This document shows, piece after piece, positions 1 through 64,000 of a DNA stretch of 64,000 nucleotides (positions are counted from its first letter, which is position 1; each line of letters begins with the position of its first letter). The stretch is from the NCBI RefSeq assembly GCF_001428895.1, contig NZ_LMJA01000011.1, forward strand, positions 39,699 to 103,698. The letters are read 5' to 3'. Below the pieces are notes generated by a model. That model was not told the origin of the DNA. It saw only the letters and a program-made list of their open reading frames with translations, and ran no database searches. The position numbers were made by a program, and so were the translations under genes. The stretch comes from Mycobacterium sp. Root265 (GTDB lineage: Bacteria > Actinomycetota > Actinomycetes > Mycobacteriales > Mycobacteriaceae).

Positions 1-83
1 GCACGCTGGGCCCGGCCATGACCTACGGCTATCGCAGCGGTTACGCCGCCGCGACCGGCCAGTCCGCCCCCACCCCCGAGTGA
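1..83 (+). CDS. C-terminal fragment of a probable FAD-binding dehydrogenase (KstD/fumarate-reductase type)
   Basis: Only the last 26 codons are in the window. They read in the frame ending at the TGA at 81-83 and contain TLGPAMTYGYRSGYAAA. A Leu/Ile-Gly-Pro-Ala-Met-Thr-Tyr/Phe-Gly-Tyr segment near the C-terminus is typical of the FAD-contacting end of 3-ketosteroid Delta1-dehydrogenase-like and fumarate-reductase-like flavoproteins, so I infer that family. Substrate cannot be judged. The stop codon is embedded in the terminator hairpin that separates this gene from the convergent crotonase. Confidence 0.55.
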   Translation, partial: TLGPAMTYGYRSGYAAATGQSAPTPE

Positions 84-130
84 TTTCGGCGTGATTGGTT
101 GCGGCCAGCGCAACCAATCACGCCGAAATC
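82..130. terminator. Bidirectional terminator hairpin with perfect 22-bp arms
   Basis: Positions 82-103 and 109-130 are exact reverse complements separated by the 5-base loop gccag. The hairpin begins inside the stop codon of the upstream plus-strand gene and ends 11 bases before the stop of the convergent crotonase. There is no clear U-tract, which is common for mycobacterial terminators. Confidence 0.85.
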
Positions 131-140
131 GCAAAGGCGA

Positions 141-1058
141 CTAGGGCTGGTCTTTGACCGCGGCCTTCGGCGGGCCCGCGGTCTTCCAGTCCTCCAGGCC
201 GTCCTCGGCCAGTCCGACCGGGAACTTGTGCTCGTGCACCTGCGCCCAGTGGCTGTGGTTGAGTTCGTGCAGGGTGAAGCAGGCGTTCAGCGAGTTGTAG
301 AAACCCTGGTTGTCCTGGGTCTGGTTCACCGATTCCTTGACCAGCAGTGCCGCCATGGTCGGCACCTTGGCGATACGGCGGGCGAATTCGACCGTCTTGT
401 CGGCCAGTTCGTCGGCCGGGAAGATCTTGGACACCATGCCCAGCGCGTGCCCCTCCTCGACCGAGAGGGTGTCACCGGTGAGCATCAGCTCCTTGGTCTT
501 GCGGGCACCGAACTCCCAAGGGTGCGCGAAGTATTCGACACCGCACATGCCCAGCCGGGTGCCGACGACGTCGGTGAACCGGGTGTTGTCGGCGGCGACG
601 ATCAGGTCGCAGGACCACATCAGCATCAGCGCCGCCGCGTAGACGTCACCGTGCACCGAGGCGATGGTGATCTTGCGCAGATTGCGCCAACGCCGGGTGT
701 TCTCGAAGTAGTGATGCCACTCCTGCAGCATCAGACTCTCCGCGCCCTGCCGCGTCCCGCCGTTGACGGTGAAGCTGGGGTGCTGGTCCGGGCCCGGGGT
801 GTATTCGGCGCGCTGCACCTTGGAGCCGACATCGTGGCCCGCGGAGAACATCGGACCGTTGCCGCCGAGGATGACGACACGCACGGTGTCGTCGGCCTCG
901 GCACGCAGGAACGCCTCATGCAGCTCGACGAGCATGCCGCGGTTCTGCGCATTACGCGCCTCCGGCCGGTTCAGCATGATCCGGGCGATGGTGCCCTCGT
1001 CGAGGGTTTCGTATGTCACGAAGCGGTATTCGGGAGTCTCGTCTGCCATGAATCGCAC
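141..1058 (-). CDS. Enoyl-CoA hydratase/isomerase (crotonase superfamily)
   Basis: A 305-residue crotonase-fold protein, somewhat longer than the usual 260. The N-terminal part has the LNRPEARNAQ motif near residue 30 and an oxyanion-hole segment FSAGHDVG near residue 71. The second oxyanion segment is degenerate (ASVHGDVYAAAL), so hydratase versus isomerase or hydrolase activity cannot be assigned. It is the last gene of the minus-strand unit DUF35 - lipid-transfer thiolase - crotonase, the grouping seen in steroid and side-chain beta-oxidation clusters. The GTG at 1058 has AGGA five bases upstream. An ATG at 1049 is the alternative start. Confidence 0.88.
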   Translation of the reverse strand: MRFMADETPEYRFVTYETLDEGTIARIMLNRPEARNAQNRGMLVELHEAFLRAEADDTVRVVILGGNGPMFSAGHDVGSKVQRAEYTPGPDQHPSFTVNGGTRQGAESLMLQEWHHYFENTRRWRNLRKITIASVHGDVYAAALMLMWSCDLIVAADNTRFTDVVGTRLGMCGVEYFAHPWEFGARKTKELMLTGDTLSVEEGHALGMVSKIFPADELADKTVEFARRIAKVPTMAALLVKESVNQTQDNQGFYNSLNACFTLHELNHSHWAQVHEHKFPVGLAEDGLEDWKTAGPPKAAVKDQP

Positions 1059-1096
1059 TCTATTCCTATGAGAACGCCGTTACCGCGCCGGGCGCA

Positions 1097-2242
1097 CTAC
1101 AGCGAAAGGATGGTCGCCGACGCGGTGCCGGGGGCGCCGTACACCTGGGCCAGGCCGACGCGCGGATTGCCGGGGACCTGACGCTCCCCCGCTTCGCCGC
1201 GCAACTGCCGGACCAACTCGTGCATCTGACGCAGGCCCGAGGCACCGATCGGCTCGCCGTTGGCGATCAGACCGCCGTCGGTGTTGACCGGGATGGAACC
1301 GTTGATCTCGGTGGCGCCGTCGATCAGCAGCTTCTCCTGCTCACCGTCGGCACACAGCCCGGTCTCGGCCATGTGGATGACCTCGGCGCCGGCGTCGGTG
1401 TCCTGCAACTGGGCGATGTCGACGTCCTCGGGCCCGATTCCGGCGGCCTCGTAGGCGGCCTTGGCGGCGAACACCGTCGGCGAGGGATCCTCGTCCAGCG
1501 GCGCGGAGGTGGCGTGCACCTCATAGGCGCCGAAGGTGCGGGTGCGAATCTCACTGGCCCGCACGTAGACCGGCTTGTCGGTGTACTTGTGGGCGATATC
1601 GGCGCGGCACATGATGACCGCCGCCGCGCCTTCGTCGGGTGCGCAGAACATGTATTGCCGCAGCGGGTAGTTCAGCACCGGCGAGGCCATGATCTCCTCC
1701 ACGGAGATCTCCTTGCGCCGGAAGGCATTCGGGTTGAGCACGCCGTTGCGGAAGTTCTTGTTGGCCACCCGGGCCAGCGTCTCTTCGGAGATGCCGTGCT
1801 TGTGGATGTAGTGATTGGCCTTGATGCCGAAGAACTTGGTGGTCACGAACTGGCCGTTGTTGGCGTACCACTGCGGCAGCGCGAGTTTGGCCGGATCGTC
1901 GGTGAAGGCACCGCGCGGATGCTTGTCCAGGCCGATCGCGATACCGATGTCGTACTTGCCCAATCGGATGGTGTCCGCGGTCTGTTGGATGGCACTGGCC
2001 GAGGTGGCGCAGGCGTTGAAGACGTTGGTGAAGGTGATGCCGGTGAGGCCGACCAGGCGGGTGACGGCATCGGGGTTGGACACCTCGTAGCTGCCGCCGA
2101 ACCCGAACTGGATGTCCTTCCATTCCAGCTTCGCGTCGGCCAGCGCGCTGGTGATCGCCTCGGCACCCATTTCCATCGCGGTCTTGTCGAACCGGCCGAA
2201 CGGGTGGATACCGACGCCGATGATCGCTACATCGTTGCTCAT
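1097..2242 (-). CDS. Thiolase-like lipid-transfer protein (Ltp/SCPx-thiolase family)
   Basis: 381 residues with a thiolase fold: an N-terminal MSNDVAIIGVGIHPFG, a nucleophile-loop Cys in FNACATSASAIQ near residue 78, and a C-terminal GGLIANGEPIGASGLRQ segment. It lacks the C-terminal CxGGG motif of true acetyl-CoA acetyltransferases. That is characteristic of the Ltp-type proteins that act as retro-aldolases or beta-ketothiolases on branched or steroid acyl-CoAs. It starts 12 bases after the DUF35 protein. Members of this family are known to work as heteromers with a DUF35 OB-fold partner, so the pair probably forms one enzyme. The exact reaction is inferred. Confidence 0.85.
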   Translation of the reverse strand: MSNDVAIIGVGIHPFGRFDKTAMEMGAEAITSALADAKLEWKDIQFGFGGSYEVSNPDAVTRLVGLTGITFTNVFNACATSASAIQQTADTIRLGKYDIGIAIGLDKHPRGAFTDDPAKLALPQWYANNGQFVTTKFFGIKANHYIHKHGISEETLARVANKNFRNGVLNPNAFRRKEISVEEIMASPVLNYPLRQYMFCAPDEGAAAVIMCRADIAHKYTDKPVYVRASEIRTRTFGAYEVHATSAPLDEDPSPTVFAAKAAYEAAGIGPEDVDIAQLQDTDAGAEVIHMAETGLCADGEQEKLLIDGATEINGSIPVNTDGGLIANGEPIGASGLRQMHELVRQLRGEAGERQVPGNPRVGLAQVYGAPGTASATILSL

Positions 2243-2254
2243 GTCTGGGACTCC

Positions 2255-2668
2255 TTAAACCGGCTTGAACCAGAAGGTGACGAGCTCGTCACCGTCGGCA
2301 TCGGTGGCGAACGGCTCCATGGTCAGTTCGACCTCCATGCCGAATTCCAGCTTGGCGGGATCGTTTTCGGTGAGCCGGCCCTCGACACGGATCAGGTCGC
2401 CGAGTTGAACCAGTCCGACACCGAACGGCACGAAGTCCTTGCCGGTCGGCCCGGCATACGGCGCTCCGGGCGGGAAGCCCTGCGTCGTCCAGGCCACGAC
2501 GGTGCCGCGGCGGGGCAGCAGCAGATCGGCCATCTCGGCCTTGCTGCACTTGGGACAGCGCTCTTGACGCGGGAACGTCGTCGCGGAACACGCGCCACAC
2601 TGGCTGCCGATGAGTTGCGGATTCTCATCGGGCCAGGTGGAGATCTCGGGGGCAAGCGCCTTCTGCAT
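2255..2668 (-). CDS. DUF35 OB-fold protein with zinc ribbon, partner of the Ltp thiolase
   Basis: 137 residues. A rubredoxin-like zinc ribbon lies near residues 24-41 (CGACSATTFPRQERCPKC), followed by an OB-fold domain with the GTVVAWTTQGFPP stretch and a beta-rich C-terminus. This is the standard DUF35_N/DUF35 architecture. It is the first gene of the three-gene unit and sits directly upstream of its usual partner thiolase. The 78-base gap to the preceding MeaB-like gene contains a degenerate copy of the island operator, so transcription may restart here. Confidence 0.88.
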   Translation of the reverse strand: MQKALAPEISTWPDENPQLIGSQCGACSATTFPRQERCPKCSKAEMADLLLPRRGTVVAWTTQGFPPGAPYAGPTGKDFVPFGVGLVQLGDLIRVEGRLTENDPAKLEFGMEVELTMEPFATDADGDELVTFWFKPV

Positions 2669-2733
2669 CAGGCTCCTCGGCTACCTGTAGAAGAATGTAT
2701 TGACGAATTCGTACAGTAACATTTCTCGAAAGT

Positions 2734-2748
2734 GGAAACCACATTCTC
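2734..2748. promoter_or_regulatory. Degenerate copy of the island operator dyad
   Basis: GGAAAC-CAC-ATTCTC matches the right arm of GAGAAT-N3-ATTCTC exactly and the left arm at 3 of 6 positions. It lies upstream of the DUF35-Ltp-crotonase unit and just overlaps the end of the MeaB-like gene. A further half-site (AGAATG) is at 2692-2697. Binding is inferred from similarity to the two near-perfect sites at 4800 and 7743. Confidence 0.45.
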
Positions 2749-3625
2749 ATTGAGGTTTGACCTGCGCACCATCGAGTAGCCGAGCGGTCGCCGCATAGAC
2801 ATCGAGGTCGCGGGTGGCCACCCGCCCGGCCAGTTCATCGAGACCGGAATCAGACTGCAGCGCACTCTGTGCCAGCGACAGAATCTGCAGCCGGGCACGA
2901 ATCGCCCGTCGCTCGGCAGTATCGGTGCGATGGTGGGCGTCGATGGCGACGATCAGTTCCTCGATACCGGTGTTCTGCGACGCGATGATCTTGAGGATCG
3001 GCAACCCGGTCTCGATGTGCAGGTCCCTGGCGGTCTGATCGGCACCGTCGCGGTCGGCCTTGTTGACGACGATGATGTCGGCGATCTCCAGCAGACCCGC
3101 CTTGGCGGCCTGGATCGCATCTCCGGCCCCCGGGTTGAGGATGGCCACCGTCGGGTCGGCCACGGCGGCGATCTCGATCTCTGACTGACCCACTCCCACC
3201 GTCTCCAGCACGACGATGTCGTAGTGCAGTGCCGCCAGCAGCCGGATCGCCGCGGGCACCGCGGCGGCCAACCCGCCGAGGTGTCCGCGGGTGGCCACCG
3301 AACGGATCATGACGTCGGGGTCGTTGATGTGGGCGGCCATCCGGATCCGGTCACCGAGCAGCGCTCCCCCGCTGTACGGCGAGGACGGGTCGACGGCCAG
3401 CACCGCGACCCGTAACCCCCTGGCCCGGTACGCCGATACGAGCACCGCGACGGTGGTGGACTTTCCCGCGCCCGGCGGACCGGTGATCCCGACGGTGCGC
3501 ACCGGCGATGCGGGCAGCATCGCCAGCACCTCGTCGCGACGCTCGCTTTCGACCAGGCTCAGCAGCCGGCCTGCGGCACGCTGCGATCCGGCACGGGCGG
3601 CGTCGAGCAGTTCCTGGATGTCCAT
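2747..3625 (-). CDS. MeaB/ArgK-type GTPase, probable chaperone of the B12-dependent mutase
   Basis: 292 residues from the ATG at 3625. It has a P-loop GPPGAGKS at about residues 49-56, a DPSS switch, an ETVGVGQSE Walker-B-like segment and the NKAD base-specificity motif. This is the MeaB/ArgK G3E GTPase family, which protects and reloads B12-dependent acyl-CoA mutases with adenosylcobalamin. The mutase subunits are encoded about 7 kb away in the same island (10098-12123), which supports that role. It starts 11 bases after the thiolase stop. The upstream in-frame extension lies within the thiolase end and was not used. Confidence 0.88.
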   Translation of the reverse strand: MDIQELLDAARAGSQRAAGRLLSLVESERRDEVLAMLPASPVRTVGITGPPGAGKSTTVAVLVSAYRARGLRVAVLAVDPSSPYSGGALLGDRIRMAAHINDPDVMIRSVATRGHLGGLAAAVPAAIRLLAALHYDIVVLETVGVGQSEIEIAAVADPTVAILNPGAGDAIQAAKAGLLEIADIIVVNKADRDGADQTARDLHIETGLPILKIIASQNTGIEELIVAIDAHHRTDTAERRAIRARLQILSLAQSALQSDSGLDELAGRVATRDLDVYAATARLLDGAQVKPQ

Positions 3626-3636
3626 CGACTGCGACT

Positions 3637-4773
3637 TTATGGCGCGACCTCGATGACCGTGGCCGAACCCATGCCGCCGCCCGCGCACATCGCGGCCACG
3701 CCGATACCACCTCCGCGCCTGCGCAGTTCATGAACCAGGGTGACGATCATCCGGGCGCCGGTGGCCGCGACCGGATGCCCCAGCGAACACCCGCTGCCGC
3801 TGACGTTGACCTTGTCCGGGTCGATGTCGAGCAGCTTGATGGTGGCCACGCACATCGCCGCGAATGCCTCGTTGATCTCGAACAGGTCGACATCGGAGAG
3901 CGAGATCCGGGCCCGGGTCAGCGCTTTGGTGATGGCCTCCACCGGGGCGAGCCCGGTGAATGCCGGATCCACCCCGACCGATGCCCAGGCGCGGATGGTG
4001 CCGAGCGCGGGCAGTCCGAGCCGGTCGCTGGCGATGGCAAGGGCCGCCGAGGCGTCGTTGGCGCCGCAGGCATTGCCCGCGGTGATCGAGAAGCCGTCGA
4101 TCTCCGGGTGCAGCACCTTGAGTCCGGCCAGCTTCTCCAAGGTGGTGTCGCGGCGGGGATGTTCGTCGGTGTCGAATACCCCGTGCGGGGTGTCGATGGG
4201 CAGGATCTCGTCCTTGAAGCGTCCCTCGTCGATGGCCGTGATGGCCTTCTGATGTGAGCCCAGCGCCCAGGCGTCCATCTCCTCGCGGGTCACCCCGGCC
4301 TTGACCGCGGCGTTCCAGCCGACGGTGATCGACATGTCCATATTCGGTGCGTCGGGCCGGTCGGGATGGGTCGGCGGGAACCATGGCTGGAACTCCTCGC
4401 CCACCTGGCGGATGAACCGCGGCGAGGTGGAGGCCGAGTTCACCCCACCGGCGATGATCAGCTGATCCATCCCGGACCGGATGCTCGCGGCGGCAGTCTG
4501 CACCGCCGCCTGTCCGGCGGCGCAGTGCCGGTTGAGCGCCAGTCCGGGTACCGAGGTCAGGCCGGCGGTGACGGCCGCGTGCCGGGCGACCACGCCGCCG
4601 CCATAGAGGCCCTCGCCGAGGATGACGTCATCCACCGGGGCACCGTCGAGTCCGCCGGCCACCGCTGCGACCACATGGTCGGCGAGCACGTAGGCGTCGG
4701 TATCGCGCAGTGTGCCCTTCTTGGCGGTGCCGATCGGTGTGCGCACTGCGGAGACGATGACGGCCTCAGGCAT
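3637..4773 (-). CDS. Acetyl-CoA acyltransferase (thiolase, FadA type)
   Basis: 378 residues carrying the full thiolase active site: nucleophile Cys in NRHCAAGQ near residue 84, the EINEAFAA motif, the GHPVAATGARM histidine and the C-terminal CAGGGMG cysteine. It should cleave beta-ketoacyl-CoA to acetyl- or propionyl-CoA plus a shortened acyl-CoA. The ATG at 4773 has AGGGG eight bases upstream. A GTG at 4791 is less well placed. It is first in a unit with the MeaB-like GTPase and is divergent from two SDR genes across the dyad at 4800. Confidence 0.92.
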   Translation of the reverse strand: MPEAVIVSAVRTPIGTAKKGTLRDTDAYVLADHVVAAVAGGLDGAPVDDVILGEGLYGGGVVARHAAVTAGLTSVPGLALNRHCAAGQAAVQTAAASIRSGMDQLIIAGGVNSASTSPRFIRQVGEEFQPWFPPTHPDRPDAPNMDMSITVGWNAAVKAGVTREEMDAWALGSHQKAITAIDEGRFKDEILPIDTPHGVFDTDEHPRRDTTLEKLAGLKVLHPEIDGFSITAGNACGANDASAALAIASDRLGLPALGTIRAWASVGVDPAFTGLAPVEAITKALTRARISLSDVDLFEINEAFAAMCVATIKLLDIDPDKVNVSGSGCSLGHPVAATGARMIVTLVHELRRRGGGIGVAAMCAGGGMGSATVIEVAP

Positions 4774-4799
4774 CGGAACTGCCCCTTTCACGCTGGAAT

Positions 4800-4826
4800 G
4801 AGAATGTTATTCTCTCAGTCTGAGAG
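4800..4826. promoter_or_regulatory. Island operator: GAGAAT-GTT-ATTCTC with an overlapping second dyad
   Basis: A perfect 6-3-6 dyad occupies 4800-4814. It shares its right arm with a second 6-3-6 dyad, CTCTCA-GTC-TGAGAG, at 4812-4826. It sits between the divergent thiolase and SDR genes. Possible -10 elements lie inside it on both strands (TATTCT on plus, TAACAT on minus), the expected geometry for a TetR-type repressor. The regulator is not identified. Confidence 0.7.
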
Positions 4827-4851
4827 TGCCAGTTGCAAGAAGGAGAAGTAG

Positions 4852-5616
4852 ATGGACATCGCCGGTAGCTCCGCGCTCGTCGTAGGTGGCGCAGGAGGCC
4901 TTGGAGAAGCGACGGTCCGCCGATTGCACGCTGCGGGCGCCAAAGTGGTGGTCGCAGATCTGGCCGACGAGAAGGGCCCCAAGCTCGCCGAGGAGCTCGG
5001 CGTGAAGTACGTCCGCACCGACGCGACCTCCGAGGAATCCGTCAACGCCGCCGTCGCCGAGGCGGAAGCCCTTGCCCCGCTGCGTATCTCGGTGGACACC
5101 CACGGCGGCCCGGCGGCCGGTGGCCGGCTGATCGGCAAGGACGGTTCGCCGCACGGCCTGGAGGGGTTCGAGACGACGGTCAAGTTCTATCTGACCGCGG
5201 TGTTCAACGTGATGCGGCTGGCCGCAGCGGCCATCGCGCGCACCGAACCGCTGGAAGAAGGCGGCCGCGGCGTCATCGTCAACACCGCATCCATCGCCGG
5301 CTACGAGGGACAGATCGGCCAGCTGGCCTACGCCGCGGCCAAGGGCGGCGTGCTGGGCATGACGCTGGTGGCCGCACGCGACCTGTCCCCGTTGGGCATT
5401 CGGGTCAACACCATCGCCCCCGGCACCATCAACACCCCGGCCTATGGCAAGGCCGCCGACCAACTGGAGCAGTACTGGGGCCCGCAGATCCCGTTCCCCA
5501 AGCGGATGGGCCGCTCGACCGAGTACGCCCAACTCGCCCAGAGCATCATCGAGAACGACTACCTCAACGGTGAGATCATCCGTCTCGACGGGGGTCTGCG
5601 GTTCCCGCCCAAGTGA
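4852..5616 (+). CDS. Short-chain dehydrogenase, HSD10-like, with altered catalytic motifs
   Basis: 254 residues with the Rossmann motif VGGAGGLGEA near residue 12, a Ser in NTASIAGYEGQ and the YAAAK active-site pair. The overall pattern, including the long loop after beta-4 and the LDGG(L)R end, resembles 3-hydroxyacyl-CoA dehydrogenase type 2 (HSD17B10). Two usual features are missing. The NAG motif is replaced by DTHGGPA, and the Asn of the catalytic tetrad is replaced by Tyr (VKFYLTAVF). A beta-oxidation 3-hydroxyacyl-CoA dehydrogenase is the likely role, with some doubt about activity. GGAG lies upstream of the ATG, and it overlaps the next SDR by four bases. Confidence 0.85.
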   Translation: MDIAGSSALVVGGAGGLGEATVRRLHAAGAKVVVADLADEKGPKLAEELGVKYVRTDATSEESVNAAVAEAEALAPLRISVDTHGGPAAGGRLIGKDGSPHGLEGFETTVKFYLTAVFNVMRLAAAAIARTEPLEEGGRGVIVNTASIAGYEGQIGQLAYAAAKGGVLGMTLVAARDLSPLGIRVNTIAPGTINTPAYGKAADQLEQYWGPQIPFPKRMGRSTEYAQLAQSIIENDYLNGEIIRLDGGLRFPPK

Positions 5617-6350
5617 GCTCGCTCGCCGGTAAGACGGCATTCGTCGCCGGAGCCAGCCGCGGGATCGGGGCCACCATCGCCCACGCGCTCGCCGCGGCGG
5701 GTGCATCGGTGGCGGTCGCGGCCCGTTCCGAACAGCGCGGCAAGATGCCCGGCACCATCGGCTCGGTGGCGGATTCGATCCGCGCACAGGGCGGTCGTGC
5801 GTTGGCCGTCCCATGCGATGTCACCAGCGAGGAGTCGGTCGACAGCGCTGTCGCCGAGACGGTTTCGGAGTTCGGCGGGATCGACATCCTGGTCGCCAAT
5901 GCGGGCGTGCTGTGGCTGGGACCGGTGGAATCGACACCGCTCAAACGCTGGCAGCTGTGCCTGGACGTCAACCTGACCGGCGTCTTCCTGGTGACCAAGG
6001 CGGTGATCCCGCACGTGCGGGCCCGTGGCGGCGGATCGCTGACGGCCATCACCACCACCGGCGTCGGGATGGCCGGCGCGAACGCCTACTGGGTGTCCAA
6101 GGCTGCCGCCGAGCGGCTCTACCTGGGTTTGGCCGACGATCTGCGCCCGGACAATATCGCGGTGAACTGCCTCAGCCCGTCCCGGGTGGTGCTCACCGAG
6201 GGGTGGCAGGCCGGTGGCGGCGGAGTCGAGATCCCGCCCGAGTTCGTCGAACCACCCGAGGCGATGGGCCGGGCCGCGGTGCTGCTCGCCGGGCAGGACG
6301 CCACCGGGATCACCGGCACCGTGCAGCGCTCCGAGGAACTCACCGTCTGA
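5613..6350 (+). CDS. Short-chain dehydrogenase/reductase
   Basis: 245 residues from a GTG that overlaps the preceding stop (GTGA), so the two SDRs are translationally coupled. It has the classical motifs: ASRGIGA cofactor glycine loop, NAG (VANAGVLW), the catalytic Tyr/Lys in YWVSK and a Thr-rich stretch (TAITTTG) where the Ser normally sits. An NAD(P)-dependent hydroxyl/keto oxidoreductase for a pathway intermediate is inferred. It converges on the acyl-CoA ligase, with seven bases between the stop codons. Confidence 0.88.
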   Translation: MSSLAGKTAFVAGASRGIGATIAHALAAAGASVAVAARSEQRGKMPGTIGSVADSIRAQGGRALAVPCDVTSEESVDSAVAETVSEFGGIDILVANAGVLWLGPVESTPLKRWQLCLDVNLTGVFLVTKAVIPHVRARGGGSLTAITTTGVGMAGANAYWVSKAAAERLYLGLADDLRPDNIAVNCLSPSRVVLTEGWQAGGGGVEIPPEFVEPPEAMGRAAVLLAGQDATGITGTVQRSEELTV

Positions 6351-6357
6351 TCTTCGA

Positions 6358-7719
6358 TCAGGAGTACTGGTCGCGCAGTACCCGCCGCAGCACCTTTCCC
6401 GACGGCAACCGCGGGATCGCGTCGACGAAGACCACCCGGCTCGGGCGTTTGTAGGACGACAGCCGCTCCCCCACCAGCGCGATCAGTTCCCGCTCGGCGA
6501 CCGGCGTTCCGGCCGCGACGGCCGCGATGACCGCCTCACCATTCACGCCGTCGGGGATGCCGAACACCGCGCAGTCCTCGACCGCCGGGTGCCCGTGCAG
6601 CACCGCCTCCACCTCCGCGGGCGCCACCTGGAAACCGCGGACCTTGATCATCTCCTTGAGCCGGTCGGTGATCCGCAGCCAGCCATCGCTGTCCAGTTCG
6701 CCGATGTCCCCGGTGCGGTACCAGCCGTCGTCGAACGCGGCCGCGGTCGCGTCGCCGGGCAGGTAGCCGACCATCGCCGACTCCGAACGAACCTGGATCT
6801 CACCGCTGCCGGCGATCCGCACCGCCACACCGGGCACCGGTTTGCCCACCGTGTCCAACCGTGCGTCTCCGATCGGGCAGCAGGCGATCACCGGTAGTTC
6901 GCTGGCGCCGTAGGCCGAAATCCATGGCACACCGACCCGTTCGGTGACGGTATCGGCGACGCTCTTGGTGACCGGAGTCGCGCACCACATGATGTAGCGC
7001 AGCGAGGACAGGTCGTAGTTCTCCAGGTCCGGATGCGCGGCGATGGCCAGAGCGATGGGCGCGACGGCCATTTCGATGGTGATGCGGTCATCCTGGATAT
7101 GGGACAGCATCCGGTTGATGTCGAAGCGTGGATGCAGGCGCATCCAGGCGCCGGCGTCGAGCACGGTGGCGATGTTGAGCAGCCCGAGGATGTGCGAGGG
7201 CGGCGTCATGATCTGCATACGATCGTCGGCCGTGAGACCGAGCGCGGTCCGCCAGTGCCGCACCGCCGCAGCGAAGCCCGCATGTGTGTGCCGCACGGCC
7301 TTGGGCATCCCGGTCGTCCCGGAGCTGAACACGAACAACGCGTCGGCCTCGGGCAGCACCGGTGCCCATCCGCCGTCGGCGGGTGAAATCGGCTCGTCCA
7401 GATGCAGCATAGGGATCAGGTCGGCCAGCACCGCGGCATCCCCGACGCCCAGCACCGGCGAGGTCAGCTCCAGCGCATGCGCAACCTCGGCCGGTTTCCA
7501 GGCCGAACTGAGCAGCACCACCGATGCACCCAGGCGCCAGATCGCCCGCAGTGCAACGACGAACTCGGGACGGTTGGACGACATCAGCGCGACCCGGTCA
7601 CCGGCGCTCACGCCGCGGGCGGCGAGCGTGGCGGCCATCCCGTCGGACAGCGCGTCCAGCTCGGCCATGGTGTACTGACGGTCCCCGAATGCCAGGACCG
7701 GTTGGTTCTCTGCAGCCAT
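6358..7719 (-). CDS. AMP-dependent acyl-CoA synthetase (ANL superfamily)
   Basis: 453 residues, short for a FadD protein. It has the P-loop FSSGTTGMPK near residue 131, the YGASE motif, WYRTGD, the DRLKEMIKVRGFQ hinge and a C-terminal PSGKVLRR lysine, so both ANL domains are complete. It activates a carboxylic acid to its CoA thioester and is a candidate entry enzyme of the island. The ATG at 7719 was chosen over the adjacent TTG at 7722. It is divergent from the ferredoxin gene across the dyad at 7743. Confidence 0.9.
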   Translation of the reverse strand: MAAENQPVLAFGDRQYTMAELDALSDGMAATLAARGVSAGDRVALMSSNRPEFVVALRAIWRLGASVVLLSSAWKPAEVAHALELTSPVLGVGDAAVLADLIPMLHLDEPISPADGGWAPVLPEADALFVFSSGTTGMPKAVRHTHAGFAAAVRHWRTALGLTADDRMQIMTPPSHILGLLNIATVLDAGAWMRLHPRFDINRMLSHIQDDRITIEMAVAPIALAIAAHPDLENYDLSSLRYIMWCATPVTKSVADTVTERVGVPWISAYGASELPVIACCPIGDARLDTVGKPVPGVAVRIAGSGEIQVRSESAMVGYLPGDATAAAFDDGWYRTGDIGELDSDGWLRITDRLKEMIKVRGFQVAPAEVEAVLHGHPAVEDCAVFGIPDGVNGEAVIAAVAAGTPVAERELIALVGERLSSYKRPSRVVFVDAIPRLPSGKVLRRVLRDQYS

Positions 7720-7742
7720 CAACCGACTACCTTATCCGTAAC

Positions 7743-7759
7743 GGAGAATGATATTCTCC
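7743..7759. promoter_or_regulatory. Island operator: 7-3-7 dyad GGAGAAT-GAT-ATTCTCC
   Basis: A perfect 17-base dyad between the divergent acyl-CoA ligase (start 7719) and ferredoxin (start 7792). It has the same arms and 3-base spacer as the site at 4800. TATTCT on the plus strand and TATCAT on the minus strand inside it could serve as -10 elements, so a bound repressor would shut both promoters. Confidence 0.72.
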
Positions 7760-7791
7760 ATTTGTCAGAATCCGACGCCCAGGAGAGCTTG

Positions 7792-8088
7792 ATGACGGCC
7801 GAACCAGTGCCCGCCGACGAAGTGACGATCCTGCTCGACGGTGCCCGCACCACGACGCTGCCGGTCGCAGGCGACACGCTGCTGGAAACGGCACGACGCG
7901 CCGGTCTGACTCCCCCGTTCGCCTGCGAGGCGGGTAACTGTGGCACCTGCATCGCCAAACTCACCGAGGGCAGCGCGACCATGAAGGTCAACGACGCGCT
8001 CGACGACGACGAGGTCGAAGAGGGCTATGTCCTGACGTGCCAGGCGATCCCGAACTCGGGCCCGCTGACGGTCGATTACGACGACTGA
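7792..8088 (+). CDS. 2Fe-2S ferredoxin (plant type)
   Basis: 98 residues from an ATG preceded by AGGAGAG. It has the plant-type cluster motif CEAGNCGTC near residues 44-52 and a distal Cys in VLTCQA, giving four ligands. It would pass electrons to or from an oxygenase or reductase, but no P450 or Rieske oxygenase gene lies in the window, so its partner is elsewhere or is one of the flavin/F420 enzymes. Its 3' end overlaps the convergent CoA-transferase by 13 bases. Confidence 0.9.
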   Translation: MTAEPVPADEVTILLDGARTTTLPVAGDTLLETARRAGLTPPFACEAGNCGTCIAKLTEGSATMKVNDALDDDEVEEGYVLTCQAIPNSGPLTVDYDD

Positions 8089-9116
8089 GGCACAACGTCG
8101 AACATCGGTGCCGGCCGGTACTCCGGTTCGAAACCCTCCACCCGGATCGGGCTGGCCACCAGCCGGAAATCACCCGCGGTGACCACCATCTCCGGGGTGT
8201 CCTCCAACGCCTGCGGCAGTGAGCGCACCGCCGCCGCCGGGATGCCGAGCGGCTTGAGTCTGATCTCCCAGTTCACCGCAGTGTCGGAGGCCAGCGCCGC
8301 CGACACGAGCGCCAGCACGTCCTCGCGGGCCGCGGCCCGCTCCACCATGGTCTCGAAGCCGGCGATTCCCGCCTCCCCCGCAAAGGAACGCCAGAACCCG
8401 TCATGGGTGATGAACAGCGCGAGGTGGCCGTCAGCGGTCGGAAAGAGCTGTGCGGGAACGTAATAGGAGTGCGCCCCGAACGGGTAGCGCTTCGGCTCGG
8501 CGCCGTCGTTCAGGTAGGCCGCGGCGCGGTAGTTCAGTTGCGAGAGCATGACGTCGCGCAGGCACACGTCCACCTGTCCGCCGTCGCCGGACACGATCTT
8601 CGCGAGCAGGCCCAGCGCGGCGGTCAGACCCGTCGAATTGTCGGCGGCCGAGTAGCCCGGCAGCGTGGGCGGCCCGTCCGGGTCACCGGTCATCGCGGCC
8701 ACGCCGGTCGCGGCCTGGATGACGTAGTCGAAGGCCGGGTCGTCCCCGCCGTGCAGGCCGAATCCGGTGAGTGCGACGCACACGATCTTCTCGTTGTACC
8801 GGCGCAGGTTCTCATACGTCAGGCCCAGCTTCTTGATCGCCGAGGGCTTCATGTTGACCAGCAGCGCGTGCGAATCGGCCACCAGCTCACCGAGTCTGGC
8901 GCGGCCGTCCTCGGATGCCAGGTCCAGGCATATGCTGCGCTTGTTGCGGTTGAGGCTGGCGAAATAGCTGTCGCTGACCTGCCGGGAGATCTCACCGCCG
9001 GGCGGCTCCACCTTGATGACCTCGGCGCCGAGGTCGGCGAGCAGCATGGTGGCGTACGGGCCTGCCAGCATCACGCCGATCTCGATGATGCGGATGCCGG
9101 CGAGCGGGCCCGTCAC
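8076..9116 (-). CDS. Class III CoA-transferase (CaiB/BaiF family)
   Basis: 346 residues from the GTG at 9116. A TTG at 9137 is possible but falls inside the repeat element. It begins with the family's GPLAGIRIIEIG pattern and has the catalytic Asp in PAFDYVIQAATG near residue 132. The family either transfers CoA between carboxylates or, as in alpha-methylacyl-CoA racemase, epimerises 2-methylacyl-CoAs. Both fit a branched-chain route. It is the last gene of the mutase operon. Confidence 0.88.
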   Translation of the reverse strand: MTGPLAGIRIIEIGVMLAGPYATMLLADLGAEVIKVEPPGGEISRQVSDSYFASLNRNKRSICLDLASEDGRARLGELVADSHALLVNMKPSAIKKLGLTYENLRRYNEKIVCVALTGFGLHGGDDPAFDYVIQAATGVAAMTGDPDGPPTLPGYSAADNSTGLTAALGLLAKIVSGDGGQVDVCLRDVMLSQLNYRAAAYLNDGAEPKRYPFGAHSYYVPAQLFPTADGHLALFITHDGFWRSFAGEAGIAGFETMVERAAAREDVLALVSAALASDTAVNWEIRLKPLGIPAAAVRSLPQALEDTPEMVVTAGDFRLVASPIRVEGFEPEYRPAPMFDVVPQSS

Positions 9117-9125
9117 AACCGTCTG

Positions 9126-9147
9126 CTCTTCGCGCAAGCGCTCATCA
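9126..9147 (-). repeat. Short dispersed repeat, copy 1, at an intercistronic junction
   Basis: On the minus strand TGATGAGCGCTTGCGCGAAG begins with the TGA stop of the F420 oxidoreductase. Nearly the same sequence is at 10518-10536, and a variant lies inside glgP at 46465-46486. Within the element, GCGCTTGCGC is a small dyad. Confidence 0.65.
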
Positions 9148-10101
9148 CTGCACCTGCTTGGCGAGTTCGGCGATCACCTCACGCGTCCGATACTTGGACG
9201 CGATCAACTCGTCACGGTTATCACCGATCGGCAGCAGGCGCACCGACAGGTCGGTGACACCGGCGTCGGCGAAGGCCTTGAACCGCTTGAGGATCGATTC
9301 TTCGTCACCGGCGGCGCAGAGATCGCCGACGGTGCGGGCATCCCCACGGTCGAGCAGTCGCTGATAGTTGGGCGAGGTTTCGGCCTCGGCCAGGATGCGG
9401 TTGGCCCGGTCCTTCGCCTCGTCGATCTCGGAATTCGCGCACAGCGTGACCGGGATGCCCGCCACGATGCGCGGCGCGGGTTTGCCCGCCCCGGCGGCGG
9501 CCTTGTTGATCTTGGGGGCGATGTGCTCGCCGATGGCCTTCTCATCGGCCATCCACAGCGAGGTCCCGTCGGCGTGCTCGCCGGCGATCTGCAGCATGAC
9601 CGGGCCGAGAGCCGCCACCAGTACCGGAAGCGGGGTCGCGGCGCCGAGCGCGGTCGGATTGTGCACGGTGAAGGTGTCGTTCTCGACATCCACCGGGCCG
9701 GGCCCGGCGATGGCGGCATTGAACACCTGCAGGTAGTCGCGGGTGTAGGCGGCGGGCTTGTCATAGGGCAGGCCCAGCATGTCCCGGATGATCCAGTGAT
9801 GCGACGGCCCGACCCCGAGAGCCAGCCGCCCGTTCGACACGGCATGCACCGAAAGCGCCTGACGAGCAAGGGCAATGGGGTGCTGCGCCTGCAGCGGCAC
9901 CACGGCGGTTCCGAGTTCGATGCGGGTGCTGTGTGACGCCATCAGCGCCACCATGGTCAGCAGATCAAAATCGTCGGGCACCTGCGGCATCCAGGCGGTG
10001 GCCAGGCCGGCCGAGTCGGCCCATTCGATATCGGAGATCAGCTTGCTGACCTTGCGGGCCATATCGCCGCGCTCGGCCCCGATCATCACGCCGAGTCTCA
10101 T
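9145..10101 (-). CDS. Luciferase-like F420-dependent oxidoreductase
   Basis: 318 residues in the bacterial luciferase-like (LLM) family: an N-terminal MRLGVMIGAERGD, TRIELGTAVVPLQAQHP near residue 60, GRLALGVGPSHHW, and AGEHADGTSLWM in the second half. In mycobacteria this subgroup is normally F420-dependent. I believe it corresponds to the TIGR03564 (MSMEG_4879) group, but that is recalled and not searched. It overlaps the B12-binding subunit gene by four bases, so it is coupled to the mutase. An F420H2-dependent reduction of an unsaturated or carbonyl intermediate is inferred. Confidence 0.87.
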   Translation of the reverse strand: MRLGVMIGAERGDMARKVSKLISDIEWADSAGLATAWMPQVPDDFDLLTMVALMASHSTRIELGTAVVPLQAQHPIALARQALSVHAVSNGRLALGVGPSHHWIIRDMLGLPYDKPAAYTRDYLQVFNAAIAGPGPVDVENDTFTVHNPTALGAATPLPVLVAALGPVMLQIAGEHADGTSLWMADEKAIGEHIAPKINKAAAGAGKPAPRIVAGIPVTLCANSEIDEAKDRANRILAEAETSPNYQRLLDRGDARTVGDLCAAGDEESILKRFKAFADAGVTDLSVRLLPIGDNRDELIASKYRTREVIAELAKQVQ

Positions 10102-10499
10102 GACTTGGAAACCTTCTCGGTGAGCGCGCGCACATCGGTCACCAGTTTCTCCAGCGACGTCCCGGTGGGGAACACCGCGGCCGCACCGGCATCCAGCAGC
10201 TTCTGCACATCGGCTTCGGGAATGGTGCCACCGACCACCACGGCGATATCGCCGGCATCAGCGGCCCGCAGCGCGTCCACAACACGGGTGGTCAACCCCA
10301 CATGCGCGCCGGAGAGGATCGAAAGGCCCACCAGAGCAACGTCTTCCTGCAGCGCGATGGAGACGATGTCCTCGACACGCTGACGGATACCGGTGTAGAC
10401 GACCTCGAAGCCGGCATCACGCAGCGTGCGCGCGACAATCTTGGCGCCCTTGTCGTGACCGTCCAGACCAGGCTTGGCGACCAATACGCGTGTCGCCAT
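10098..10499 (-). CDS. Cobalamin-binding small subunit of an acyl-CoA mutase
   Basis: 133 residues from the ATG at 10499. It carries the base-off/His-on B12 motif LDGHDKG (Asp13-x-His15-x-x-Gly18), then VGLSILSGAH and VVGGTIP, the usual SxL and GG contacts of the Rossmann-like cobalamin domain. It is a separate polypeptide, as in archaeal methylmalonyl-CoA mutase and isobutyryl-CoA mutase, and follows its catalytic subunit by 34 bases. His15 should be the lower axial cobalt ligand. Confidence 0.93.
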   Translation of the reverse strand: MATRVLVAKPGLDGHDKGAKIVARTLRDAGFEVVYTGIRQRVEDIVSIALQEDVALVGLSILSGAHVGLTTRVVDALRAADAGDIAVVVGGTIPEADVQKLLDAGAAAVFPTGTSLEKLVTDVRALTEKVSKS

Positions 10500-10517
10500 C
10501 AGCTGTGCCCTCTCTTC

Positions 10518-10533
10518 TTCGCGCAAGCGCTCA

Positions 10534-10536
<3 letters not shown>
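10518..10536 (-). repeat. Short dispersed repeat, copy 2, at the mutase stop
   Basis: On the minus strand TGATGAGCGCTTGCGCGAAG starts with the stop codon of the mutase large subunit and fills most of the gap to the B12-binding subunit. It is placed exactly as copy 1 is relative to its upstream gene. Confidence 0.65.
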
Positions 10537-12123
<1,587 letters not shown>

Positions 12124-12136
12124 CACTGGATAACGT

Positions 12137-12164
12137 ACTTGCTCAAAATGAGAATGCCAATACC
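12137..12164. promoter_or_regulatory. Mutase promoter/operator, first copy of a 28-bp repeat
   Basis: This stretch contains GAGAAT-GCC-AATACC (12150-12164), one perfect arm of the island dyad plus a degenerate arm. It covers the -35 and spacer of the predicted mutase promoter. 26 of its 28 bases recur in the same orientation at 12277-12304. Confidence 0.55.
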
Positions 12165-12276
12165 GCTGGCTGAAAACATGCACTGTGACGGCCTGCAGCA
12201 CACGCCGACGCGCCCGTCACGGGTTCCTCGACGACACCCCGGCGGCACGTCGTGCCTGGACATGAGCGATTATGAC

Positions 12277-12304
12277 ACTTGCCGAAAATGAGAATGCCAA
12301 TACC
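12277..12304 (+). promoter_or_regulatory. SDR-ligase operon promoter/operator, second copy of the 28-bp repeat
   Basis: TTGCCG (12279-12284), a 16-base spacer and TACCAT (12301-12306) form a sigma-70-like promoter for the SDR gene starting at 12344. The half-dyad GAGAAT-GCC-AATACC (12290-12304) lies in the spacer. Confidence 0.55.
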
Positions 12305-12343
12305 ATCAGGGGAAGCAAGACCCCTTCCGTCCGAGGAGTCAGT

Positions 12344-13192
12344 ATGTCCAGCGAGCAACGTCCGCTTGCCGATCGCACCCTGGTGGTCTCCGGTGGCAGC
12401 CGCGGTATCGGGCTGGCCATCGCCCTAGGCGCCGCCAAGCAGGGCGCCAATGTGGTGTTGTTGGCCAAGACCGCCGAGCCCCACCCGAAGTTGCCGGGAA
12501 CCGTGCACACTGCGGTCGCCGATGTCGAGGCCGTCGGCGCCAAAGCGGTGGCCGTGGTCGGCGATGTCCGCAAGGAAGAAGACGTCCAGCGGGCCATCGA
12601 CACCGCGGTGCAGACCTTCGGCGGCGTCGACATCGTCATCAACAACGCCAGCGCGATCGCCACCGAGCCCACCGAGGCGCTCGCGGCGAAGAAGTTCGAT
12701 CTGATGATGGACATCAACGTGCGCGGCACCTTCCTGCTCACCAAGGCCGCGCTGCCCCACCTGCTGCAGTCCGCAGCAGCCCACGTCATCACCTTGGCGC
12801 CACCGCTGAACCTGAACCCCTACTGGCTGGGCGCGCACCCCGTCTACACGGTGTCCAAATACGGGATGACGCTGCTGTCGCTGGGCTGGGCGCAGGAGGC
12901 CGCCCTACATCGGGAAGGCTCCAATATCGGGTTCAGCTGCCTGTGGCCGCAGACCTACATCGCGACATCGGCGGTGACGAACCTGGCCGACGGCGACAAC
13001 CTGGCCTCGGCATCGCGCAGCCCGGAGATCATGGCCGACGCCGCGACCCAGATCCTGCTCGGTCCGCCCAAGGATGCCAACGGCCAGACCTACATCGACG
13101 CCGACGTCCTGACCCACGCCGGAATCACCGACCTGTCCCGTTATGGCGGTGGCGACGATCCCATCTGGGATATCTTCGTGGACAAATCATGA
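12344..13192 (+). CDS. Short-chain dehydrogenase (HSDL2-like)
   Basis: 282 residues from an ATG preceded by GAGGAG. It has the SGGSRGIGLAI cofactor loop and NNASAI in place of NNAG. The catalytic region is HPVYTVSKYGM, with Tyr and Lys in YTVSK. The C-terminus is longer than in ordinary SDRs and resembles hydroxysteroid dehydrogenase-like protein 2, without the SCP2 domain. It overlaps the following ligase by four bases (ATGA). A dehydrogenase step on a pathway intermediate is inferred. Confidence 0.87.
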   Translation: MSSEQRPLADRTLVVSGGSRGIGLAIALGAAKQGANVVLLAKTAEPHPKLPGTVHTAVADVEAVGAKAVAVVGDVRKEEDVQRAIDTAVQTFGGVDIVINNASAIATEPTEALAAKKFDLMMDINVRGTFLLTKAALPHLLQSAAAHVITLAPPLNLNPYWLGAHPVYTVSKYGMTLLSLGWAQEAALHREGSNIGFSCLWPQTYIATSAVTNLADGDNLASASRSPEIMADAATQILLGPPKDANGQTYIDADVLTHAGITDLSRYGGGDDPIWDIFVDKS

Positions 13193-14682
13193 GTATCTCG
13201 CTGCTGCTGGAGATGGCGTCCTCGACCGATCCGGACCGCACGGCGGTCGTATCGGGTGACCTGCGGTTGACCACCGGCGAACTGAGCGAGCTCGCCGACG
13301 GCGGCGCCGGCGTGGTGGCCGCCTCGGGGGCCCAGCATGTCGCCTATGTCGGCGCCGGCGGCGCCCTGCTGCCGCTGCTCTTGTTCGCCTCGGCGCGTGC
13401 CGGAGTGCCGGTGACACCGCTGAACTACCGGCTGTCCCACGACGGCCTGCGCGCGCTGATCTCGCGGCTACCGGATCCGCTGGTCGTGGTGGACGACGAG
13501 TACCGCGCCGCCGTCGGCGACGGGTTCCGGGTGATCGGGTCGGCGGAGTTCCTGGCCGCCGCCCGCACCGCCGAGCCCGCGGCCGAGTTTCCCGATCCCG
13601 ACTCGGTGGGCGTGGTGCTGTTCACCTCCGGCACCACCTCGGCGCCGAAAGCCGTTGAGCTCACCCATAACAACCTCACCAGCTATATCACCGGCACGGT
13701 CGAGTTCGCCTCCGCCGAACCCGGTGACGCCGCCTTGATCTGCGTGCCGCCCTATCACATCGCAGGCGTTTCGGCGGCGCTGTCGAACCTGTATGCCGGC
13801 CGGAAGATGGTGTATCTCACGCAGTTCGATGCCCGGGAGTGGGTGCGCCTCGTCGCATCCGAAGGGGTCACCTCGGCCACCGTGGTGCCGACCATGCTGG
13901 ACCGCATCGTCACCGTGCTGGAATCCCAGAGCACGGCGCTGCCGACGCTGCGCACGCTGGCCTACGGCGGATCCAAGGTGGCACTTCCGCTGGTACGCAA
14001 GGCTCTTGAACTGCTGCCTGCGGTCGGCTTCGTCAACGCCTACGGCCTCACCGAGACCAGCTCGACGATCGCGGTGCTGACCCCCGACGATCACCGGGTC
14101 GCACTGAGCTCCGATGATGACGCGATCGCCAAGCGGCTCGGCTCCGTCGGCCAGCCGGTGCCCAGCATCGAGGTGCAGATCCGCGGCGAGGACGGAACCG
14201 TCCTGGGCGCAGGCGAAACCGGGGAACTGTTCGTGCGCGGTGAGCAGGTCTCCGGCCGCTACACCGGTATCGGCTCGGTGCTCGACGAGCAGGGCTGGTT
14301 CCCCACCAAGGATGTCGCGACCCTCGACGCGGACGGCTACCTCTATATCGGTGGACGCTCCGATGACACCATCATCCGCGGCGGCGAGAACATCGCGCCC
14401 GCCGAGATCGAAGATGTACTCGTCGAGCACCCGCATGTGCGGGATTGCGCGGTGGTCGGCCCCGAGGATCCCGAGTGGGGCCAGATCATCGTCGCGGTCG
14501 TGGTCCCCGCGGCCGGTGCCGAACCGCAACCCGAGGAACTCCGGGAGTTCGTCCGCGCGCAGCTGCGCGGATCCCGCACCCCGGACCGGGTCGTCTTCCG
14601 CGACGAGTTGCCCACCAACGCGACCGGCAAGGTGCTGCGCCGCGAACTCGTCAGCGAATTGAACGCAAAGGAGCCCGCATGA
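13189..14682 (+). CDS. AMP-dependent acyl-CoA ligase (ANL superfamily), second in the island
   Basis: 497 residues. FTSGTTSAPK P-loop near residue 143, YGLTETSS, a GGENIAPAEIED hinge region and a C-terminal TNATGKVLRRE lysine are present. The usual TGD reads TKD (WFPTKDVATLD), a small departure in the ATP-binding loop. It is coupled by ATGA overlaps to the SDR before it and the small protein after it. A second ligase implies that a downstream free acid is re-activated, or that the two enzymes take different substrates. Confidence 0.9.
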   Translation: MSISLLLEMASSTDPDRTAVVSGDLRLTTGELSELADGGAGVVAASGAQHVAYVGAGGALLPLLLFASARAGVPVTPLNYRLSHDGLRALISRLPDPLVVVDDEYRAAVGDGFRVIGSAEFLAAARTAEPAAEFPDPDSVGVVLFTSGTTSAPKAVELTHNNLTSYITGTVEFASAEPGDAALICVPPYHIAGVSAALSNLYAGRKMVYLTQFDAREWVRLVASEGVTSATVVPTMLDRIVTVLESQSTALPTLRTLAYGGSKVALPLVRKALELLPAVGFVNAYGLTETSSTIAVLTPDDHRVALSSDDDAIAKRLGSVGQPVPSIEVQIRGEDGTVLGAGETGELFVRGEQVSGRYTGIGSVLDEQGWFPTKDVATLDADGYLYIGGRSDDTIIRGGENIAPAEIEDVLVEHPHVRDCAVVGPEDPEWGQIIVAVVVPAAGAEPQPEELREFVRAQLRGSRTPDRVVFRDELPTNATGKVLRRELVSELNAKEPA

Positions 14683-14981
14683 TCAAGAACGGCACCCGTC
14701 TGCAGAGCCAGGTCTGCGACACCCAGGTCATCGTGGTGCGCGCCTCCGAGGGGCTCGAGGACCTGCGCGCCGGCGGCGCACCGCTGATCCCCGTCGGCGA
14801 GACCGCCGCCGAGGGCCTGTCGCTGGATCCCGCACTGTCCGACGGCAATCTGATGGGCAAGCGCTACGTCGATGACAGCGGCGCGGAGATCCTGGTGACC
14901 AAGGCCGGCGCGGGCACGCTCAGTATCGGCAGCACCCCACTGGCGATCAAGGAAGCGAAGCCGCTGCCTGCCAGCGACTGA
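14679..14981 (+). CDS. Conserved-looking 100-residue protein of unknown function
   Basis: I cannot place it in a family. It is 100 residues, overlaps the ligase stop by four bases (ATGA), and is the last gene of the SDR-ligase operon. Visible features are a single Cys in QSQVCDTQVIVVRA, a Gly/Pro-rich centre, GKRYVDDSGAEILVTKAGAGTLSIG, and no signal peptide or membrane segment. The translational coupling suggests it works with the ligase, perhaps as a structural or metal-binding partner, but this is inference. Confidence 0.75.
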   Translation: MIKNGTRLQSQVCDTQVIVVRASEGLEDLRAGGAPLIPVGETAAEGLSLDPALSDGNLMGKRYVDDSGAEILVTKAGAGTLSIGSTPLAIKEAKPLPASD

Positions 14982-15019
14982 GTGGGAGACTGGATCTGGC
15001 ACCCCTTTAGGCTCAGTCC

Positions 15020-15919
15020 ATGACGACCATCAGCAAGTCGCGCTCGCTGGGCGTGGTGACCGCGGCCTACGTCGTCGCCATCGCGGTGGCGGTGGCGTGG
15101 TTGTGGCTGGGCCCGAGCACCGATCGACTCTGGCTCGACACCCTGATCGCCGATCTGCTGGCAACCGTGGCGATCTTCGTCTTCAGCCGGGTGTACCGCA
15201 ATTCCAGCTTCTATGACGCCTATTGGAGCGTCATCCCGCCGCTGCTGTTGTTCTATTGGGTGTATCGCAGCGCCGATGTCGACCCGCTGCGCACCTGGCT
15301 CATCACCATCGTCGTGGTGCTGTGGGCGATCCGGCTGACCGCGAACTGGGTGTACGCGTTCCCGGGTCTGCATCACGAGGACTGGCGCTACCCGATGTTC
15401 AAGCAGCGCGCCGGCCGCTTCGAGATCCTCGCCGATCTGGTCGCCATCCATCTGATCCCCACACTGCAGGTTTTCCTGGCCATGGTGCCGGTGTACGTGG
15501 CGGTGACCCACCCCGGTCCCGGACTGGGGTGGCTTGCCTGGATCGCCTTCGTCGTGGGCCTGGCCGCGGTGACGCTGGAACTCGTCGCCGATGTGCAGAT
15601 GCACCGTTTCGTCGCCGAGCGCCGCAGCGGTGACGCCATGGATCGCGGGGTGTGGGGTTGGTCGCGGCATCCCAACTATTTCGGTGAGTTCAGCTTCTGG
15701 GCGGCGCTGGCGCTCTTCGGTATCGCGGCGGCGCCGGCGGACTGGTGGTGGTTGATCATCGGCGCGCTCGCCATCCTGGCGATGTTCCTCGGGGCGAGCA
15801 TCCCGATGATGGAAGAACGCAGCCTGCAACGCCGTCCCGCCTATCGGGATGTGGTGGACCGGGTCTCGCGGTTCGTGCCCTGGCCCCCGAAACGCGAAAG
15901 CGCGCCCCGCTCGGCGTGA
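15020..15919 (+). CDS. DUF1295 membrane protein (steroid 5-alpha-reductase-like family)
   Basis: 299 residues with about seven hydrophobic segments. The C-terminal signature GVWGWSRHPNYFGEFSFW near residue 212 is the DUF1295/steroid-5-alpha-reductase C-terminal motif, likely involved in NADPH or substrate binding. It would act in the inner membrane, and the substrate is unknown. It starts 38 bases after the small protein, so it may be co-transcribed with the island. Its stop codon lies in the loop of the terminator at 15901. Confidence 0.85.
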   Translation: MTTISKSRSLGVVTAAYVVAIAVAVAWLWLGPSTDRLWLDTLIADLLATVAIFVFSRVYRNSSFYDAYWSVIPPLLLFYWVYRSADVDPLRTWLITIVVVLWAIRLTANWVYAFPGLHHEDWRYPMFKQRAGRFEILADLVAIHLIPTLQVFLAMVPVYVAVTHPGPGLGWLAWIAFVVGLAAVTLELVADVQMHRFVAERRSGDAMDRGVWGWSRHPNYFGEFSFWAALALFGIAAAPADWWWLIIGALAILAMFLGASIPMMEERSLQRRPAYRDVVDRVSRFVPWPPKRESAPRSA

Positions 15920-15935
15920 GGCCGAGCGGGGCGCG
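15901..15935. terminator. Terminator hairpin with perfect 15-bp arms
   Basis: 15901-15915 and 15921-15935 are exact reverse complements around the loop gtgag. The loop contains most of the stop codon of the DUF1295 gene. The convergent secreted-protein gene ends 16 bases further on, so it serves both directions. Confidence 0.85.
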
Positions 15936-15950
15936 CGATTGCGACGACGG

Positions 15951-16211
15951 TCAGTAAGTGGGGACGAAGACGTTGTTGATCCAGACGCCCCAGTGGTTCC
16001 AGCCGGCATCCCAGACCTGCGGGTTGCCCTGCGCCCATGCCGGGTCGGCCGGCTTGGGCGGCGCCCACGCCGGTGCGGTACCCGCGCTGGGGCCGGCCGG
16101 CGGCAGCGGAACCGGAGCGGGGTCGGCGAACGCCGTGCCAGCCAACGCAAGCGGGCCGGCGACGAGGCCACCGGCGATGGCGGCTCCAGCGATCATCTTC
16201 TTCACATTCAT
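15951..16211 (-). CDS. Small secreted Pro/Trp-rich protein
   Basis: 86 residues from the ATG at 16211, with AGAGGA about eight bases upstream. A signal peptide (MNVKKMIAGAAIAGG... ending AGTAFA-DP) is followed by a proline-rich linker and a short Trp-rich C-terminus, QVWDAGWNHWGVWINN. The mature protein is about 57 residues with no cysteines. I know no function. The pattern resembles small exported proteins found across mycobacteria. Confidence 0.75.
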   Translation of the reverse strand: MNVKKMIAGAAIAGGLVAGPLALAGTAFADPAPVPLPPAGPSAGTAPAWAPPKPADPAWAQGNPQVWDAGWNHWGVWINNVFVPTY

Positions 16212-16332
16212 CACGAGATCCTCTTTCTGAGCACCTACGGAGCGGTCTGCCCCGTTGCAAACTGAACTGCAGACAAATACCGCTTCTATTGGCTAACTAA
16301 ACGCGGGCGTCCGTGTGATCCGCGTCATTTCG

Positions 16333-16968
16333 CTACGCCCGCATGAGACGTGCTGCGACCGTGGCGGCCTCGGCGGCGCCGCCGGGGAGCGGGCTCGCGG
16401 CCGTGGACCGCAACCCGTCGAGCAGCAGTGATATTTGACGACGGGCCACCACCGTCGCCTCCGGCCCGCCGTGATCGGCCAGGCAGGCGTTGAGCCACAG
16501 CGCGGTGTACAGGTCATCGACGGTGACGTCCGCGCGCAGGGTGCCGTCGGACTGGGCGTCGGCGATCAACCGTGCGCCGAGTTGGAGGCCGGCCCGGCAC
16601 ACCTTTTCGATGGCGGGTGACGCGTACCGCGAGCTGCACATCGCATCGCTGAAGGCGTGGTCGCCGGCCTGCAACTCGGACAACCCGAACACGTAGGCGG
16701 CGAGGCGATCCCACGGCGAGGAGGCGGCCAGCGACCGCTCGGACAGTTCCCCCAGCGTCTGGGTGAGCAGCGCCGGCAGGGCCGCATCGATGAGTTCCTC
16801 GCGGGTGGAGAAGCGGTTGTACAGCGTGCCGATGCTGACCCCGGCGTGGGCGGCGACGGCTTCCAGCGGTGCGCCGAGTCCGCGCTCACGGAACACGGCC
16901 CGCGCCGCGTCCAGCAGTTTCTCCAGATTGCGCCGGGCATCGGCGCGCATCGCGCGTTGCTGGGCCAT
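16333..16968 (-). CDS. TetR-family transcriptional regulator
   Basis: 211 residues from an ATG with GGAGGTG just upstream. The N-terminal HTH spans about residues 9-55, with recognition segment VAAHAGVSIGTLYNRFSTREELI. The C-terminal ligand domain is of the usual size. It is divergent from a deazaflavin-dependent nitroreductase across two TTGA-N9-TCAA sites, so autoregulation and control of that gene are likely. Confidence 0.9.
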   Translation of the reverse strand: MAQQRAMRADARRNLEKLLDAARAVFRERGLGAPLEAVAAHAGVSIGTLYNRFSTREELIDAALPALLTQTLGELSERSLAASSPWDRLAAYVFGLSELQAGDHAFSDAMCSSRYASPAIEKVCRAGLQLGARLIADAQSDGTLRADVTVDDLYTALWLNACLADHGGPEATVVARRQISLLLDGLRSTAASPLPGGAAEAATVAARLMRA

Positions 16969-16986
16969 CGCACCTCCGGAATTAAG

Positions 16987-17003
16987 TTGACGCCGGTCCT
17001 CAA
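16987..17003. promoter_or_regulatory. Probable TetR operator, copy 1 (TTGA-N9-TCAA)
   Basis: TTGA at 16987-16990 and TCAA at 17000-17003 with a 9-base spacer, in the TetR/nitroreductase intergenic region. It has the same arms and spacing as the site at 17030. Confidence 0.5.
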
Positions 17004-17029
17004 TATAACGGTAGGCTGACGTCGGTAAC

Positions 17030-17046
17030 TTGAGTGTCGACCTCAA
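17030..17046. promoter_or_regulatory. Probable TetR operator, copy 2 (TTGAG-N7-CTCAA)
   Basis: TTGAG (17030-17034) and CTCAA (17042-17046) flank TGTCGAC. It ends six bases before the GTG start of the nitroreductase, so a bound repressor would block that start region. Confidence 0.6.
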
Positions 17047-17052
17047 TTTGGA

Positions 17053-17493
17053 GTGAATGTGAAACTGCCCTGGTACATCAAGCCCGGCAACGCAGTGATC
17101 GTTGCGCTGTCGCGGATCGGAATCCGTTTCGGCGCAAAGGGTCCGGTGATCCTCACGGCCACCGGACGCACATCGGGGCAGCCGCGGGCGACACCGGTGA
17201 CACCGATGTTCGTCGACGGCAGGCAGTACGTCGCCGCAGCACCGGGAGCGGCCTGGATCGCGAACGCGCGGGCCAACCCGTCCATCACGCTGGGCCGCGG
17301 GCGGCGGATCGAGCGGGTCACGGCGGTCGAACTCGCTGACGACGACGCCCGACCGCTGCTTCGACAGCTACCGAGCCTGATTCCAGGCTGGGTCGGCTTC
17401 CTGCGCCAGGGCGGGCTGGTCACCGAGGGCGGTCCCGACGAATTCGAGGCGTTACTCGGGAGGATGCCGATCTTCCGGATGGACCCGAGGTAG
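17053..17493 (+). CDS. Deazaflavin (F420)-dependent nitroreductase family protein
   Basis: 146 residues beginning with a GTG. It has the DDN-family layout: an amphipathic N-terminus, ILTATGRTSGQPRATPV near residue 33, and VAAAPGAAWIANARANPSITL. Members use F420H2 to reduce quinones or nitro compounds at the membrane. No Shine-Dalgarno of note precedes the start. It is transcribed divergently from the TetR gene and probably under its control, which suggests induction by a small toxic or oxidised molecule. Confidence 0.85.
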   Translation: MNVKLPWYIKPGNAVIVALSRIGIRFGAKGPVILTATGRTSGQPRATPVTPMFVDGRQYVAAAPGAAWIANARANPSITLGRGRRIERVTAVELADDDARPLLRQLPSLIPGWVGFLRQGGLVTEGGPDEFEALLGRMPIFRMDPR

Positions 17494-17528
17494 GGCGGCC
17501 GGCCTAGCCGACCGGCTACGCTGGCCGC

Positions 17529-18107
17529 GTGAGCACCGAGGGCAGGCTGGCGCCGACCACCTACAGCGCCGCACAGACCCGCGTGATCACTGCCGCCCTG
17601 GACCTGTTCGGCGCGCACGGTGTCAGCGGCACCTCGCTGCAGATGATCGCCGATGCCATCGGTGTCACGAAAGCCGCTGTCTACCACCAGTTCAAGAGCA
17701 AGGACGAGGTCGTCATCGCCGTCGCCGAGACCGAGCTGGCCGCACTGCAGGACGCCCTGGACGCCGCGGAAGAAGAGGCCGACCAGGTGACCGCGCGCGA
17801 TGTGCTGCTCACCCGGGTCGTCGACATGGCTGTCACCCGCCGCCAGCTCACCGGCGTGCTGCAGTTCGACCCGGTCGTGGTGCGCCTGCTGGCCGAGCAC
17901 CAGCCCTTCGCGCAGTTCATCGAGCGGCTGTATCAGGTGCTGCTCGGCGGCGGTGTCGGAGTCGAGGCCCGGGTCAATGCCGCGGTCATGTCCGGGGCAC
18001 TCAGCGCGGCGGTGATGCACCCGCTGGTCACCGATGTCGACGATGACACCCTGCGGGCCCAGATCCTCAAGGTGACCCGACGCATCCTGGACCTGCCTCA
18101 GGCGTGA
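17529..18107 (+). CDS. TetR-family transcriptional regulator
   Basis: 192 residues from GTG. The HTH is at about residues 14-60 with [28 protein letters not shown], a textbook TetR recognition helix. It follows the nitroreductase in the same direction and overlaps the convergent SDR gene by ten bases. Its target is not evident. It is a candidate for the unassigned GAGAAT-N3-ATTCTC regulon, but nothing beyond proximity supports that. Confidence 0.88.
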
Positions 18108-18823
18108 CGACTGGTCACTCCCCCGTCGACCACCAGGTAGGTACCGGTGATGAACGACGCCTTCGGTGACATCAGGAACGCCACCGCCGCGGCCACCTCC
18201 TCGGGATCGCCGATCCGGCCCAGCGGTGCGGCCTGCACGAAACTGTCGCGGACCTCCTCGACGTCCAGCGCGATCTGCAGCATCGGCGTGCGGATGAAGC
18301 CGGGGCACACCGCGTTGATCCGGATCCCGGACGGGCCGAGCTGAGCCGCCATCGACCGGGTCAGTCCGAGCAGCCCGGCCTTGGACGCGCAGTAGGCCGG
18401 GATGAACGGATTGGCCGTCAGCCCTTCGATACTCGAGATGCCGACGACCGCCGGCCCGCCTCCGGAGCGAGCGCTGACCTCCAGCTGAGGCAGCAGCTGC
18501 TGCACCAGCATCGCCTGTGCGCGCAGATTCACATCGAGCACCGCATCCCAGGATTCCTCGGTGTAGGCGCCCACCGGTTCCGGGATCACCCGGCCTGCGG
18601 CATGCACCAGCCCGTCGACCCCGTCGAGCGCCCCGATGGCGGCCGCGGTCGCCGCGCTGTCCGTGACGTCGACGACGGCACCGGGCATCCCCAACTCGGC
18701 TGCGACCTCGATGACCTCAGGGGCCATATCCCACAACACGACCCGTCTCCCGTCGGCCACCAACGCCTGCGCGCTCGCCCGTCCGATACCCGATGCCGCT
18801 CCGGTGATCACCACTGCTGTCAT
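18098..18823 (-). CDS. Short-chain dehydrogenase/reductase
   Basis: 241 residues with [10 protein letters not shown], an AAG variant of the NAG motif (VHAAGRV), the Ser in GISSIEG, YCASK and a C-terminal [11 protein letters not shown] typical of FabG-like SDRs. It follows the GntR regulator by 14 bases on the minus strand, so it forms an operon with it and faces the acyl-CoA dehydrogenase operon. A hydroxyacyl or sterol-like alcohol dehydrogenase role in that pathway is inferred. Confidence 0.88.
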
Positions 18824-18837
18824 GGGCAGAACCTAGG

Positions 18838-19605
18838 TCAGCAGGTACGCCGTTCGTGCGGCTTTGCGCCACGTGCCGCCCGCACCACGTCATCGGTGAA
18901 GCGTTCCAGCAGCACGGCCTGGGTGGCGGCCAGGTGCTTGCGCGCGATGCGTTCGGCCTCGGACGCGTTGCCCGCGGCGATCTCCTCGACGAGCCTGCGG
19001 TGGGTGCGTACGGCGCCCCGCGCCTGCGCCGGTGAGGGGTACTCACCGCGCTTGACGACGTAGTCGGCCCACTTCTCCTCCTGTGCCGACCACAGCGCGA
19101 CCAGGCTTCCCACTACGTGTCGGACGGTGGCGTTCGGGGTGTATTCGACCACCAGATCATGGAATTCACGCGCGATGCGGGTGAAGGCGGCGCCATCGGC
19201 GACCGCTTCGGCGGACGCGTCGACATTGCGGGTGAGTGCCGGCACCACGATCTTGAGCCGATCCGTGCGGCGCGCCACCTCGGCCACACACAGCGGTTCG
19301 AGTAGCTGCAGTCCGGCCGCCAGGTCGCCCAGCGACACGGCGGACCCCTGCAGCGCCAGACCCAGGTGATAGGCCGCCGACGATTCGTCGGGCCGGTGTA
19401 CCTCGGCGCCGCCGACGCTGCCGCGGCGCACCGTCACCAACCCCTCGGTCTCCAGGATGCGCAGCGCCTCGCGCACCGAGGGATAGCTGACACCGAACTC
19501 GGTGACCAGCTGGTCCTGGGTCGGCAATCGGTCGGCGCCGGCCAGGATCCGGTCCCGCAGCTCGCCCGCGACGGTCTCGGCGATGCGGTGTTGCGGGGTA
19601 CGCAT
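18838..19605 (-). CDS. GntR-family regulator (FadR subfamily)
   Basis: 255 residues from the ATG at 19605. An N-terminal winged HTH (AETVAGELRDRIL... SYPSVREALRILETEGLV) is followed by an all-helical FCD-type domain with FHDLVVEY and the distal His in VRTHRRLVEEI. It is divergent from four acyl-CoA dehydrogenase genes across a perfect 20-bp palindrome. A TAGTAT (19613-19618) seven bases before the ATG predicts a leaderless mRNA. It probably senses an acyl-CoA and represses both units. Confidence 0.9.
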   Translation of the reverse strand: MRTPQHRIAETVAGELRDRILAGADRLPTQDQLVTEFGVSYPSVREALRILETEGLVTVRRGSVGGAEVHRPDESSAAYHLGLALQGSAVSLGDLAAGLQLLEPLCVAEVARRTDRLKIVVPALTRNVDASAEAVADGAAFTRIAREFHDLVVEYTPNATVRHVVGSLVALWSAQEEKWADYVVKRGEYPSPAQARGAVRTHRRLVEEIAAGNASEAERIARKHLAATQAVLLERFTDDVVRAARGAKPHERRTC

Positions 19606-19612
19606 GGAACAA

Positions 19613-19646
19613 ATACTAGCAATCCTTATAAGGATTGCCCTACGAT
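19613..19646. promoter_or_regulatory. Divergent leaderless promoters around a perfect 20-bp palindromic operator
   Basis: GCAATCCTTATAAGGATTGC at 19619-19638 is a perfect palindrome. It is flanked by -10 elements facing outward: TAGTAT on the minus strand (19613-19618) and TACGAT on the plus strand (19641-19646). Each lies seven bases from a start codon (ATG 19605, GTG 19654). The palindrome therefore fills the space just upstream of both -10 boxes. Confidence 0.8.
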
Positions 19647-19653
19647 CGCGAAC

Positions 19654-20811
19654 GTGGACTTCGAAATGGGGCCGGACGCCGCCGCGTTGCGCGGCGAGCT
19701 GCGCGACCTGGTGAAAACGCATATCGCCGAGGACTACCTGGGCGCGTTCACCCACAATCCCGACGATCTCGAGGTGGCCCAGGCCTTCTGCCGGCTGCTC
19801 GCCGAGCGCGGGCTGCTGTGCATGTCCTGGCCCACCGAGTTCGGCGGGAAGGCCTCCTCAGCCTGGGAGCAGACTGTGGTGCGCGAGGAGATGTGGGCTC
19901 ACCACGAACCGCGCGGAGCGCAGTACATGGGGGTGAACTGGGTGGGGCCGATCATCATGCGGCACGGCACTCCCGAGCAGCAGACCAGACACCTGCCGCC
20001 GATCGCGGCCGGTGAAGTGATCTGGTGCCAAGGGTTTTCCGAGCCGGAGGCGGGGTCGGACCTGGCGTCGCTGCGGACCTCGGCGGTCCGCGACGGCGAC
20101 GGCTGGGTGATCAACGGGCAGAAGATCTGGACGTCGTACGCGACGATGGCGCAGTGGTGCTTCCTGCTGGCCCGGACCTCCAAGATCGGAGAGGATCCGG
20201 CTCGTAAGAAACAGCACGGCTTGACGATCTTCCTGGTGCCCATGGCGGATCCGGCGATCACGGTGCGGCCCATCCAGACCATGATGGGCCCACACCACCT
20301 CAACGAGGTGTTCTTCGATGATCTGCGGGTGACCGACGCCGATGTGCTCGGCACCGTCGACGACGGCTGGACGGTGGTGCAGAGCGTGCTGGCGTTCGAG
20401 CGCGTCGGCATCGCCCGCTATGCCCGCTGTGAACGGCTGCTGCACCTGGCCCCGAAAGCCCTGGCCGAGCACTGGGCCGAGCTGCCCGAGGAGCTGCGCG
20501 GCCGGTGGGCGAGGATGCTCACGCATTGCCGACGCGCGCGGCTGATGGCCTATCGACTGGTGGCGCTGCAGGCCGAGGGACAGGTGCGCCCCACCGATTC
20601 GGCGGCCTACCGCATCGCGGTCACCAAACTCGACCAGGACAGCGCCGAGGTGCTCATGGAGATCATCGCCGCACTGCCCGAAGGGGTTTCGCAGATCTAC
20701 ACCTCCGAGGTCGAGGATCACTGGCGGTACTCGCAGCCCTCCACAGTGTCTTCGGGCAGCATCGAGATGCAGCGCATTCTGCTGGCCCGCACCCTGTTGG
20801 CGGCATCGTGA
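19654..20811 (+). CDS. Acyl-CoA dehydrogenase, first of four
   Basis: 385 residues starting at a GTG seven bases after TACGAT. It has the FAD/substrate motif WCQGFSEPEAGSDLASL near residue 127 and GWVINGQKIWTS, and a C-terminal STVSSGSIEMQR in place of the usual IYGGTNEIQ-type stretch. It resembles the larger subunit of the heteromeric alpha2beta2 dehydrogenases used in mycobacterial steroid and side-chain catabolism (FadE26-27, FadE28-29 type). The next gene overlaps by four bases and is a shorter homologue, the expected partner. Confidence 0.9.
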   Translation: MDFEMGPDAAALRGELRDLVKTHIAEDYLGAFTHNPDDLEVAQAFCRLLAERGLLCMSWPTEFGGKASSAWEQTVVREEMWAHHEPRGAQYMGVNWVGPIIMRHGTPEQQTRHLPPIAAGEVIWCQGFSEPEAGSDLASLRTSAVRDGDGWVINGQKIWTSYATMAQWCFLLARTSKIGEDPARKKQHGLTIFLVPMADPAITVRPIQTMMGPHHLNEVFFDDLRVTDADVLGTVDDGWTVVQSVLAFERVGIARYARCERLLHLAPKALAEHWAELPEELRGRWARMLTHCRRARLMAYRLVALQAEGQVRPTDSAAYRIAVTKLDQDSAEVLMEIIAALPEGVSQIYTSEVEDHWRYSQPSTVSSGSIEMQRILLARTLLAAS

Positions 20812-21728
20812 ACATCGACCTCAGCCCCGAAGCCCGCGAGTACGGTGAGCAGGCGCTGCGCGCGTTCGAGTCCGCCGGCGGCGATGCACTGCTGCAGCGC
20901 GCCGAAGCCGATCCCTCCCAACGGGAATCGCTCGTCGGGGCGGCGCTGAAGGGTCTCGGCGCCTGGGACCTGGAGCCACGCGGTGACACCGACTCCGCCG
21001 AAGCCGCGGCCGCGCTGTGCCGCAGTGCCGGGTACTGGGGTCTGCCCTACCCGTTGGCCGAGCGGCTGGCCCGCCCCGCCGATATCGAGGCCGACGGTCT
21101 GATCGTGGTTGCCGGGCCCGCGCCGGCCGCCGCCATCGCCGGTGTCGATGGCGCCTGGGCGACAGTCACTGTGGACGGTCACCGTGCCCGGGTGACGGGT
21201 ACCTTCGGGGCCCGCACGGGTTTCGTCACCTCGCTGGAACTCGACGACCTCGACGATGCGGGCGCCGGGGATATCGCTCTGGCCCTGGTGCTGCCGTGCT
21301 GGACGTTGCTCGGCATGCTGGACCGGGCAATGGAACTCACCGTCGCGCACGTCAAACTGCGCCGGCAGTTCGGTCAGCCGCTGTCGGCATTCCAGAGTGT
21401 GCAGTTCCAGCTCACCGATGCCGAAGTGGAGCGCAGCGGCCTGGAGATGCTGGCCCGCTACGCGCTGTCCACCGTGACCGGCCCCGATGCACTCGCCGAC
21501 GCGCTGGCCCTGCGGCTGGCCGCGCTGGAAGCCGCCGAGGTGGTGTTCCGGGTGACCCATCAGCTGCACGGCGCCGTCGGGTTCTGCGACGAGACCGTGT
21601 TGTCTTGGCTGTCGCGGTACAGCCAACCGCTGCGCCGGCTGCCGCTGGGACTGTCCGCGACCCGCGCACAACTGACCGAACTGTTGGGCACCCGTGGCCT
21701 GACCGGACTGTACAGCGACGCAACATGA
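20808..21728 (+). CDS. Short acyl-CoA dehydrogenase, second of four
   Basis: 306 residues from GTG (GTGA overlap). The N-terminal and middle domains are reduced, and the FAD motif of the larger proteins is not recognisable. The C-terminal helical bundle is intact with RRQFGQPLSAFQSVQ and HQLHGAVGFCDE. This is the pattern of the small subunit in alpha2beta2 acyl-CoA dehydrogenases, where one subunit gives part of the FAD site and the other the base. Pairing with the gene before it is inferred. Confidence 0.87.
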   Translation: MNIDLSPEAREYGEQALRAFESAGGDALLQRAEADPSQRESLVGAALKGLGAWDLEPRGDTDSAEAAAALCRSAGYWGLPYPLAERLARPADIEADGLIVVAGPAPAAAIAGVDGAWATVTVDGHRARVTGTFGARTGFVTSLELDDLDDAGAGDIALALVLPCWTLLGMLDRAMELTVAHVKLRRQFGQPLSAFQSVQFQLTDAEVERSGLEMLARYALSTVTGPDALADALALRLAALEAAEVVFRVTHQLHGAVGFCDETVLSWLSRYSQPLRRLPLGLSATRAQLTELLGTRGLTGLYSDAT

Positions 21729-22894
21729 CCCAAGATCTCGACGAGTTCCGCGAGCGGGTCCGGCAGTGGTGTGCCGAACATGTGCCCGCCGATTGGCGCG
21801 CCGCCCAGACCGGGGTGAGCGATGACGAATACGTGCGGTTCCAGAAGGCCTGGTTCGCCGAACTGCACACCGCGGGTTTTGCGGTGCCACACTGGCCGGC
21901 CGAGTGGGGCGGCGGCCTGTCGGTGGCCGAACAGATCGTGCTGTACTCCGAACTCGCCGCACATGACGCACCCCGGCTGGTGCTGGCCTTCGTCGGCATC
22001 CACCACGCCGCGTCCACCCTATTGGCCGCGGGCACCGAGGAGCAGCGCCGCCGACACCTCCCGGCGATCCTCGATGGGGAGATCTGGGTGCAGGGCTTCT
22101 CCGAGCCCGAGGCCGGATCCGATCTCGCCGCCCTGCGCACCACGGCACGGCGCGACGGTGACGATTTCGTGGTCAACGGGCAGAAGGTGTGGGCCAGCGG
22201 CGGACTGCATGCGGACTGGTGTCTACTGCTCGCCCGCACCGATCCGGAGGCCAAGAAACGACACGGCATCTCGTACTTCCTGATGGACATGAAGTCCCCG
22301 GGCATCGAGGTCAGACCGATCAAACAGGCCACCGGCGAATCGCATTTCTGTGAGGTCTTCCTCAACGACGTCCGAGTCCCCGCCGCCAACCTGGTGGGCC
22401 CGGAGAACAAGGGGTGGCAGGTCGCCCAGCAGACCCTCGGCGCCGAACGCGGGATGACGATGCTCGAGCTGGCCGAGCGCCTCGGCAACGCCGGCTTGCG
22501 CTGGCTGATCGCCGAATGTGAACGTGCGGGCCTGCTCACCGATGCACTGGTGGCAGACCGGCTGGCGCAGTTCGAGATCGAGATCACCGGGTTGCGCGGG
22601 CTGTGCCGCGATCTTGTCGAGGGCCGAAGCGACGGCCCGGCCGACGCCTCGGTGGTGAAGCTGTTCTACAGCGAGCTGCTGCAGCGGCTGACCGATTTCG
22701 GGGCCGAGATCAGCGGCCTGGCCGGGCACACCGTGCTGACCAAACCGATATCCAGCGGCTGGGAATCCGGGGCCTGGGTGCTCGACTTCATCGGATCCTG
22801 GGAGTGGACCATCCCGGGCGGTGCCAGCGAGATTCAGCGCACCATCATCGGTGAGCGCGGACTGGGCCTACCCCGCGAACCGGCAGGAGCCTGA
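21725..22894 (+). CDS. Acyl-CoA dehydrogenase, third of four
   Basis: 389 residues, ATGA-coupled to the preceding gene. Full FAD motif WVQGFSEPEAGSDLAALRT near residue 122, DFVVNGQKVW, and a C-terminal IPGGASEIQRTIIGERGLG. It is about 30 percent or less similar by eye to the first dehydrogenase outside these motifs, so it probably takes a different intermediate. It should pair with the fourth gene. Confidence 0.9.
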   Translation: MTQDLDEFRERVRQWCAEHVPADWRAAQTGVSDDEYVRFQKAWFAELHTAGFAVPHWPAEWGGGLSVAEQIVLYSELAAHDAPRLVLAFVGIHHAASTLLAAGTEEQRRRHLPAILDGEIWVQGFSEPEAGSDLAALRTTARRDGDDFVVNGQKVWASGGLHADWCLLLARTDPEAKKRHGISYFLMDMKSPGIEVRPIKQATGESHFCEVFLNDVRVPAANLVGPENKGWQVAQQTLGAERGMTMLELAERLGNAGLRWLIAECERAGLLTDALVADRLAQFEIEITGLRGLCRDLVEGRSDGPADASVVKLFYSELLQRLTDFGAEISGLAGHTVLTKPISSGWESGAWVLDFIGSWEWTIPGGASEIQRTIIGERGLGLPREPAGA

Positions 22895-23913
22895 TGACAC
22901 GCGAATTCGCCGACCTGCATCCCGAGCTGCGTTCGGTGGCCAGAAATCTGCTGACCACCGGGCACCCGGACTGGACGCTCGTCACCCGGGCCGGCTGGCC
23001 GGGCCTGGAGATCGCGGAGACACTCGGCGGCGCCGAGGTGTCTTTTGCCGAAACTGCCGTCGTCGCAGAGGAACTCGGACGCGCCGCTGCGCGCAGCAGC
23101 CACCTGGGCGTCAGCCTCGGCATCGGGGCACTGCTCGCGCTGTCCCCCGACACCGCGCGCGATGACGCGTTGTCCGCGGCCGCCGAGGGCACCGAACTGC
23201 CCGTCGCCGTGCTGAGCACCGGTGACCGCCCCGGCGTCGGGTTCACCCTGGCCGCCGGCGGGCTCAGCGGCACCGCCGATTTCGTGCCGGACGCCGCCGA
23301 GGCGACCCGTCTGCTGGTACCCGCCCAGGACTCCGAGGGCACGCCCGTGCTCGTGGAGATCGACCCGGCGGCCACCGGACTGGTGATCACGGTGCAACCG
23401 ACGCTCGATGAGACCCGTCGGCTCGCCACCGTCACCGCCGACGGTGCGCAACCCACCCAGGTGTGGCCGTTCCCGGCGACCCAGCACCTGTTGGACCGCG
23501 GCACCGTCGCCATCGCCGCCGACAGCCTCGGTCTGGCCGAGGCCATGCTGGCCGCCACCGTCGACTATGTCGGTATCCGCCACCAGTTCGGCCGCCCCAT
23601 CGGGTCCTTCCAGGCGGTGAAACACGCGTGCGCGGACATGCTGGTCCAGATCCGGGTGACCCGCCGCCTCGTCGAGGCTGCGGTCGACGCCGTGGCCGCG
23701 AACTCCGACGCCCAGACGGCGGTGTCCATGGCCAAGGCCTACGCGTCCGAGACCGCCGTCGCTGTCGCGGGCAAGGCCATGCAACTGCACGGCGGCATCG
23801 GCTACACCTGGGAAAGCGGCGTACACGTCCACCTGAAGCGGGCCACCCTGAACCGGGCGCTGTTCGGGTCACCGATCGCGCACCGGCGCGCACTGGCGGC
23901 GCGCTTCCGATAA
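22894..23913 (+). CDS. Short acyl-CoA dehydrogenase, fourth of four
   Basis: 339 residues, starting at the last base of the preceding stop codon. The C-terminal domain carries RHQFGRPIGSFQAVKH and QLHGGIGYTWESGVHVHLKRA. The Trp-Glu after GIGYT is where small subunits of steroid acyl-CoA dehydrogenases place the catalytic base. The N-terminal half is poorly conserved. It closes the operon, and no hairpin was seen right after it. Confidence 0.87.
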   Translation: MTREFADLHPELRSVARNLLTTGHPDWTLVTRAGWPGLEIAETLGGAEVSFAETAVVAEELGRAAARSSHLGVSLGIGALLALSPDTARDDALSAAAEGTELPVAVLSTGDRPGVGFTLAAGGLSGTADFVPDAAEATRLLVPAQDSEGTPVLVEIDPAATGLVITVQPTLDETRRLATVTADGAQPTQVWPFPATQHLLDRGTVAIAADSLGLAEAMLAATVDYVGIRHQFGRPIGSFQAVKHACADMLVQIRVTRRLVEAAVDAVAANSDAQTAVSMAKAYASETAVAVAGKAMQLHGGIGYTWESGVHVHLKRATLNRALFGSPIAHRRALAARFR

Positions 23914-23950
23914 CGCTGCCGGCCCGTCGGACTTGTGCCATCGTGCTGCT

Positions 23951-24466
23951 ATGCCTCGGTGGTCGACGGTCGCGCCGGCGCTGGTCGCCATGGTGATGCT
24001 CGGGTCGTGTTCGGTGCCGACCGACAAGAGCGTCAGCAGGGAACGCGTCCAGGATCAGATCGTCGAGGAAGTCACCGAGCAGTCCGGTGCGGCCCCGGAT
24101 TCGGTCAGCTGCCCGGGCGATCTCGCGGCTTCGGTCGGGGCCACTCTGGAGTGCACGCTCGCCGATGACGGACAGCAGCGCCACGTCAGCGTGACGGTGG
24201 GCAGTGCCGAGGGCGACCAGGTCGACCTGCACATCGAGCAGACCATCGGCAGGGAGACCGTCGCCGAACAGATCGCCGAGCAGATCGGCAGACAAATCGG
24301 CCGGGCCCCGCAGTCGGTGACCTGCCCGGCCGATCTCGGCGGTAACGAGGGTGCCACGCTGCGCTGCGAACTCAGGGATGCGGGCAAGACCTACGGCGTG
24401 ACGGTGACGACCGTCAACCGTGGCGAGGTGACCTTCGATATCAAGGTCGACGAGCAGCCGAGGTAG
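23951..24466 (+). CDS. Lipoprotein with two tandem DUF4333-like domains
   Basis: 171 residues from the ATG at 23951. A signal sequence ends in the lipobox LGSC (Cys near residue 20). It is followed by two repeats of about 65 residues, each starting with a VxxQIxEQ helix and having the paired Cys pattern SVSCPGDL...GATLECTL and SVTCPADL...GATLRCEL, with one probable disulfide per domain. DUF4333 proteins are exported mycobacterial proteins of unknown role. A third such domain occurs in the gene at 26032. Confidence 0.82.
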   Translation: MPRWSTVAPALVAMVMLGSCSVPTDKSVSRERVQDQIVEEVTEQSGAAPDSVSCPGDLAASVGATLECTLADDGQQRHVSVTVGSAEGDQVDLHIEQTIGRETVAEQIAEQIGRQIGRAPQSVTCPADLGGNEGATLRCELRDAGKTYGVTVTTVNRGEVTFDIKVDEQPR

Positions 24467-24521
24467 CCCCCAGACAGTTCTCGAACCCAGGTCCCGGCCC
24501 GCGCCTTGTTAGCCTGACGGC

Positions 24522-25970
24522 ATGCACCGACGGGCCGGACGCCTCGCTGGATGGCTCAGCGTTGCACTCACCGCGGCCTTGTTGCTCACCGGATGCGGCA
24601 CGACCATGCTCGACGGCCGCGCCGTGTCGATGCTCTACGACCCCTCCCGTGCCGGTGGATTGCCCGCCAGCGACGGCCCCAGTGGGCCCCGCCCCGACGC
24701 GCCCGCTCCCACCCGCACCGCGGAGAACAGCGATGGCGGCCCGGTGGATCAACTGGCGTTGCGGGCCATCGACGATCTGGAGCAGTTCTGGTCGGAGAAC
24801 TGGAATGGGGCGCTGACCGGGACCTACAGCCCGGTGTCCGCGCTGGTCTCCTATGACGCGTCGGACCCGAACAGCCCGCAGGTCTGCGGCAATGACCTCT
24901 ACGAACTGTCCAACGCGTTCTACTGCTACGACGGCGACGTGATGGCCTGGGATCGCGGCGAATTCGTCCCCGGCGCGGCGCAGTATTTCGGCGAGATGGG
25001 CGTGGTGGGCGTGATGGCCCACGAATTCGGCCATGCGGTGCAAGCCAAGGCACATCTGGTGGAGAAGTCCACCCCGGTGCTGGTCAAGGAACAGCAGGCC
25101 GACTGCTTCGCCGGGGTGTACCTGCACTGGGTCGCCGCCGGAAAGTCACCGCGCTTCGCGCTGAGCACCGGCGACGGCCTCAATCACGTTCTGGCCGGAG
25201 CGATCTACATCCGCGACCCGCTGATGACACAGGAGGAAGCCATCCTCACCGGGGATGCGCACGGATCGGCCCTCGACCGGATCAGCGCCTTCCAGATCGG
25301 GTTCAGCGGCAACGCCGATCAGTGCGCGGCCATCGACATGAATGAGATCATCGAACGCCAGGGCGACCTGCCGCAGTTCCTGTCCTACGACTCCTACGGT
25401 GACCCGACCGCCGGCGACAGCGTCATCGACGTCGATCTGCTGAACAACCTGATGACCACCCTCGGTGACATCTACTCCCCCTCCAGCCCCCCGGCGCTGA
25501 ACATGGAGATGGCCAGTTGCCCGGACGCGGAATCGATTTCGCCCGCCGCGTACTGCCCGTCGACCAACACGATCAACGTCAATCTGCCCGCCCTGCAGGA
25601 GCTCGGCACGCCGAAATCCGAACAGCAAGGTGTGCTGCTGCAGGGTGACAACACCGCGCTGTCGATCATCACGTCGCGCTATGCGCTTGCCGTGCAACAC
25701 GAACGCGGCATCCCGCTGGAATCGCCTGTGACGGCTCTGCGCACTGCCTGCCTCACCGGGGTGGCCCAGGGCCGGATGGCCGAGCCGGGAAGTCCGCTGA
25801 CGCTGTCGGCCGGCGATACCGACGAGGCGATCTCCGGCCTGCTGACCAACGGCCTGGCCGCCAGCGATGTCAACGGTGTGACCGCCACCGCCGGTTTCAC
25901 CAGAATCCTGGCCTACCGGGCCGGGCTGTCCGGTGATCCCGAGCAGTGCTACGAACGGTTCTCGGCATGA
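24522..25970 (+). CDS. Lipoprotein neutral zinc metallopeptidase
   Basis: 482 residues with a signal peptide and lipobox LLTGC near residue 25, a Pro-rich linker, and the HEFGH zinc motif near residue 167 with the downstream EQQAD that gives the third ligand. This is the putative neutral zinc metallopeptidase (YpfJ-like) family, anchored on the outer face of the cell membrane. It has a close paralogue at 41642-43075 with the same domain order. The flanking genes both encode DUF4333 domains, so it may act on the envelope, but the substrate is unknown. Confidence 0.85.
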   Translation: MHRRAGRLAGWLSVALTAALLLTGCGTTMLDGRAVSMLYDPSRAGGLPASDGPSGPRPDAPAPTRTAENSDGGPVDQLALRAIDDLEQFWSENWNGALTGTYSPVSALVSYDASDPNSPQVCGNDLYELSNAFYCYDGDVMAWDRGEFVPGAAQYFGEMGVVGVMAHEFGHAVQAKAHLVEKSTPVLVKEQQADCFAGVYLHWVAAGKSPRFALSTGDGLNHVLAGAIYIRDPLMTQEEAILTGDAHGSALDRISAFQIGFSGNADQCAAIDMNEIIERQGDLPQFLSYDSYGDPTAGDSVIDVDLLNNLMTTLGDIYSPSSPPALNMEMASCPDAESISPAAYCPSTNTINVNLPALQELGTPKSEQQGVLLQGDNTALSIITSRYALAVQHERGIPLESPVTALRTACLTGVAQGRMAEPGSPLTLSAGDTDEAISGLLTNGLAASDVNGVTATAGFTRILAYRAGLSGDPEQCYERFSA

Positions 25971-26031
25971 GCGACGCTTGCGGAGCGAATCAACACAGCA
26001 CATGCGGGACCCGAGCCTGCGAGGGAACCGC

Positions 26032-26685
26032 ATGACGCGCCCACCGGACCCCTCGCAGCAGCCGTGGTGGACACGCCCGGGTGGCGCGCCGGCACCGGGC
26101 GGGCCACCACGTCACGGAGCGCCACCGTCGCCGGGCCGGCCGCCCGGACCACATCCGCGACAGTCCTATCCGCCTGCCCCGCAGCAATACCCGCCGCGCC
26201 AGCAGCCGTACCCGCCCTCCCCGGGATACCCGCCACAGCCACAGCCGCAGCGCGTGCCCCCGCCGCCACAGCGACCGGCACCGGTCGTCGACCCGAACCG
26301 CTACACCCTGCCCCCGGGCACCCCGACGCCGCACCGCGCGCCGGCCAAGCGGTCCGGGCCCGACAAGCGCACGTTGCTCATCGGCGCCGGCATGGCCGTC
26401 GCACTGGTGATCGCCGGGGTGACAGTGTGGCAGTTCCTCTTTCGCGATACGACCGTCATCAACGTCGAGCAGGCCGAGGCAGGCGTCCGGGAGATCCTGA
26501 CGGACCCGATCAACGGTTACGGCGCCAACAGCATCAGCGCGCTGCGGTGCAATGACGGCAAGGACCCGTCGGCGGCCAAGGGTGATAGCTTTACCTGCGC
26601 GGTGGAGATCGACGGCACCGTCCGCCACGTCTATGTCGAATTCCAGGACGACAAGGGCACGTTCGCGGTCGACGGACCCCGCTAG
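26032..26685 (+). CDS. Pro-rich single-pass membrane protein with C-terminal DUF4333-like domain
   Basis: 217 residues from the ATG at 26032, with GAGGGA upstream. About 110 residues are proline, glutamine and tyrosine rich and low in complexity. They are followed by one transmembrane helix (RTLLIGAGMAVALVIAGVTV) and an extracytoplasmic domain with two cysteines (LRCND... SFTCAVEIDG) of the DUF4333 type. The cytoplasmic Pro-rich tail could bind protein partners. It stops one base before the convergent ammonium transporter end. Confidence 0.8.
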   Translation: MTRPPDPSQQPWWTRPGGAPAPGGPPRHGAPPSPGRPPGPHPRQSYPPAPQQYPPRQQPYPPSPGYPPQPQPQRVPPPPQRPAPVVDPNRYTLPPGTPTPHRAPAKRSGPDKRTLLIGAGMAVALVIAGVTVWQFLFRDTTVINVEQAEAGVREILTDPINGYGANSISALRCNDGKDPSAAKGDSFTCAVEIDGTVRHVYVEFQDDKGTFAVDGPR

Positions 26686-26686
26686 T

Positions 26687-27943
26687 TCACGCTCCGGGGC
26701 GCTTGTGCGGCGTCCCGTGCACGCCCTCGGCGTAGGCGGTCTCCGCGTGCTGGGTGAAGTCGATGCCGGACAGTTCATCCTCGCGGGTGACGCGGAAGCC
26801 GACCGTCACCGCGATGAGTTTGGCGAGCGCGAAGGACACCGCGAACGCGAAGGCAGCGACGACGACGATCGCGAGCGTCTGCTTGCCCAGCTGGGTGATC
26901 CCGCCGCCGTAGAACAGTCCTTCCGGTCCGCCCGAGACCATCTCTGCGGCCAGCAGTCCGATCAGGAACGTGCCCACCACACCCCCGACGAAGTGCACCC
27001 CGACCACGTCGAGGGAGTCGTCGTAGCCGGCCTTGAATTTCCAGCCGATGGCGAACGAGCAGACCACGCCGGCGACGAGGCCGACCAGTATGGCACCGAG
27101 CGGTGTGACGAACCCGCACGACGGGGTGATCGCGACCAGACCGGCGACCACACCGGAGGCTGCACCGAAGGTGGTCGGATGGCCGTCGCGGAACCGTTCG
27201 ACGGCCAGCCAGCCGAGCATGCCAAGGCATCCGGCAAGCAGGGTATTGAGGAAGATCACGGCGGCCTTGCCATCGACAGCGAAGGCCGATCCGGCGTTGA
27301 ATCCGAACCAGCCGAACCACAGCAGACCGACACCGAGCAGCACGAACGGAAGGTTGTGCGGACGCATCGCCTCGGACTTGAAGCCGATGCGCGGACCGAG
27401 CACCAGAGCAAGCGCCAATGCCGATGCCCCGGACACGATTTCGACAACCAGTCCGCCCGCATAATCCAGCGCGCCGAACGTCGACAGCCAGCCGCCGGGT
27501 CCCCACACCCAGTGCGCCACCGGCGAATACACCAGCAGAGTCCATGCCGCCACGAACAACACCCAGGACGAGAACTTGGCGCGGTCGGCGATGGCCCCGC
27601 TCACCAGGGCCGCGGTCAGGATCGCGAACGCCAGCTGGAAGGTGACGAAGAGGAGTTCAGGGACATTGGAGCGCACCGCGTCGAGGTCGATACCGGACAG
27701 CCCGATGTGCTGCAGCCCGCCGATCAGTCCGCCACCGGCATCCTGACCGAACGCCAGGCTGTAGCCGGCCACCACCCACGTCACCGTGACGACCGGGATG
27801 GAGATGAAGCTCATCATGATCATGTTGAGCACGCCGGTCGAGCGCACCATGCCGCCGTAGAAAATGGCCAGACCGGGCGTCATCAACAGGACCATTGCGG
27901 TGCTGACAAGCAGCCAGGCCGTGGCGGCCGGATCGATCTGCAC
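26687..27943 (-). CDS. amt: Ammonium transporter (Amt family)
   Basis: 418 residues from a GTG with AAGGAGT five bases upstream. About 11 membrane helices with family signatures GLAIFYGGMVRSTGVLNM, the conserved DYAGGLVVEIVSG, FGWFGFNAGS and the late GVHFVGGVVGTF histidine. It conducts NH3/NH4+ across the cell membrane. No glnB gene is adjacent in the window, so the GlnK-coupled arrangement is not seen here. The earlier in-frame start at 28030 has no ribosome site. Confidence 0.92.
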   Translation of the reverse strand: MQIDPAATAWLLVSTAMVLLMTPGLAIFYGGMVRSTGVLNMIMMSFISIPVVTVTWVVAGYSLAFGQDAGGGLIGGLQHIGLSGIDLDAVRSNVPELLFVTFQLAFAILTAALVSGAIADRAKFSSWVLFVAAWTLLVYSPVAHWVWGPGGWLSTFGALDYAGGLVVEIVSGASALALALVLGPRIGFKSEAMRPHNLPFVLLGVGLLWFGWFGFNAGSAFAVDGKAAVIFLNTLLAGCLGMLGWLAVERFRDGHPTTFGAASGVVAGLVAITPSCGFVTPLGAILVGLVAGVVCSFAIGWKFKAGYDDSLDVVGVHFVGGVVGTFLIGLLAAEMVSGGPEGLFYGGGITQLGKQTLAIVVVAAFAFAVSFALAKLIAVTVGFRVTREDELSGIDFTQHAETAYAEGVHGTPHKRPGA

Positions 27944-28072
27944 GGGGACTCCTTCGTCTGAGCAAAACGCCCGGACGACTATGACACAGCCGTGCTGAGC
28001 CGCCGGCGGTTTCCCGTCGGCAGGGAGCAACTGGTGGCGTTCGCCGGCCTCGATGCGGGGTACTAGAGGTTC

Positions 28073-28297
28073 ATGGCTGACAACTCATGGATGGTCCAGA
28101 TTGGCGTCGTCGACGATCCACAGAACACGGGTGTGCCGCCGGTGCCGACCGACGTCTACCAGGGTGACGAGGAGGGTGCGCGGACCGAATACGCCGAGCG
28201 CTCCGCCGAGGCGCGCGAATCGGGCTACCGCTACGTCATGTTGCGGCATCTCGGTGATGTGGTCGAGTGCTGGGGAACTCCGCCTGCTGCGGGCTGA
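28073..28297 (+). CDS. Small acidic protein of unknown function
   Basis: 74 residues from an ATG. It is acidic, with no signal peptide or membrane segment. The sequence ends in an orderly YRYVMLRHLGDVVECWGTP stretch, which argues for a real folded protein. I do not recognise it. It lies between the divergent ammonium transporter and the tRNA-Leu gene and converges on the tRNA. Confidence 0.55.
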   Translation: MADNSWMVQIGVVDDPQNTGVPPVPTDVYQGDEEGARTEYAERSAEARESGYRYVMLRHLGDVVECWGTPPAAG

Positions 28298-28330
28298 GAG
28301 CGGCAAGGCTGAACTCGGAAAGTCACTACA

Positions 28331-28416
28331 TGGTGCGGGCGGAGGGATTCGAACCCTCACGCTCTTCCGAGCACCGGCACCTAAAGCCGGCATGTCTGCC
28401 GTTCCATCACGCCCGC
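28331..28416 (-). tRNA. tRNA-Leu (anticodon UAG), CCA encoded
   Basis: 86 bases on the minus strand. The acceptor stem GCGGGCG/CGCCCGC is followed by A and an encoded CCA. The anticodon stem CCGGC/GCCGG encloses the loop TTTAGGT with anticodon TAG, which reads CUA. The long class II variable arm and the T-arm GGTTCGAATCC are intact. Confidence 0.95.
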
Positions 28417-28501
28417 AAGCGGGTTCAGACTACCGTCTCGCTGCGCGTATCTGGTTGTCGGTGGGCCGAACTAACGTCGAGCGCAGGCAGCGGGAGGCCC
28501 T

Positions 28502-29227
28502 ATGCGCTCGATCGAAGATTTCGCCACTGTGCGTTCGCTGATTGACGCAGGATTGAACGACTGTGCGATCTCACGACTAACGGGGATACCTCGGCGCACT
28601 GTCTGCGATTGGCGACACAACCGCCGTTCAATCACACCGCGCGACAGCTGCAGCAACCACGACTACAGCATGCTGCCGTCGGACGCGTACAGCTACCTCC
28701 TGGGCATGTACCTCGGCGACGGCTACATCAGCCGCTGCCGTTCCGTGTGGCGGCTCCGCGTGACACTCGACAAGAAGTATCCGGGGATCATCGAGAACTG
28801 CTGTGAAGCCATCGACAAAATCATGCTTGGCCAACGTGCGACGGTATTCCCCCGCAAGACCGGTTGCGTCGACGTGTCGCTCTTCTCCAAACACTGGCCC
28901 TGTCTGTTTCCCCAACACGGAGCAGGCCCGAAGCACCGCCGCCCGATCGTCCTGGAACCCTGGCAACAGGCCCACGTCGACGCCGCCACCGAGCACTTCG
29001 TCCGCGGCCTCATCCACAGCGACGGCTGCCGGGTGGTGGCCAACGACCGCGGGGTCGCCAGCGTCCGATACCACTTCACCAACCACTCCACGGAGATCCG
29101 CGAGCTGTTCTGCGCGGCCCTCGACTCTCTGCGCATCCCGTGGACCCAGAACAGCCGCTACATGATCGCGGTGTATCGAAAAGCCGCGACCGCGCGCCTC
29201 GACGAGTTCATCGGCCCCAAGGTATGA
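28502..29227 (+). CDS. Solitary LAGLIDADG-family protein with N-terminal helix-turn-helix
   Basis: 241 residues. Residues 1-40 form a resolvase-like HTH (IDAGLNDCAISRLTGIPRRTVCDW). Two LAGLIDADG-like helices follow: LLGMYLGDGYI near residue 66 and FVRGLIHSDGC near residue 167. Each keeps the acidic Asp that would bind metal, so nuclease chemistry is possible. It is not inside an intron or intein. It begins 85 bases from the tRNA-Leu gene. It could be a homing-type endonuclease or a DNA-binding regulator derived from one. Confidence 0.8.
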   Translation: MRSIEDFATVRSLIDAGLNDCAISRLTGIPRRTVCDWRHNRRSITPRDSCSNHDYSMLPSDAYSYLLGMYLGDGYISRCRSVWRLRVTLDKKYPGIIENCCEAIDKIMLGQRATVFPRKTGCVDVSLFSKHWPCLFPQHGAGPKHRRPIVLEPWQQAHVDAATEHFVRGLIHSDGCRVVANDRGVASVRYHFTNHSTEIRELFCAALDSLRIPWTQNSRYMIAVYRKAATARLDEFIGPKV

Positions 29228-29251
29228 ATCGGCGGACGGTAAAGTCGACCC

Positions 29252-29635
29252 ATGTCCACTACACGACGTAGGAGACCGGCGCTCATCGCGCTGGCCGCCG
29301 TCGGCGCCGGCGGCTGCCTGCTGCTGGCGTGGTGGCAGTGGACCCGCTACGAGTCGAACTCGGGCACGTTCCTGAATCTCGGGTACGCCTTGCAGTGGCC
29401 GATGTTCGCCGCGTTCTGCGTCTACGCGTACTTCAAGTTCGTACGCCTCGAGGAAGCCCCACCGAGCTACGAGCAGACGGACACCGAGCGCGCCACCGAG
29501 ATCCCGGCCGGCCTCCTCCCGGAACGCCCCAAGGCCGCGGCGCCGGCCGACGACGATCCGACGCTGCGGGAGTACAACGCCTACCTCGCCGATCTCGCAC
29601 AATCCGAAAACCCTGACGACAGGACCAGCACATGA
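29252..29635 (+). CDS. lprD: LprD-like lipoprotein/transmembrane protein
   Basis: 127 residues. The N-terminus has a hydrophobic stretch with a possible lipobox (GAGGC near residue 22), then WWQWTRYES, a second hydrophobic segment (WPMFAAFCVYAYFKF), and an acidic, Pro-rich cytosolic tail. The position beside the DUF3817 gene matches the M. tuberculosis lprD-Rv1342c pair, hence the symbol. Function is unknown. The stop overlaps the next start by four bases (ATGA). Confidence 0.7.
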   Translation: MSTTRRRRPALIALAAVGAGGCLLLAWWQWTRYESNSGTFLNLGYALQWPMFAAFCVYAYFKFVRLEEAPPSYEQTDTERATEIPAGLLPERPKAAAPADDDPTLREYNAYLADLAQSENPDDRTST

Positions 29636-29994
29636 GCACCCCAGAGACCCCGGCCGAAACCAGCAGCCAGGAACCCTTGGTTCCGCTGTCCTCCATCCAG
29701 AAGGCCCTGGCGAGCTACCGGGTCCTGGCCTGGGCGACCGGCCTGTGGCTGATCGCGCTCTGCTACGAGATGGTGCGCAAGTACGGATTCCAGGACGACT
29801 CACTGAGCTGGATCGCCGTGGTGCACGGCTGGGTGTACTTCGCCTACCTGATCGCCACCGCGAACCTGGCGGTGAAGGTTCGCTGGCCGCTCGGTCGCGC
29901 GATCGGCACCCTGATCTCCGGAACCGTTCCCCTGCTGGGTCTCATCGTGGAGCACTTCCAGACGCAAGACGTGAAGAAGCGCTTCGGTCTGTGA
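29632..29994 (+). CDS. DUF3817 integral membrane protein (Rv1342c-like)
   Basis: 120 residues with three membrane helices and the DUF3817 pattern: LASYRVLAWATGLWLI, the Lys/Glu-flanked first loop, VVHGWVYFAYLIATANLAV. The His-Gly pair in the second helix is shared with the second DUF3817 protein at 52950. It is coupled to the LprD-like gene and its last 53 bases overlap the convergent MFS gene. Confidence 0.85.
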   Translation: MSTPETPAETSSQEPLVPLSSIQKALASYRVLAWATGLWLIALCYEMVRKYGFQDDSLSWIAVVHGWVYFAYLIATANLAVKVRWPLGRAIGTLISGTVPLLGLIVEHFQTQDVKKRFGL

Positions 29995-31417
29995 CCTCGG
30001 CCTGCTGACGCGCCACCGGGATCAACAGCGTCAGCACCGCGGACAGTGCGGACACCGCCGCCGCGACGATCAGCGCGACCCGGAACCCGTCCAGGGTGGG
30101 CACCTCATGTCCTCCGGCGGTCATCGTCATCGCCGCCAGGATGGCGCCGAGCACGGCACTGGAGATCGAGGTGCCCAGCGACCGCGCGAGCGCGTTGAGA
30201 CCGTTGGCGGCCGCGGTCTCCGACATCGGCACCGCGGCGTTGATGAGCGCCGGCATGGACGCATAGGCGAAGCCCACCCCGATGCTGATGAGAACGTTGA
30301 GCGCGAGCACCTGCGGACCGCTGCCGAGCAGCCACAGCCCGGACAGGTAGGACGCGGCGATGATGACGCAGCCGACAAACAACGTGAAACGGGGTCCGCG
30401 GGCCCCGGCCACCCTGGCCGCGATCGGCGCCATCACCATCATCGCCAGCCCGCCGGGCGCCATCCACAGCCCCGCCTCCAGCATGGTCATGCCGAGCCCG
30501 TAACCGGTGTCGGTGGGTAATTCGAGCACTTGCGGCGCGATCAACGTCAGTGCGAACATCGCGAATCCGACACCGACCGAGGCGATGTTGGTGAGCAGGA
30601 CCGGCGGCCGAACCGAGGTGCGCAGGTCCACGATCGGTGAGTCGAAGCGCAGCTGCCACACCACGAAGACGGCGAACACCGCCAGCGATGCCGCGAACAT
30701 CCCGACGGTGATGCCCGAGGTCCAGCCCCAGTCCCGGCCCTTGGTGACACCGAGCAACAACGTCACCAGCCCACCGGCGAGCAGGAGTGCACCCAAAGGA
30801 TCGAGCCGGTCACTCGAGGAGGCCGGCACCGCGGGCACCAGCACGACGAAGAGCACCAGCAGCACGACGCCGAGCGCCGCGGCGAACCAGAACAGGGCAT
30901 GCCAGCTGAACTGCTGAGCGATCGCGGCCGAGAGCGGCAACCCGAGCGCGCCGCCCACTCCCAGCGAGGAACTCATCAGGCCCATCGCACTGCCCACCCG
31001 CTCGGCGGGCACCGAGGCCCGCAGCACGCTGATGCCCAGCGGGATGATCGGGATACCCAGCCCCTGCAGGCCACGGCCGATGACGAACGGGACGAGCGAG
31101 GTGCTCAGTGCGGACACCAGCGATCCGCCGACCAGCACCGCGGCGCAGACGATCATGATCGGTTTCGGGCCGTAGAGATCGCCGAGGCGCCCGAAGACCG
31201 GTGTGGTGACGGCGGCCGTCAGCAGCGTGGCGGTGATGGCCCAGGACGCGTTGGACGGGCTGGCGTGCAACAGCTTCGGCAGCTCCGGGATGAGCGGGAT
31301 GATCAGGGTCTGCATCAGCGAGACGCTGATACCGGCAGCGCACAGCACGGCGACGAGGACGCCGGGGTGGGCCGATAACGGCCGTCGCTGCTCGGTGGAG
31401 ACCACGGCCGCGAGCAT
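29942..31417 (-). CDS. Major facilitator superfamily drug exporter (DHA2-like, 14 helices)
   Basis: 491 residues with about 14 membrane helices. The GRLGDLYGPKP loop between helices 2 and 3 is the MFS motif A, and GLGVGGALGLPL near residue 150 matches the antiporter motif C pattern. It probably exports small lipophilic compounds by proton antiport. It lies downstream of rdgB on the same strand but is separated by a strong hairpin. The ATG at 31417 lacks a ribosome site, and an in-frame GTG at 31405 is an alternative. Confidence 0.88.
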   Translation of the reverse strand: MLAAVVSTEQRRPLSAHPGVLVAVLCAAGISVSLMQTLIIPLIPELPKLLHASPSNASWAITATLLTAAVTTPVFGRLGDLYGPKPIMIVCAAVLVGGSLVSALSTSLVPFVIGRGLQGLGIPIIPLGISVLRASVPAERVGSAMGLMSSSLGVGGALGLPLSAAIAQQFSWHALFWFAAALGVVLLVLFVVLVPAVPASSSDRLDPLGALLLAGGLVTLLLGVTKGRDWGWTSGITVGMFAASLAVFAVFVVWQLRFDSPIVDLRTSVRPPVLLTNIASVGVGFAMFALTLIAPQVLELPTDTGYGLGMTMLEAGLWMAPGGLAMMVMAPIAARVAGARGPRFTLFVGCVIIAASYLSGLWLLGSGPQVLALNVLISIGVGFAYASMPALINAAVPMSETAAANGLNALARSLGTSISSAVLGAILAAMTMTAGGHEVPTLDGFRVALIVAAAVSALSAVLTLLIPVARQQAEVTDRSASSRLASGSAPR

Positions 31418-31463
31418 TACACGTTAGTTGCGCTATGCAAAATTCTGGCGGTCCCCACACTGT

Positions 31464-31524
31464 GGCGAAACTCGCGTACCGGTTGCTGCGCGCGCGGATT
31501 TACGACGGGTACGCGAGTTTCGCC
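31464..31524. repeat. Long inverted repeat with 17-bp arms, probable terminator of the rphA-rdgB run
   Basis: GGCGAAACTCGCGTACC at 31464-31480 and its exact complement at 31508-31524 are separated by 27 bases. It lies 18 bases after the rdgB stop and before the MFS start. The large loop and the GTACGCGAG-type arms are unlike the tight hairpins elsewhere in the window, so a dispersed repeat element is possible. Confidence 0.7.
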
Positions 31525-31541
31525 CGAAAAGTTGTGGACGG

Positions 31542-32141
31542 CTACACCAGCGTGCGCAGTGCCGGCACCAGCAGCGCCAGCGCGCGGCCGCGATGCGAGG
31601 CCGCGTCCTTCTCGGCCGGGGTCAGTTCGGCCGCCGACCGCGCCGATCCGTCCGGGACGAAGATCGGGTCGTAACCGAACCCACCGTCGCCCCGCGGTTC
31701 CCGTGCGATCGCGCCGGTCCACTCGCCGCGGACCACCGTCTCCCCGGCACCGGAAACCAGTGCACACGCCGAGACGAAGGCCGCCCCGCGCCGTTCGTCG
31801 GGGACATCGCGCAGCTGACCCAGCAGCAGTTCCAGGTTCGCCACGTCATCGCCGTGGGCACCCGACCACCGCGCCGACAGCACGCCGGGCATGCCGTTCA
31901 GCGCATCGACGGCCAGTCCCGAGTCATCGGCCACCGCCGGGATCCCGGTGGCGGCGTAGGCGTCGCGCGCCTTGGCCAACGCGTTCTCCTCGAAGGTCGC
32001 GCCGGTCTCGGGAGCCTCCTCGAACGGGGGCACATCGGTCAGCGACAGCAGCGTCAGCCCGGAGAGTCCGGCCGCGTCGAGCACCCGGCGCAGCTCGGCC
32101 AACTTCTTGGCGTTACGGGAGGCAACCAGCAGCCGGGACAT
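31542..32141 (-). CDS. rdgB: dITP/XTP pyrophosphatase (RdgB/HAM1)
   Basis: 199 residues with LLVASRNAKKLAELRRVL at the N-terminus, TFEENALAKARDAY, DDSGLAVDAL and GFGYDPIFVP, all signatures of the Ham1/RdgB family. It hydrolyses dITP, ITP and XTP to monophosphates and so keeps deaminated purines out of DNA. It starts three bases after the rphA stop. The two genes are paired the same way in M. tuberculosis. Confidence 0.95.
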   Translation of the reverse strand: MSRLLVASRNAKKLAELRRVLDAAGLSGLTLLSLTDVPPFEEAPETGATFEENALAKARDAYAATGIPAVADDSGLAVDALNGMPGVLSARWSGAHGDDVANLELLLGQLRDVPDERRGAAFVSACALVSGAGETVVRGEWTGAIAREPRGDGGFGYDPIFVPDGSARSAAELTPAEKDAASHRGRALALLVPALRTLV

Positions 32142-32143
32142 CC

Positions 32144-32926
<783 letters not shown>

Positions 32927-32945
32927 GAGGCAACACTAACCGGCC

Positions 32946-33713
32946 TCAGTGACGCGTCACATCGAAGGTCTCGCCGCACACCACCGCATGCACCGGACCG
33001 TCGAACTCGGCCTTGGCCTCGCTGATCACATCTTCCCGCGATGTCCACGGCGGAATGTGGGTGAGCAGCAGTTCACCCACCCCGGCGCGGGCGGCGATCT
33101 GACCCGCCTCGGTACCGGAGAGGTGCAGGTTAGGTGGGCGCTCCGGCGAGTGCGTCCACGACGCCTCGCACAGGAACACGTCGACGCCGCGCGCCAATTC
33201 GACTACGGCATCACAGATCCCGGTGTCCCCGCTGTAGGCGAACGTGACGCCGTCACGGTCGGTGAAGCGCATGCCGTAGGACTCGGTGGGATGGCACACC
33301 AGCCGCGGCTCGACCGTCAGCGCGCCCAGCTTCACGGCCCGGCCGTCTACCCAGGACTGCACCTCGAAGATGTCGGAGATGTCGTCGACCTCGCCGCCCT
33401 CGGGTGAGGACGCCGCACCGAGGCGCTCCCAGGTGTGCGTGGGGCCGAACAACAATGCGCGCCCCTCGGGCGGATTGGGGTGGTACCGGCGCCAGACGAA
33501 CAGCCCGGGCATGTCCAGGCAGTGGTCGGCATGCAGGTGCGAGAGCAGCACGTTCACCGCGCCGGGATCGGCGTGACGCTGCAGCGCGCCGAGCACGCCG
33601 CCACCGAAGTCGAGCACCATCGGCGCCGTGTCGGGTTCGGTCAGCAGATATCCGGACGCGGGCGAATCAGGGCCGACAACACTGCCGGAACAACCCAGTA
33701 CGGTGACTCGCAC
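32946..33713 (-). CDS. Metallo-beta-lactamase-fold hydrolase (Rv1339-like, cyclic-nucleotide phosphodiesterase type)
   Basis: 255 residues from the GTG at 33713. It has the metal motif SHLHADHCLD near residue 71, the Asp in AYSGDTG and the late HIPPW histidine. The M. tuberculosis homologue Rv1339 was reported as an atypical cAMP phosphodiesterase, so this may hydrolyse cAMP made by the cyclase at 56198. That function is transferred from the homologue. The longer in-frame start at 33773 has no support. Confidence 0.85.
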   Translation of the reverse strand: MRVTVLGCSGSVVGPDSPASGYLLTEPDTAPMVLDFGGGVLGALQRHADPGAVNVLLSHLHADHCLDMPGLFVWRRYHPNPPEGRALLFGPTHTWERLGAASSPEGGEVDDISDIFEVQSWVDGRAVKLGALTVEPRLVCHPTESYGMRFTDRDGVTFAYSGDTGICDAVVELARGVDVFLCEASWTHSPERPPNLHLSGTEAGQIAARAGVGELLLTHIPPWTSREDVISEAKAEFDGPVHAVVCGETFDVTRH

Positions 33714-33881
33714 ATCTCTAGCTTGCCATGCCCTACAGCATCGGGGCGAAGGCATCACCGCATTGGGCGACAAGTTTCATTTTGTGTCGCCGCCGTGACG
33801 CGGGACGGCGCCGCGCCGGGCCGTCTGCTGCGCATCATTCGCGTCGGCACAGTGGTCCGACGCACATCAGCACACGCGACC

Positions 33882-35512
<1,631 letters not shown>

Positions 35513-35785
35513 TTACCCACCTGCAACGGCGGGCAGGATCGTCACCGAATCACCGTCGGCGATCACGGTTTCCAGGCCACCGGAGAACCGGACGTCCTCA
35601 TCGTTGACGTAGATGTTGACGAAGCGGTGCAACTTGCCGTTGTCCACCAGGCGCTCGGAGATCCCCGAGTAGTTGCTCTCGAGATCGGCGATGATGGCCT
35701 GCAAGGTGTCACCGGCGGCGTTCACCCGCTTCTCCCCGCCGGTGTGGGTGCGCAAGATGGTGGGGATCGACACGACTACTGACAC
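35513..35785 (-). CDS. cysO: Sulfur-carrier protein CysO (ubiquitin-like)
   Basis: 90 residues from a GTG with AAGGAG six bases upstream. It has the ThiS/MoaD beta-grasp fold with the C-terminal PAVAGG, whose Gly-Gly end becomes the thiocarboxylate. It carries sulfide to CysM, forming a CysO-cysteine adduct that Mec cleaves. Confidence 0.95.
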   Translation of the reverse strand: MSVVVSIPTILRTHTGGEKRVNAAGDTLQAIIADLESNYSGISERLVDNGKLHRFVNIYVNDEDVRFSGGLETVIADGDSVTILPAVAGG

Positions 35786-35796
35786 GGTGGCTCCTT

Positions 35797-36213
35797 TTAT
35801 CCGTACTGCTCGACGATGCTGACAGGTTCTTCGGTGACGACGCCGTCGAGGATGCGATAGCTGCGCAGTTCGTGCACCTCGGGGTCGCGGGTGGAGATGA
35901 GCACATAATGGGCGTCGGGCTCTGCGGCGATCGCGACGTCGGTGCGGCTCGGATAGGCCTCGGTCCCTGTGTGCGAGTGATAGATCACCACTGGCACTTC
36001 GTCGGCCTCGTCCATCGCCTTCCACACCCGGAGGTGCTCCATGGAGTCAAACCGGTAGAACGTCGGGGACCGCTCGGCATTGACCATCTGGATGAAACGC
36101 TCAGCGCGATCCGAACCCTCCGGTCCGGCGATCACACCGCACGCTTCGTCGGGATGGTCGGCGCGCGCGTGGGCGACCATGGCGTCCACCAGATCGGCGC
36201 GGATCACCAGCAC
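35797..36213 (-). CDS. mec: CysO-cysteine peptidase Mec (JAMM metalloprotease)
   Basis: 138 residues from a GTG with GGAG seven bases upstream. The JAMM zinc site reads IYHSHTGTEAYPSRTD, with both His and the Asp in place. It releases cysteine from the CysO-cysteine adduct. It begins one base after the P1-peptidase stop and 11 bases before cysO. Confidence 0.94.
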   Translation of the reverse strand: MLVIRADLVDAMVAHARADHPDEACGVIAGPEGSDRAERFIQMVNAERSPTFYRFDSMEHLRVWKAMDEADEVPVVIYHSHTGTEAYPSRTDVAIAAEPDAHYVLISTRDPEVHELRSYRILDGVVTEEPVSIVEQYG

Positions 36214-36214
36214 G

Positions 36215-37261
36215 TCAAGTCTCCGTTTCTCGGGGGAACGCTCCGGGCAACAGGCCCCGGTAGGTGGGTATTCCGGCGATCGACTCCGCTGCCAGCACAC
36301 CGACCAGTACGGCACGGGCCAGGCAGTCGGCCGCGGCGGCGCCGATCGCGGTGAGCAGCGCCGTCTCCGGTGACATCGCAGTCGGGACCTTCTCCGACGG
36401 CGGCACCTGCACCGCCCCGGTGGCCAGCGCGAACACGGTGTCACCGTCCACCGGAGTGTGCGCCGGACGGATGGTGTGGGCAAGTCCGTCCTGGGCCGCG
36501 ATGGCGATGCGGCGACACCCGGCTGGGCTGATCGCCGCGTCGGTGGCGACGACGGCGATGGTGGTGTTCAGCGGGCCGCTCTTCTTGTCGAGGCCGGCGA
36601 AGTCGGCCACCTCGTCGGGCGGCGGCGCGGTCAATCCGAACGCGGCGATGAGGTCGGCCATCCAGGGCAGCCCGGTGGCCGGGTCGATCACATTGCCCCC
36701 GGAGTTGACGGCGACGACCGCCCCCACCGTCACCCCGATATCGGGCAGGGTCAGCGAGGCGGTACCGATCCCGCCCTTGAGGACGCCGGCGCGGGCTCCG
36801 GCCCCGGCACCGACGTTGCCGACCGCCACGCGGTCGCCGGCGGACTGCACGGCGGCGTACCCGAACTCCGCGCCCGGGCGGCAGCCCCAACCGCCGACCG
36901 GCAGATCGAAGATGACCGCGCCCGGCACGATCGGCACCACGCCGCCTTCCATCGATACACCGCGGCCCTGCTCCTCGAGCCAGGTCATCACGCCGTCGGC
37001 GGCGGCCAGTCCGTAGGCGCTGCCGCCGGTGAGCAGCACCGCATCGACGTGGCGGACGCTGTTCGACGGGTCCAGCAGATCGGTCTCGCGGCTGCCCGGG
37101 GCCCCGCCCCGGCAGTCCACCGCACCGACCGTGCCCTCCGGCGCCAACACGACGGTGCTACCGCACGCCCATCCCGAGCCCAGCGTGGCGTCATCGTCGA
37201 TCCGGTGGTGATGACCGACCCGGATGCCGGCAACATCGGTGATGGAGCCGAAATCGGTCAC
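36215..37261 (-). CDS. P1-family (DmpA-type) self-processing aminopeptidase, Rv1333-like
   Basis: 348 residues from a GTG overlapping the DUF2017 stop (GTGA). It matches the DmpA/P1 layout: ITDVAGIRVGHHH at the start, LLTGGSAYGLAAADGV, and the self-cleavage region SGPLNTTIAVVATDA near residue 232, where a Thr would become the N-terminal nucleophile. Family members are D- or beta-aminopeptidases. The substrate here is unknown. Confidence 0.9.
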   Translation of the reverse strand: MTDFGSITDVAGIRVGHHHRIDDDATLGSGWACGSTVVLAPEGTVGAVDCRGGAPGSRETDLLDPSNSVRHVDAVLLTGGSAYGLAAADGVMTWLEEQGRGVSMEGGVVPIVPGAVIFDLPVGGWGCRPGAEFGYAAVQSAGDRVAVGNVGAGAGARAGVLKGGIGTASLTLPDIGVTVGAVVAVNSGGNVIDPATGLPWMADLIAAFGLTAPPPDEVADFAGLDKKSGPLNTTIAVVATDAAISPAGCRRIAIAAQDGLAHTIRPAHTPVDGDTVFALATGAVQVPPSEKVPTAMSPETALLTAIGAAAADCLARAVLVGVLAAESIAGIPTYRGLLPGAFPRETET

Positions 37262-37842
37262 GGACGCGACCCCATGAGGCTGAGCACCAGGTACTCCTGC
37301 AGCACCGTCAGCCACTGGTAGACGTCGAGGTGGCCGGCCATCGGATGCCCGACGGGCAGTTGGTCGAGGCCTTCGGGACCGATCTCCAGCATCGCACCGA
37401 GTGCAAGCCGCACATCGTTGACCGACGAGGCCCAGGCTTGCGCGTCGTCCTCGGAGAGCTCGAACTTCCCGCCACCCTCCGGCATGGTGTCCAGCAGGCG
37501 TTGCGCCGCTTGCCGTTTCGCATCGATGATGGCCGGCTCATGCAGGCTGCGCAGCGCACTGTTCAAGCTGTCGGCCGCCGCGGAGCCCGCGGGATGGCCG
37601 TTGCGGGACCGGAAGAAGTCCGGCAGCAACCGTTTCATCGTCTCGTCCTCGGGCGGCGACGAATGCCCGGTCCGGATCCCGGTGATTTCGCTGAGTTCGT
37701 CAGCCGGAGCGGCAGATTCGCGATCGTCGAGCATCCCGGTCAGCGATGTCACCAGATTGCGCAGCAGCGCAGCCTCGTGGGCGGCCAGCGAAGACCGGAA
37801 TCGGGGTCCGTCGGCACCGTCGATCCGCTTCCATTTCCGCAC
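37258..37842 (-). CDS. DUF2017 protein (Rv1332-like)
   Basis: 194 residues from GTG, mostly helical and charged, with LAAHEAALLRNLVTSL near the N-terminus and DVYQWLTVLQEYLV at the C-terminus. It follows clpS by two bases, as in other mycobacteria, so a link to ClpS-dependent proteolysis is often supposed. No catalytic motif is visible. Confidence 0.85.
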   Translation of the reverse strand: MRKWKRIDGADGPRFRSSLAAHEAALLRNLVTSLTGMLDDRESAAPADELSEITGIRTGHSSPPEDETMKRLLPDFFRSRNGHPAGSAAADSLNSALRSLHEPAIIDAKRQAAQRLLDTMPEGGGKFELSEDDAQAWASSVNDVRLALGAMLEIGPEGLDQLPVGHPMAGHLDVYQWLTVLQEYLVLSLMGSRP

Positions 37843-37844
37843 GA

Positions 37845-38159
37845 TCAGCGGTCCTGCTGCATGGTGGCCCACAACCCGGCGGAGTGCAGCTTGGTGACGT
37901 CGACCTCCATCGACTCACGGCTGCCGGCCGAGACGACGGCCTTGCCCTCGGTGTGCACCTGCATCATGAGTTTGGTGGCGTGCGGTTCGGAGTAGCCGAA
38001 CAGTTTCTGGAACACGTAGGTCACATACGACATCAGATTGACCGGGTCGTCCCACACGACCGTCACCCAGGGACTGTCCGTGGCGGCGTCTTCGCGGCGG
38101 TCGACGTCGGCCGCCGTGTCCTCCCGGGTACCCGGCTTGGTCCGCGCTGGGGTAACCAT
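37845..38159 (-). CDS. clpS: ClpS, N-end-rule adaptor of the ClpAP/ClpCP protease
   Basis: 104 residues from the ATG at 38159. After a flexible charged N-terminus comes the ClpS core: [39 protein letters not shown] and MEVDVTKLH. The Asp-Asp-Pro-Val-Asn and His-(x)-Met residues form the pocket for N-degron side chains. It is divergent from pncB and heads the long minus-strand run to rdgB. Confidence 0.94.
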
Positions 38160-38223
38160 GACGCACAGGATACCGGGGGCCGACTGCACGCCCGAACCGG
38201 AACGGTACCGATACGGTGAGATC

Positions 38224-39567
38224 GTGAGCGATGGCGTGAGCACAGCACTGCTGACGGACAAATACGAGTTGACCATGCTCGCGGCTGCGCTGCGCGACGG
38301 CTCGGCCCACAAGCGCTGCACCTTCGAGGTGTTCGCGCGACGGCTGCCCGAGGGGCGGCGCTACGGAGTCGTCGCGGGCACCGGGCGCTTCGTGGAAGCG
38401 CTGGCGCAGTTCACCTTCGACCAGCAGACCCTGGCGGCGGTGTCCGATTTCCTGGACGCCGACACGTGCGCGTTCCTGTCGGATTTCCGGTTCACCGGCG
38501 ATGTGCACGGTTACCCGGAAGGTGAGCTCTACTTCCCGAACTCGCCGGTGCTCTCGGTGCGCGGCAGCTTCGCCGAGTGCGTCGTCCTGGAAACCCTGGC
38601 GCTGTCCATCCTCAATCACGACAGCGCCATCGCCTCCGCCGCGGCCAGGATGGTGGCGGCAGCCGGTGGCCGTCAGCTCATCGAGATGGGTTCGCGCCGC
38701 ACCCATGAGGAGGCCGCCGTTGCCGCGGCTCGGGCGGCCTGGATCGCCGGATTCAACGGCAGCTCCAACCTGGCCGCCCAGCAGCGCTACGGGGTTCCGG
38801 CGCTGGGCACCAGCGCGCATGCCTTCACTCTGCTGCACACCACTGCCGACGGAACAGATGGCGCCGCCGCGCGAGATCTATCAGAACGCTCCGCGTTCCA
38901 GGCACAGGTCGACGCGCTCGGTGTCGGCACCACCCTGCTGGTCGACACCTACGACATCACCGCCGGCGTCGCCAACGCCATCGCGGTCGCCGGCCCCGAA
39001 CTGGGGGCGGTGCGGATCGACTCCGGTGAACTCGCCGTGCTGGTCCGCCAGGTGCGCGACCAGCTGGACAGTCTCGGCGCCACCGGCACCAAGATCGTGG
39101 TCTCCAGCGACCTCGACGAGTTCGCCATCGCCGCGCTGCGGGCCGAACCCGTGGACAGTTACGGCGTCGGCACCTCGCTGGTCACCGGCTCGGGCGCACC
39201 GACCGCCGGCATGGTCTACAAGCTCGTCGAGGTCGACGGCATCACCGTGCAGAAACGCAGCGCGCACAAGGCGTCTGCGGGCGGCAGCAAGCAGGCGCTG
39301 CGGGTCGCCAAACCGTCCGGGACCGTCGTGGAAGAGGTCGTCTATCCGGCGGGCCACCCACCGGTGACCGAAGACGGCTTCAGCGCCCGGCCCTTGTCGG
39401 TCGAAATGGTCCGGGGCGGGCAACCCGTGCACAAGCACGACCTCGAGGAGGCCCGGGCCCGGGTGGCGGCCGGGCTCGGCAGCCTGCCGTGGGACGGCCT
39501 GAAACTGTCCAGGGGCGAGCCGGCCATCCCGACCCGCGTCGTGGCACCGGACAAACCCCCGTCGTGA
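38224..39567 (+). CDS. pncB: Nicotinate phosphoribosyltransferase
   Basis: 447 residues from GTG. N-terminal [11 protein letters not shown], the [12 protein letters not shown] region, the EMGSRRTH substrate loop and VRIDSGEL are all conserved NAPRTase features. It converts nicotinate plus PRPP to nicotinate mononucleotide in NAD salvage. A second GTG 12 bases later is an alternative start. It is coupled to dinG by a GTGA overlap. Confidence 0.93.
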
Positions 39568-41558
39568 CCAAGAGCTCAGTCACCGAATTGCTCGCCTCGG
39601 CGGTCGCGGCGCTCGGCGGGGCTCAGCGCCCCGGCCAGGTCGAGATGGCGCAGGCCGTCACCGAGGCGTTCGACACCGGCCGCCATCTCGCCGTGCAGGC
39701 CGGCACCGGCACCGGCAAGTCGCTGGCCTATCTGGTGCCGTCCATCGCGCGGGCGGTCGCGGCCAACGAACCCGTGGTGGTGTCCACCGCCACCATCGCC
39801 CTGCAACGGCAGCTGGTGGACCGCGACCTGCCCCGGCTCGCCGACGCCCTCGCCGGCCTGCTCCCCCGGCGCCCCACCTTCGCGCTGCTGAAGGGACGCG
39901 GAAATTACCTGTGCCTGAACAAGATTCACAACGGCAGTACCACCGAATCGACGGAGGACCGCCCGCAGGAGGAACTGTTCGACGCGGTCGCCGCCACCGC
40001 GCTGGGACGCGATGTGCAGCGTTTGACGAGCTGGTCCTCCGACACCGAGACCGGTGACCGCGACGACCTTGTCCCCGGGGTGCCGGACAGGTCCTGGGGC
40101 CAGGTCAGCGTGTCGGCGCGCGAATGCATCGGGGTGTCACGCTGCCCGTTCAGCACCGACTGTTTCTCGGAAAAGGCCCGCGCCAAGGCCGGCAACGCCG
40201 ATGTGGTGGTCACCAATCACGCGCTACTGGCGATCGACGCGATCGCCGATGCCTCGGTGCTGCCCGAACACGACCTGCTGGTGGTCGACGAGGCGCACGA
40301 ACTGGTCGACCGGGTCACCAGCGTGGCCACCGGGGAACTCTCGGCCACCGTGCTCGGCGCGGCGCAGCGACGGATCGGCAGGCTGGTCGCCGACGAACTC
40401 TCCGACCGCATGGAGGCCGCCGGGGCCAACCTGGCCTCGGCCATCTACGACGCCGAACCCGGGCGCATCGACCACCTCGACGACGAGCTGGCCACCTACC
40501 TGACGGCGCTGCGCGACGCGGCGTTCACCATCCGGTCCGCGATCGACACCACCCCCACGGACCCGCAGGCGGCCGCCGCGCGCACCGAGGCCGTCACCGC
40601 GGTGACGGAGATCGGCGATATCGCGGCACGCATCCTGGACTCGTTCGGCCCGGCGATCCCCGACCGCTTCGACGTGGTGTGGCTCGACCACGAGGAGAAC
40701 CATCGGGGCGGCGGAGGAAAACGGGCCATCCTGCGGGTGGCGCCGCTGTCGGTGTCAGGGTTGTTGCGCACCAGGCTCTTCGAACAATCCACCGCGGTGC
40801 TGACCTCGGCGACACTGACCATCGGTGGCAACTTCGACGGGATGGCCGCGGCCTGGGGACTGTCCGGCGGGGAAGGCAAGACCACATGGCGCGGGCTGGA
40901 CGTCGGGTCGCCGTTCGACCATGCCAAGTCCGGAATCCTCTACGTGGCCAAACACCTGCCCCCGCCCGGGCGTGACGGCACCGGCTCGCCGGCCCAGCTC
41001 GACGAGATCGAGGCGCTGATCAACGCCGCCGGCGGGCGCACCCTTGGCCTGTTCTCCTCGATGCGCGCGGCCAAGGCGACCGCCGAGGTGATGGCCGAAC
41101 GCCTCTCGACGCCGGTGCTGTGCCAGGGCGAGGACACCACCGCCGCCCTGGTGCAACGGTTCGCCGACGACGAGGAGACCTCGCTGTTCGGCACCCTGTC
41201 GCTCTGGCAGGGCGTCGACGTGCCCGGGCGCACGCTGTCGCTGGTGCTGATCGACCGGATTCCGTTCCCGCGTCCCGATGATCCACTGCTGACCGCACGC
41301 CAGCGCGCCATCGCCGCGCGCGGCGGCAACGGATTCATGGCGGTGGCGGCCAACCACGCCGCGCTGCTGCTGTCCCAGGGGGCGGGCCGGCTACTGCGCC
41401 GGGTCGACGATCGCGGCGTCGTCGCGGTGCTGGATTCCCGGATGGCGACGGCCCGCTACGGCGGTTATCTGCGCTCATCGCTGCCGCCGTTCTGGGCGAC
41501 GACCGATCACGAACGCGTCATCGCCGCGCTGGGCCGGCTGACCGCTCGGCCCGGATAA
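39564..41558 (+). CDS. dinG: DinG-type ATP-dependent DNA helicase (XPD-like, Fe-S)
   Basis: 664 residues from GTG. Walker A GTGTGKS near residue 51, DEAH box VVDEAHEL, and the helicase-C motifs LWQGVDVPG and QGAGRLLRR. Four cysteines between motifs Ia and II (NYLCLN, ARECIG, SRCPF, TDCF) form the 4Fe-4S cluster site of XPD/DinG helicases. It unwinds DNA 5'-3' in repair and replication stress. Confidence 0.93.
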   Translation: MTKSSVTELLASAVAALGGAQRPGQVEMAQAVTEAFDTGRHLAVQAGTGTGKSLAYLVPSIARAVAANEPVVVSTATIALQRQLVDRDLPRLADALAGLLPRRPTFALLKGRGNYLCLNKIHNGSTTESTEDRPQEELFDAVAATALGRDVQRLTSWSSDTETGDRDDLVPGVPDRSWGQVSVSARECIGVSRCPFSTDCFSEKARAKAGNADVVVTNHALLAIDAIADASVLPEHDLLVVDEAHELVDRVTSVATGELSATVLGAAQRRIGRLVADELSDRMEAAGANLASAIYDAEPGRIDHLDDELATYLTALRDAAFTIRSAIDTTPTDPQAAAARTEAVTAVTEIGDIAARILDSFGPAIPDRFDVVWLDHEENHRGGGGKRAILRVAPLSVSGLLRTRLFEQSTAVLTSATLTIGGNFDGMAAAWGLSGGEGKTTWRGLDVGSPFDHAKSGILYVAKHLPPPGRDGTGSPAQLDEIEALINAAGGRTLGLFSSMRAAKATAEVMAERLSTPVLCQGEDTTAALVQRFADDEETSLFGTLSLWQGVDVPGRTLSLVLIDRIPFPRPDDPLLTARQRAIAARGGNGFMAVAANHAALLLSQGAGRLLRRVDDRGVVAVLDSRMATARYGGYLRSSLPPFWATTDHERVIAALGRLTARPG

Positions 41559-41641
41559 CCGCCACCACCGGCAGATTTTCACTATCCTGGCTGCACAAAC
41601 GCGGCAGGCCCGTCCGGGCGCACCGAAAGGCGGGGCACCAT

Positions 41642-43075
41642 ATGAGGCGCCGACAGTTGACGGGTGCGGCGCTGGTCGCCTGCATCGCGCTCCTGCTCAG
41701 TGGGTGTGGACAGGAACTGCAGGGCAACGCGGTGTCGGTGTTCGCCGACCCGTTCCGGGTGGCGGGTATGCCCGCCACCGACGGACCGACCGGTCTGCGC
41801 GACGACGCCGCCGAACCCACCCGTGAGGTGACCGATACCGACGGCGGCGAGATCGACCACCTCGCGGTCAGCTCGATCAGTGACATCGAGGAGTTCTGGG
41901 AGACGGCCTACCCCGAGACCTTCGATGACGACTTCACTCCGGTGTCCGACGTGATCTCCTGGGACGCAGATGGTTTCGACGGCGTCTTTTGCGACACCGA
42001 CACCTACAACCTGGTAAATGCCGCGTTCTGCCACGAGGACGAGACGATCGGCTGGGACCGCGGCGTGCTGCTGCCCTCGCTGCGCCGGGCCAACGGCGAC
42101 ATGGCCGTCACCATGGTGCTGGCCCACGAGTACGGCCACGCGGTGCAGGAACAGGCGGGGATGGTCACCAGGTCGACGCCGACCCTGGTGTCCGAACAGC
42201 AGGCAGACTGCCTGGCCGGGGTCTACATGCGCTGGGTCGCCGAAGGGAACTCACCGCGGTTCACACTGTCCACCGGTGACGGGCTGAACAACCTGCTGGC
42301 CGCGATGATCGCGTTCCGCGACCCCCTGCTCAGTGAGGGCGACTCCGACGTCGGCGACGATGAACACGGTTCGGCGTTCGAGCGGGTGTCGGCATTCCAG
42401 TTCGGGTTCACCGACGGCGCCGGGTCCTGCGCGACGATGGACCCCGCGGAGATCAAACAGCGCCGCGGCGATCTGCCGGTGTTGTTGCCGGAGGACCAGT
42501 CCGGGGAGCTGCAGATCACCGAGGACTCGGTGCGCTCCATCATGGACGCGATGGAGATCCTGTTCGAGCCGGCCGAGCCACCCGAACTCACCTTCGAGCC
42601 GCAGGCCTGCCCGGACGCCGATTCCGATGCGCCGGTGACGTTCTGCCCGGCGACCAACACGATCGCGGTGGACCTGCCGGCACTGGAGATGCTCGGCGCG
42701 CAATCCGATGACGAGGACACCGGGCTGGTCACCGGGGACAACACCGGATATTCGGTGCTGGTGTCGCGGTACATGCAGTCGATCCAGCATCAGCACGGCG
42801 GAGTCGCCCTGAACACGGCGCAGGCCGCGCTGCGCACCGCGTGCCTGACCGGGGTCGCGACCACGAAGATGGTCGACGAAGTGAACACCCCGGACGGCAA
42901 CACCATTGCGCTCACCGCGGGCGATGTGGACGAGGCGGTGTCCGGCATCCTGCTCAACGGTCTGGCCGCCAGCGACGTGAACGGTGAATCGGTGCCGTCG
43001 GGCTTTTCCCGGATCGATGCGTTCCGGGTGGGTGTGCTCGGCGAGCAGGACCGCTGCTTCAAGCGGTTCCCCTGA
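41642..43075 (+). CDS. Lipoprotein neutral zinc metallopeptidase, paralogue of the 24.5-kb gene
   Basis: 477 residues. Signal peptide with lipobox LLSGC near residue 22, HEYGH zinc motif near residue 161 and SEQQADCLAG downstream. It matches the protein at 24522 along its whole length, including LSTGDGLNN and NGLAASDVNG, so the two arose by duplication. It is not part of the conserved dinG-glgP order and starts the inserted block. Confidence 0.85.
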   Translation: MRRRQLTGAALVACIALLLSGCGQELQGNAVSVFADPFRVAGMPATDGPTGLRDDAAEPTREVTDTDGGEIDHLAVSSISDIEEFWETAYPETFDDDFTPVSDVISWDADGFDGVFCDTDTYNLVNAAFCHEDETIGWDRGVLLPSLRRANGDMAVTMVLAHEYGHAVQEQAGMVTRSTPTLVSEQQADCLAGVYMRWVAEGNSPRFTLSTGDGLNNLLAAMIAFRDPLLSEGDSDVGDDEHGSAFERVSAFQFGFTDGAGSCATMDPAEIKQRRGDLPVLLPEDQSGELQITEDSVRSIMDAMEILFEPAEPPELTFEPQACPDADSDAPVTFCPATNTIAVDLPALEMLGAQSDDEDTGLVTGDNTGYSVLVSRYMQSIQHQHGGVALNTAQAALRTACLTGVATTKMVDEVNTPDGNTIALTAGDVDEAVSGILLNGLAASDVNGESVPSGFSRIDAFRVGVLGEQDRCFKRFP

Positions 43076-43135
43076 CGGCGGGCCGGGGGCGCCCCCCGCT
43101 CGCCGGGAAGAGCGCATCGACTCGGGCTGGCTGGA

Positions 43136-43948
43136 TCAGACCACCTTGGTCTCGCCGTAATAGGCCAGCACCGAATCGGATTCGTCCGTGGAGCGGGTCA
43201 GGAACGCGAACGAGCGGATGAAGGACTGGCCCACGCACCCGTCGATCTTGACCTGGAAGTTGCTCACCAGCACCCACGGGTTGGAACCCCGGAACTCCTT
43301 CTCGGTGACCGGGACCATGTTGACGATGCCGGGTTTCAGCCCGACGGCCACACCGCCGGTGACCGGCGTGGTCAGCACCGGGACCAGCCCGTCGAGTCCC
43401 GGTGATGCCACCTCGATACCGGCCAGGCCGAGTGACGGGGACATGCCCGCGGTGCCGGTGACGGTGACACCGTTCGACGTGCTCATGTCGACGCCGCAAC
43501 CGATCTGGTAGCCGACCTCCAACACCCCTTCGGGGATCTCACCGCCGTCCGGGCCGGTGATGTTCCCGGTGAAGGTGCCGCCCACGATGTAGCTACGCGA
43601 CGACAGCGCGGTGGTCAGCGGTGCGGCGACCAGTTGGGTCTCGTTGACCGCGGATAGCGTCAGCCTCCAGCCGTCCGGTGTCTCGGTGCTCGTCGGCGGT
43701 GGGGAGGCCACCAAACCGTGCAGCTGTGGTTGAGGCTGCGGCGCCGCGACCGAGGCGGGCTGCATCATCGGGGTGAGCGGAGGCTCCAGGGCGGGGTCGA
43801 TGGCGGGCGCGAACACCGGATCGACATCGGGCTCGTTCGGGTCGATGCCGGGGTCACCCGCAGCGACCGGGGCGCACAGCACAGCGGCTGCCACCACCAC
43901 GGTGAACAGCGCAAAGGGTCGCGGCACGACAAACCCCGCAGTAGGCAC
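43136..43948 (-). CDS. MspA-family porin-like secreted protein
   Basis: 270 residues from a GTG seven bases after TAAGTT (43956-43961), which suggests a leaderless start. The signal peptide ends near AAG-DPG. A Pro/Asp-rich segment of about 50 residues, absent from MspA itself, comes next. The MspA-like domain follows: LTLSAVNETQLV, GVLEVGYQIGCGVDM, and FIRSFAFLTRSTDESDSVLAYYGE at the end. Two cysteines are present, unlike classical MspA. It may form outer-membrane pores or have a related envelope role. Confidence 0.8.
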   Translation of the reverse strand: MPTAGFVVPRPFALFTVVVAAAVLCAPVAAGDPGIDPNEPDVDPVFAPAIDPALEPPLTPMMQPASVAAPQPQPQLHGLVASPPPTSTETPDGWRLTLSAVNETQLVAAPLTTALSSRSYIVGGTFTGNITGPDGGEIPEGVLEVGYQIGCGVDMSTSNGVTVTGTAGMSPSLGLAGIEVASPGLDGLVPVLTTPVTGGVAVGLKPGIVNMVPVTEKEFRGSNPWVLVSNFQVKIDGCVGQSFIRSFAFLTRSTDESDSVLAYYGETKVV

Positions 43949-43955
43949 CTCGAGG

Positions 43956-43975
43956 AACTTACATCGCCTATGTAA
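43956..43975 (-). promoter_or_regulatory. Promoter -10 of the MspA-like gene with a TTACAT-N5-ATGTAA dyad
   Basis: The -10 element TAAGTT is at 43956-43961. It overlaps a 6-5-6 dyad, TTACAT-CGCCT-ATGTAA, at 43959-43975. A factor bound there would cover the promoter. Confidence 0.5.
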
Positions 43976-44012
43976 CTCTGCGGCCACGACAAGGACACGG
44001 CCAGTGCGAGAC

Positions 44013-44864
44013 TCAGCCGACCGGTAACCGCCAGAGATATCCGGCTTCCATCGCCACCCATAGCGCGCCGTCGCGGGCGATGGCCAGCCCGTGCGGTTCG
44101 CCGTTCTCGATCAGGTCGACGGTGCTCACCTCGCCGTCGGCCGTGATCCGGGCGATCTGGTCGGACCCCCACAGGCTGACCCACACCCCACCGGACGGAT
44201 CGGCGACCACCGCGTGCGGCTTGCCGGGCAGGTCGAGTTCCTGGATGGCCTCATCGGTGGGAATCCGGCCGACCTTGTCGGCGAGAATCTCGGTGAACCA
44301 GATGGCGTCGTCATGGGTGGCGGCGATGCCGACCGGTCCGGACCGTGGCGTCGGCACCTCGCGTACCCGTAGCGAGCCGGACGGTTCGAGCCGGCCGACC
44401 GCGTTCGCCTCGTTGAGGGTGAACCACAGGGCGCCGTCGGGACCCGCGGTGATCATCGACGGCATGCCGCCGGGAGTGGCCACCTCGGTGACCGTGCCGT
44501 CGACGTCGACTCTGCCGATCACGCCGGAATTCATCGCGGTGAACCACAGTGCGCCGCCGGGCCCCGACGCGATGCCGAAAGGCGCGCTGCCGGAGGGCAG
44601 TTCGACCTCGCTGAGCACACCGGCGGTGGTGATCCGGCCGATCCGGTCATCGCCGTTACGGGTGAACCACAAGGCACCGTCCGGGCCCGCGGTGATGATC
44701 GAGGGCCTACTGTCCGGCGCGACGTCGTAGACGGTCACATCGCCGGCTGCGGTGACGCGGGCGATCTGCCCGCTGTGCACCAGGGTCACCCACATGGCTC
44801 CGTCGGGACCCGCGGCCAGCGCGTACGGCCCGCTGGGGAGGTCGACCACCAGGATCTGGTTCAT
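44013..44864 (-). CDS. Virginiamycin-B-lyase-like seven-bladed propeller protein
   Basis: 283 residues from an ATG with GAGGAGG upstream. It has repeats of about 42 residues built on ITAGPDGALWFT and IGRI, the Vgb propeller. Residues corresponding to the catalytic set of staphylococcal Vgb are kept: His in KPHAVVAD, Glu and His in GEPHGLAIA, and Glu in VAMEAG. Vgb opens streptogramin B lactones by elimination. No signal peptide is visible. It lies 26 bases after glgP on the same strand. Confidence 0.8.
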   Translation of the reverse strand: MNQILVVDLPSGPYALAAGPDGAMWVTLVHSGQIARVTAAGDVTVYDVAPDSRPSIITAGPDGALWFTRNGDDRIGRITTAGVLSEVELPSGSAPFGIASGPGGALWFTAMNSGVIGRVDVDGTVTEVATPGGMPSMITAGPDGALWFTLNEANAVGRLEPSGSLRVREVPTPRSGPVGIAATHDDAIWFTEILADKVGRIPTDEAIQELDLPGKPHAVVADPSGGVWVSLWGSDQIARITADGEVSTVDLIENGEPHGLAIARDGALWVAMEAGYLWRLPVG

Positions 44865-44890
44865 GTCCTCCTCGCTCCGCTCGCCCACCC

Positions 44891-47509
44891 TCACGCCAGG
44901 GTGACCAGCGCCAGTTCGTTCTCCCCGGCCAGCAGGCGGTGGTGCGGCAGCACCCGCACCGTGTAGCCGACCGGACCGGCCAGCGGCAGCGGCGTGGTCG
45001 TGGAGAAGATCTGGTTGCCACCCACGGTGCCGGTGTGCGTCATCGCCACCTTCACCGGGTCCTGCAGGATGTCGCCGCTGTCGACCCGACCCACGACCGC
45101 CTGCACGACGACCTCGTCGGGCGCCAGCCCGGCCAGATACACCGATGCGGTGAGCGTCAGTTCACTGCCGATCAGCGGCGTGTCGGGCAGACCGTAACTG
45201 TCCACATCGGTGATCTGGATCTTCGGCCATTCCTGTTGCGCCCGTGAACGATACGCAGCCAACTGGCGTGCCGCGCCGAACGGCACCCCGGTGGAGTCGT
45301 CGGTCGGCTCGATGGTGGCGCGCAAGGATTTCGCCGCAGGCGCGTAGTACTTCTCGGTGTAGTCGCGGACCATGCGCGAGGCGAGCACCTTGGGCCCGAG
45401 TGCCTGCAGGGTGTGGCGCACCATCTCCACCCAGCGGGACGGCACGCCGTGTTCGTTGCGGTCGTAGAACGTGGTGGTCACCGAGGATTCGAGGAGCTCA
45501 TACAGCGCGCCGGCCTCGATATCGTCGCGGCGGCTCTCATCGGCAAGCCCGTCGGCGGTCGGGATCTCCCAGCCGTTCTCGCCGTCGTACCACTCGTCCC
45601 ACCAGCCGTCGCGGATGGACAGGTTCAGCCCGCCGTTGAGAGCGCTCTTCATGCCCGAGGTACCGCAGGCCTCCAGCGGGCGCAGCGGGTTGTTCAGCCA
45701 GACATCACAGCCCCAGTACAGCAGCCGGGCCATCGACATGTCGTAGTCCGGCAGGAAGGCGATCCGGTGCCGCACGTCCGCACGGTCGGCGAACCGCACG
45801 ATCTGCTGGATCAGCGCCTTGCCACCGTCATCGGCGGGGTGGGACTTGCCCGCGACGATCAGCTGCACCGGACGGTCGGCGTCGAGCAGCAGCCGCTCCA
45901 ACCGCTCCTGATCGCGCAGCATCAACGTCAACCGCTTGTAGGTGGGCACCCGGCGGGCGAACCCGACGGTCAGCACATCGGGATCGAATGCTGTTGCGAT
46001 CCAGCTCAGTTCAGCCTCTGAGGCACCCCGCTCCAGCCAGGAACGACGCAGTCGTGCGCGCACGTCCTCGATGAGCAGACCGCGCAGCTCGGAGCGGATC
46101 CGCCACAGATGACCGGCGTCGACCTGCTGCAGTTTGTGCCAGGTGTCCGCTTCGCTGAGCGAGCCGAGGTCGTCACTGCCGATCAGTTCGCGGGCCAGTT
46201 CCACCCATTGCGGCGCCGCCCACGTGGGTGCGTGCACACCGTTGGTGATTGAACCGATCGGCACCTCATCCGGGTCGAAGCCCGGCCACAGCTCGTTGAA
46301 CATCGCCCTGCTGACCCGGCCGTGCAGCAACGACACCCCGTTGGCCCGCTGGGCCAGCCGCAGACCCATGTGTGCCATGTTGAACTTCGACGGGTCGTCT
46401 TCCGCGCCGAAGGCGAGCACCCGTTCCAGCGGGACGCCCGGCAGCAGCCGGGTATCTGACTCATGCTCTTCGCGCGAGCGCTCATCGGCGAAATACCGGG
46501 TCACCATGTCGACGGGGAACCGGTCGATACCGGCGGGCACCGGGGTGTGGGTGGTGAACACCGTGGACGACCGGACCACCGTGAGTGCGGTGTCGAAGTC
46601 GAGTCCGGCGTCGATCAGCTCGCGGATCCGCTCCACCCCGAGGAAACCGGCATGCCCCTCGTTCATGTGGAACACCTCCGGGGCGGGTAGCCCCTCCACC
46701 TCGGTGTAGGCCCGGATGGCGCGGACACCGCCGATACCGGCCAGAATCTCCTGTTTGATCCGGTGTTCCTGGTCACCGCCGTAGAGCCGGTCGGTCACCC
46801 CGCGCAGATCGTGCTCGTTCTCGCCGATATCGGAATCGAGCAGCAGCAATGGGATTCGGCCGACCTGGGCGACCCAGACATGCGCGAACAGTTGCCTGCC
46901 GTCGGGCATGGCAAGTTCGATGAGCACGGCCTGGCCCTCGGCGTCGGTCAGCAGCCTCAGCGGGAGCCCCTGCGGGTCCAGCGACGGGTAGGTCTCGTGC
47001 TGCCAACCGTCGGCGGTCAGCGACTGCCGGAAGTACCCCGACCGGTAGTACAGCCCGACCGCGATCAGCGGCAGCCCCAGATCCGAGGCGGATTTCAGGT
47101 GGTCACCGGCCAGGATGCCCAGACCGCCGGAGTAGTTGGGCAGCACCTCGGCCACCCCGAACTCCATGGAGAAATAGGCGATTCCGTTGGGCAGCTCCAC
47201 CCCTTCGCCGGCCTGGTGCTGATACCACAACGGGCGGCTCAGATAGTCGTCCAGATCCGCGGCGAGCGCGTCGACACGCTGCAGGAATCCCTCGTCGACG
47301 GCGAGCTCGTCCAGACGTCGCGGACTGACCAGACCGAGTAGCGCCACCGGATCGGCACCGACCTGGTCCCACAGCGTCGCATCGATGGCGGCGAACAGGT
47401 CCTGCGTCGGTTTGTGCCATGACCAGCGCAGGTTGACCGACAATTTCTCCAGTGCGGAGAGCCGCTCGGGGAGATGTGCTCGGACCGTGAATCTGCGGAG
47501 GGCTTTCAC
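44891..47509 (-). CDS. glgP: Maltodextrin/alpha-glucan phosphorylase GlgP
   Basis: 872 residues from a GTG with AGGTGGAG upstream. It has the DUF3417 N-terminal domain, the phosphorylase core with GGLGILAGDHLKSASD, and the PLP-region PLEACGTSGMKSALNGG. It releases glucose-1-phosphate or, in the GlgE pathway, builds maltose-1-phosphate-linked pools. It is divergent from glgE. Residues 363-372 (DERSREEHES) are encoded by a copy of the dispersed repeat and look like an insertion before TRLLPGVP. Confidence 0.94.
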   Translation of the reverse strand: MKALRRFTVRAHLPERLSALEKLSVNLRWSWHKPTQDLFAAIDATLWDQVGADPVALLGLVSPRRLDELAVDEGFLQRVDALAADLDDYLSRPLWYQHQAGEGVELPNGIAYFSMEFGVAEVLPNYSGGLGILAGDHLKSASDLGLPLIAVGLYYRSGYFRQSLTADGWQHETYPSLDPQGLPLRLLTDAEGQAVLIELAMPDGRQLFAHVWVAQVGRIPLLLLDSDIGENEHDLRGVTDRLYGGDQEHRIKQEILAGIGGVRAIRAYTEVEGLPAPEVFHMNEGHAGFLGVERIRELIDAGLDFDTALTVVRSSTVFTTHTPVPAGIDRFPVDMVTRYFADERSREEHESDTRLLPGVPLERVLAFGAEDDPSKFNMAHMGLRLAQRANGVSLLHGRVSRAMFNELWPGFDPDEVPIGSITNGVHAPTWAAPQWVELARELIGSDDLGSLSEADTWHKLQQVDAGHLWRIRSELRGLLIEDVRARLRRSWLERGASEAELSWIATAFDPDVLTVGFARRVPTYKRLTLMLRDQERLERLLLDADRPVQLIVAGKSHPADDGGKALIQQIVRFADRADVRHRIAFLPDYDMSMARLLYWGCDVWLNNPLRPLEACGTSGMKSALNGGLNLSIRDGWWDEWYDGENGWEIPTADGLADESRRDDIEAGALYELLESSVTTTFYDRNEHGVPSRWVEMVRHTLQALGPKVLASRMVRDYTEKYYAPAAKSLRATIEPTDDSTGVPFGAARQLAAYRSRAQQEWPKIQITDVDSYGLPDTPLIGSELTLTASVYLAGLAPDEVVVQAVVGRVDSGDILQDPVKVAMTHTGTVGGNQIFSTTTPLPLAGPVGYTVRVLPHHRLLAGENELALVTLA
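46465..46486 (-). repeat. Short dispersed repeat, copy 3, inside glgP
   Basis: GATGAGCGCTCGCGCGAAGAGC on the minus strand differs by one base from the two intercistronic copies at 9126 and 10518. It is read through in frame as part of glgP. Confidence 0.6.
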
Positions 47510-47712
47510 GCGGCTCCACCTTACTGACCGACCCGCGGTGCGGCCCGGAGGTGTCGCTTCGGTCACCGGAGTCATCTCATCTCGCCCCCCGATGTGTCCC
47601 TGACACTAGGTTGGGTACTCAGAGTCGGTAACGAGCGCGTCGAGGCAGAAACAGAGACCAGACGGACCGCGGTCACCGAAGTCGGGGCCGCGCCGAGTGA
47701 GGAGATTCGTGC

Positions 47713-49782
47713 GTGACCGGTCGTATCGGAATCGATGACGTCGCGCCCGCGCTGTCCGGTGGACGATTTCCCGCCAAGGCGGTAGTCGGCGAAGTGGTAC
47801 CGGTGCGGGCAACGGTGTGGCGGGAGGGTCACGACGCGGTGTCGGCCACGCTCGTGGTGCGCTATCACGGCACGGCCTATCCTCAGCTGGCCCCGGACCC
47901 GCCGGGTTTGGTCTCGGAGCCCTCACCCCCGGTGACGCCGCCGCGGATCAAACCACTGGTGCTGCCGATGACACCCGGCCGCACACCCGATGTGCTGCAC
48001 GGTCAGTTCACCCCGGACCAGGTCGGCATGTGGACCTTCCGAGTCGACGGCTGGGGCGATCCGATCGCCACTTGGCGCAAGGGCGTGACCGCCAAGCTCG
48101 ACGCCGGCCAGGGTGAAACCGAACTGAACAACGATCTGCTCATCGGTGCTCAGCTGCTGGAGCGGGCCGCCACCGGCGTGCCACGCGAGCAGCGCCGGCC
48201 GCTGGTCGATGCCGCGGCCGCGCTGCGCGAACCGGGTGATCCGTTCACCCGTGCCGGCGCCGCGCTGTCTCCCGCCATCGCCGATCTGCTGGATCGCTAT
48301 CCGCTGCGCGAACTGCTTACTCGCGGTGAGCAATTCGGAGTGTGGGTCGATCGGCCGCAGGCCCGCTTCTCGGCCTGGTACGAACTGTTCCCGCGTTCCA
48401 CCGGCGGCTGGGACAGCAACGGCAAACCGGTGCACGGCACGTTCGCCACCGCCGCCAAGGATCTCCCCCGGGTCGCCCGGATGGGCTTCGACGTCGTGTA
48501 TCTGCCCCCGATCCACCCGATCGGCAAGGTGCACAGAAAGGGGCGCAACAACAGCGTGACCGCGGCCGAGGGCGACGTCGGCTCCCCGTGGGCGATCGGA
48601 AGCACCGAGGGTGGTCATGACGCCATCCACCCCGACCTCGGCACCATCGAGGACTTCGACGACTTCGTCGCGGCCGCAGCCGATCAGGGACTGTCGGTCG
48701 CGCTCGATCTCGCTCTGCAGTGCGCGCCAGATCACCCCTGGGCGCAGGCACATCCGGAGTGGTTCACCGTGCTGCCCGACGGCACCATCGCCTATGCGGA
48801 GAATCCGCCGAAGAAGTATCAGGACATCTACCCGCTGAACTTCGACAACGACCCGGCCGGGCTCTACGCCGAGGTGCTCCGGGTGGTGCGGTACTGGATA
48901 TCGCACGGCGTCAAGATCTTCCGGGTGGACAACCCGCACACCAAGCCGCCCAACTTCTGGGCGTGGCTGATCGGCAAGGTCAAGGACGAGGATCCCGACG
49001 TACTGTTCCTCGCCGAGGCCTTCACCCGGCCGGCGCGGTTGTACGGTCTGGCCAAACTGGGCTTCACCCAGTCCTATTCGTACTTCACCTGGCGCACCGC
49101 CAAGTGGGAACTCATCGAGTACGGCGAACAGATCGCCGAGTATGCCGACTGCGCGCGCCCGAACCTGTTCGTCAACACCCCGGACATCCTGCACGAAAGC
49201 CTGCAACACGGCGGTCCCGGCATGTTCGCCATCCGGGCGGTACTGGCCTCGACCTTCAGTTCGGTGTGGGGCGTGTACTCGGGTTTCGAGCTGTTCGAGC
49301 ACCGGGCGGTGCGCGAAGGCAGCGAGGAATACCTGGACTCGGAGAAATACGAGCTGCGTCCACGCGATTTCGAGGCGGCGGTGGCCACCGGCCAGTCGCT
49401 GGAGCCGTTCATCGGCAGGCTCAACGAGATCCGGCGGCTGCACCCGGCGCTGGAGCAACTGCGCACCATCAAGTTCCACCACGTCGACAATGACGCGATC
49501 CTGGCCTACAGCAAGTTCGATCCGGTCACCGGTGACTGTGTGCTGGTGGTGGTGACGCTCAATCCGTTCGGCCCCGAGGAAGGCACCGTCTGGCTGGACA
49601 TGGCCGGCCTGGGCATGGAGCCCTACGACCGATTCTGGGTGCGAGATGAAGTCACCGGTGACGAATACCACTGGGGCCAGGCCAATTACGTGCGACTGGA
49701 CCCGGGACGGGCGGTTGCACACATCCTCAACATGCCTTTGATCCCGTACGAATCTCGACTGAGCCTCTTACGGAGGGAGTGA
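47713..49782 (+). CDS. glgE: Maltosyltransferase GlgE (alpha-1,4-glucan:maltose-1-phosphate)
   Basis: 689 residues from GTG. A GH13_3 enzyme with nucleophile Asp in [11 protein letters not shown] near residue 406, acid Glu in FLAEAFTRP and the third Asp in VNTPDILHE. It extends alpha-1,4-glucan with maltose from maltose-1-phosphate, part of the trehalose-to-glucan pathway. It is followed by glgB after seven bases. Confidence 0.95.
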
Positions 49783-49789
49783 GTAAATC

Positions 49790-51988
49790 TTGACTCAAAC
49801 CAACCCCAACACCAGCATTCACCTGCGCCCCGGTGCGAACGACCTGCACCGGCTGAGCGCCGGCGAGCATCACGACCCGCACTCGATCCTGGGCGCGCAC
49901 GAATACGGCGACCACACGGTCATCCGCGCGCTGCGCCCGCACGCCGAGTCGGTGACCGCGCTGATCGGCGGTGAGCGCTATCCGCTGAATCACCTGGAGG
50001 CAGGCCTGTTCGCGGGCGCAGTACCGTTCACCGACCTGATCGACTACCGCCTCGAGGTGCAGTACCCCGACGCCCCGGCCATCACGGTCGCCGATGCCTA
50101 CCGATTCCTGCCCACCCTCGGCGAGATCGACCTGCACCTGTTCGCCGAGGGTCGCCACGAGCGACTGTGGGAAACCCTGGGCGCGCACCGCCGCAGCTTC
50201 ACCACGCCGGATGGCGTGGTGGAGGGTTATTCGTTCGCGGTCTGGGCGCCGAACGCCAAGGGCATCAGCCTGATCGGCGAGTTCAACCATTGGGACGGCG
50301 GCCAGGCACCGATGCGGGTGCTGGGCTCGACCGGCGTCTGGGAACTGTTCTGGCCCGATTTCCCCGAAGACGGCCTCTACAAGTTCCGGGTCCACGGGGT
50401 CGACGGCTCGGTCAGCGACCGGGCGGATCCGTTCGCCTTCGCCGCCGAGGTGCCGCCACGGACGGCGTCGCGGGTCAACACCAGTGACTACAGCTGGAAC
50501 GACGATGAATGGATGGCCGGGCGCGCGCTGCGCAATCCGGTCTTCGAACCGATGAGCACTTACGAGGTGCACCTGATGTCGTGGCGGCCGGGCCTGACCT
50601 ATCGCGAGTTGGCGGTCGAACTCACCGACTACCTCGTCGAGCACGGTTTCACCCACGTCGAGATGCTGCCGGTCGCGGCGCATCCGTTCAGCGGTTCCTG
50701 GGGTTACCAGGTCACCTCGTACTACGCACCCACACCGCGACTGGGCAGTCCCGACGATCTGCGCTATCTGATCGACACGCTGCACCAGGCCGGCATCGGC
50801 GTGATCATCGACTGGGTGCCCGCGCACTTCCCGAAGGACGCCTGGGCGCTGGGCCGCTTCGACGGGACCGCGCTCTACGAGCACTCCGATCCGCGGCGCG
50901 GCGAGCAACTCGATTGGGGCACCTACGTTTTCGACTTCGGGCGCCCCGAGGTCCGGAACTTCCTGGTGGCGAACGCGCTGTACTGGTTGCAGGAGTACCA
51001 CGTCGACGGCCTGCGGGTCGACGCGGTGGCATCGATGCTGTACCTGGACTACTCGCGGCCGGCCGACGGCTGGACGCCTAACATCTACGGCGGTCGGGAG
51101 AACCTGGAGGCGGTGCAGTTCCTGCAGGAGATGAACGCCACGGTGCACAAGGTGACCCCCGGCATCGTCACGATCGCCGAGGAGTCGACCTCGTGGCCGG
51201 GCGTGACGCGACCGACCAACCTTGGCGGCCTTGGCTTTTCGATGAAGTGGAACATGGGCTGGATGAACGACACCCTGGAGTTCATCAAGCGCGACCCGAT
51301 TCACCGCAGCTATCACCACCACGAGATCACCTTCTCGATGCTCTACGCGTTCAGCGAGAACTTCGTCCTGCCGATCAGCCACGACGAGGTGGTGCACGGC
51401 AAGGGCACGTTGTGGAGCCGGATGCCGGGCAACGACCACAACAAGGCAGCGGGCCTGCGCGGGCTGCTGGCCTACCAGTGGGCACACCCGGGTAAGCAGT
51501 TGCTGTTCATGGGCCAGGAGTTCGGCCAGCGCGCCGAATGGTCCGAGGAACGCGGTGTGGACTGGTATCAGCTGTCCGAGCAGAGCTTCTCGACCGGGAT
51601 CTCGAATCTGGTGACCGATATCAACGCCCTCTACCGCAGCCGCCGGGCGCTGTGGTCCCGCGACACCGTGCCCGACGGCTACTCGTGGATCGACGCCAAC
51701 GACTCGGCGAACAATGTGCTGAGCTTCCTGCGCTTCGGTGACGACGGCTCGACGCTGGCCTGCGTGTTCAACTTCTCCGGGAACGAGCATGGGCAGTACC
51801 GGCTGGGCCTGCCGCAGTCGGGGACGTGGCGGGAGGTGCTCAACACCGACGCCACCATCTACAACGGGTCCGGTATCGGCAACCTGGGATCGGTGGAGGC
51901 GACGGCCGAGCCGTGGCACGGGCGCCCTGCGTCGGCGGTGATGGCACTGCCGCCGTTGGCCGCGCTCTGGTTCGAGCTGGAACAGTAG
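49790..51988 (+). CDS. glgB: 1,4-alpha-glucan branching enzyme GlgB
   Basis: 732 residues from a TTG start preceded by GGAGGGAG. An N-terminal CBM48 region ([21 protein letters not shown]) precedes the GH13_9 catalytic domain with nucleophile Asp in [17 protein letters not shown], Glu in IAEEST and Asp in [12 protein letters not shown]. It introduces alpha-1,6 branches into glucan made by GlgE. The gene ends 12 bases before a 44-base palindromic terminator. Confidence 0.96.
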
Positions 51989-52000
51989 CCCCGCGAACAG

Positions 52001-52044
52001 ACACGAATGGCCCTTATTTCCTAGGAAATAAGGGCCATTCGTGT
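52001..52044. terminator. Perfect 44-base palindromic terminator between convergent genes
   Basis: The stretch is its own reverse complement throughout, centred on CCTAGG at 52020-52025, with no mismatches. It lies between the glgB stop (51988) and the stop of the convergent thioredoxin-domain gene (52060). It can fold as a 20-plus base pair hairpin on either transcript. Confidence 0.85.
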
Positions 52045-52059
52045 GTTCTCGGGCAGTTG

Positions 52060-52953
52060 TCAGTAGAGCGCGTTCGCCAGCTTGCGGCGGGCCGCGATGA
52101 CCTCCGGGTCGGCGGCGTCGAAGAGATCGAACAATTCGATCAGTCGGGTGCGGGCGGCGGTGCGCTCGTCCCCGGCGGTGGCTTTGATCAACGCGATCAG
52201 CCGGTCGAAGGCGGCTTCGACGTTCTGCTGCAGGATCTCGACGTCAGCGGCGGCGAAGGCGGCTTCGGCATCGCCGGGCGCCGCATCGGCCAGCGCCGGT
52301 GCCTCGACCGGTCGGGTCGTCGCCCGCTGCAGGAACGTGATCTGCCGAACCGCGCCGATCGCCTCGGCGTCGGTGGGTTTGGCCGCCAGAATGGCCTCGT
52401 AGGCCGTCAGCGCCGCGTCGAAATCACCGTCGTCCAGGTAGGCGCGGGCCTGCTCCAACTCCGGGTCGGCCTGCTCGGGCTGTTCGGGGACCCCGCTGAG
52501 CTTGCCCGCAGTGGCGCTGATCAGTGAATCGATCCACTGACGCAACTGATCGGGCGGCTGCGGGCCCTGGAAGCTGGAGATCGGCTGACCGCCGGCCAGA
52601 GCCACCACGGTGGGTACTGCCTGCACGCCGAACATCTGCGCCACCCGCGGGGTGGTGTCGACGTTGACCATGGCCAGCGACCACGTGCCGCCATCGGTCT
52701 GGGCCAGGGCGCCCAGCGCCTCCCCCAACTGGACGCTCGCGTCGCTGCGCGGCGTCCACAGCAGGACGACGACCGGGATCTCGCTGGAACGGACCAGCAC
52801 CTCGGCTTCCAGATTCGCCTCGGTGACCTGGACCGCGCCGGTCACCTCGGCGGGCGCCGCGGCACCCGGGGGCGGCGGCGGTGGCTGCTTGAGCGCGGAG
52901 AGATCGAATGCACCGGCCAGGGCCGGTCCGACGGAAGGGCGTGGGCGTGTCAC
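52060..52953 (-). CDS. Thioredoxin-domain/TPR protein without redox cysteines (YbbN/CnoX-like, Rv1324-like)
   Basis: 297 residues from GTG. A Pro-rich start (LKQPPPPPPGA) is followed by a thioredoxin fold (VVVLLWTPRSDASVQL ... VPTVVALAGG), then tetratricopeptide helices. The CxxC position reads TPRSDA, so it has no disulfide activity. YbbN-type proteins are co-chaperones or holdases, and that role is inferred. Its start overlaps the DUF3817 gene stop by four bases. Confidence 0.88.
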   Translation of the reverse strand: MTRPRPSVGPALAGAFDLSALKQPPPPPPGAAAPAEVTGAVQVTEANLEAEVLVRSSEIPVVVLLWTPRSDASVQLGEALGALAQTDGGTWSLAMVNVDTTPRVAQMFGVQAVPTVVALAGGQPISSFQGPQPPDQLRQWIDSLISATAGKLSGVPEQPEQADPELEQARAYLDDGDFDAALTAYEAILAAKPTDAEAIGAVRQITFLQRATTRPVEAPALADAAPGDAEAAFAAADVEILQQNVEAAFDRLIALIKATAGDERTAARTRLIELFDLFDAADPEVIAARRKLANALY

Positions 52954-53327
52954 GCCACCAAGTTTGGCACGTCCTCGCCGGCGCCGGCAGCGACGGTAGG
53001 TCCACCGATCCGGCCGGTCCGGTCGGCCCAGATGACGAAGATCACACTTCCCAGCGGCACGATGCTGCCCAGCAACGCCAGCACCCAGGTCACGACGTTC
53101 CATTTGCGCGCGATCCCGACCAGCAGTGCGCCGACCAGGAAGGCCATGAAGATGCCACCGTGGATCGGGCCGAAGATCTTCACACCGATCTCGGTCTGCG
53201 GGGAACCGACGTACTTGAAGTACATCCCGACCAGCAGTCCGGCCCAGCTGAGTGCTTCCGCGATCGCGATGATCCGGAACCAGCCCGCCACGCTGCGGAC
53301 GTCATAGTTGTTTGCCATGAGCGCCAT
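52950..53327 (-). CDS. DUF3817 integral membrane protein
   Basis: 125 residues (122 from an alternative ATG at 53318) with three helices: FRIIAIAEALSWAGLLVGMYFKY, FGPIHGGIFMAFLVGALLVG and a third ending in VIWADR. It shares the Glu in helix 1 and the His-Gly pair in helix 2 with the DUF3817 protein at 29632. It is coupled to the thioredoxin-domain gene. Confidence 0.82.
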   Translation of the reverse strand: MALMANNYDVRSVAGWFRIIAIAEALSWAGLLVGMYFKYVGSPQTEIGVKIFGPIHGGIFMAFLVGALLVGIARKWNVVTWVLALLGSIVPLGSVIFVIWADRTGRIGGPTVAAGAGEDVPNLVA

Positions 53328-53392
53328 TGTGCCGCAGCGGGCGGCCAGCTACTACATTGTGTCGTTGCTCAAACTGAGCGCATTCTCAGCGG

Positions 53393-54586
53393 TCAGGGAC
53401 GGCGCAGGACCAGAGCGTCGCCCTGTCCGCCCGCGCCGCACAGCGCGGCGACGGCGTAGCCCGAGCCCTTGCGCGCCAGCTCCAGCGCCGCGTGCAGGGT
53501 GATGCGGGCACCGGAGGTGCCGATCGGGTGACCGATGGCGATCGCGCCGCCGTTGACGTTCACCTTCGCCGGGTCCACCCCGAGTTCCTTGGTGGACGCC
53601 AGCGACACCGCGGCGAACGCCTCGTTGATCTCGATGACATCGAGCTGATCGACGGTGATGCCCTCGCGCGCAATGGCCTTCTTGATGGCGTTGGCCGGCT
53701 GGCTCTGCAACGTCGAATCCGGGCCGGCCACCACACCGTGCGCACCGATCTCGGCCAGCCAGCTCAGCCCGAGTTCGGTGGCCTTGGCCTTGCTCATCAC
53801 CACGACGGCAGCGGCGCCGTCGGAGATCTGGGAGGCCGAACCGGCGGTGATGGTGCCGTCCTTGCGGAAGGCCGGACGCAGCCCACCGAGGGACTCCGCG
53901 GTGGTGTTGGCGCGGATGCCCTCATCCTCGTTGAACTCGATCGGGTCACCCTTGCGCTGTGGGATCTGCACCGGCACCACCTCGTCGGCGAAGACGCCGT
54001 CCTTCCAGGCAGCCGCGGCCTTCTGGTGCGACTGCGCGGCCAGTTCGTCCTGCTCGGCGCGGGTGAACTGGTCGACATCATTGCGCTGTTCGGTCAGCGC
54101 GCCCATCGGCTGATCGGTGAACACATCGTGCAGGCCGTCGTAGGCCAGGTGATCCACCAGCGTGGTGTCGCCGTACTTGAAACCCTCGCGGCTCTTGGGC
54201 AGCAGATGCGGGGCCTGGCTCATCGATTCCTGGCCACCGGCGACCACCACCTCGAATTCCCCGGCGCGGATCAGCTGATCGGCCAGCGCGATGGCGTCGA
54301 TTCCGGACAGGCACATCTTGTTGATGGTCAGCGACGGCACATCCCAGCCGATGCCGGCGCCGACGGCGGCCTGGCGGGCGGGCATCTGCCCGGCACCGGC
54401 GGTCAGCACCTGACCCATGATCACGTAGTCGACCAGGCGCGCCGGTCCGTCAATGTTGGGGAAAGCCTTCTCCAGAGCCGCCTTGATCGCGAGGGCACCG
54501 AGGTCGCTGCCCGAGAAATCTTTCAGCGAGCCCATCAGCTTGCCGACGGGGGTCCGCGCTCCCGCAACGATCACCGAGGTCGTCAT
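53393..54586 (-). CDS. fadA4: Acetyl-CoA C-acetyltransferase (FadA4-like)
   Basis: 397 residues from the ATG at 54586 with GGAGG seven bases upstream. Nucleophile Cys in INKMCLSGI near residue 92, [18 protein letters not shown] and CGAGGQGD at the C-terminus. It is a biosynthetic/degradative thiolase forming or cleaving acetoacetyl-CoA. The position next to the methylmalonyl-CoA epimerase matches M. tuberculosis fadA4, hence the symbol. The two genes are divergent. Confidence 0.92.
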
Positions 54587-54680
54587 TTCCATCCTCCAAA
54601 GAATTTGTAACGGGCCTGAGAAGGCAAGTGTGGCCGATCACACAGGCATAAAAACTGCAATGTCAGGTTACTTTTACTCT

Positions 54681-55157
54681 ATGACCACCGACCACGTCGA
54701 TGCCCGCCCGGCACTCGCCAGCGCGCTGGTGACCGCGATCGATCACGTGGGTATTGCCGTGCCCGATCTGGATGCGGCCATCAAGTGGTACCACGACCAC
54801 CTCGGCATGATCGTGCTGCACGAGGAGGTCAACGAGGACCAGGGCGTCCGCGAGGCCATGCTCTCGGTGCGCGGCTCGGCCAAGGACAGCGCACAGATCC
54901 AGCTGCTGGCCCCGCTGGACGAGTCCTCGACGATCGCCAAGTTCATCAGCACCCGCGGCCCCGGCCTGCAGCAGCTGGCCTACCGCACCAGCGATATCGA
55001 TGCCCTCTCGGAACGGTTGCGCGCCGACGGTGTGCGCCTGCTCTACGACGCACCGCGCCGGGGTACTGCGGACTCGCGGATCAACTTCATCCACCCCAAG
55101 GACGCCGGCGGGGTTCTCATCGAACTCGTCGAGCCCAAGGCCGACGCAGTTCATTAG
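54681..55157 (+). CDS. Methylmalonyl-CoA epimerase (VOC/glyoxalase fold)
   Basis: 158 residues. AIDHVGIAVPDLDAAIKWY near the start gives the first metal His. GPGLQQLAYRTSDI and the C-terminal GGVLIELVEP Glu complete the site, with the usual His/Gln/Glu set of the family. It interconverts the (R) and (S) epimers of methylmalonyl-CoA. TACTTT (54669-54674) lies six bases before the ATG, suggesting a leaderless transcript. Confidence 0.92.
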   Translation: MTTDHVDARPALASALVTAIDHVGIAVPDLDAAIKWYHDHLGMIVLHEEVNEDQGVREAMLSVRGSAKDSAQIQLLAPLDESSTIAKFISTRGPGLQQLAYRTSDIDALSERLRADGVRLLYDAPRRGTADSRINFIHPKDAGGVLIELVEPKADAVH

Positions 55158-55168
55158 AACGCCGCCCA

Positions 55169-55459
55169 CTAGGACCAGCGTCTGGTCGGGCCGCGGTTGG
55201 CCCGGTTGTTCCAGCAGGACGTGTGCCAGTGCCTGCGGTCCTCGATATCGCCGTATTCGACCGGCAGCACCACCACGTGCGCGACGCCGGGCTGGATCTC
55301 ATGATCGCAACCCGGGCACCGATAGGCCTTGGTGGCCCGTGCCGCCGACACCGTCTTGACCTCGTAGTCGTAGCCGTCAGGACCCGATTCCACGCGCCGC
55401 TGCGACAGCCACTGCGGCACCGGTCGGTCCGCACGACGGTCGGGGCGACGCCTTGCCAC
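55169..55459 (-). CDS. Small zinc-ribbon-like basic protein
   Basis: 96 residues from a GTG. The N-terminus is very basic (RRRPDRRADR) and the centre holds CPGCDHEIQPGVAHVVV with a later HWHTSCW, a four-ligand Cys/His zinc site. It follows nucS by 16 bases. Homologues appear next to nucS in actinobacteria as far as I recall. Function unknown; a nucleic-acid-binding role is a guess. Confidence 0.75.
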   Translation of the reverse strand: MARRRPDRRADRPVPQWLSQRRVESGPDGYDYEVKTVSAARATKAYRCPGCDHEIQPGVAHVVVLPVEYGDIEDRRHWHTSCWNNRANRGPTRRWS

Positions 55460-55475
55460 TAGAAACCGCTTCCCA

Positions 55476-56150
55476 CTAGAACAGCCGGAACTCGTTGCTG
55501 TCCAGGCCGCGCATCTTGTCGTAATCGAGTATCACGCAACGAATTCCGCGGTCGGTGGCCAAGGTGCGGGCCTGCGGTTTGATTTGCTGGGCCGCGAAGA
55601 CGCCACTGACCGGGGCCAGCAGGGTGTCGCGGTTGAGCAGTTCCAGATAACGGGTCAGCTGCTCGACGCCGTCGATCTCACCGCGGCGCTTGATCTCCAC
55701 CGCCACCGACCGGCCGGTCTCGTCGCGGCACATCAGGTCGACGGGCCCGATCGCCGTCATGTACTCCCGGCGCACCAGTGTGAATCCGGTACCCAGCAGC
55801 TCGACATGTTCGGCGAGCAGCTCCTGCAGATGGGCTTCCACACCGTCCTTCACCAGGCCCGGGTCCACCCCGAGCTCATGGCTGGAGTCGTGCTCGATGT
55901 CCTCCACGGTGATACGCAGCTGCTCGCCGGCCTTGTTCTCCACCACCCAGACCGGCGCCGCCCCCTCGGTGAGCTCTTCCTGGGTCCAACACGGTGGGGT
56001 CATCCAGTTCAACGGCTTGTAGGCGCGATCATCGGCATGCACACTCACCGATCCGTCGGCCTTGAACAGCAACAGACGCCGAGCGGACGGGAGGTGTGCC
56101 GTGAGCCGGCCGACGTAGTCGACGGTGCACTGGGCGATGACGAGACGCAC
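55476..56150 (-). CDS. nucS: Endonuclease NucS/EndoMS (non-canonical mismatch repair)
   Basis: 224 residues from GTG. The C-terminal nuclease domain has GPVDLMCRD and [13 protein letters not shown], giving the Asp, Glu and Lys of the RecB-like site near residues 144-160. The N-terminal domain is the DNA-binding and dimerisation part. The C-terminal EFRLF matches the beta-clamp-interaction type tail. In mycobacteria, which lack MutS/MutL, NucS cuts mismatched DNA. Confidence 0.94.
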
Positions 56151-56197
56151 CGAACCACCATAGATTGCGCCCGCCGGTTCACTAGGCTGACGCCACG

Positions 56198-57802
56198 ATG
56201 ACGGACAAGAAGAACGCGGCCCAACGTCTCGGTCTGGTCCTTGAGCGCATGACGAGACAAACCGGTCGCGTCACCGACACCTCGGAGTACGGCTCGTGGA
56301 TCCTGGGGCGCGTCTCGGAGAGTCAGCAGCGCCGCCGCGTGCGCATCCAGACGATTCTCACCACGGTTGTCCTGGGCGCGAACCTGATCGGGGTGGTGGT
56401 GGCATGCCTGGTCGTCACGGTCACCTTCCCGGTGCCCAGTGTCTTCGACTCCGAGGTCCTGTGGATCACGTTCGCGGTGGCGCCTGCCTACATCGTGCTG
56501 GCCTTCGTGGTGGGCGTCATCTGGGCCACCAACCGCGTGATCAACAATGTCCGCTGGGCCATCGAGGAACGCGAACCGACGCCCAGGGACCAGCGCAACA
56601 CCTTCTTCGCGCCGTGGCGCCTGAGCCGCGTGCTGCTCGCGCTGTGGGGCGGCGGCACCATCGTGCTGACCGTGCTCTACGGCCTGCAGAACTCCAACTA
56701 CATCCCAAAGGTCCTGCTCGGCATCAGCTTTCCCGGCATCGTCGTCTCGGCGAGTTGCTATCTGTTCACCGAGTTCGCGCTGCGCCCCGTCGCCGCCCAG
56801 GCCCTGGAGGTGGGACCTCCCCCACGCCGTTTCGCGCCCGGCATCATGGGCCGCACGCTCACGGTGTGGGCACTGGGTTCCGGCGTGCCGGTGCTGGGCA
56901 TCCTGCTGGCCGCCATCATCACGCTCTCGGTGCAGATCGTGTCGCCCACCCAGTTCGCGGTGGCGGTGATGATTCTCGCGCTCTTCGCGCTGGCCTTCGG
57001 ATTCATCCTGATGTGGATCCTGGCCTGGTTGACCGCCACCCCGGTGCGGGTGGTGCGCTCGGCGCTCAACCGCGTCGAGGAGGGCGATCTGGATACCAAC
57101 CTGGTGGTCTTCGACGGCACCGAATTGGGCCAGCTGCAACGAGGTTTCAACTCGATGGTCGCCGGTCTGCGGGAACGCGAACGAGTGCGTGACCTGTTCG
57201 GCCGCCACGTCGGCCGCGAGGTCGCCCTGCTGGCCGAGAAGGAGCAGCCCGAACTGGGCGGCGAAGAGCGGCACGCCGCGGTCATCTTCATCGACGTCAT
57301 CGGCTCCACCGCGCTGGTCACCAGCAGGCCCGCCGTCGAGGTCGTCGAACTGCTGAACCGGTTCTTCGCCGTCATCGTCGACGAGGTGGACAAGCACCAC
57401 GGCTTCGTCAACAAATTCGAGGGCGATGCCGTACTCGCAGTGTTCGGCGCACCGGTGTCGCTGGACAACGCCGATGAGGAAGCCCTTTCGGCCGCCCGGG
57501 CGATGGCGGCGCGGCTGCGCATCGAGGTGCCCGAACTCGACGCCGGCATCGGGGTGGCTGCCGGCCAGGTGGTGGCGGGCAACGTCGGGGCCAAGGAACG
57601 CTTCGAGTACACCGTGATCGGGGAACCGGTCAACGAGGCGGCCCGGCTCTGCGAATACGCGAAGTCCGTTCCCGGGCATCTGGTGGCCTCATCGGACACC
57701 CTGGCCAACGCCGGCGAAACCGAACGCGCCCATTGGTCGTTGGGCGAGCAGGTGAACCTGCGCGGCCTGGATCAGCCGACCCGGTTGGCGCTACCTGTCT
57801 GA
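56198..57802 (+). CDS. Membrane class III adenylyl cyclase with HAMP domain (Rv1318c-Rv1320c type)
   Basis: 534 residues. About six membrane helices are followed by HAMP (residues 270-325) and a cyclase domain. Metal-binding Asp is in [12 protein letters not shown], the second in [11 protein letters not shown], and the adenine/transition-state region is [11 protein letters not shown]. tuberculosis has three such genes in tandem at this place. Here there is one. It would make cAMP at the membrane. Its end overlaps glsA by 12 bases. Confidence 0.9.
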
Positions 57803-59083
57803 GAGTTGCCCACGGATGAACGTCGAGGCGGCATCCACCGCGTCCTCCACCGTGGTGTAGCGGACGTTCTCGAACTCCGAACCCTCCCCGATCACCAGTC
57901 GGTCCGGGTCGACGATGAACCCCGCCTTGCCACGATCATGCAACGCGGTGCTCATCCCGGACAGCAGCGCCTTGGCCGCATCGTCGATATCATCGGCCCG
58001 CGACACGTCGAGGATCCCGACCACGAAGTCCGCACAGCCCCGGTCGACGGTGCGCACCACCTGTTCGGCGCCGCAGAACAGCAGGTCGCCGTGGGTCTCG
58101 TAGACGCGGATGTTGTCACGCGGTTCATAGACGGCCCGCAGGGTGGCTCGCGAATCCCTCGACACCGTCAGGAAGTGCAGCCCGAGTTCCTCGGAGAGCC
58201 TGCGGCACAACAGCACTGACCGAACGCTGTTGCCCTTCGCATCGAGCAGCGGCGAGTAGGTGCCGATGCCGAGTTGGCCGGGCAGCACCGCCAGGATGCC
58301 CCCGCCGACCCCGCTCTTGGCGGGCATGCCGACCGCGCTCACCCAGTCCCCCGCCGCGTCGTACATGCCGCAGGTCACCATGACCGACAGGGTGCGCCGC
58401 ACCACCGCGGCATCGGTGACACGTCGACCGGTCAGCGGATTCACGCCATTGCGCGCCAGCGTCGCCGCCATCCGGGCCAGGTCGGTCGCGGTCACCTTCA
58501 ACGAACACTGCCGGAAGTACACATCGAGCACCTCGTCGGGATCGCCTTCGAGGACACCGAAACTGGCCAGCATGTAGGCGATGGCGCGGTTACGGTCGCC
58601 GGTCGCCTTCTCCGAGGCGTACACCTGGGCGTCGAGTTCGAGTCGGCGGCCGGCGAACGCCGAGTAATAGTCCTGGATGAGGGCGAAGCGCTCGTCCGCC
58701 GAGGACGCCGGAACCAGCGACACAGCCGCGATGGCACCCGCGTTGATCATCGGGTTCTTCGGCCGTTTGGTGGACCGGTCCACACTGATCTCGTTGAACG
58801 CCTCACCCGAGGGCTCCACCCCGATCTTCGCGTCCACCGCATCGGGCCCACACCTGTCCAGCGCCAGTGCGTAGGTGAACGGTTTCGATATCGACTGGAT
58901 GGTGAATTCGAGTGCAGCATCACCGGATTCGTAGACGAATCCGTCCGCCGACGACAGCGCGAGCCCGAAGCCGTTCGGGTCTACCCGCGCGAGTTCGGGG
59001 ATGTAGTCGGCCAGCTTACCGTCGCCGACACCGATGAGCTCGCCGCGGATCTGGTCGAGGTAGCGCTGTACCTGGTGGGACAC
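57791..59083 (-). CDS. glsA: Glutaminase (GlsA) with C-terminal STAS-like domain
   Basis: 430 residues. The beta-lactamase-like glutaminase core has the SISKPF catalytic Ser-x-x-Lys near residue 65, NPMINAGAIA and the GDWVSAVGMPAKSGVGGG motif. About 120 further residues form a STAS-type domain (VVGILDVSRADDIDD). It deamidates glutamine to glutamate and ammonia. The added domain suggests regulation or oligomerisation. Confidence 0.93.
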   Translation of the reverse strand: MSHQVQRYLDQIRGELIGVGDGKLADYIPELARVDPNGFGLALSSADGFVYESGDAALEFTIQSISKPFTYALALDRCGPDAVDAKIGVEPSGEAFNEISVDRSTKRPKNPMINAGAIAAVSLVPASSADERFALIQDYYSAFAGRRLELDAQVYASEKATGDRNRAIAYMLASFGVLEGDPDEVLDVYFRQCSLKVTATDLARMAATLARNGVNPLTGRRVTDAAVVRRTLSVMVTCGMYDAAGDWVSAVGMPAKSGVGGGILAVLPGQLGIGTYSPLLDAKGNSVRSVLLCRRLSEELGLHFLTVSRDSRATLRAVYEPRDNIRVYETHGDLLFCGAEQVVRTVDRGCADFVVGILDVSRADDIDDAAKALLSGMSTALHDRGKAGFIVDPDRLVIGEGSEFENVRYTTVEDAVDAASTFIRGQLSDR

Positions 59084-59098
59084 GCCTGCACAGTAGCG

Positions 59099-60988
59099 CT
59101 ATGGCTGTGGATAGGGGGCGAACCGGTTGTCGAATCCCGCCTTGCGGGTGGCGATCTGGGCGGCCCGCTGTGCCGCCGTGACGTACTGGGTGTTCGACGG
59201 CAGTGCCGAAGCCAGTTCGCTCAGCGGCACCACGCGGGCGCTGACCGTCGGCAGTTGGGTCACAGCGGGGTCGATGTCCTGGAAGCGGATCGAGATGGTG
59301 CCCTGGTTGAGGCCGCCGGTGGACACCCAGTTCGCGGCGCCGGGATCACTGGGCGAGACGACGATGGTGTAGGTCGTGTCGTCAGCGTCATCGGCGATCG
59401 ACTGGACGTTGTTGAGGCTGGTCTGCTCGTTCCAGTAGTCCTTCGTGACGGTCCAGTCATCGGTGACGGGAACGATGAAGTATCCCGCGCCCGCACGGTC
59501 GATCGTGATGACCAGCGCCTCGTCGTCGGCGAGCTGGAAGTACCCGGCGCTCTGCAATTGCGTCGCAAGGAATTCCGCATTGCGAGTGGGGTTCTTCAGC
59601 ACATTGGGTTCGATCAGGTCGCCGGTGGCCGGGTCGGTGGTGGCGACGGCCATGTACTGCGCCTCACGCTGGACACCCAGGGCCATGATGATCGCCGTCA
59701 CCGCCCCTCTGAGCACCGGCGGCACGAACGGCAGCGGGGGCACCAACGAGACCAGCGCGGTCAGCAGCTTGCTGCGCACCACGGCCGGACCGATGCCGGG
59801 GATGGCGAAACCGCCGAGCTGGCTGAACAGGCTATTGGGCGGCCCGCCCACCCGGGTGATCTCCAGGCTCATCGGCTGCTGATTTGCCCAGTCCGACAGG
59901 GTGTTCCGGGTGGCGACGATCGTGGTGTCCGCGGTGAGCTGCAGATGGTTCGGGCGTCCGTTGGCCGCTGTCTTGTCCAAGGTGATGGTGAAGGTGCCGT
60001 CATCCCCGATGACCAGCTGGTCCTTGGTCAGCACCGTGGCGGTGGTGCCGGTCAGGCCGGTCAGCACACTGAAGGTGGTGTCGGCGGGCAGGTTGGCCAG
60101 GTCGGCGAACTTACCGGTGATCACGTACGAGGACGCCCCGTTGACGCCCATGAAGCGATAGATGGTGTCGGGGTTGTCGTACAGGATCCGGGATGCCCCG
60201 ACGTTCTGGCCGTACCAGGTGTGCGGCGGGGCGACCTGCATCACCACGGTGGGTTTGTTGGAGTTCAGCAGCTGCTGCTGGAACGCCGATGCCATCGCGT
60301 AGGCGTCGACCGCGGCGTTGAGGCGGTCGATGTTCTCCTGATCCGGGCCGTTGACCCGGTCGAACTGCCGTTCTGCGGCCCAGGTGAACCCGGACCGCAG
60401 CACCAGCTTCACCAGTTTCACCGGCAGCGAGTTGGCGATCCGCTTGGCCAGCTTCTCGGCGCGCAGCTGATCCGGGGTGCCCAGCGGGCTGACCGGGGCC
60501 ACCGCGCTGGTTGTCTGACTGTCCGCCACCGAGGTCAACGCGGTCTGCACGTCGTGTCCGACTTCCCGACGGGCCGCGGCGAGGACGGCAAGCGCTGCCG
60601 GGTGCCCGGCGGGTTCCTCCGGGAGATCCGAGGATCGGGTGTCCGCGGCTGCCGGCGCCGGCGCCGACTTCAGTTCCGTTTCGGGTTCGGTGGTCGCGCG
60701 GACGGCCGGCTTGGGCGCCTCGTCGGGCTCGGAACGTTGCGGCGCCGCCTGCGTGCGCACCGTGCGGGATGTCCGCAGACCCGTCTTGCGGTGCGGTGCC
60801 GACGGTGTGGCTTCACGCCGGGGTGACGACGTGCTCGACGAGTCCGCATCCGAGCTGCTCGAGGCACCTGGGGACGAGCCCTTGTCGCCGGTGTCCGCCG
60901 ATGCGACTCCGGAGGCGACGGTGGCTCCGATGCCGAGCGCCACCGCCAGCGCACCGACCCGTCCTATGAACACCGCACCACCGGGCAT
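59099..60988 (-). CDS. Large secreted protein with DUF1214-like domain
   Basis: 629 residues. A signal peptide ends near GVASA-DTG, followed by about 140 residues of Ser/Thr/Pro-rich low-complexity linker. The folded part begins around residue 170. It has a DUF1214-like core: VGASRILYDNPDTIYRFMGVNG, SSYVITGKF, DWANQQPMSLEITR and DPGAANWVSTGGLNQGTISIRF. It is exported, with no catalytic motif I can name. It ends 15 bases from glsA on the same strand. Confidence 0.78.
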   Translation of the reverse strand: MPGGAVFIGRVGALAVALGIGATVASGVASADTGDKGSSPGASSSSDADSSSTSSPRREATPSAPHRKTGLRTSRTVRTQAAPQRSEPDEAPKPAVRATTEPETELKSAPAPAAADTRSSDLPEEPAGHPAALAVLAAARREVGHDVQTALTSVADSQTTSAVAPVSPLGTPDQLRAEKLAKRIANSLPVKLVKLVLRSGFTWAAERQFDRVNGPDQENIDRLNAAVDAYAMASAFQQQLLNSNKPTVVMQVAPPHTWYGQNVGASRILYDNPDTIYRFMGVNGASSYVITGKFADLANLPADTTFSVLTGLTGTTATVLTKDQLVIGDDGTFTITLDKTAANGRPNHLQLTADTTIVATRNTLSDWANQQPMSLEITRVGGPPNSLFSQLGGFAIPGIGPAVVRSKLLTALVSLVPPLPFVPPVLRGAVTAIIMALGVQREAQYMAVATTDPATGDLIEPNVLKNPTRNAEFLATQLQSAGYFQLADDEALVITIDRAGAGYFIVPVTDDWTVTKDYWNEQTSLNNVQSIADDADDTTYTIVVSPSDPGAANWVSTGGLNQGTISIRFQDIDPAVTQLPTVSARVVPLSELASALPSNTQYVTAAQRAAQIATRKAGFDNRFAPYPQP

Positions 60989-61023
60989 CGCTGCACCTCC
61001 ATGACGGTTATAGCAGCGGCCGC

Positions 61024-61689
61024 CTACTTCGCGGGTGAGAAATCCCCAGCGCGATCCGAACCGGAGCGGCGTGTCAGCCGCGCACGGATGAACCAGCCCA
61101 CACCGATGATCACGGCGGTGAGCACAAGGTATTGGAGTGCAGACGCGTAGGGCTCGATCCGGTGCCAGTTGGCGCCCAGCAGGTAGCCGGCCAGCACGAA
61201 GACCGAGTTCCAGATCAGGCTGCCCAGCAGCGTCAGCGCGGTGAACACCGCGAAGTTCATCCGTTCGATTCCGGCCGGGATGGAGATGAAGCTGCGAAAG
61301 AGCGGCAGCATCCGGCCGAAGAAGACCGCCTTGTTGCCATGCTGTGCGAACCAGTCCCTGGTCTTGTCGACGTCCCCACCGTCCATCAGCGGCATCCGGG
61401 ACACGATATGACGGATGCGGTCATGCCCCAGCCAGGCGCCCAGTGCGTACAACATCCACGCACCGAGCACCGAGCCTGCGGTGGTCCAGACGATCGCACT
61501 GAGCACCGACAGTTCGCCGAGCCGAGCGGCGAAGCCCGCCATCGGCAGGATCACCTCACTGGGGATCGGCGGGAAGAGGTTCTCGACGAAGATGGCCAGG
61601 CCCGCTCCCGGACCGCCCATCGTCTCCATCAGGTCGACTGCCCATCCCGCCGCACCGCCGAGCTGGTTGGCCTCATCGGGCGAGGTCAT
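61024..61689 (-). CDS. DedA-family membrane protein
   Basis: 221 residues with four to five membrane segments and the DedA signatures FVENLFPPIPSEVILPMAGF near residue 35 and GRMLPLFRSFISIPAG near residue 125. These include the conserved Glu and Arg of the DedA/SNARE-associated fold. It is probably a lipid (undecaprenyl-phosphate or phospholipid) flippase. It is divergent from alkA, with a 180-base gap. Confidence 0.9.
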   Translation of the reverse strand: MTSPDEANQLGGAAGWAVDLMETMGGPGAGLAIFVENLFPPIPSEVILPMAGFAARLGELSVLSAIVWTTAGSVLGAWMLYALGAWLGHDRIRHIVSRMPLMDGGDVDKTRDWFAQHGNKAVFFGRMLPLFRSFISIPAGIERMNFAVFTALTLLGSLIWNSVFVLAGYLLGANWHRIEPYASALQYLVLTAVIIGVGWFIRARLTRRSGSDRAGDFSPAK

Positions 61690-61869
61690 GGTGCAGCTAC
61701 TCCTTGGGTCGTACCGGATTGCGGGGCGACGTGCGCCCGAGCGATGACTCCAGTGTGTCCGAGGGCCGCTGAGGAGGCCCTCAGCTTGTCTGCCCGGCGG
61801 TCATCGCGAGCACACATCGATGTCGTTTTTCCGCCAGTGATGTCGGTGCGCGGGTGTAAAGGTGAAGGC

Positions 61870-63366
61870 ATGCACGACGATTTCGACAGCTGCTACCGAG
61901 CGGTCCAGTCCAAGGACGCCCGGTTCGACGGTTGGTTCGTGACCGCCGTGCTCAGCACCGGGATCTATTGCCGGCCGAGCTGCCCGGTACGTCCACCCCT
62001 GGCACAGAACATGGCGTTCTATCCGACGGCCGCGGCGGCCCAGAAGGCCGGGTTCCGGGCCTGTAAGCGCTGTCGTCCGGATGCGTCGCCCGGCTCCCCG
62101 GAGTGGAATGTGCGCGGCGACGTGGTGGCGCGGGCCATGCGGCTGATCGCCGACGGCACCGTGGACCGGTCCGGGGTGACCGGACTGGCGGAGCGCCTCG
62201 GGTACACCACCCGGCAATTGGAGCGGCTGCTGCAGGCCGAGGTGGGCGCCAATCCGTTGGCGCTGGCCCGGGCGCAGCGCACCCAAACCGCACGCGTGCT
62301 CATCGAAACCACCGACCTGCCGTTCGGTGATGTCGCATTCGCCGCGGGTTTCAGCAGCATCCGGCAGTTCAACGACACCGTACGGGCGGTCAGTGCGTTG
62401 ACGCCGACCGCACTGCGACAGCGTGCCCGCGGCCGCAGCGCCGATGAGCGGGTCGGGATCGACGCGCTGTCGCTGCGGCTACCGGTCCGCGCACCGTTCT
62501 CCTATGAGGGACTGTTCGGCCATCTCGCGGCGAGCGCGGTGCCCGGAGTCGAGGAGGTGCGTGACGGGGCCTATCGGCGAACCCTGCGCCTACCGTCCGG
62601 TTCCGGGGTGGTGGCCCTGACGCCGCATCCCGACCATGTGCAGTGCAGCCTGATCATCGACGACCTTCGAGACCTCTCCGCGGCGATCGCCCGCTGCCGG
62701 CGCCTGCTCGACCTGGATGCGGACCCGGTCGCCGTGGTCGACGCGCTGGGCCAGGACCCCCACCTCGGCGCGGTGGTGGCCAAGGCCCCCGGCCAGCGCA
62801 TACCGCGCACCGTCGACGAGGCGGAGCTGGCGGTCCGGGTGGTGTTGGGTCAGCAGGTCTCCGTCAAAGCGGCCCGCACGCATGCGGGGCGTCTGGCGCA
62901 TGCGTACGGCACAGCGCTCACCGATCCTGATGGCGGCCTGACCCATGTCTTCCCGTCCGTCGAACAGCTGAGCGCCCTGGATCCGGACGGCCTGGCGATG
63001 CCGGCCTCGCGTCGCCGCACTCTCATCACGTTGATCGCCGCCATGGCCGCCGGCGATGTCGAGGTCGATGCGGGTGCCGACTGGAACAGGGCAAGAGCCC
63101 AACTCGCGGCGCTGCCCGGAATCGGCCCATGGACCACCGAGGTGATAGCGATGCGTGGATTCGGCGACCCCGACGCATTCCCGGTGAGCGATCTCGGGGT
63201 CCGCGCGGCCGCCAAGGCCGTCGGACTGCCGGCCGTCCCGGATGCCCTGCTCGAGCACAGTGCCCGGTGGCGCCCCTGGCGGGCCTATGCGACACAACAC
63301 CTGTGGACCGCACTCGACCATGCCGTCAACGAGTGGCCGCCACGAGCGACGAGGCAGGAGACATGA
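61870..63366 (+). CDS. alkA: Ada/AlkA fusion: methyl-phosphotriester sensor, AraC HTH and 3-methyladenine glycosylase
   Basis: 498 residues. An N-terminal Ada zinc domain (YCRPSCP ... CKRCRPD, four Cys) comes first, then an AraC-type HTH (LAERLGYTTRQLERLL and DVAFAAGFSSIRQFN). The AlkA glycosylase domain follows, with LVVRVVLGQQVSVKAARTHA-like helix, the HhH GIGPWTTE and Asp in FPVSDLGVR. One protein thus senses methyl damage, switches on transcription and removes alkylated bases. It is coupled to ogt (ATGA). Confidence 0.93.
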   Translation: MHDDFDSCYRAVQSKDARFDGWFVTAVLSTGIYCRPSCPVRPPLAQNMAFYPTAAAAQKAGFRACKRCRPDASPGSPEWNVRGDVVARAMRLIADGTVDRSGVTGLAERLGYTTRQLERLLQAEVGANPLALARAQRTQTARVLIETTDLPFGDVAFAAGFSSIRQFNDTVRAVSALTPTALRQRARGRSADERVGIDALSLRLPVRAPFSYEGLFGHLAASAVPGVEEVRDGAYRRTLRLPSGSGVVALTPHPDHVQCSLIIDDLRDLSAAIARCRRLLDLDADPVAVVDALGQDPHLGAVVAKAPGQRIPRTVDEAELAVRVVLGQQVSVKAARTHAGRLAHAYGTALTDPDGGLTHVFPSVEQLSALDPDGLAMPASRRRTLITLIAAMAAGDVEVDAGADWNRARAQLAALPGIGPWTTEVIAMRGFGDPDAFPVSDLGVRAAAKAVGLPAVPDALLEHSARWRPWRAYATQHLWTALDHAVNEWPPRATRQET

Positions 63367-63863
63367 TGACAGGCATGCAATTCCGATCCATCGACAGCCC
63401 GGTGGGTCTGCTGACCTTGGCCGGCGTCGATGGACGTCTGGAGCATCTCCGGATGGAAGATCAGACCTATGAGCCGAACCGCGCCGGCTGGGAAGTCGAT
63501 GACTCGGCTTTTCCGGATGCCGTCGAGCAGCTCACCGCGTACTTCGCCGGCACGCTCACCGAGTTCGAACTGGATCTGCATTTCGGCGGGACGCCATTCC
63601 AGCGCCGAGTGTGGGATGCGCTGCTGACAATTCCCTATGGCGAGACCCGAACATACGGCGAGATCGCATTACAGGTGGGATCTCCGACGGCTTTCCGCGC
63701 GGTCGGATTGGCGAATGGACACAATCCGATCGGCATCATCGTTCCGTGCCATCGCGTGATCGGAGCCAATGGCAGCCTGACCGGTTATGGCGGTGGGCTT
63801 AATCGCAAAAGAGCGTTGTTGGATATGGAAAAGAGCCGATCAGAATTGGCGCTTTTCGATTGA
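63363..63863 (+). CDS. ogt: Methylated-DNA-protein cysteine methyltransferase
   Basis: 166 residues, overlapping the alkA stop by four bases. It has the helix VWDALLTIPYGETRTYGEIA and the active site IVPCHRVIG with the acceptor Cys, then the Asn hinge region AVGLANGHNP. It directly reverses O6-methylguanine. It forms the adaptive-response operon with alkA, as in M. tuberculosis. Confidence 0.95.
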   Translation: MMTGMQFRSIDSPVGLLTLAGVDGRLEHLRMEDQTYEPNRAGWEVDDSAFPDAVEQLTAYFAGTLTEFELDLHFGGTPFQRRVWDALLTIPYGETRTYGEIALQVGSPTAFRAVGLANGHNPIGIIVPCHRVIGANGSLTGYGGGLNRKRALLDMEKSRSELALFD

Positions 63864-63909
63864 TACGCATTTAAGAAAAGTGCTGCCGCATTCCTGGAAC
63901 GCACAAATG

Positions 63910-63946
63910 CCCGAGCCCCCCAATTGGTGTGTTTGGGGGGCTCGGG
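63910..63946 (-). terminator. rRNA operon terminator hairpin
   Basis: CCCGAGCCCCCC (63910-63921) and GGGGGGCTCGGG (63935-63946) are exact complements with a 13-base loop. It lies 10 bases downstream of the 3' end of the 5S rRNA gene on the minus strand and 46 bases after the ogt stop, so it probably stops both transcripts. Confidence 0.88.
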
Positions 63947-63956
63947 TCTTAATGTG

Positions 63957-64000
63957 TGTTCGGCGGTGTCCTACTTTTCCACCCTTTTGGGTAGTATCAT
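63957..64000 (-). rRNA. rrf: 5S ribosomal RNA, 3' end (partial)
   Basis: Read on the minus strand, the last 44 bases are GATACTACCC, a variable loop, GGGTGGAAAAGTAGGACACC and GCCGAACA, which match the 3' third of mycobacterial 5S rRNA. The rest of the rRNA operon lies beyond the window. The exact 3' end is uncertain by a base or two. Confidence 0.9.

Follow-up and report, generated by a model that had tools for sequence, protein, structure and literature searches.

The sbm operon of Escherichia coli encodes ScpA, ArgK, ScpB and ScpC; ArgK is a MeaB-type protein, ScpB is a crotonase and ScpC does not belong to the CaiB family. The operon assembles a mutase, a decarboxylase, a CoA-transferase and argK, its fourth gene, into one module that is reported to be incomplete without an added methylmalonyl-CoA epimerase (PMC5512728). 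In the anaerobic indoleacetate pathway of Aromatoleum (IaaL-IaaGH-IaaF), a CoA-transferase and a mutase operate on the arylsuccinyl-CoA/benzylmalonyl-CoA pair (PMC8360864). An alkylmalonyl-CoA/alkylsuccinyl-CoA pair has been proposed for the actinobacterial mutases ActD and MatBQ (large and small proteins MatB and MatQ) of actinonin and matlystatin biosynthesis (PMC5719088). The plasmid-borne ibc cluster of Mycolicibacterium sp. ELW1 contains a two-subunit mutase, an auxiliary (MeaB-type) protein and a 2-HIBA-CoA ligase (PMC13188929).

The window analysed here, a stretch of 64,000 nucleotides from Mycobacterium sp. Root265, contains a gene cluster organized around a two-subunit B12-dependent mutase, MutL and MutS (Table 1). 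The system resembles the sbm operon in uniting a mutase, a GTPase, a crotonase and a CoA-transferase but differs in its two-subunit mutase with changed residues, in the CaiB family of its transferase (ScpC is of a different family), in the addition of an F420-type LLM oxidoreductase in actinobacteria and in a substrate that is probably bulkier. Mycobacteria are aerobic, unlike the anaerobic Iaa pathway, and the partner enzyme in the plasmid-borne form of the present module is a crotonase rather than the decarboxylating acyl-CoA dehydrogenase of Iaa; the pairing of a CoA-transferase with a mutase is shared by description. ActD/MatBQ are likewise comparable by description, as actinobacterial mutases with a proposed alkylmalonyl/alkylsuccinyl-CoA pair, but are biosynthetic and accompanied by a carboxylase-reductase and an epimerase, and the excerpt of PMC5719088 describes no CaiB, crotonase or LLM protein. 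HcmAB (4r3u) and the ELW1 ibc cluster share the two-subunit mutase and the MeaB-type protein, the latter cluster also in a mycobacterium; MutL, however, lacks the HCM-specific residues, and ibc differs in its plasmid location and 2-HIBA-CoA ligase (PMC13188929).

Table 1. Genes and putative operator sites of the mutase locus, in window coordinates. Locus counts refer to 80 named loci and are limited by flank length.
Feature	Position	Strand	Profile match	Loci and remarks
Crotonase EchA	141..1058	-	NF006140, 397 bits (cut-off 280)	9/80; accessory
Ltp-type thiolase	1097..2242	-	PF22691	11/80; accessory
DUF35/ChsH2-type OB protein	2255..2668	-	PF01796	13/80; accessory
MeaB-type GTPase chaperone	2747..3625	-	PF03308; TIGR00750, 236.4 bits, slightly below the 240.75 cut-off	47/80, flank-limited
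Thiolase	3637..4791	-	TIGR01930, 352.6 bits (cut-off 240.55)	16/80, flank-limited
Palindromic operator GAGAATGTTATTCTC	4800..4814			exact; between thl and sdr1
sdr1 (SDR)	4852..5616	+		63/80
sdr2 (SDR)	5613..6350	+		51/80
lig1, AMP-type acyl-CoA ligase	6358..7722	-	PF00501	75/80
Palindromic operator GAGAATGATATTCTC	7744..7758			exact; between lig1 and fdx
[2Fe-2S] ferredoxin (fdx)	about 7792..8088	+	PF00111	75/80
CaiB-type family III CoA-transferase	8076..9137	-	PF02515, 271 bits	77/80
F420-type LLM oxidoreductase	9145..10101	-	TIGR03564, 343 bits (cut-off 234)	78/80; start overlaps mutS end by 4 bases
MutS, B12-binding small subunit	10098..10526	-	PF02310	79/80; remaining locus ends 85 bases after mutL
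MutL, mutase large subunit	10534..12123	-	PF01642, 652.8 bits	frame open up to 12201; first likely Met at 12123
Putative operator op15 GGTATTGGCATTCTC at mutL	12150..12164	-		exact in window and in 80/80 loci (biased set)
Second op15 copy at sdr3	12290..12304	-		exact 15-mer
sdr3 (SDR)	12272..13192	+		66/80; true start probably 12344
lig2, second AMP-type acyl-CoA ligase	13189..14682	+		61/80
Small conserved protein	14682..14981	+	no Pfam family at 1e-4	longer frame containing it (p14445) matches 64/80

Pfam and NCBIfam profile searches of the window frames located every enzyme that an earlier note on this DNA had named: the mutase, MeaB, the Ltp/DUF35 pair, a thiolase, a crotonase, SDRs, ligases, CaiB, the F420 enzyme and the ferredoxin. 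The crotonase gene exists as claimed but lies outside the interval 1097-14981 to which it had been assigned. The term "island" used for that interval is misleading. Across mycobacterial genomes, a MutL orthologue is found in 152 of the 198 sampled from the genus, and mutL, mutS, the LLM gene and the CaiB gene follow one another in this order at 78 of 80 named loci; contig ends interrupt the remaining two. This conservation rules out a mobile island, and a phage origin was rejected after a phage collection yielded two remote mutases (44% and 35%). The Ltp and DUF35 genes are accessory, as are EchA and a DUF1295 gene (4/80 loci) inside or beside the interval; the proposal that Ltp/DUF35 releases a branched unit is weak, as the pair is missing from most copies of the locus, and its frequency rules it out as part of the core. 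The fadE pair and ech2 of the strain are located elsewhere in its genome.

The mutase residues are numbered here as in the Propionibacterium shermanii methylmalonyl-CoA mutase (MCM). The MutL group retains Y89, Q197, R207 and H244, with Y89 and R207, which we take to be the carboxylate-binding pair of MCM, present in all 95 aligned rows (92 distinct sequences). The same 95 rows contain L117, A243, D247, G328 and V330 at positions where all 29 other mutase rows, and likewise six further mutases, have F117, Y243, E247, H328 and Q330. In a 43-row tree, a branch supported at 100/100 separates the MutL group from the other rows, and as judged from sequence MutL is a separate mutase clade. Ile90, Asp117 and Gln208 of HcmA (MCM positions 89, 116 and 207), which presumably define 2-hydroxyisobutyryl-CoA mutase (HCM), are observed as I, D and Q in the 4r3u and PM1 rows and as Y, A and R in MutL; the HCM/isobutylene pathway is ruled out on these residues. 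Mutases of the isobutyryl-CoA type have Phe at position 89 and Gln at position 207, where MutL has Y and R. A separate B12-binding subunit adjoins mutL with a MeaB gene nearby, also in the plasmid copies, as in two-subunit AdoCbl mutases that work with MeaB. The four retained and five changed residues together suggest that MutL acts on an acyl-CoA that bears a carboxylate and a bulky side chain. The literature searched contained no enzyme assay for a member of the MutL clade.

A minimal form of the module is observed on four proteobacterial plasmids. In Sulfitobacter, Paraburkholderia, Marinobacter and Diaphorobacter, a crotonase gene is followed by those for MutL, MutS, CaiB and MeaB, in that sequence, so that an sbm-type set of mutase, MeaB-type GTPase, crotonase and CoA-transferase forms a single gene row. 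Solute-transporter genes lie immediately downstream in three of the four modules (DctP confirmed for Paraburkholderia). The plasmid MutL copies are at most 59% identical to the window MutL among the matches listed, and the LLM gene, which is core in actinobacteria, is missing from the plasmid operons.

In mycobacteria, the sbm-type set is split between two loci with a common op15. The best match to the plasmid crotonase in the window genome (132.7 bits; next 85.7) is another crotonase at C27:52915-53688, away from the mutL cluster and divergent from the third exact op15 of the genome, the sole exact copy outside the window. The op15 motif adjoins this crotonase in all 14 genomes read. The two genes are inherited together: after reassignment of one non-orthologue, 152 of 198 genomes have both, none has MutL only, three have the crotonase only and 43 have neither. 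In 18 of 18 crotonase copies, the position that we map to the hydratase catalytic residue Glu144 is conserved and Gln occupies the presumed Glu164 position, which appears to argue against ordinary hydratase chemistry; the enzyme could be an isomerase or hydrolase instead. Its nearest solved structures and nearest NCBIfam models are mostly hydratases, the models all below cut-off among the matches listed. A neighbouring ligase was not found within the flank read in six of the 14 crotonase loci. A VOC-type protein beside the crotonase of the window genome was rejected as an epimerase, as it occurs within the flank read in just two of the 14 loci, that of the window genome included. No epimerase is recognised in the mutase module, whereas the sbm operon is reported to need an added one (PMC5512728).

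For the CaiB-type enzyme, the earlier note had left open CoA exchange and 2-methyl epimerisation. The protein scores 152 bits against CoA-transferases and at most 73 bits against racemases, and its best NCBIfam models, all under cut-off, are CoA-transferases. In addition to PF02515, it contains an aspartate, presumably the transferase catalytic residue, that aligns with formyl-CoA transferase (in one alignment) and with the plasmid-operon CaiB, to which it is 53% identical. The catalytic mark of 2-methylacyl-CoA racemase is a His. Because of the far higher transferase scores, the NCBIfam models and the aligned Asp, CoA transfer is the more likely of the two activities and epimerisation the less likely.

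The cluster genes had also been thought to share one operator motif; two are found instead, the palindrome GAGAATNNNATTCTC and op15. Of 74 loci, 67 match the palindrome at lig1 in at least 11 of its 12 positions. The regions at mutL reach 9 or 10 of 12 positions at best in 81 of 81 cases, and 0 of 80 loci have at least 11, which rules out one operator for all genes. The op15 motif at mutL is exact in 16 of 17 members of an independently found set, with one mismatch in the other. When up to three mismatches are allowed, the window holds 11 palindrome sites against 8.6 expected, a number reached in 24 of 100 shuffles, which is no enrichment; solely the exact sites stand out. A TetR regulator encoded at C11:12888-13607 is a candidate for binding to the palindrome and to op15. 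Other catabolic genes also bear the palindrome, which has a Rieske oxygenase, amidohydrolases and a ligase of the FadD3 family among its neighbours. At the Rfam gathering threshold, a tRNA is the sole match in the whole window, and the idea of a known RNA element such as a cobalamin riboswitch was rejected on this basis.

The central claim of the earlier note, that a B12 enzyme of this locus rearranges the carbon skeleton within an acyl-CoA pathway, is well supported by the separate clade and characteristic residues of the mutase, the conserved core, the crotonase in trans beside op15 and the minimal plasmid operon; no description of such a pathway was found in the literature searched. We consider it an even call that the cluster serves to catabolise branched or substituted dicarboxylic acids via a distinct AdoCbl acyl-CoA mutase. 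In such a pathway, the ligases, a paired acyl-CoA dehydrogenase and other β-oxidation-type enzymes would trim a larger acid to a substituted succinate, and CaiB would put or move CoA onto one of its carboxyls. MutLS, kept active by MeaB, would then shift the CoA-carbonyl group to the adjacent carbon, yielding an (alkyl- or aryl-methyl)malonyl-CoA. The crotonase encoded in trans would decarboxylate this product to a straight-chain acyl-CoA that ordinary β-oxidation could complete. The net logic would be that of the E. coli sbm operon widened to bulky succinates. The FadE partners, which score best against PimC and IpdE2 though far under cut-off, and the precedents of IaaL/IaaGH, ActD/MatBQ and sbm favour this reading. 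Points against it are the hydratase-like matches of the crotonase, the three genomes with the crotonase only, the lack of a recognised epimerase, the absence of the palindrome at mutL and of the LLM gene on the plasmids, the crotonase loci in which no neighbouring ligase was found within the flank read, and the location of fadE and ech2 elsewhere in the strain. More tentatively, MutL may represent a new mutase class of an aerobic, F420-tied pathway that converts bulky substituted succinyl-CoAs via malonyl-CoAs to decarboxylated linear acyl-CoAs, spread over about three-quarters of the mycobacterial genomes sampled and scattered proteobacterial plasmids; aerobes would thus use the kind of skeletal rearrangement by which alkanes and auxin are degraded anaerobically.

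The mutase could also run in reverse, from a 2-alkylmalonyl-CoA, possibly with a quaternary α-carbon derived from a gem-dimethyl terpenoid, to a substituted succinyl-CoA; the paired FadE would then dehydrogenate this product, as happens in the ethylmalonyl-CoA pathway. The retained Y89 and R207 fit this direction, which would unblock quaternary carbons, and so does the FadE pair, which is remotely similar to a dicarboxylyl-CoA dehydrogenase. A conversion of hexylmalonyl-CoA to pentylsuccinyl-CoA has been proposed for ActD/MatBQ (PMC5719088). We nevertheless regard the reversed reaction as unlikely: no carboxylase or carboxylase-reductase occurs among the window frames scanned or the annotated plasmid-module genes, and the plasmid modules, with a crotonase and CaiB but no annotated FadE, better fit the succinate-to-malonate direction.

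Less probable still is a role in the degradation of steroids, bile acids or other polycyclic compounds, with the cluster as a side-chain or ring module whose Ltp/DUF35 pair, FadE pair, P450, Rieske oxygenase and mutase would all act on a large ring-derived acyl-CoA. The FadE proteins are closest in the PDB to Tcur3483 and 4x28, which we take to be steroid side-chain enzymes, 18 of 80 loci have a P450 next to the cluster, and the palindrome lies near the Rieske oxygenase, amidohydrolase and ligase genes named above. The low frequency of Ltp and DUF35 (Table 1) and the five genes of the plasmid modules, among which no ring enzyme is annotated, speak against this reading, and we know of no steroid degradation pathway that uses a B12 mutase. 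Since other catabolic genes also bear the palindrome, a larger ring compound may still be the true substrate, with the mutase serving one stage only. A diverged MCM or HCM with its usual substrate is very improbable: the Pfam family is shared and the two-subunit layout is that of HCM, whose large subunit (4r3u) is the best PDB match of MutL, but I90/D117/Q208 are missing, contig C1 of the window genome has another two genes of PF01642 that form a pair of MCM type, and MutL forms its own clade with five otherwise constant positions changed in 95 of 95 rows.

If the dicarboxylic acid pathway is correct, the few B12 acyl-CoA mutases would gain a new class of substrate, and B12 would have a further physiological role in mycobacteria besides propionate metabolism. 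The pathway would also explain how mycobacteria could attack branched diacids that block β-oxidation. Members of the MutL family are easy to find by their five-residue signature and by the 15-bp operator.

MutL, the large subunit of the AdoCbl-dependent acyl-CoA mutase, retains Y89, Q197, R207 and H244 (Propionibacterium shermanii MCM numbering) and carries a signature of five further residues (L117, A243, D247, G328 and V330). In an alignment of 124 mutase rows, the signature and the four retained residues are found together in 95 rows (92 distinct), comprising the window, 80 named loci, ten further actinobacterial rows, in which two genes are present twice, and 4 plasmid copies. The remaining 29 rows (26 distinct) represent 25 actinobacterial mutases, the MCM of two species, HcmA and the window genome's own MCM; all 29 have F, Y, E, H and Q at the signature positions, and none of the 124 rows is mixed. 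Plasmid records add six mutases with the usual five residues, two from Streptomyces and one each from Acetoanaerobium, Ilyobacter, Halopenitus and Methylibium. In a maximum-likelihood tree built from 43 rows, the 17 signature rows all fall on one side of a branch with 100/100 support, at which, according to a program warning, long branches meet. In MCM, the substrate carboxylate is held by Y89 and R207. Because both residues are kept and five other positions are changed, the MutL substrate would, judging from the sequence, combine a free carboxylate with a bulkier remainder.

The nearest named records to the window mutase are those of Mycolicibacterium sp. P9-22, M. frederiksbergense LB501T and Mycobacterium sp. 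MBM (95–97%). In a first sample, MutL was found at 85–94% identity in 17/24 same-genus genomes and in 0/16 other-genus genomes, where the nearest full-length match reaches 51% and one partial match 54%. A wider sample took 198 genus genomes evenly from a larger group; 153 of them pass the MutL threshold (E 1e-150). The match in genome G099, at only 47% identity, was rejected as an orthologue, leaving 152. The core order mutL-mutS-LLM-caiB (LLM, F420-type oxidoreductase; CaiB, family III CoA-transferase) is found in 17/17 first-sample loci, with one caiB cut by a contig end, and in 78 of the 80 named loci, the other two of which end 85 and 722 bases past mutL.

The earlier note had proposed the genes at 1097–14981 as one candidate B12-dependent catabolic pathway; co-occurrence across the named loci bears this out for the core but not for Ltp and DUF35 (table). 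Pfam and NCBIfam searches located every enzyme that it named, with the crotonase, EchA, lying just outside that interval, and its start for the large subunit (12123) is likely, in a frame open to 12201. A 99-aa protein encoded after lig2 matches no Pfam family, and a longer frame containing it has matches in 64 of the 80 named loci; the protein may be part of the pathway. Shortly downstream of echA, two arms of 22 bases form a perfect inverted repeat, which may be a terminator.

Features of the window and of related units in its genome (G000; C, contig; L, locus), with the number of named loci holding each gene (best 80 of 415 relatives found; counts are too low where the flank is short)
Feature	Position	Named loci (of 80)
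mutL	10534–12123 (−)	
mutS	10098–10526 (−)	
lig1 (acyl-CoA ligase)		75
Ferredoxin (fdx)		75
fadEa		70
fadEb		70
ech2		69
sdr3		66
sdr1		63
lig2 (acyl-CoA ligase)		61
sdr2		51
meaB		47
P450		18
Thiolase		16
DUF35		13
Ltp		11
EchA	141–1058	9
DUF1295		4
TetR	16333	3
99-aa protein	14682–14981	
Inverted repeat	82–130	
Palindrome, exact	4800 and 7744	
op15, exact	G000:C27:53647	
Second unit	G000:C27:52912–58030 (L170:7413–12531)	
TetR	G000:C11:12888–13607 (L165)	
Paralogous LLM and P450	L168:1385–3533 (G000:C27)	
2-Oxoacid:ferredoxin oxidoreductase-type gene	L171:9697–11858 (G000:C27)	

Close copies of the core also occur outside the genus, in Nocardia aurea (L132; MutL 88%) and at loci L149 and L150 of genomes G236 and G262, respectively. 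Of these last two, L149 represents another family of the class (84%), and L150 comes from a different genus within the family (87%). Identities of 84–88% across these boundaries suggest horizontal transfer.

A minimal module with the gene order crotonase, MutL, MutS, CaiB and GTPase is found on plasmids of Sulfitobacter, Paraburkholderia, Marinobacter and Diaphorobacter. Its MutL is 56–59% identical to that of the window, and the Paraburkholderia proteins match at 57% (MutL), 53% (CaiB) and 52% (MutS). Annotations describe the GTPase as a GTP-binding or hypothetical protein; that of Paraburkholderia is MeaB, the GTPase chaperone, by Pfam, and the other three match it at 44–50%. In 3/4 plasmids, the gene immediately after the module encodes a transporter of the TRAP or tripartite tricarboxylate type, and a TRAP substrate-binding gene lies ∼4.5 kb upstream of it in Marinobacter. 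The module is flanked by an annotated IclR-type regulator in Sulfitobacter and Diaphorobacter and by KdgR, a member of the IclR family, in Paraburkholderia. A search of the plasmid collection with the MutL of Paraburkholderia gives 7 records at ≥70%, and the next reach at most 49% among the matches listed.

An exact copy of the putative 15-bp operator GGTATTGGCATTCTC (op15) stands at the mutL promoter in the window and in 80/80 named loci (best 80 of 415), a set biased for op15 through a peptide pattern that reads through it and by which it was partly found. Among independently found loci, 16/17 have an exact copy and 1/17 has one mismatch; at up to two mismatches, op15 is absent from L149 and the four plasmid loci. 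Op15 is conserved as DNA, because a second copy lies at sdr3 in the window and the genome has one more exact copy, on contig C27. The genome contains 12 sites at up to two mismatches, versus 0 for a reversed control.

The C27 copy sits between a crotonase and a ligase. This crotonase is the top match in the genome to the plasmid-operon crotonase (38%, 132.7 bits; next, 85.7) and was found in 14 of 31 genomes searched, G000 included, with op15 near its start in all 14 (6 exact, 8 with one mismatch). Across the 198 genus genomes, treated as one draw for both proteins because the genome labels agree, 152 contain MutL and the crotonase, 1 MutL only, 3 the crotonase only and 42 neither (Fisher p 3e-38, uncorrected for phylogeny). 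The sole MutL-only genome is G099, with its non-orthologous match; G042, G155 and G161 have the crotonase and lack a MutL orthologue. In an alignment with enoyl-CoA hydratase 6lvp, at positions that we take to be Glu144 and Glu164 of the hydratase, the Glu144 position is kept, and Gln occupies the Glu164 position in 18/18 copies (14 mycobacterial, 4 plasmid). This substitution argues that ordinary hydratase chemistry is unlikely.

We infer a pathway, including its substrate, mutase direction and decarboxylation, in which CaiB would convert a substituted succinate to a substituted succinyl-CoA, MutLS with MeaB would convert this to a substituted methylmalonyl-CoA, and the crotonase would then form a linear acyl-CoA. 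This scheme assigns no step to the F420-type LLM, which belongs to the core in actinobacteria and is lacking in the plasmid modules. No epimerase was recognised in the module. The Escherichia coli sbm operon (mutase, decarboxylase, CoA-transferase and argK) is described as leading from succinyl-CoA through methylmalonyl-CoA to propionyl-CoA and as requiring an added epimerase (PMC5512728). A CoA-transferase and a mutase acting on arylsuccinyl-CoA are described in indoleacetate degradation (PMC8360864), and for actinonin biosynthesis a mutase of actinobacterial origin has been proposed to act on hexylmalonyl-/pentylsuccinyl-CoA (PMC5719088). The enzyme family and module logic are already known; the clade and its pathway were not found in the literature searched, and among the papers listed, which took in few subscription journals, none appears to describe the cluster or the mutase group.

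A second putative operator, the palindrome GAGAATNNNATTCTC, has 8 exact sites in the genome and 94 at up to two mismatches, versus 6 for the reversed pattern; the 80 loci contain 164 real matches versus 0 reversed. Scored at 11 or 12 of 12 positions near the gene start, it accompanies lig1 in 67/74 loci, fdx in 50/56, meaB in 34/36, sdr1 in 41/59, thiolase in 7/13, the TetR gene c21 in 11/13 and mutL in 0/80; the background, counted in random stretches of 290 bases from these loci without removal of true sites, is 88/4000. The fadEb-fadEa-ech2 set is absent from the locus in the window and in the five closest named loci (L058–L062). In the 6.67-Mb window genome, it lies on contig C25, preceded by an exact palindrome, and is 61, 74 and 70% identical to the set of named locus L063. 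The TetR protein encoded on contig C11, 78% identical to c21 of L109, has an exact palindrome just upstream of its gene and is, by position, a candidate regulator of the GAGAATNNNATTCTC regulon.

The second unit on C27 contains the crotonase, a ligase remotely similar to cyclohexanecarboxylate-CoA ligase, an amidohydrolase and a FadD3-family ligase, and brings op15 and the palindrome together in one place. Elsewhere on C27, a paralogous LLM (53% identical to that of the window) adjoins a P450 that is 64% identical to the P450 beside the cluster in some named loci, and an exact palindrome directly precedes the 2-oxoacid:ferredoxin oxidoreductase-type gene (PF01855/PF01558). Other palindrome sites are located near a Rieske oxygenase, amidohydrolases, FadE-like genes, a P450 and a FadD3-family ligase (752.6 bits versus a cut-off of 657). 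Because the palindrome also lies near these other catabolic genes, the regulon may cover catabolism more widely, with the mutase pathway as one of its branches.
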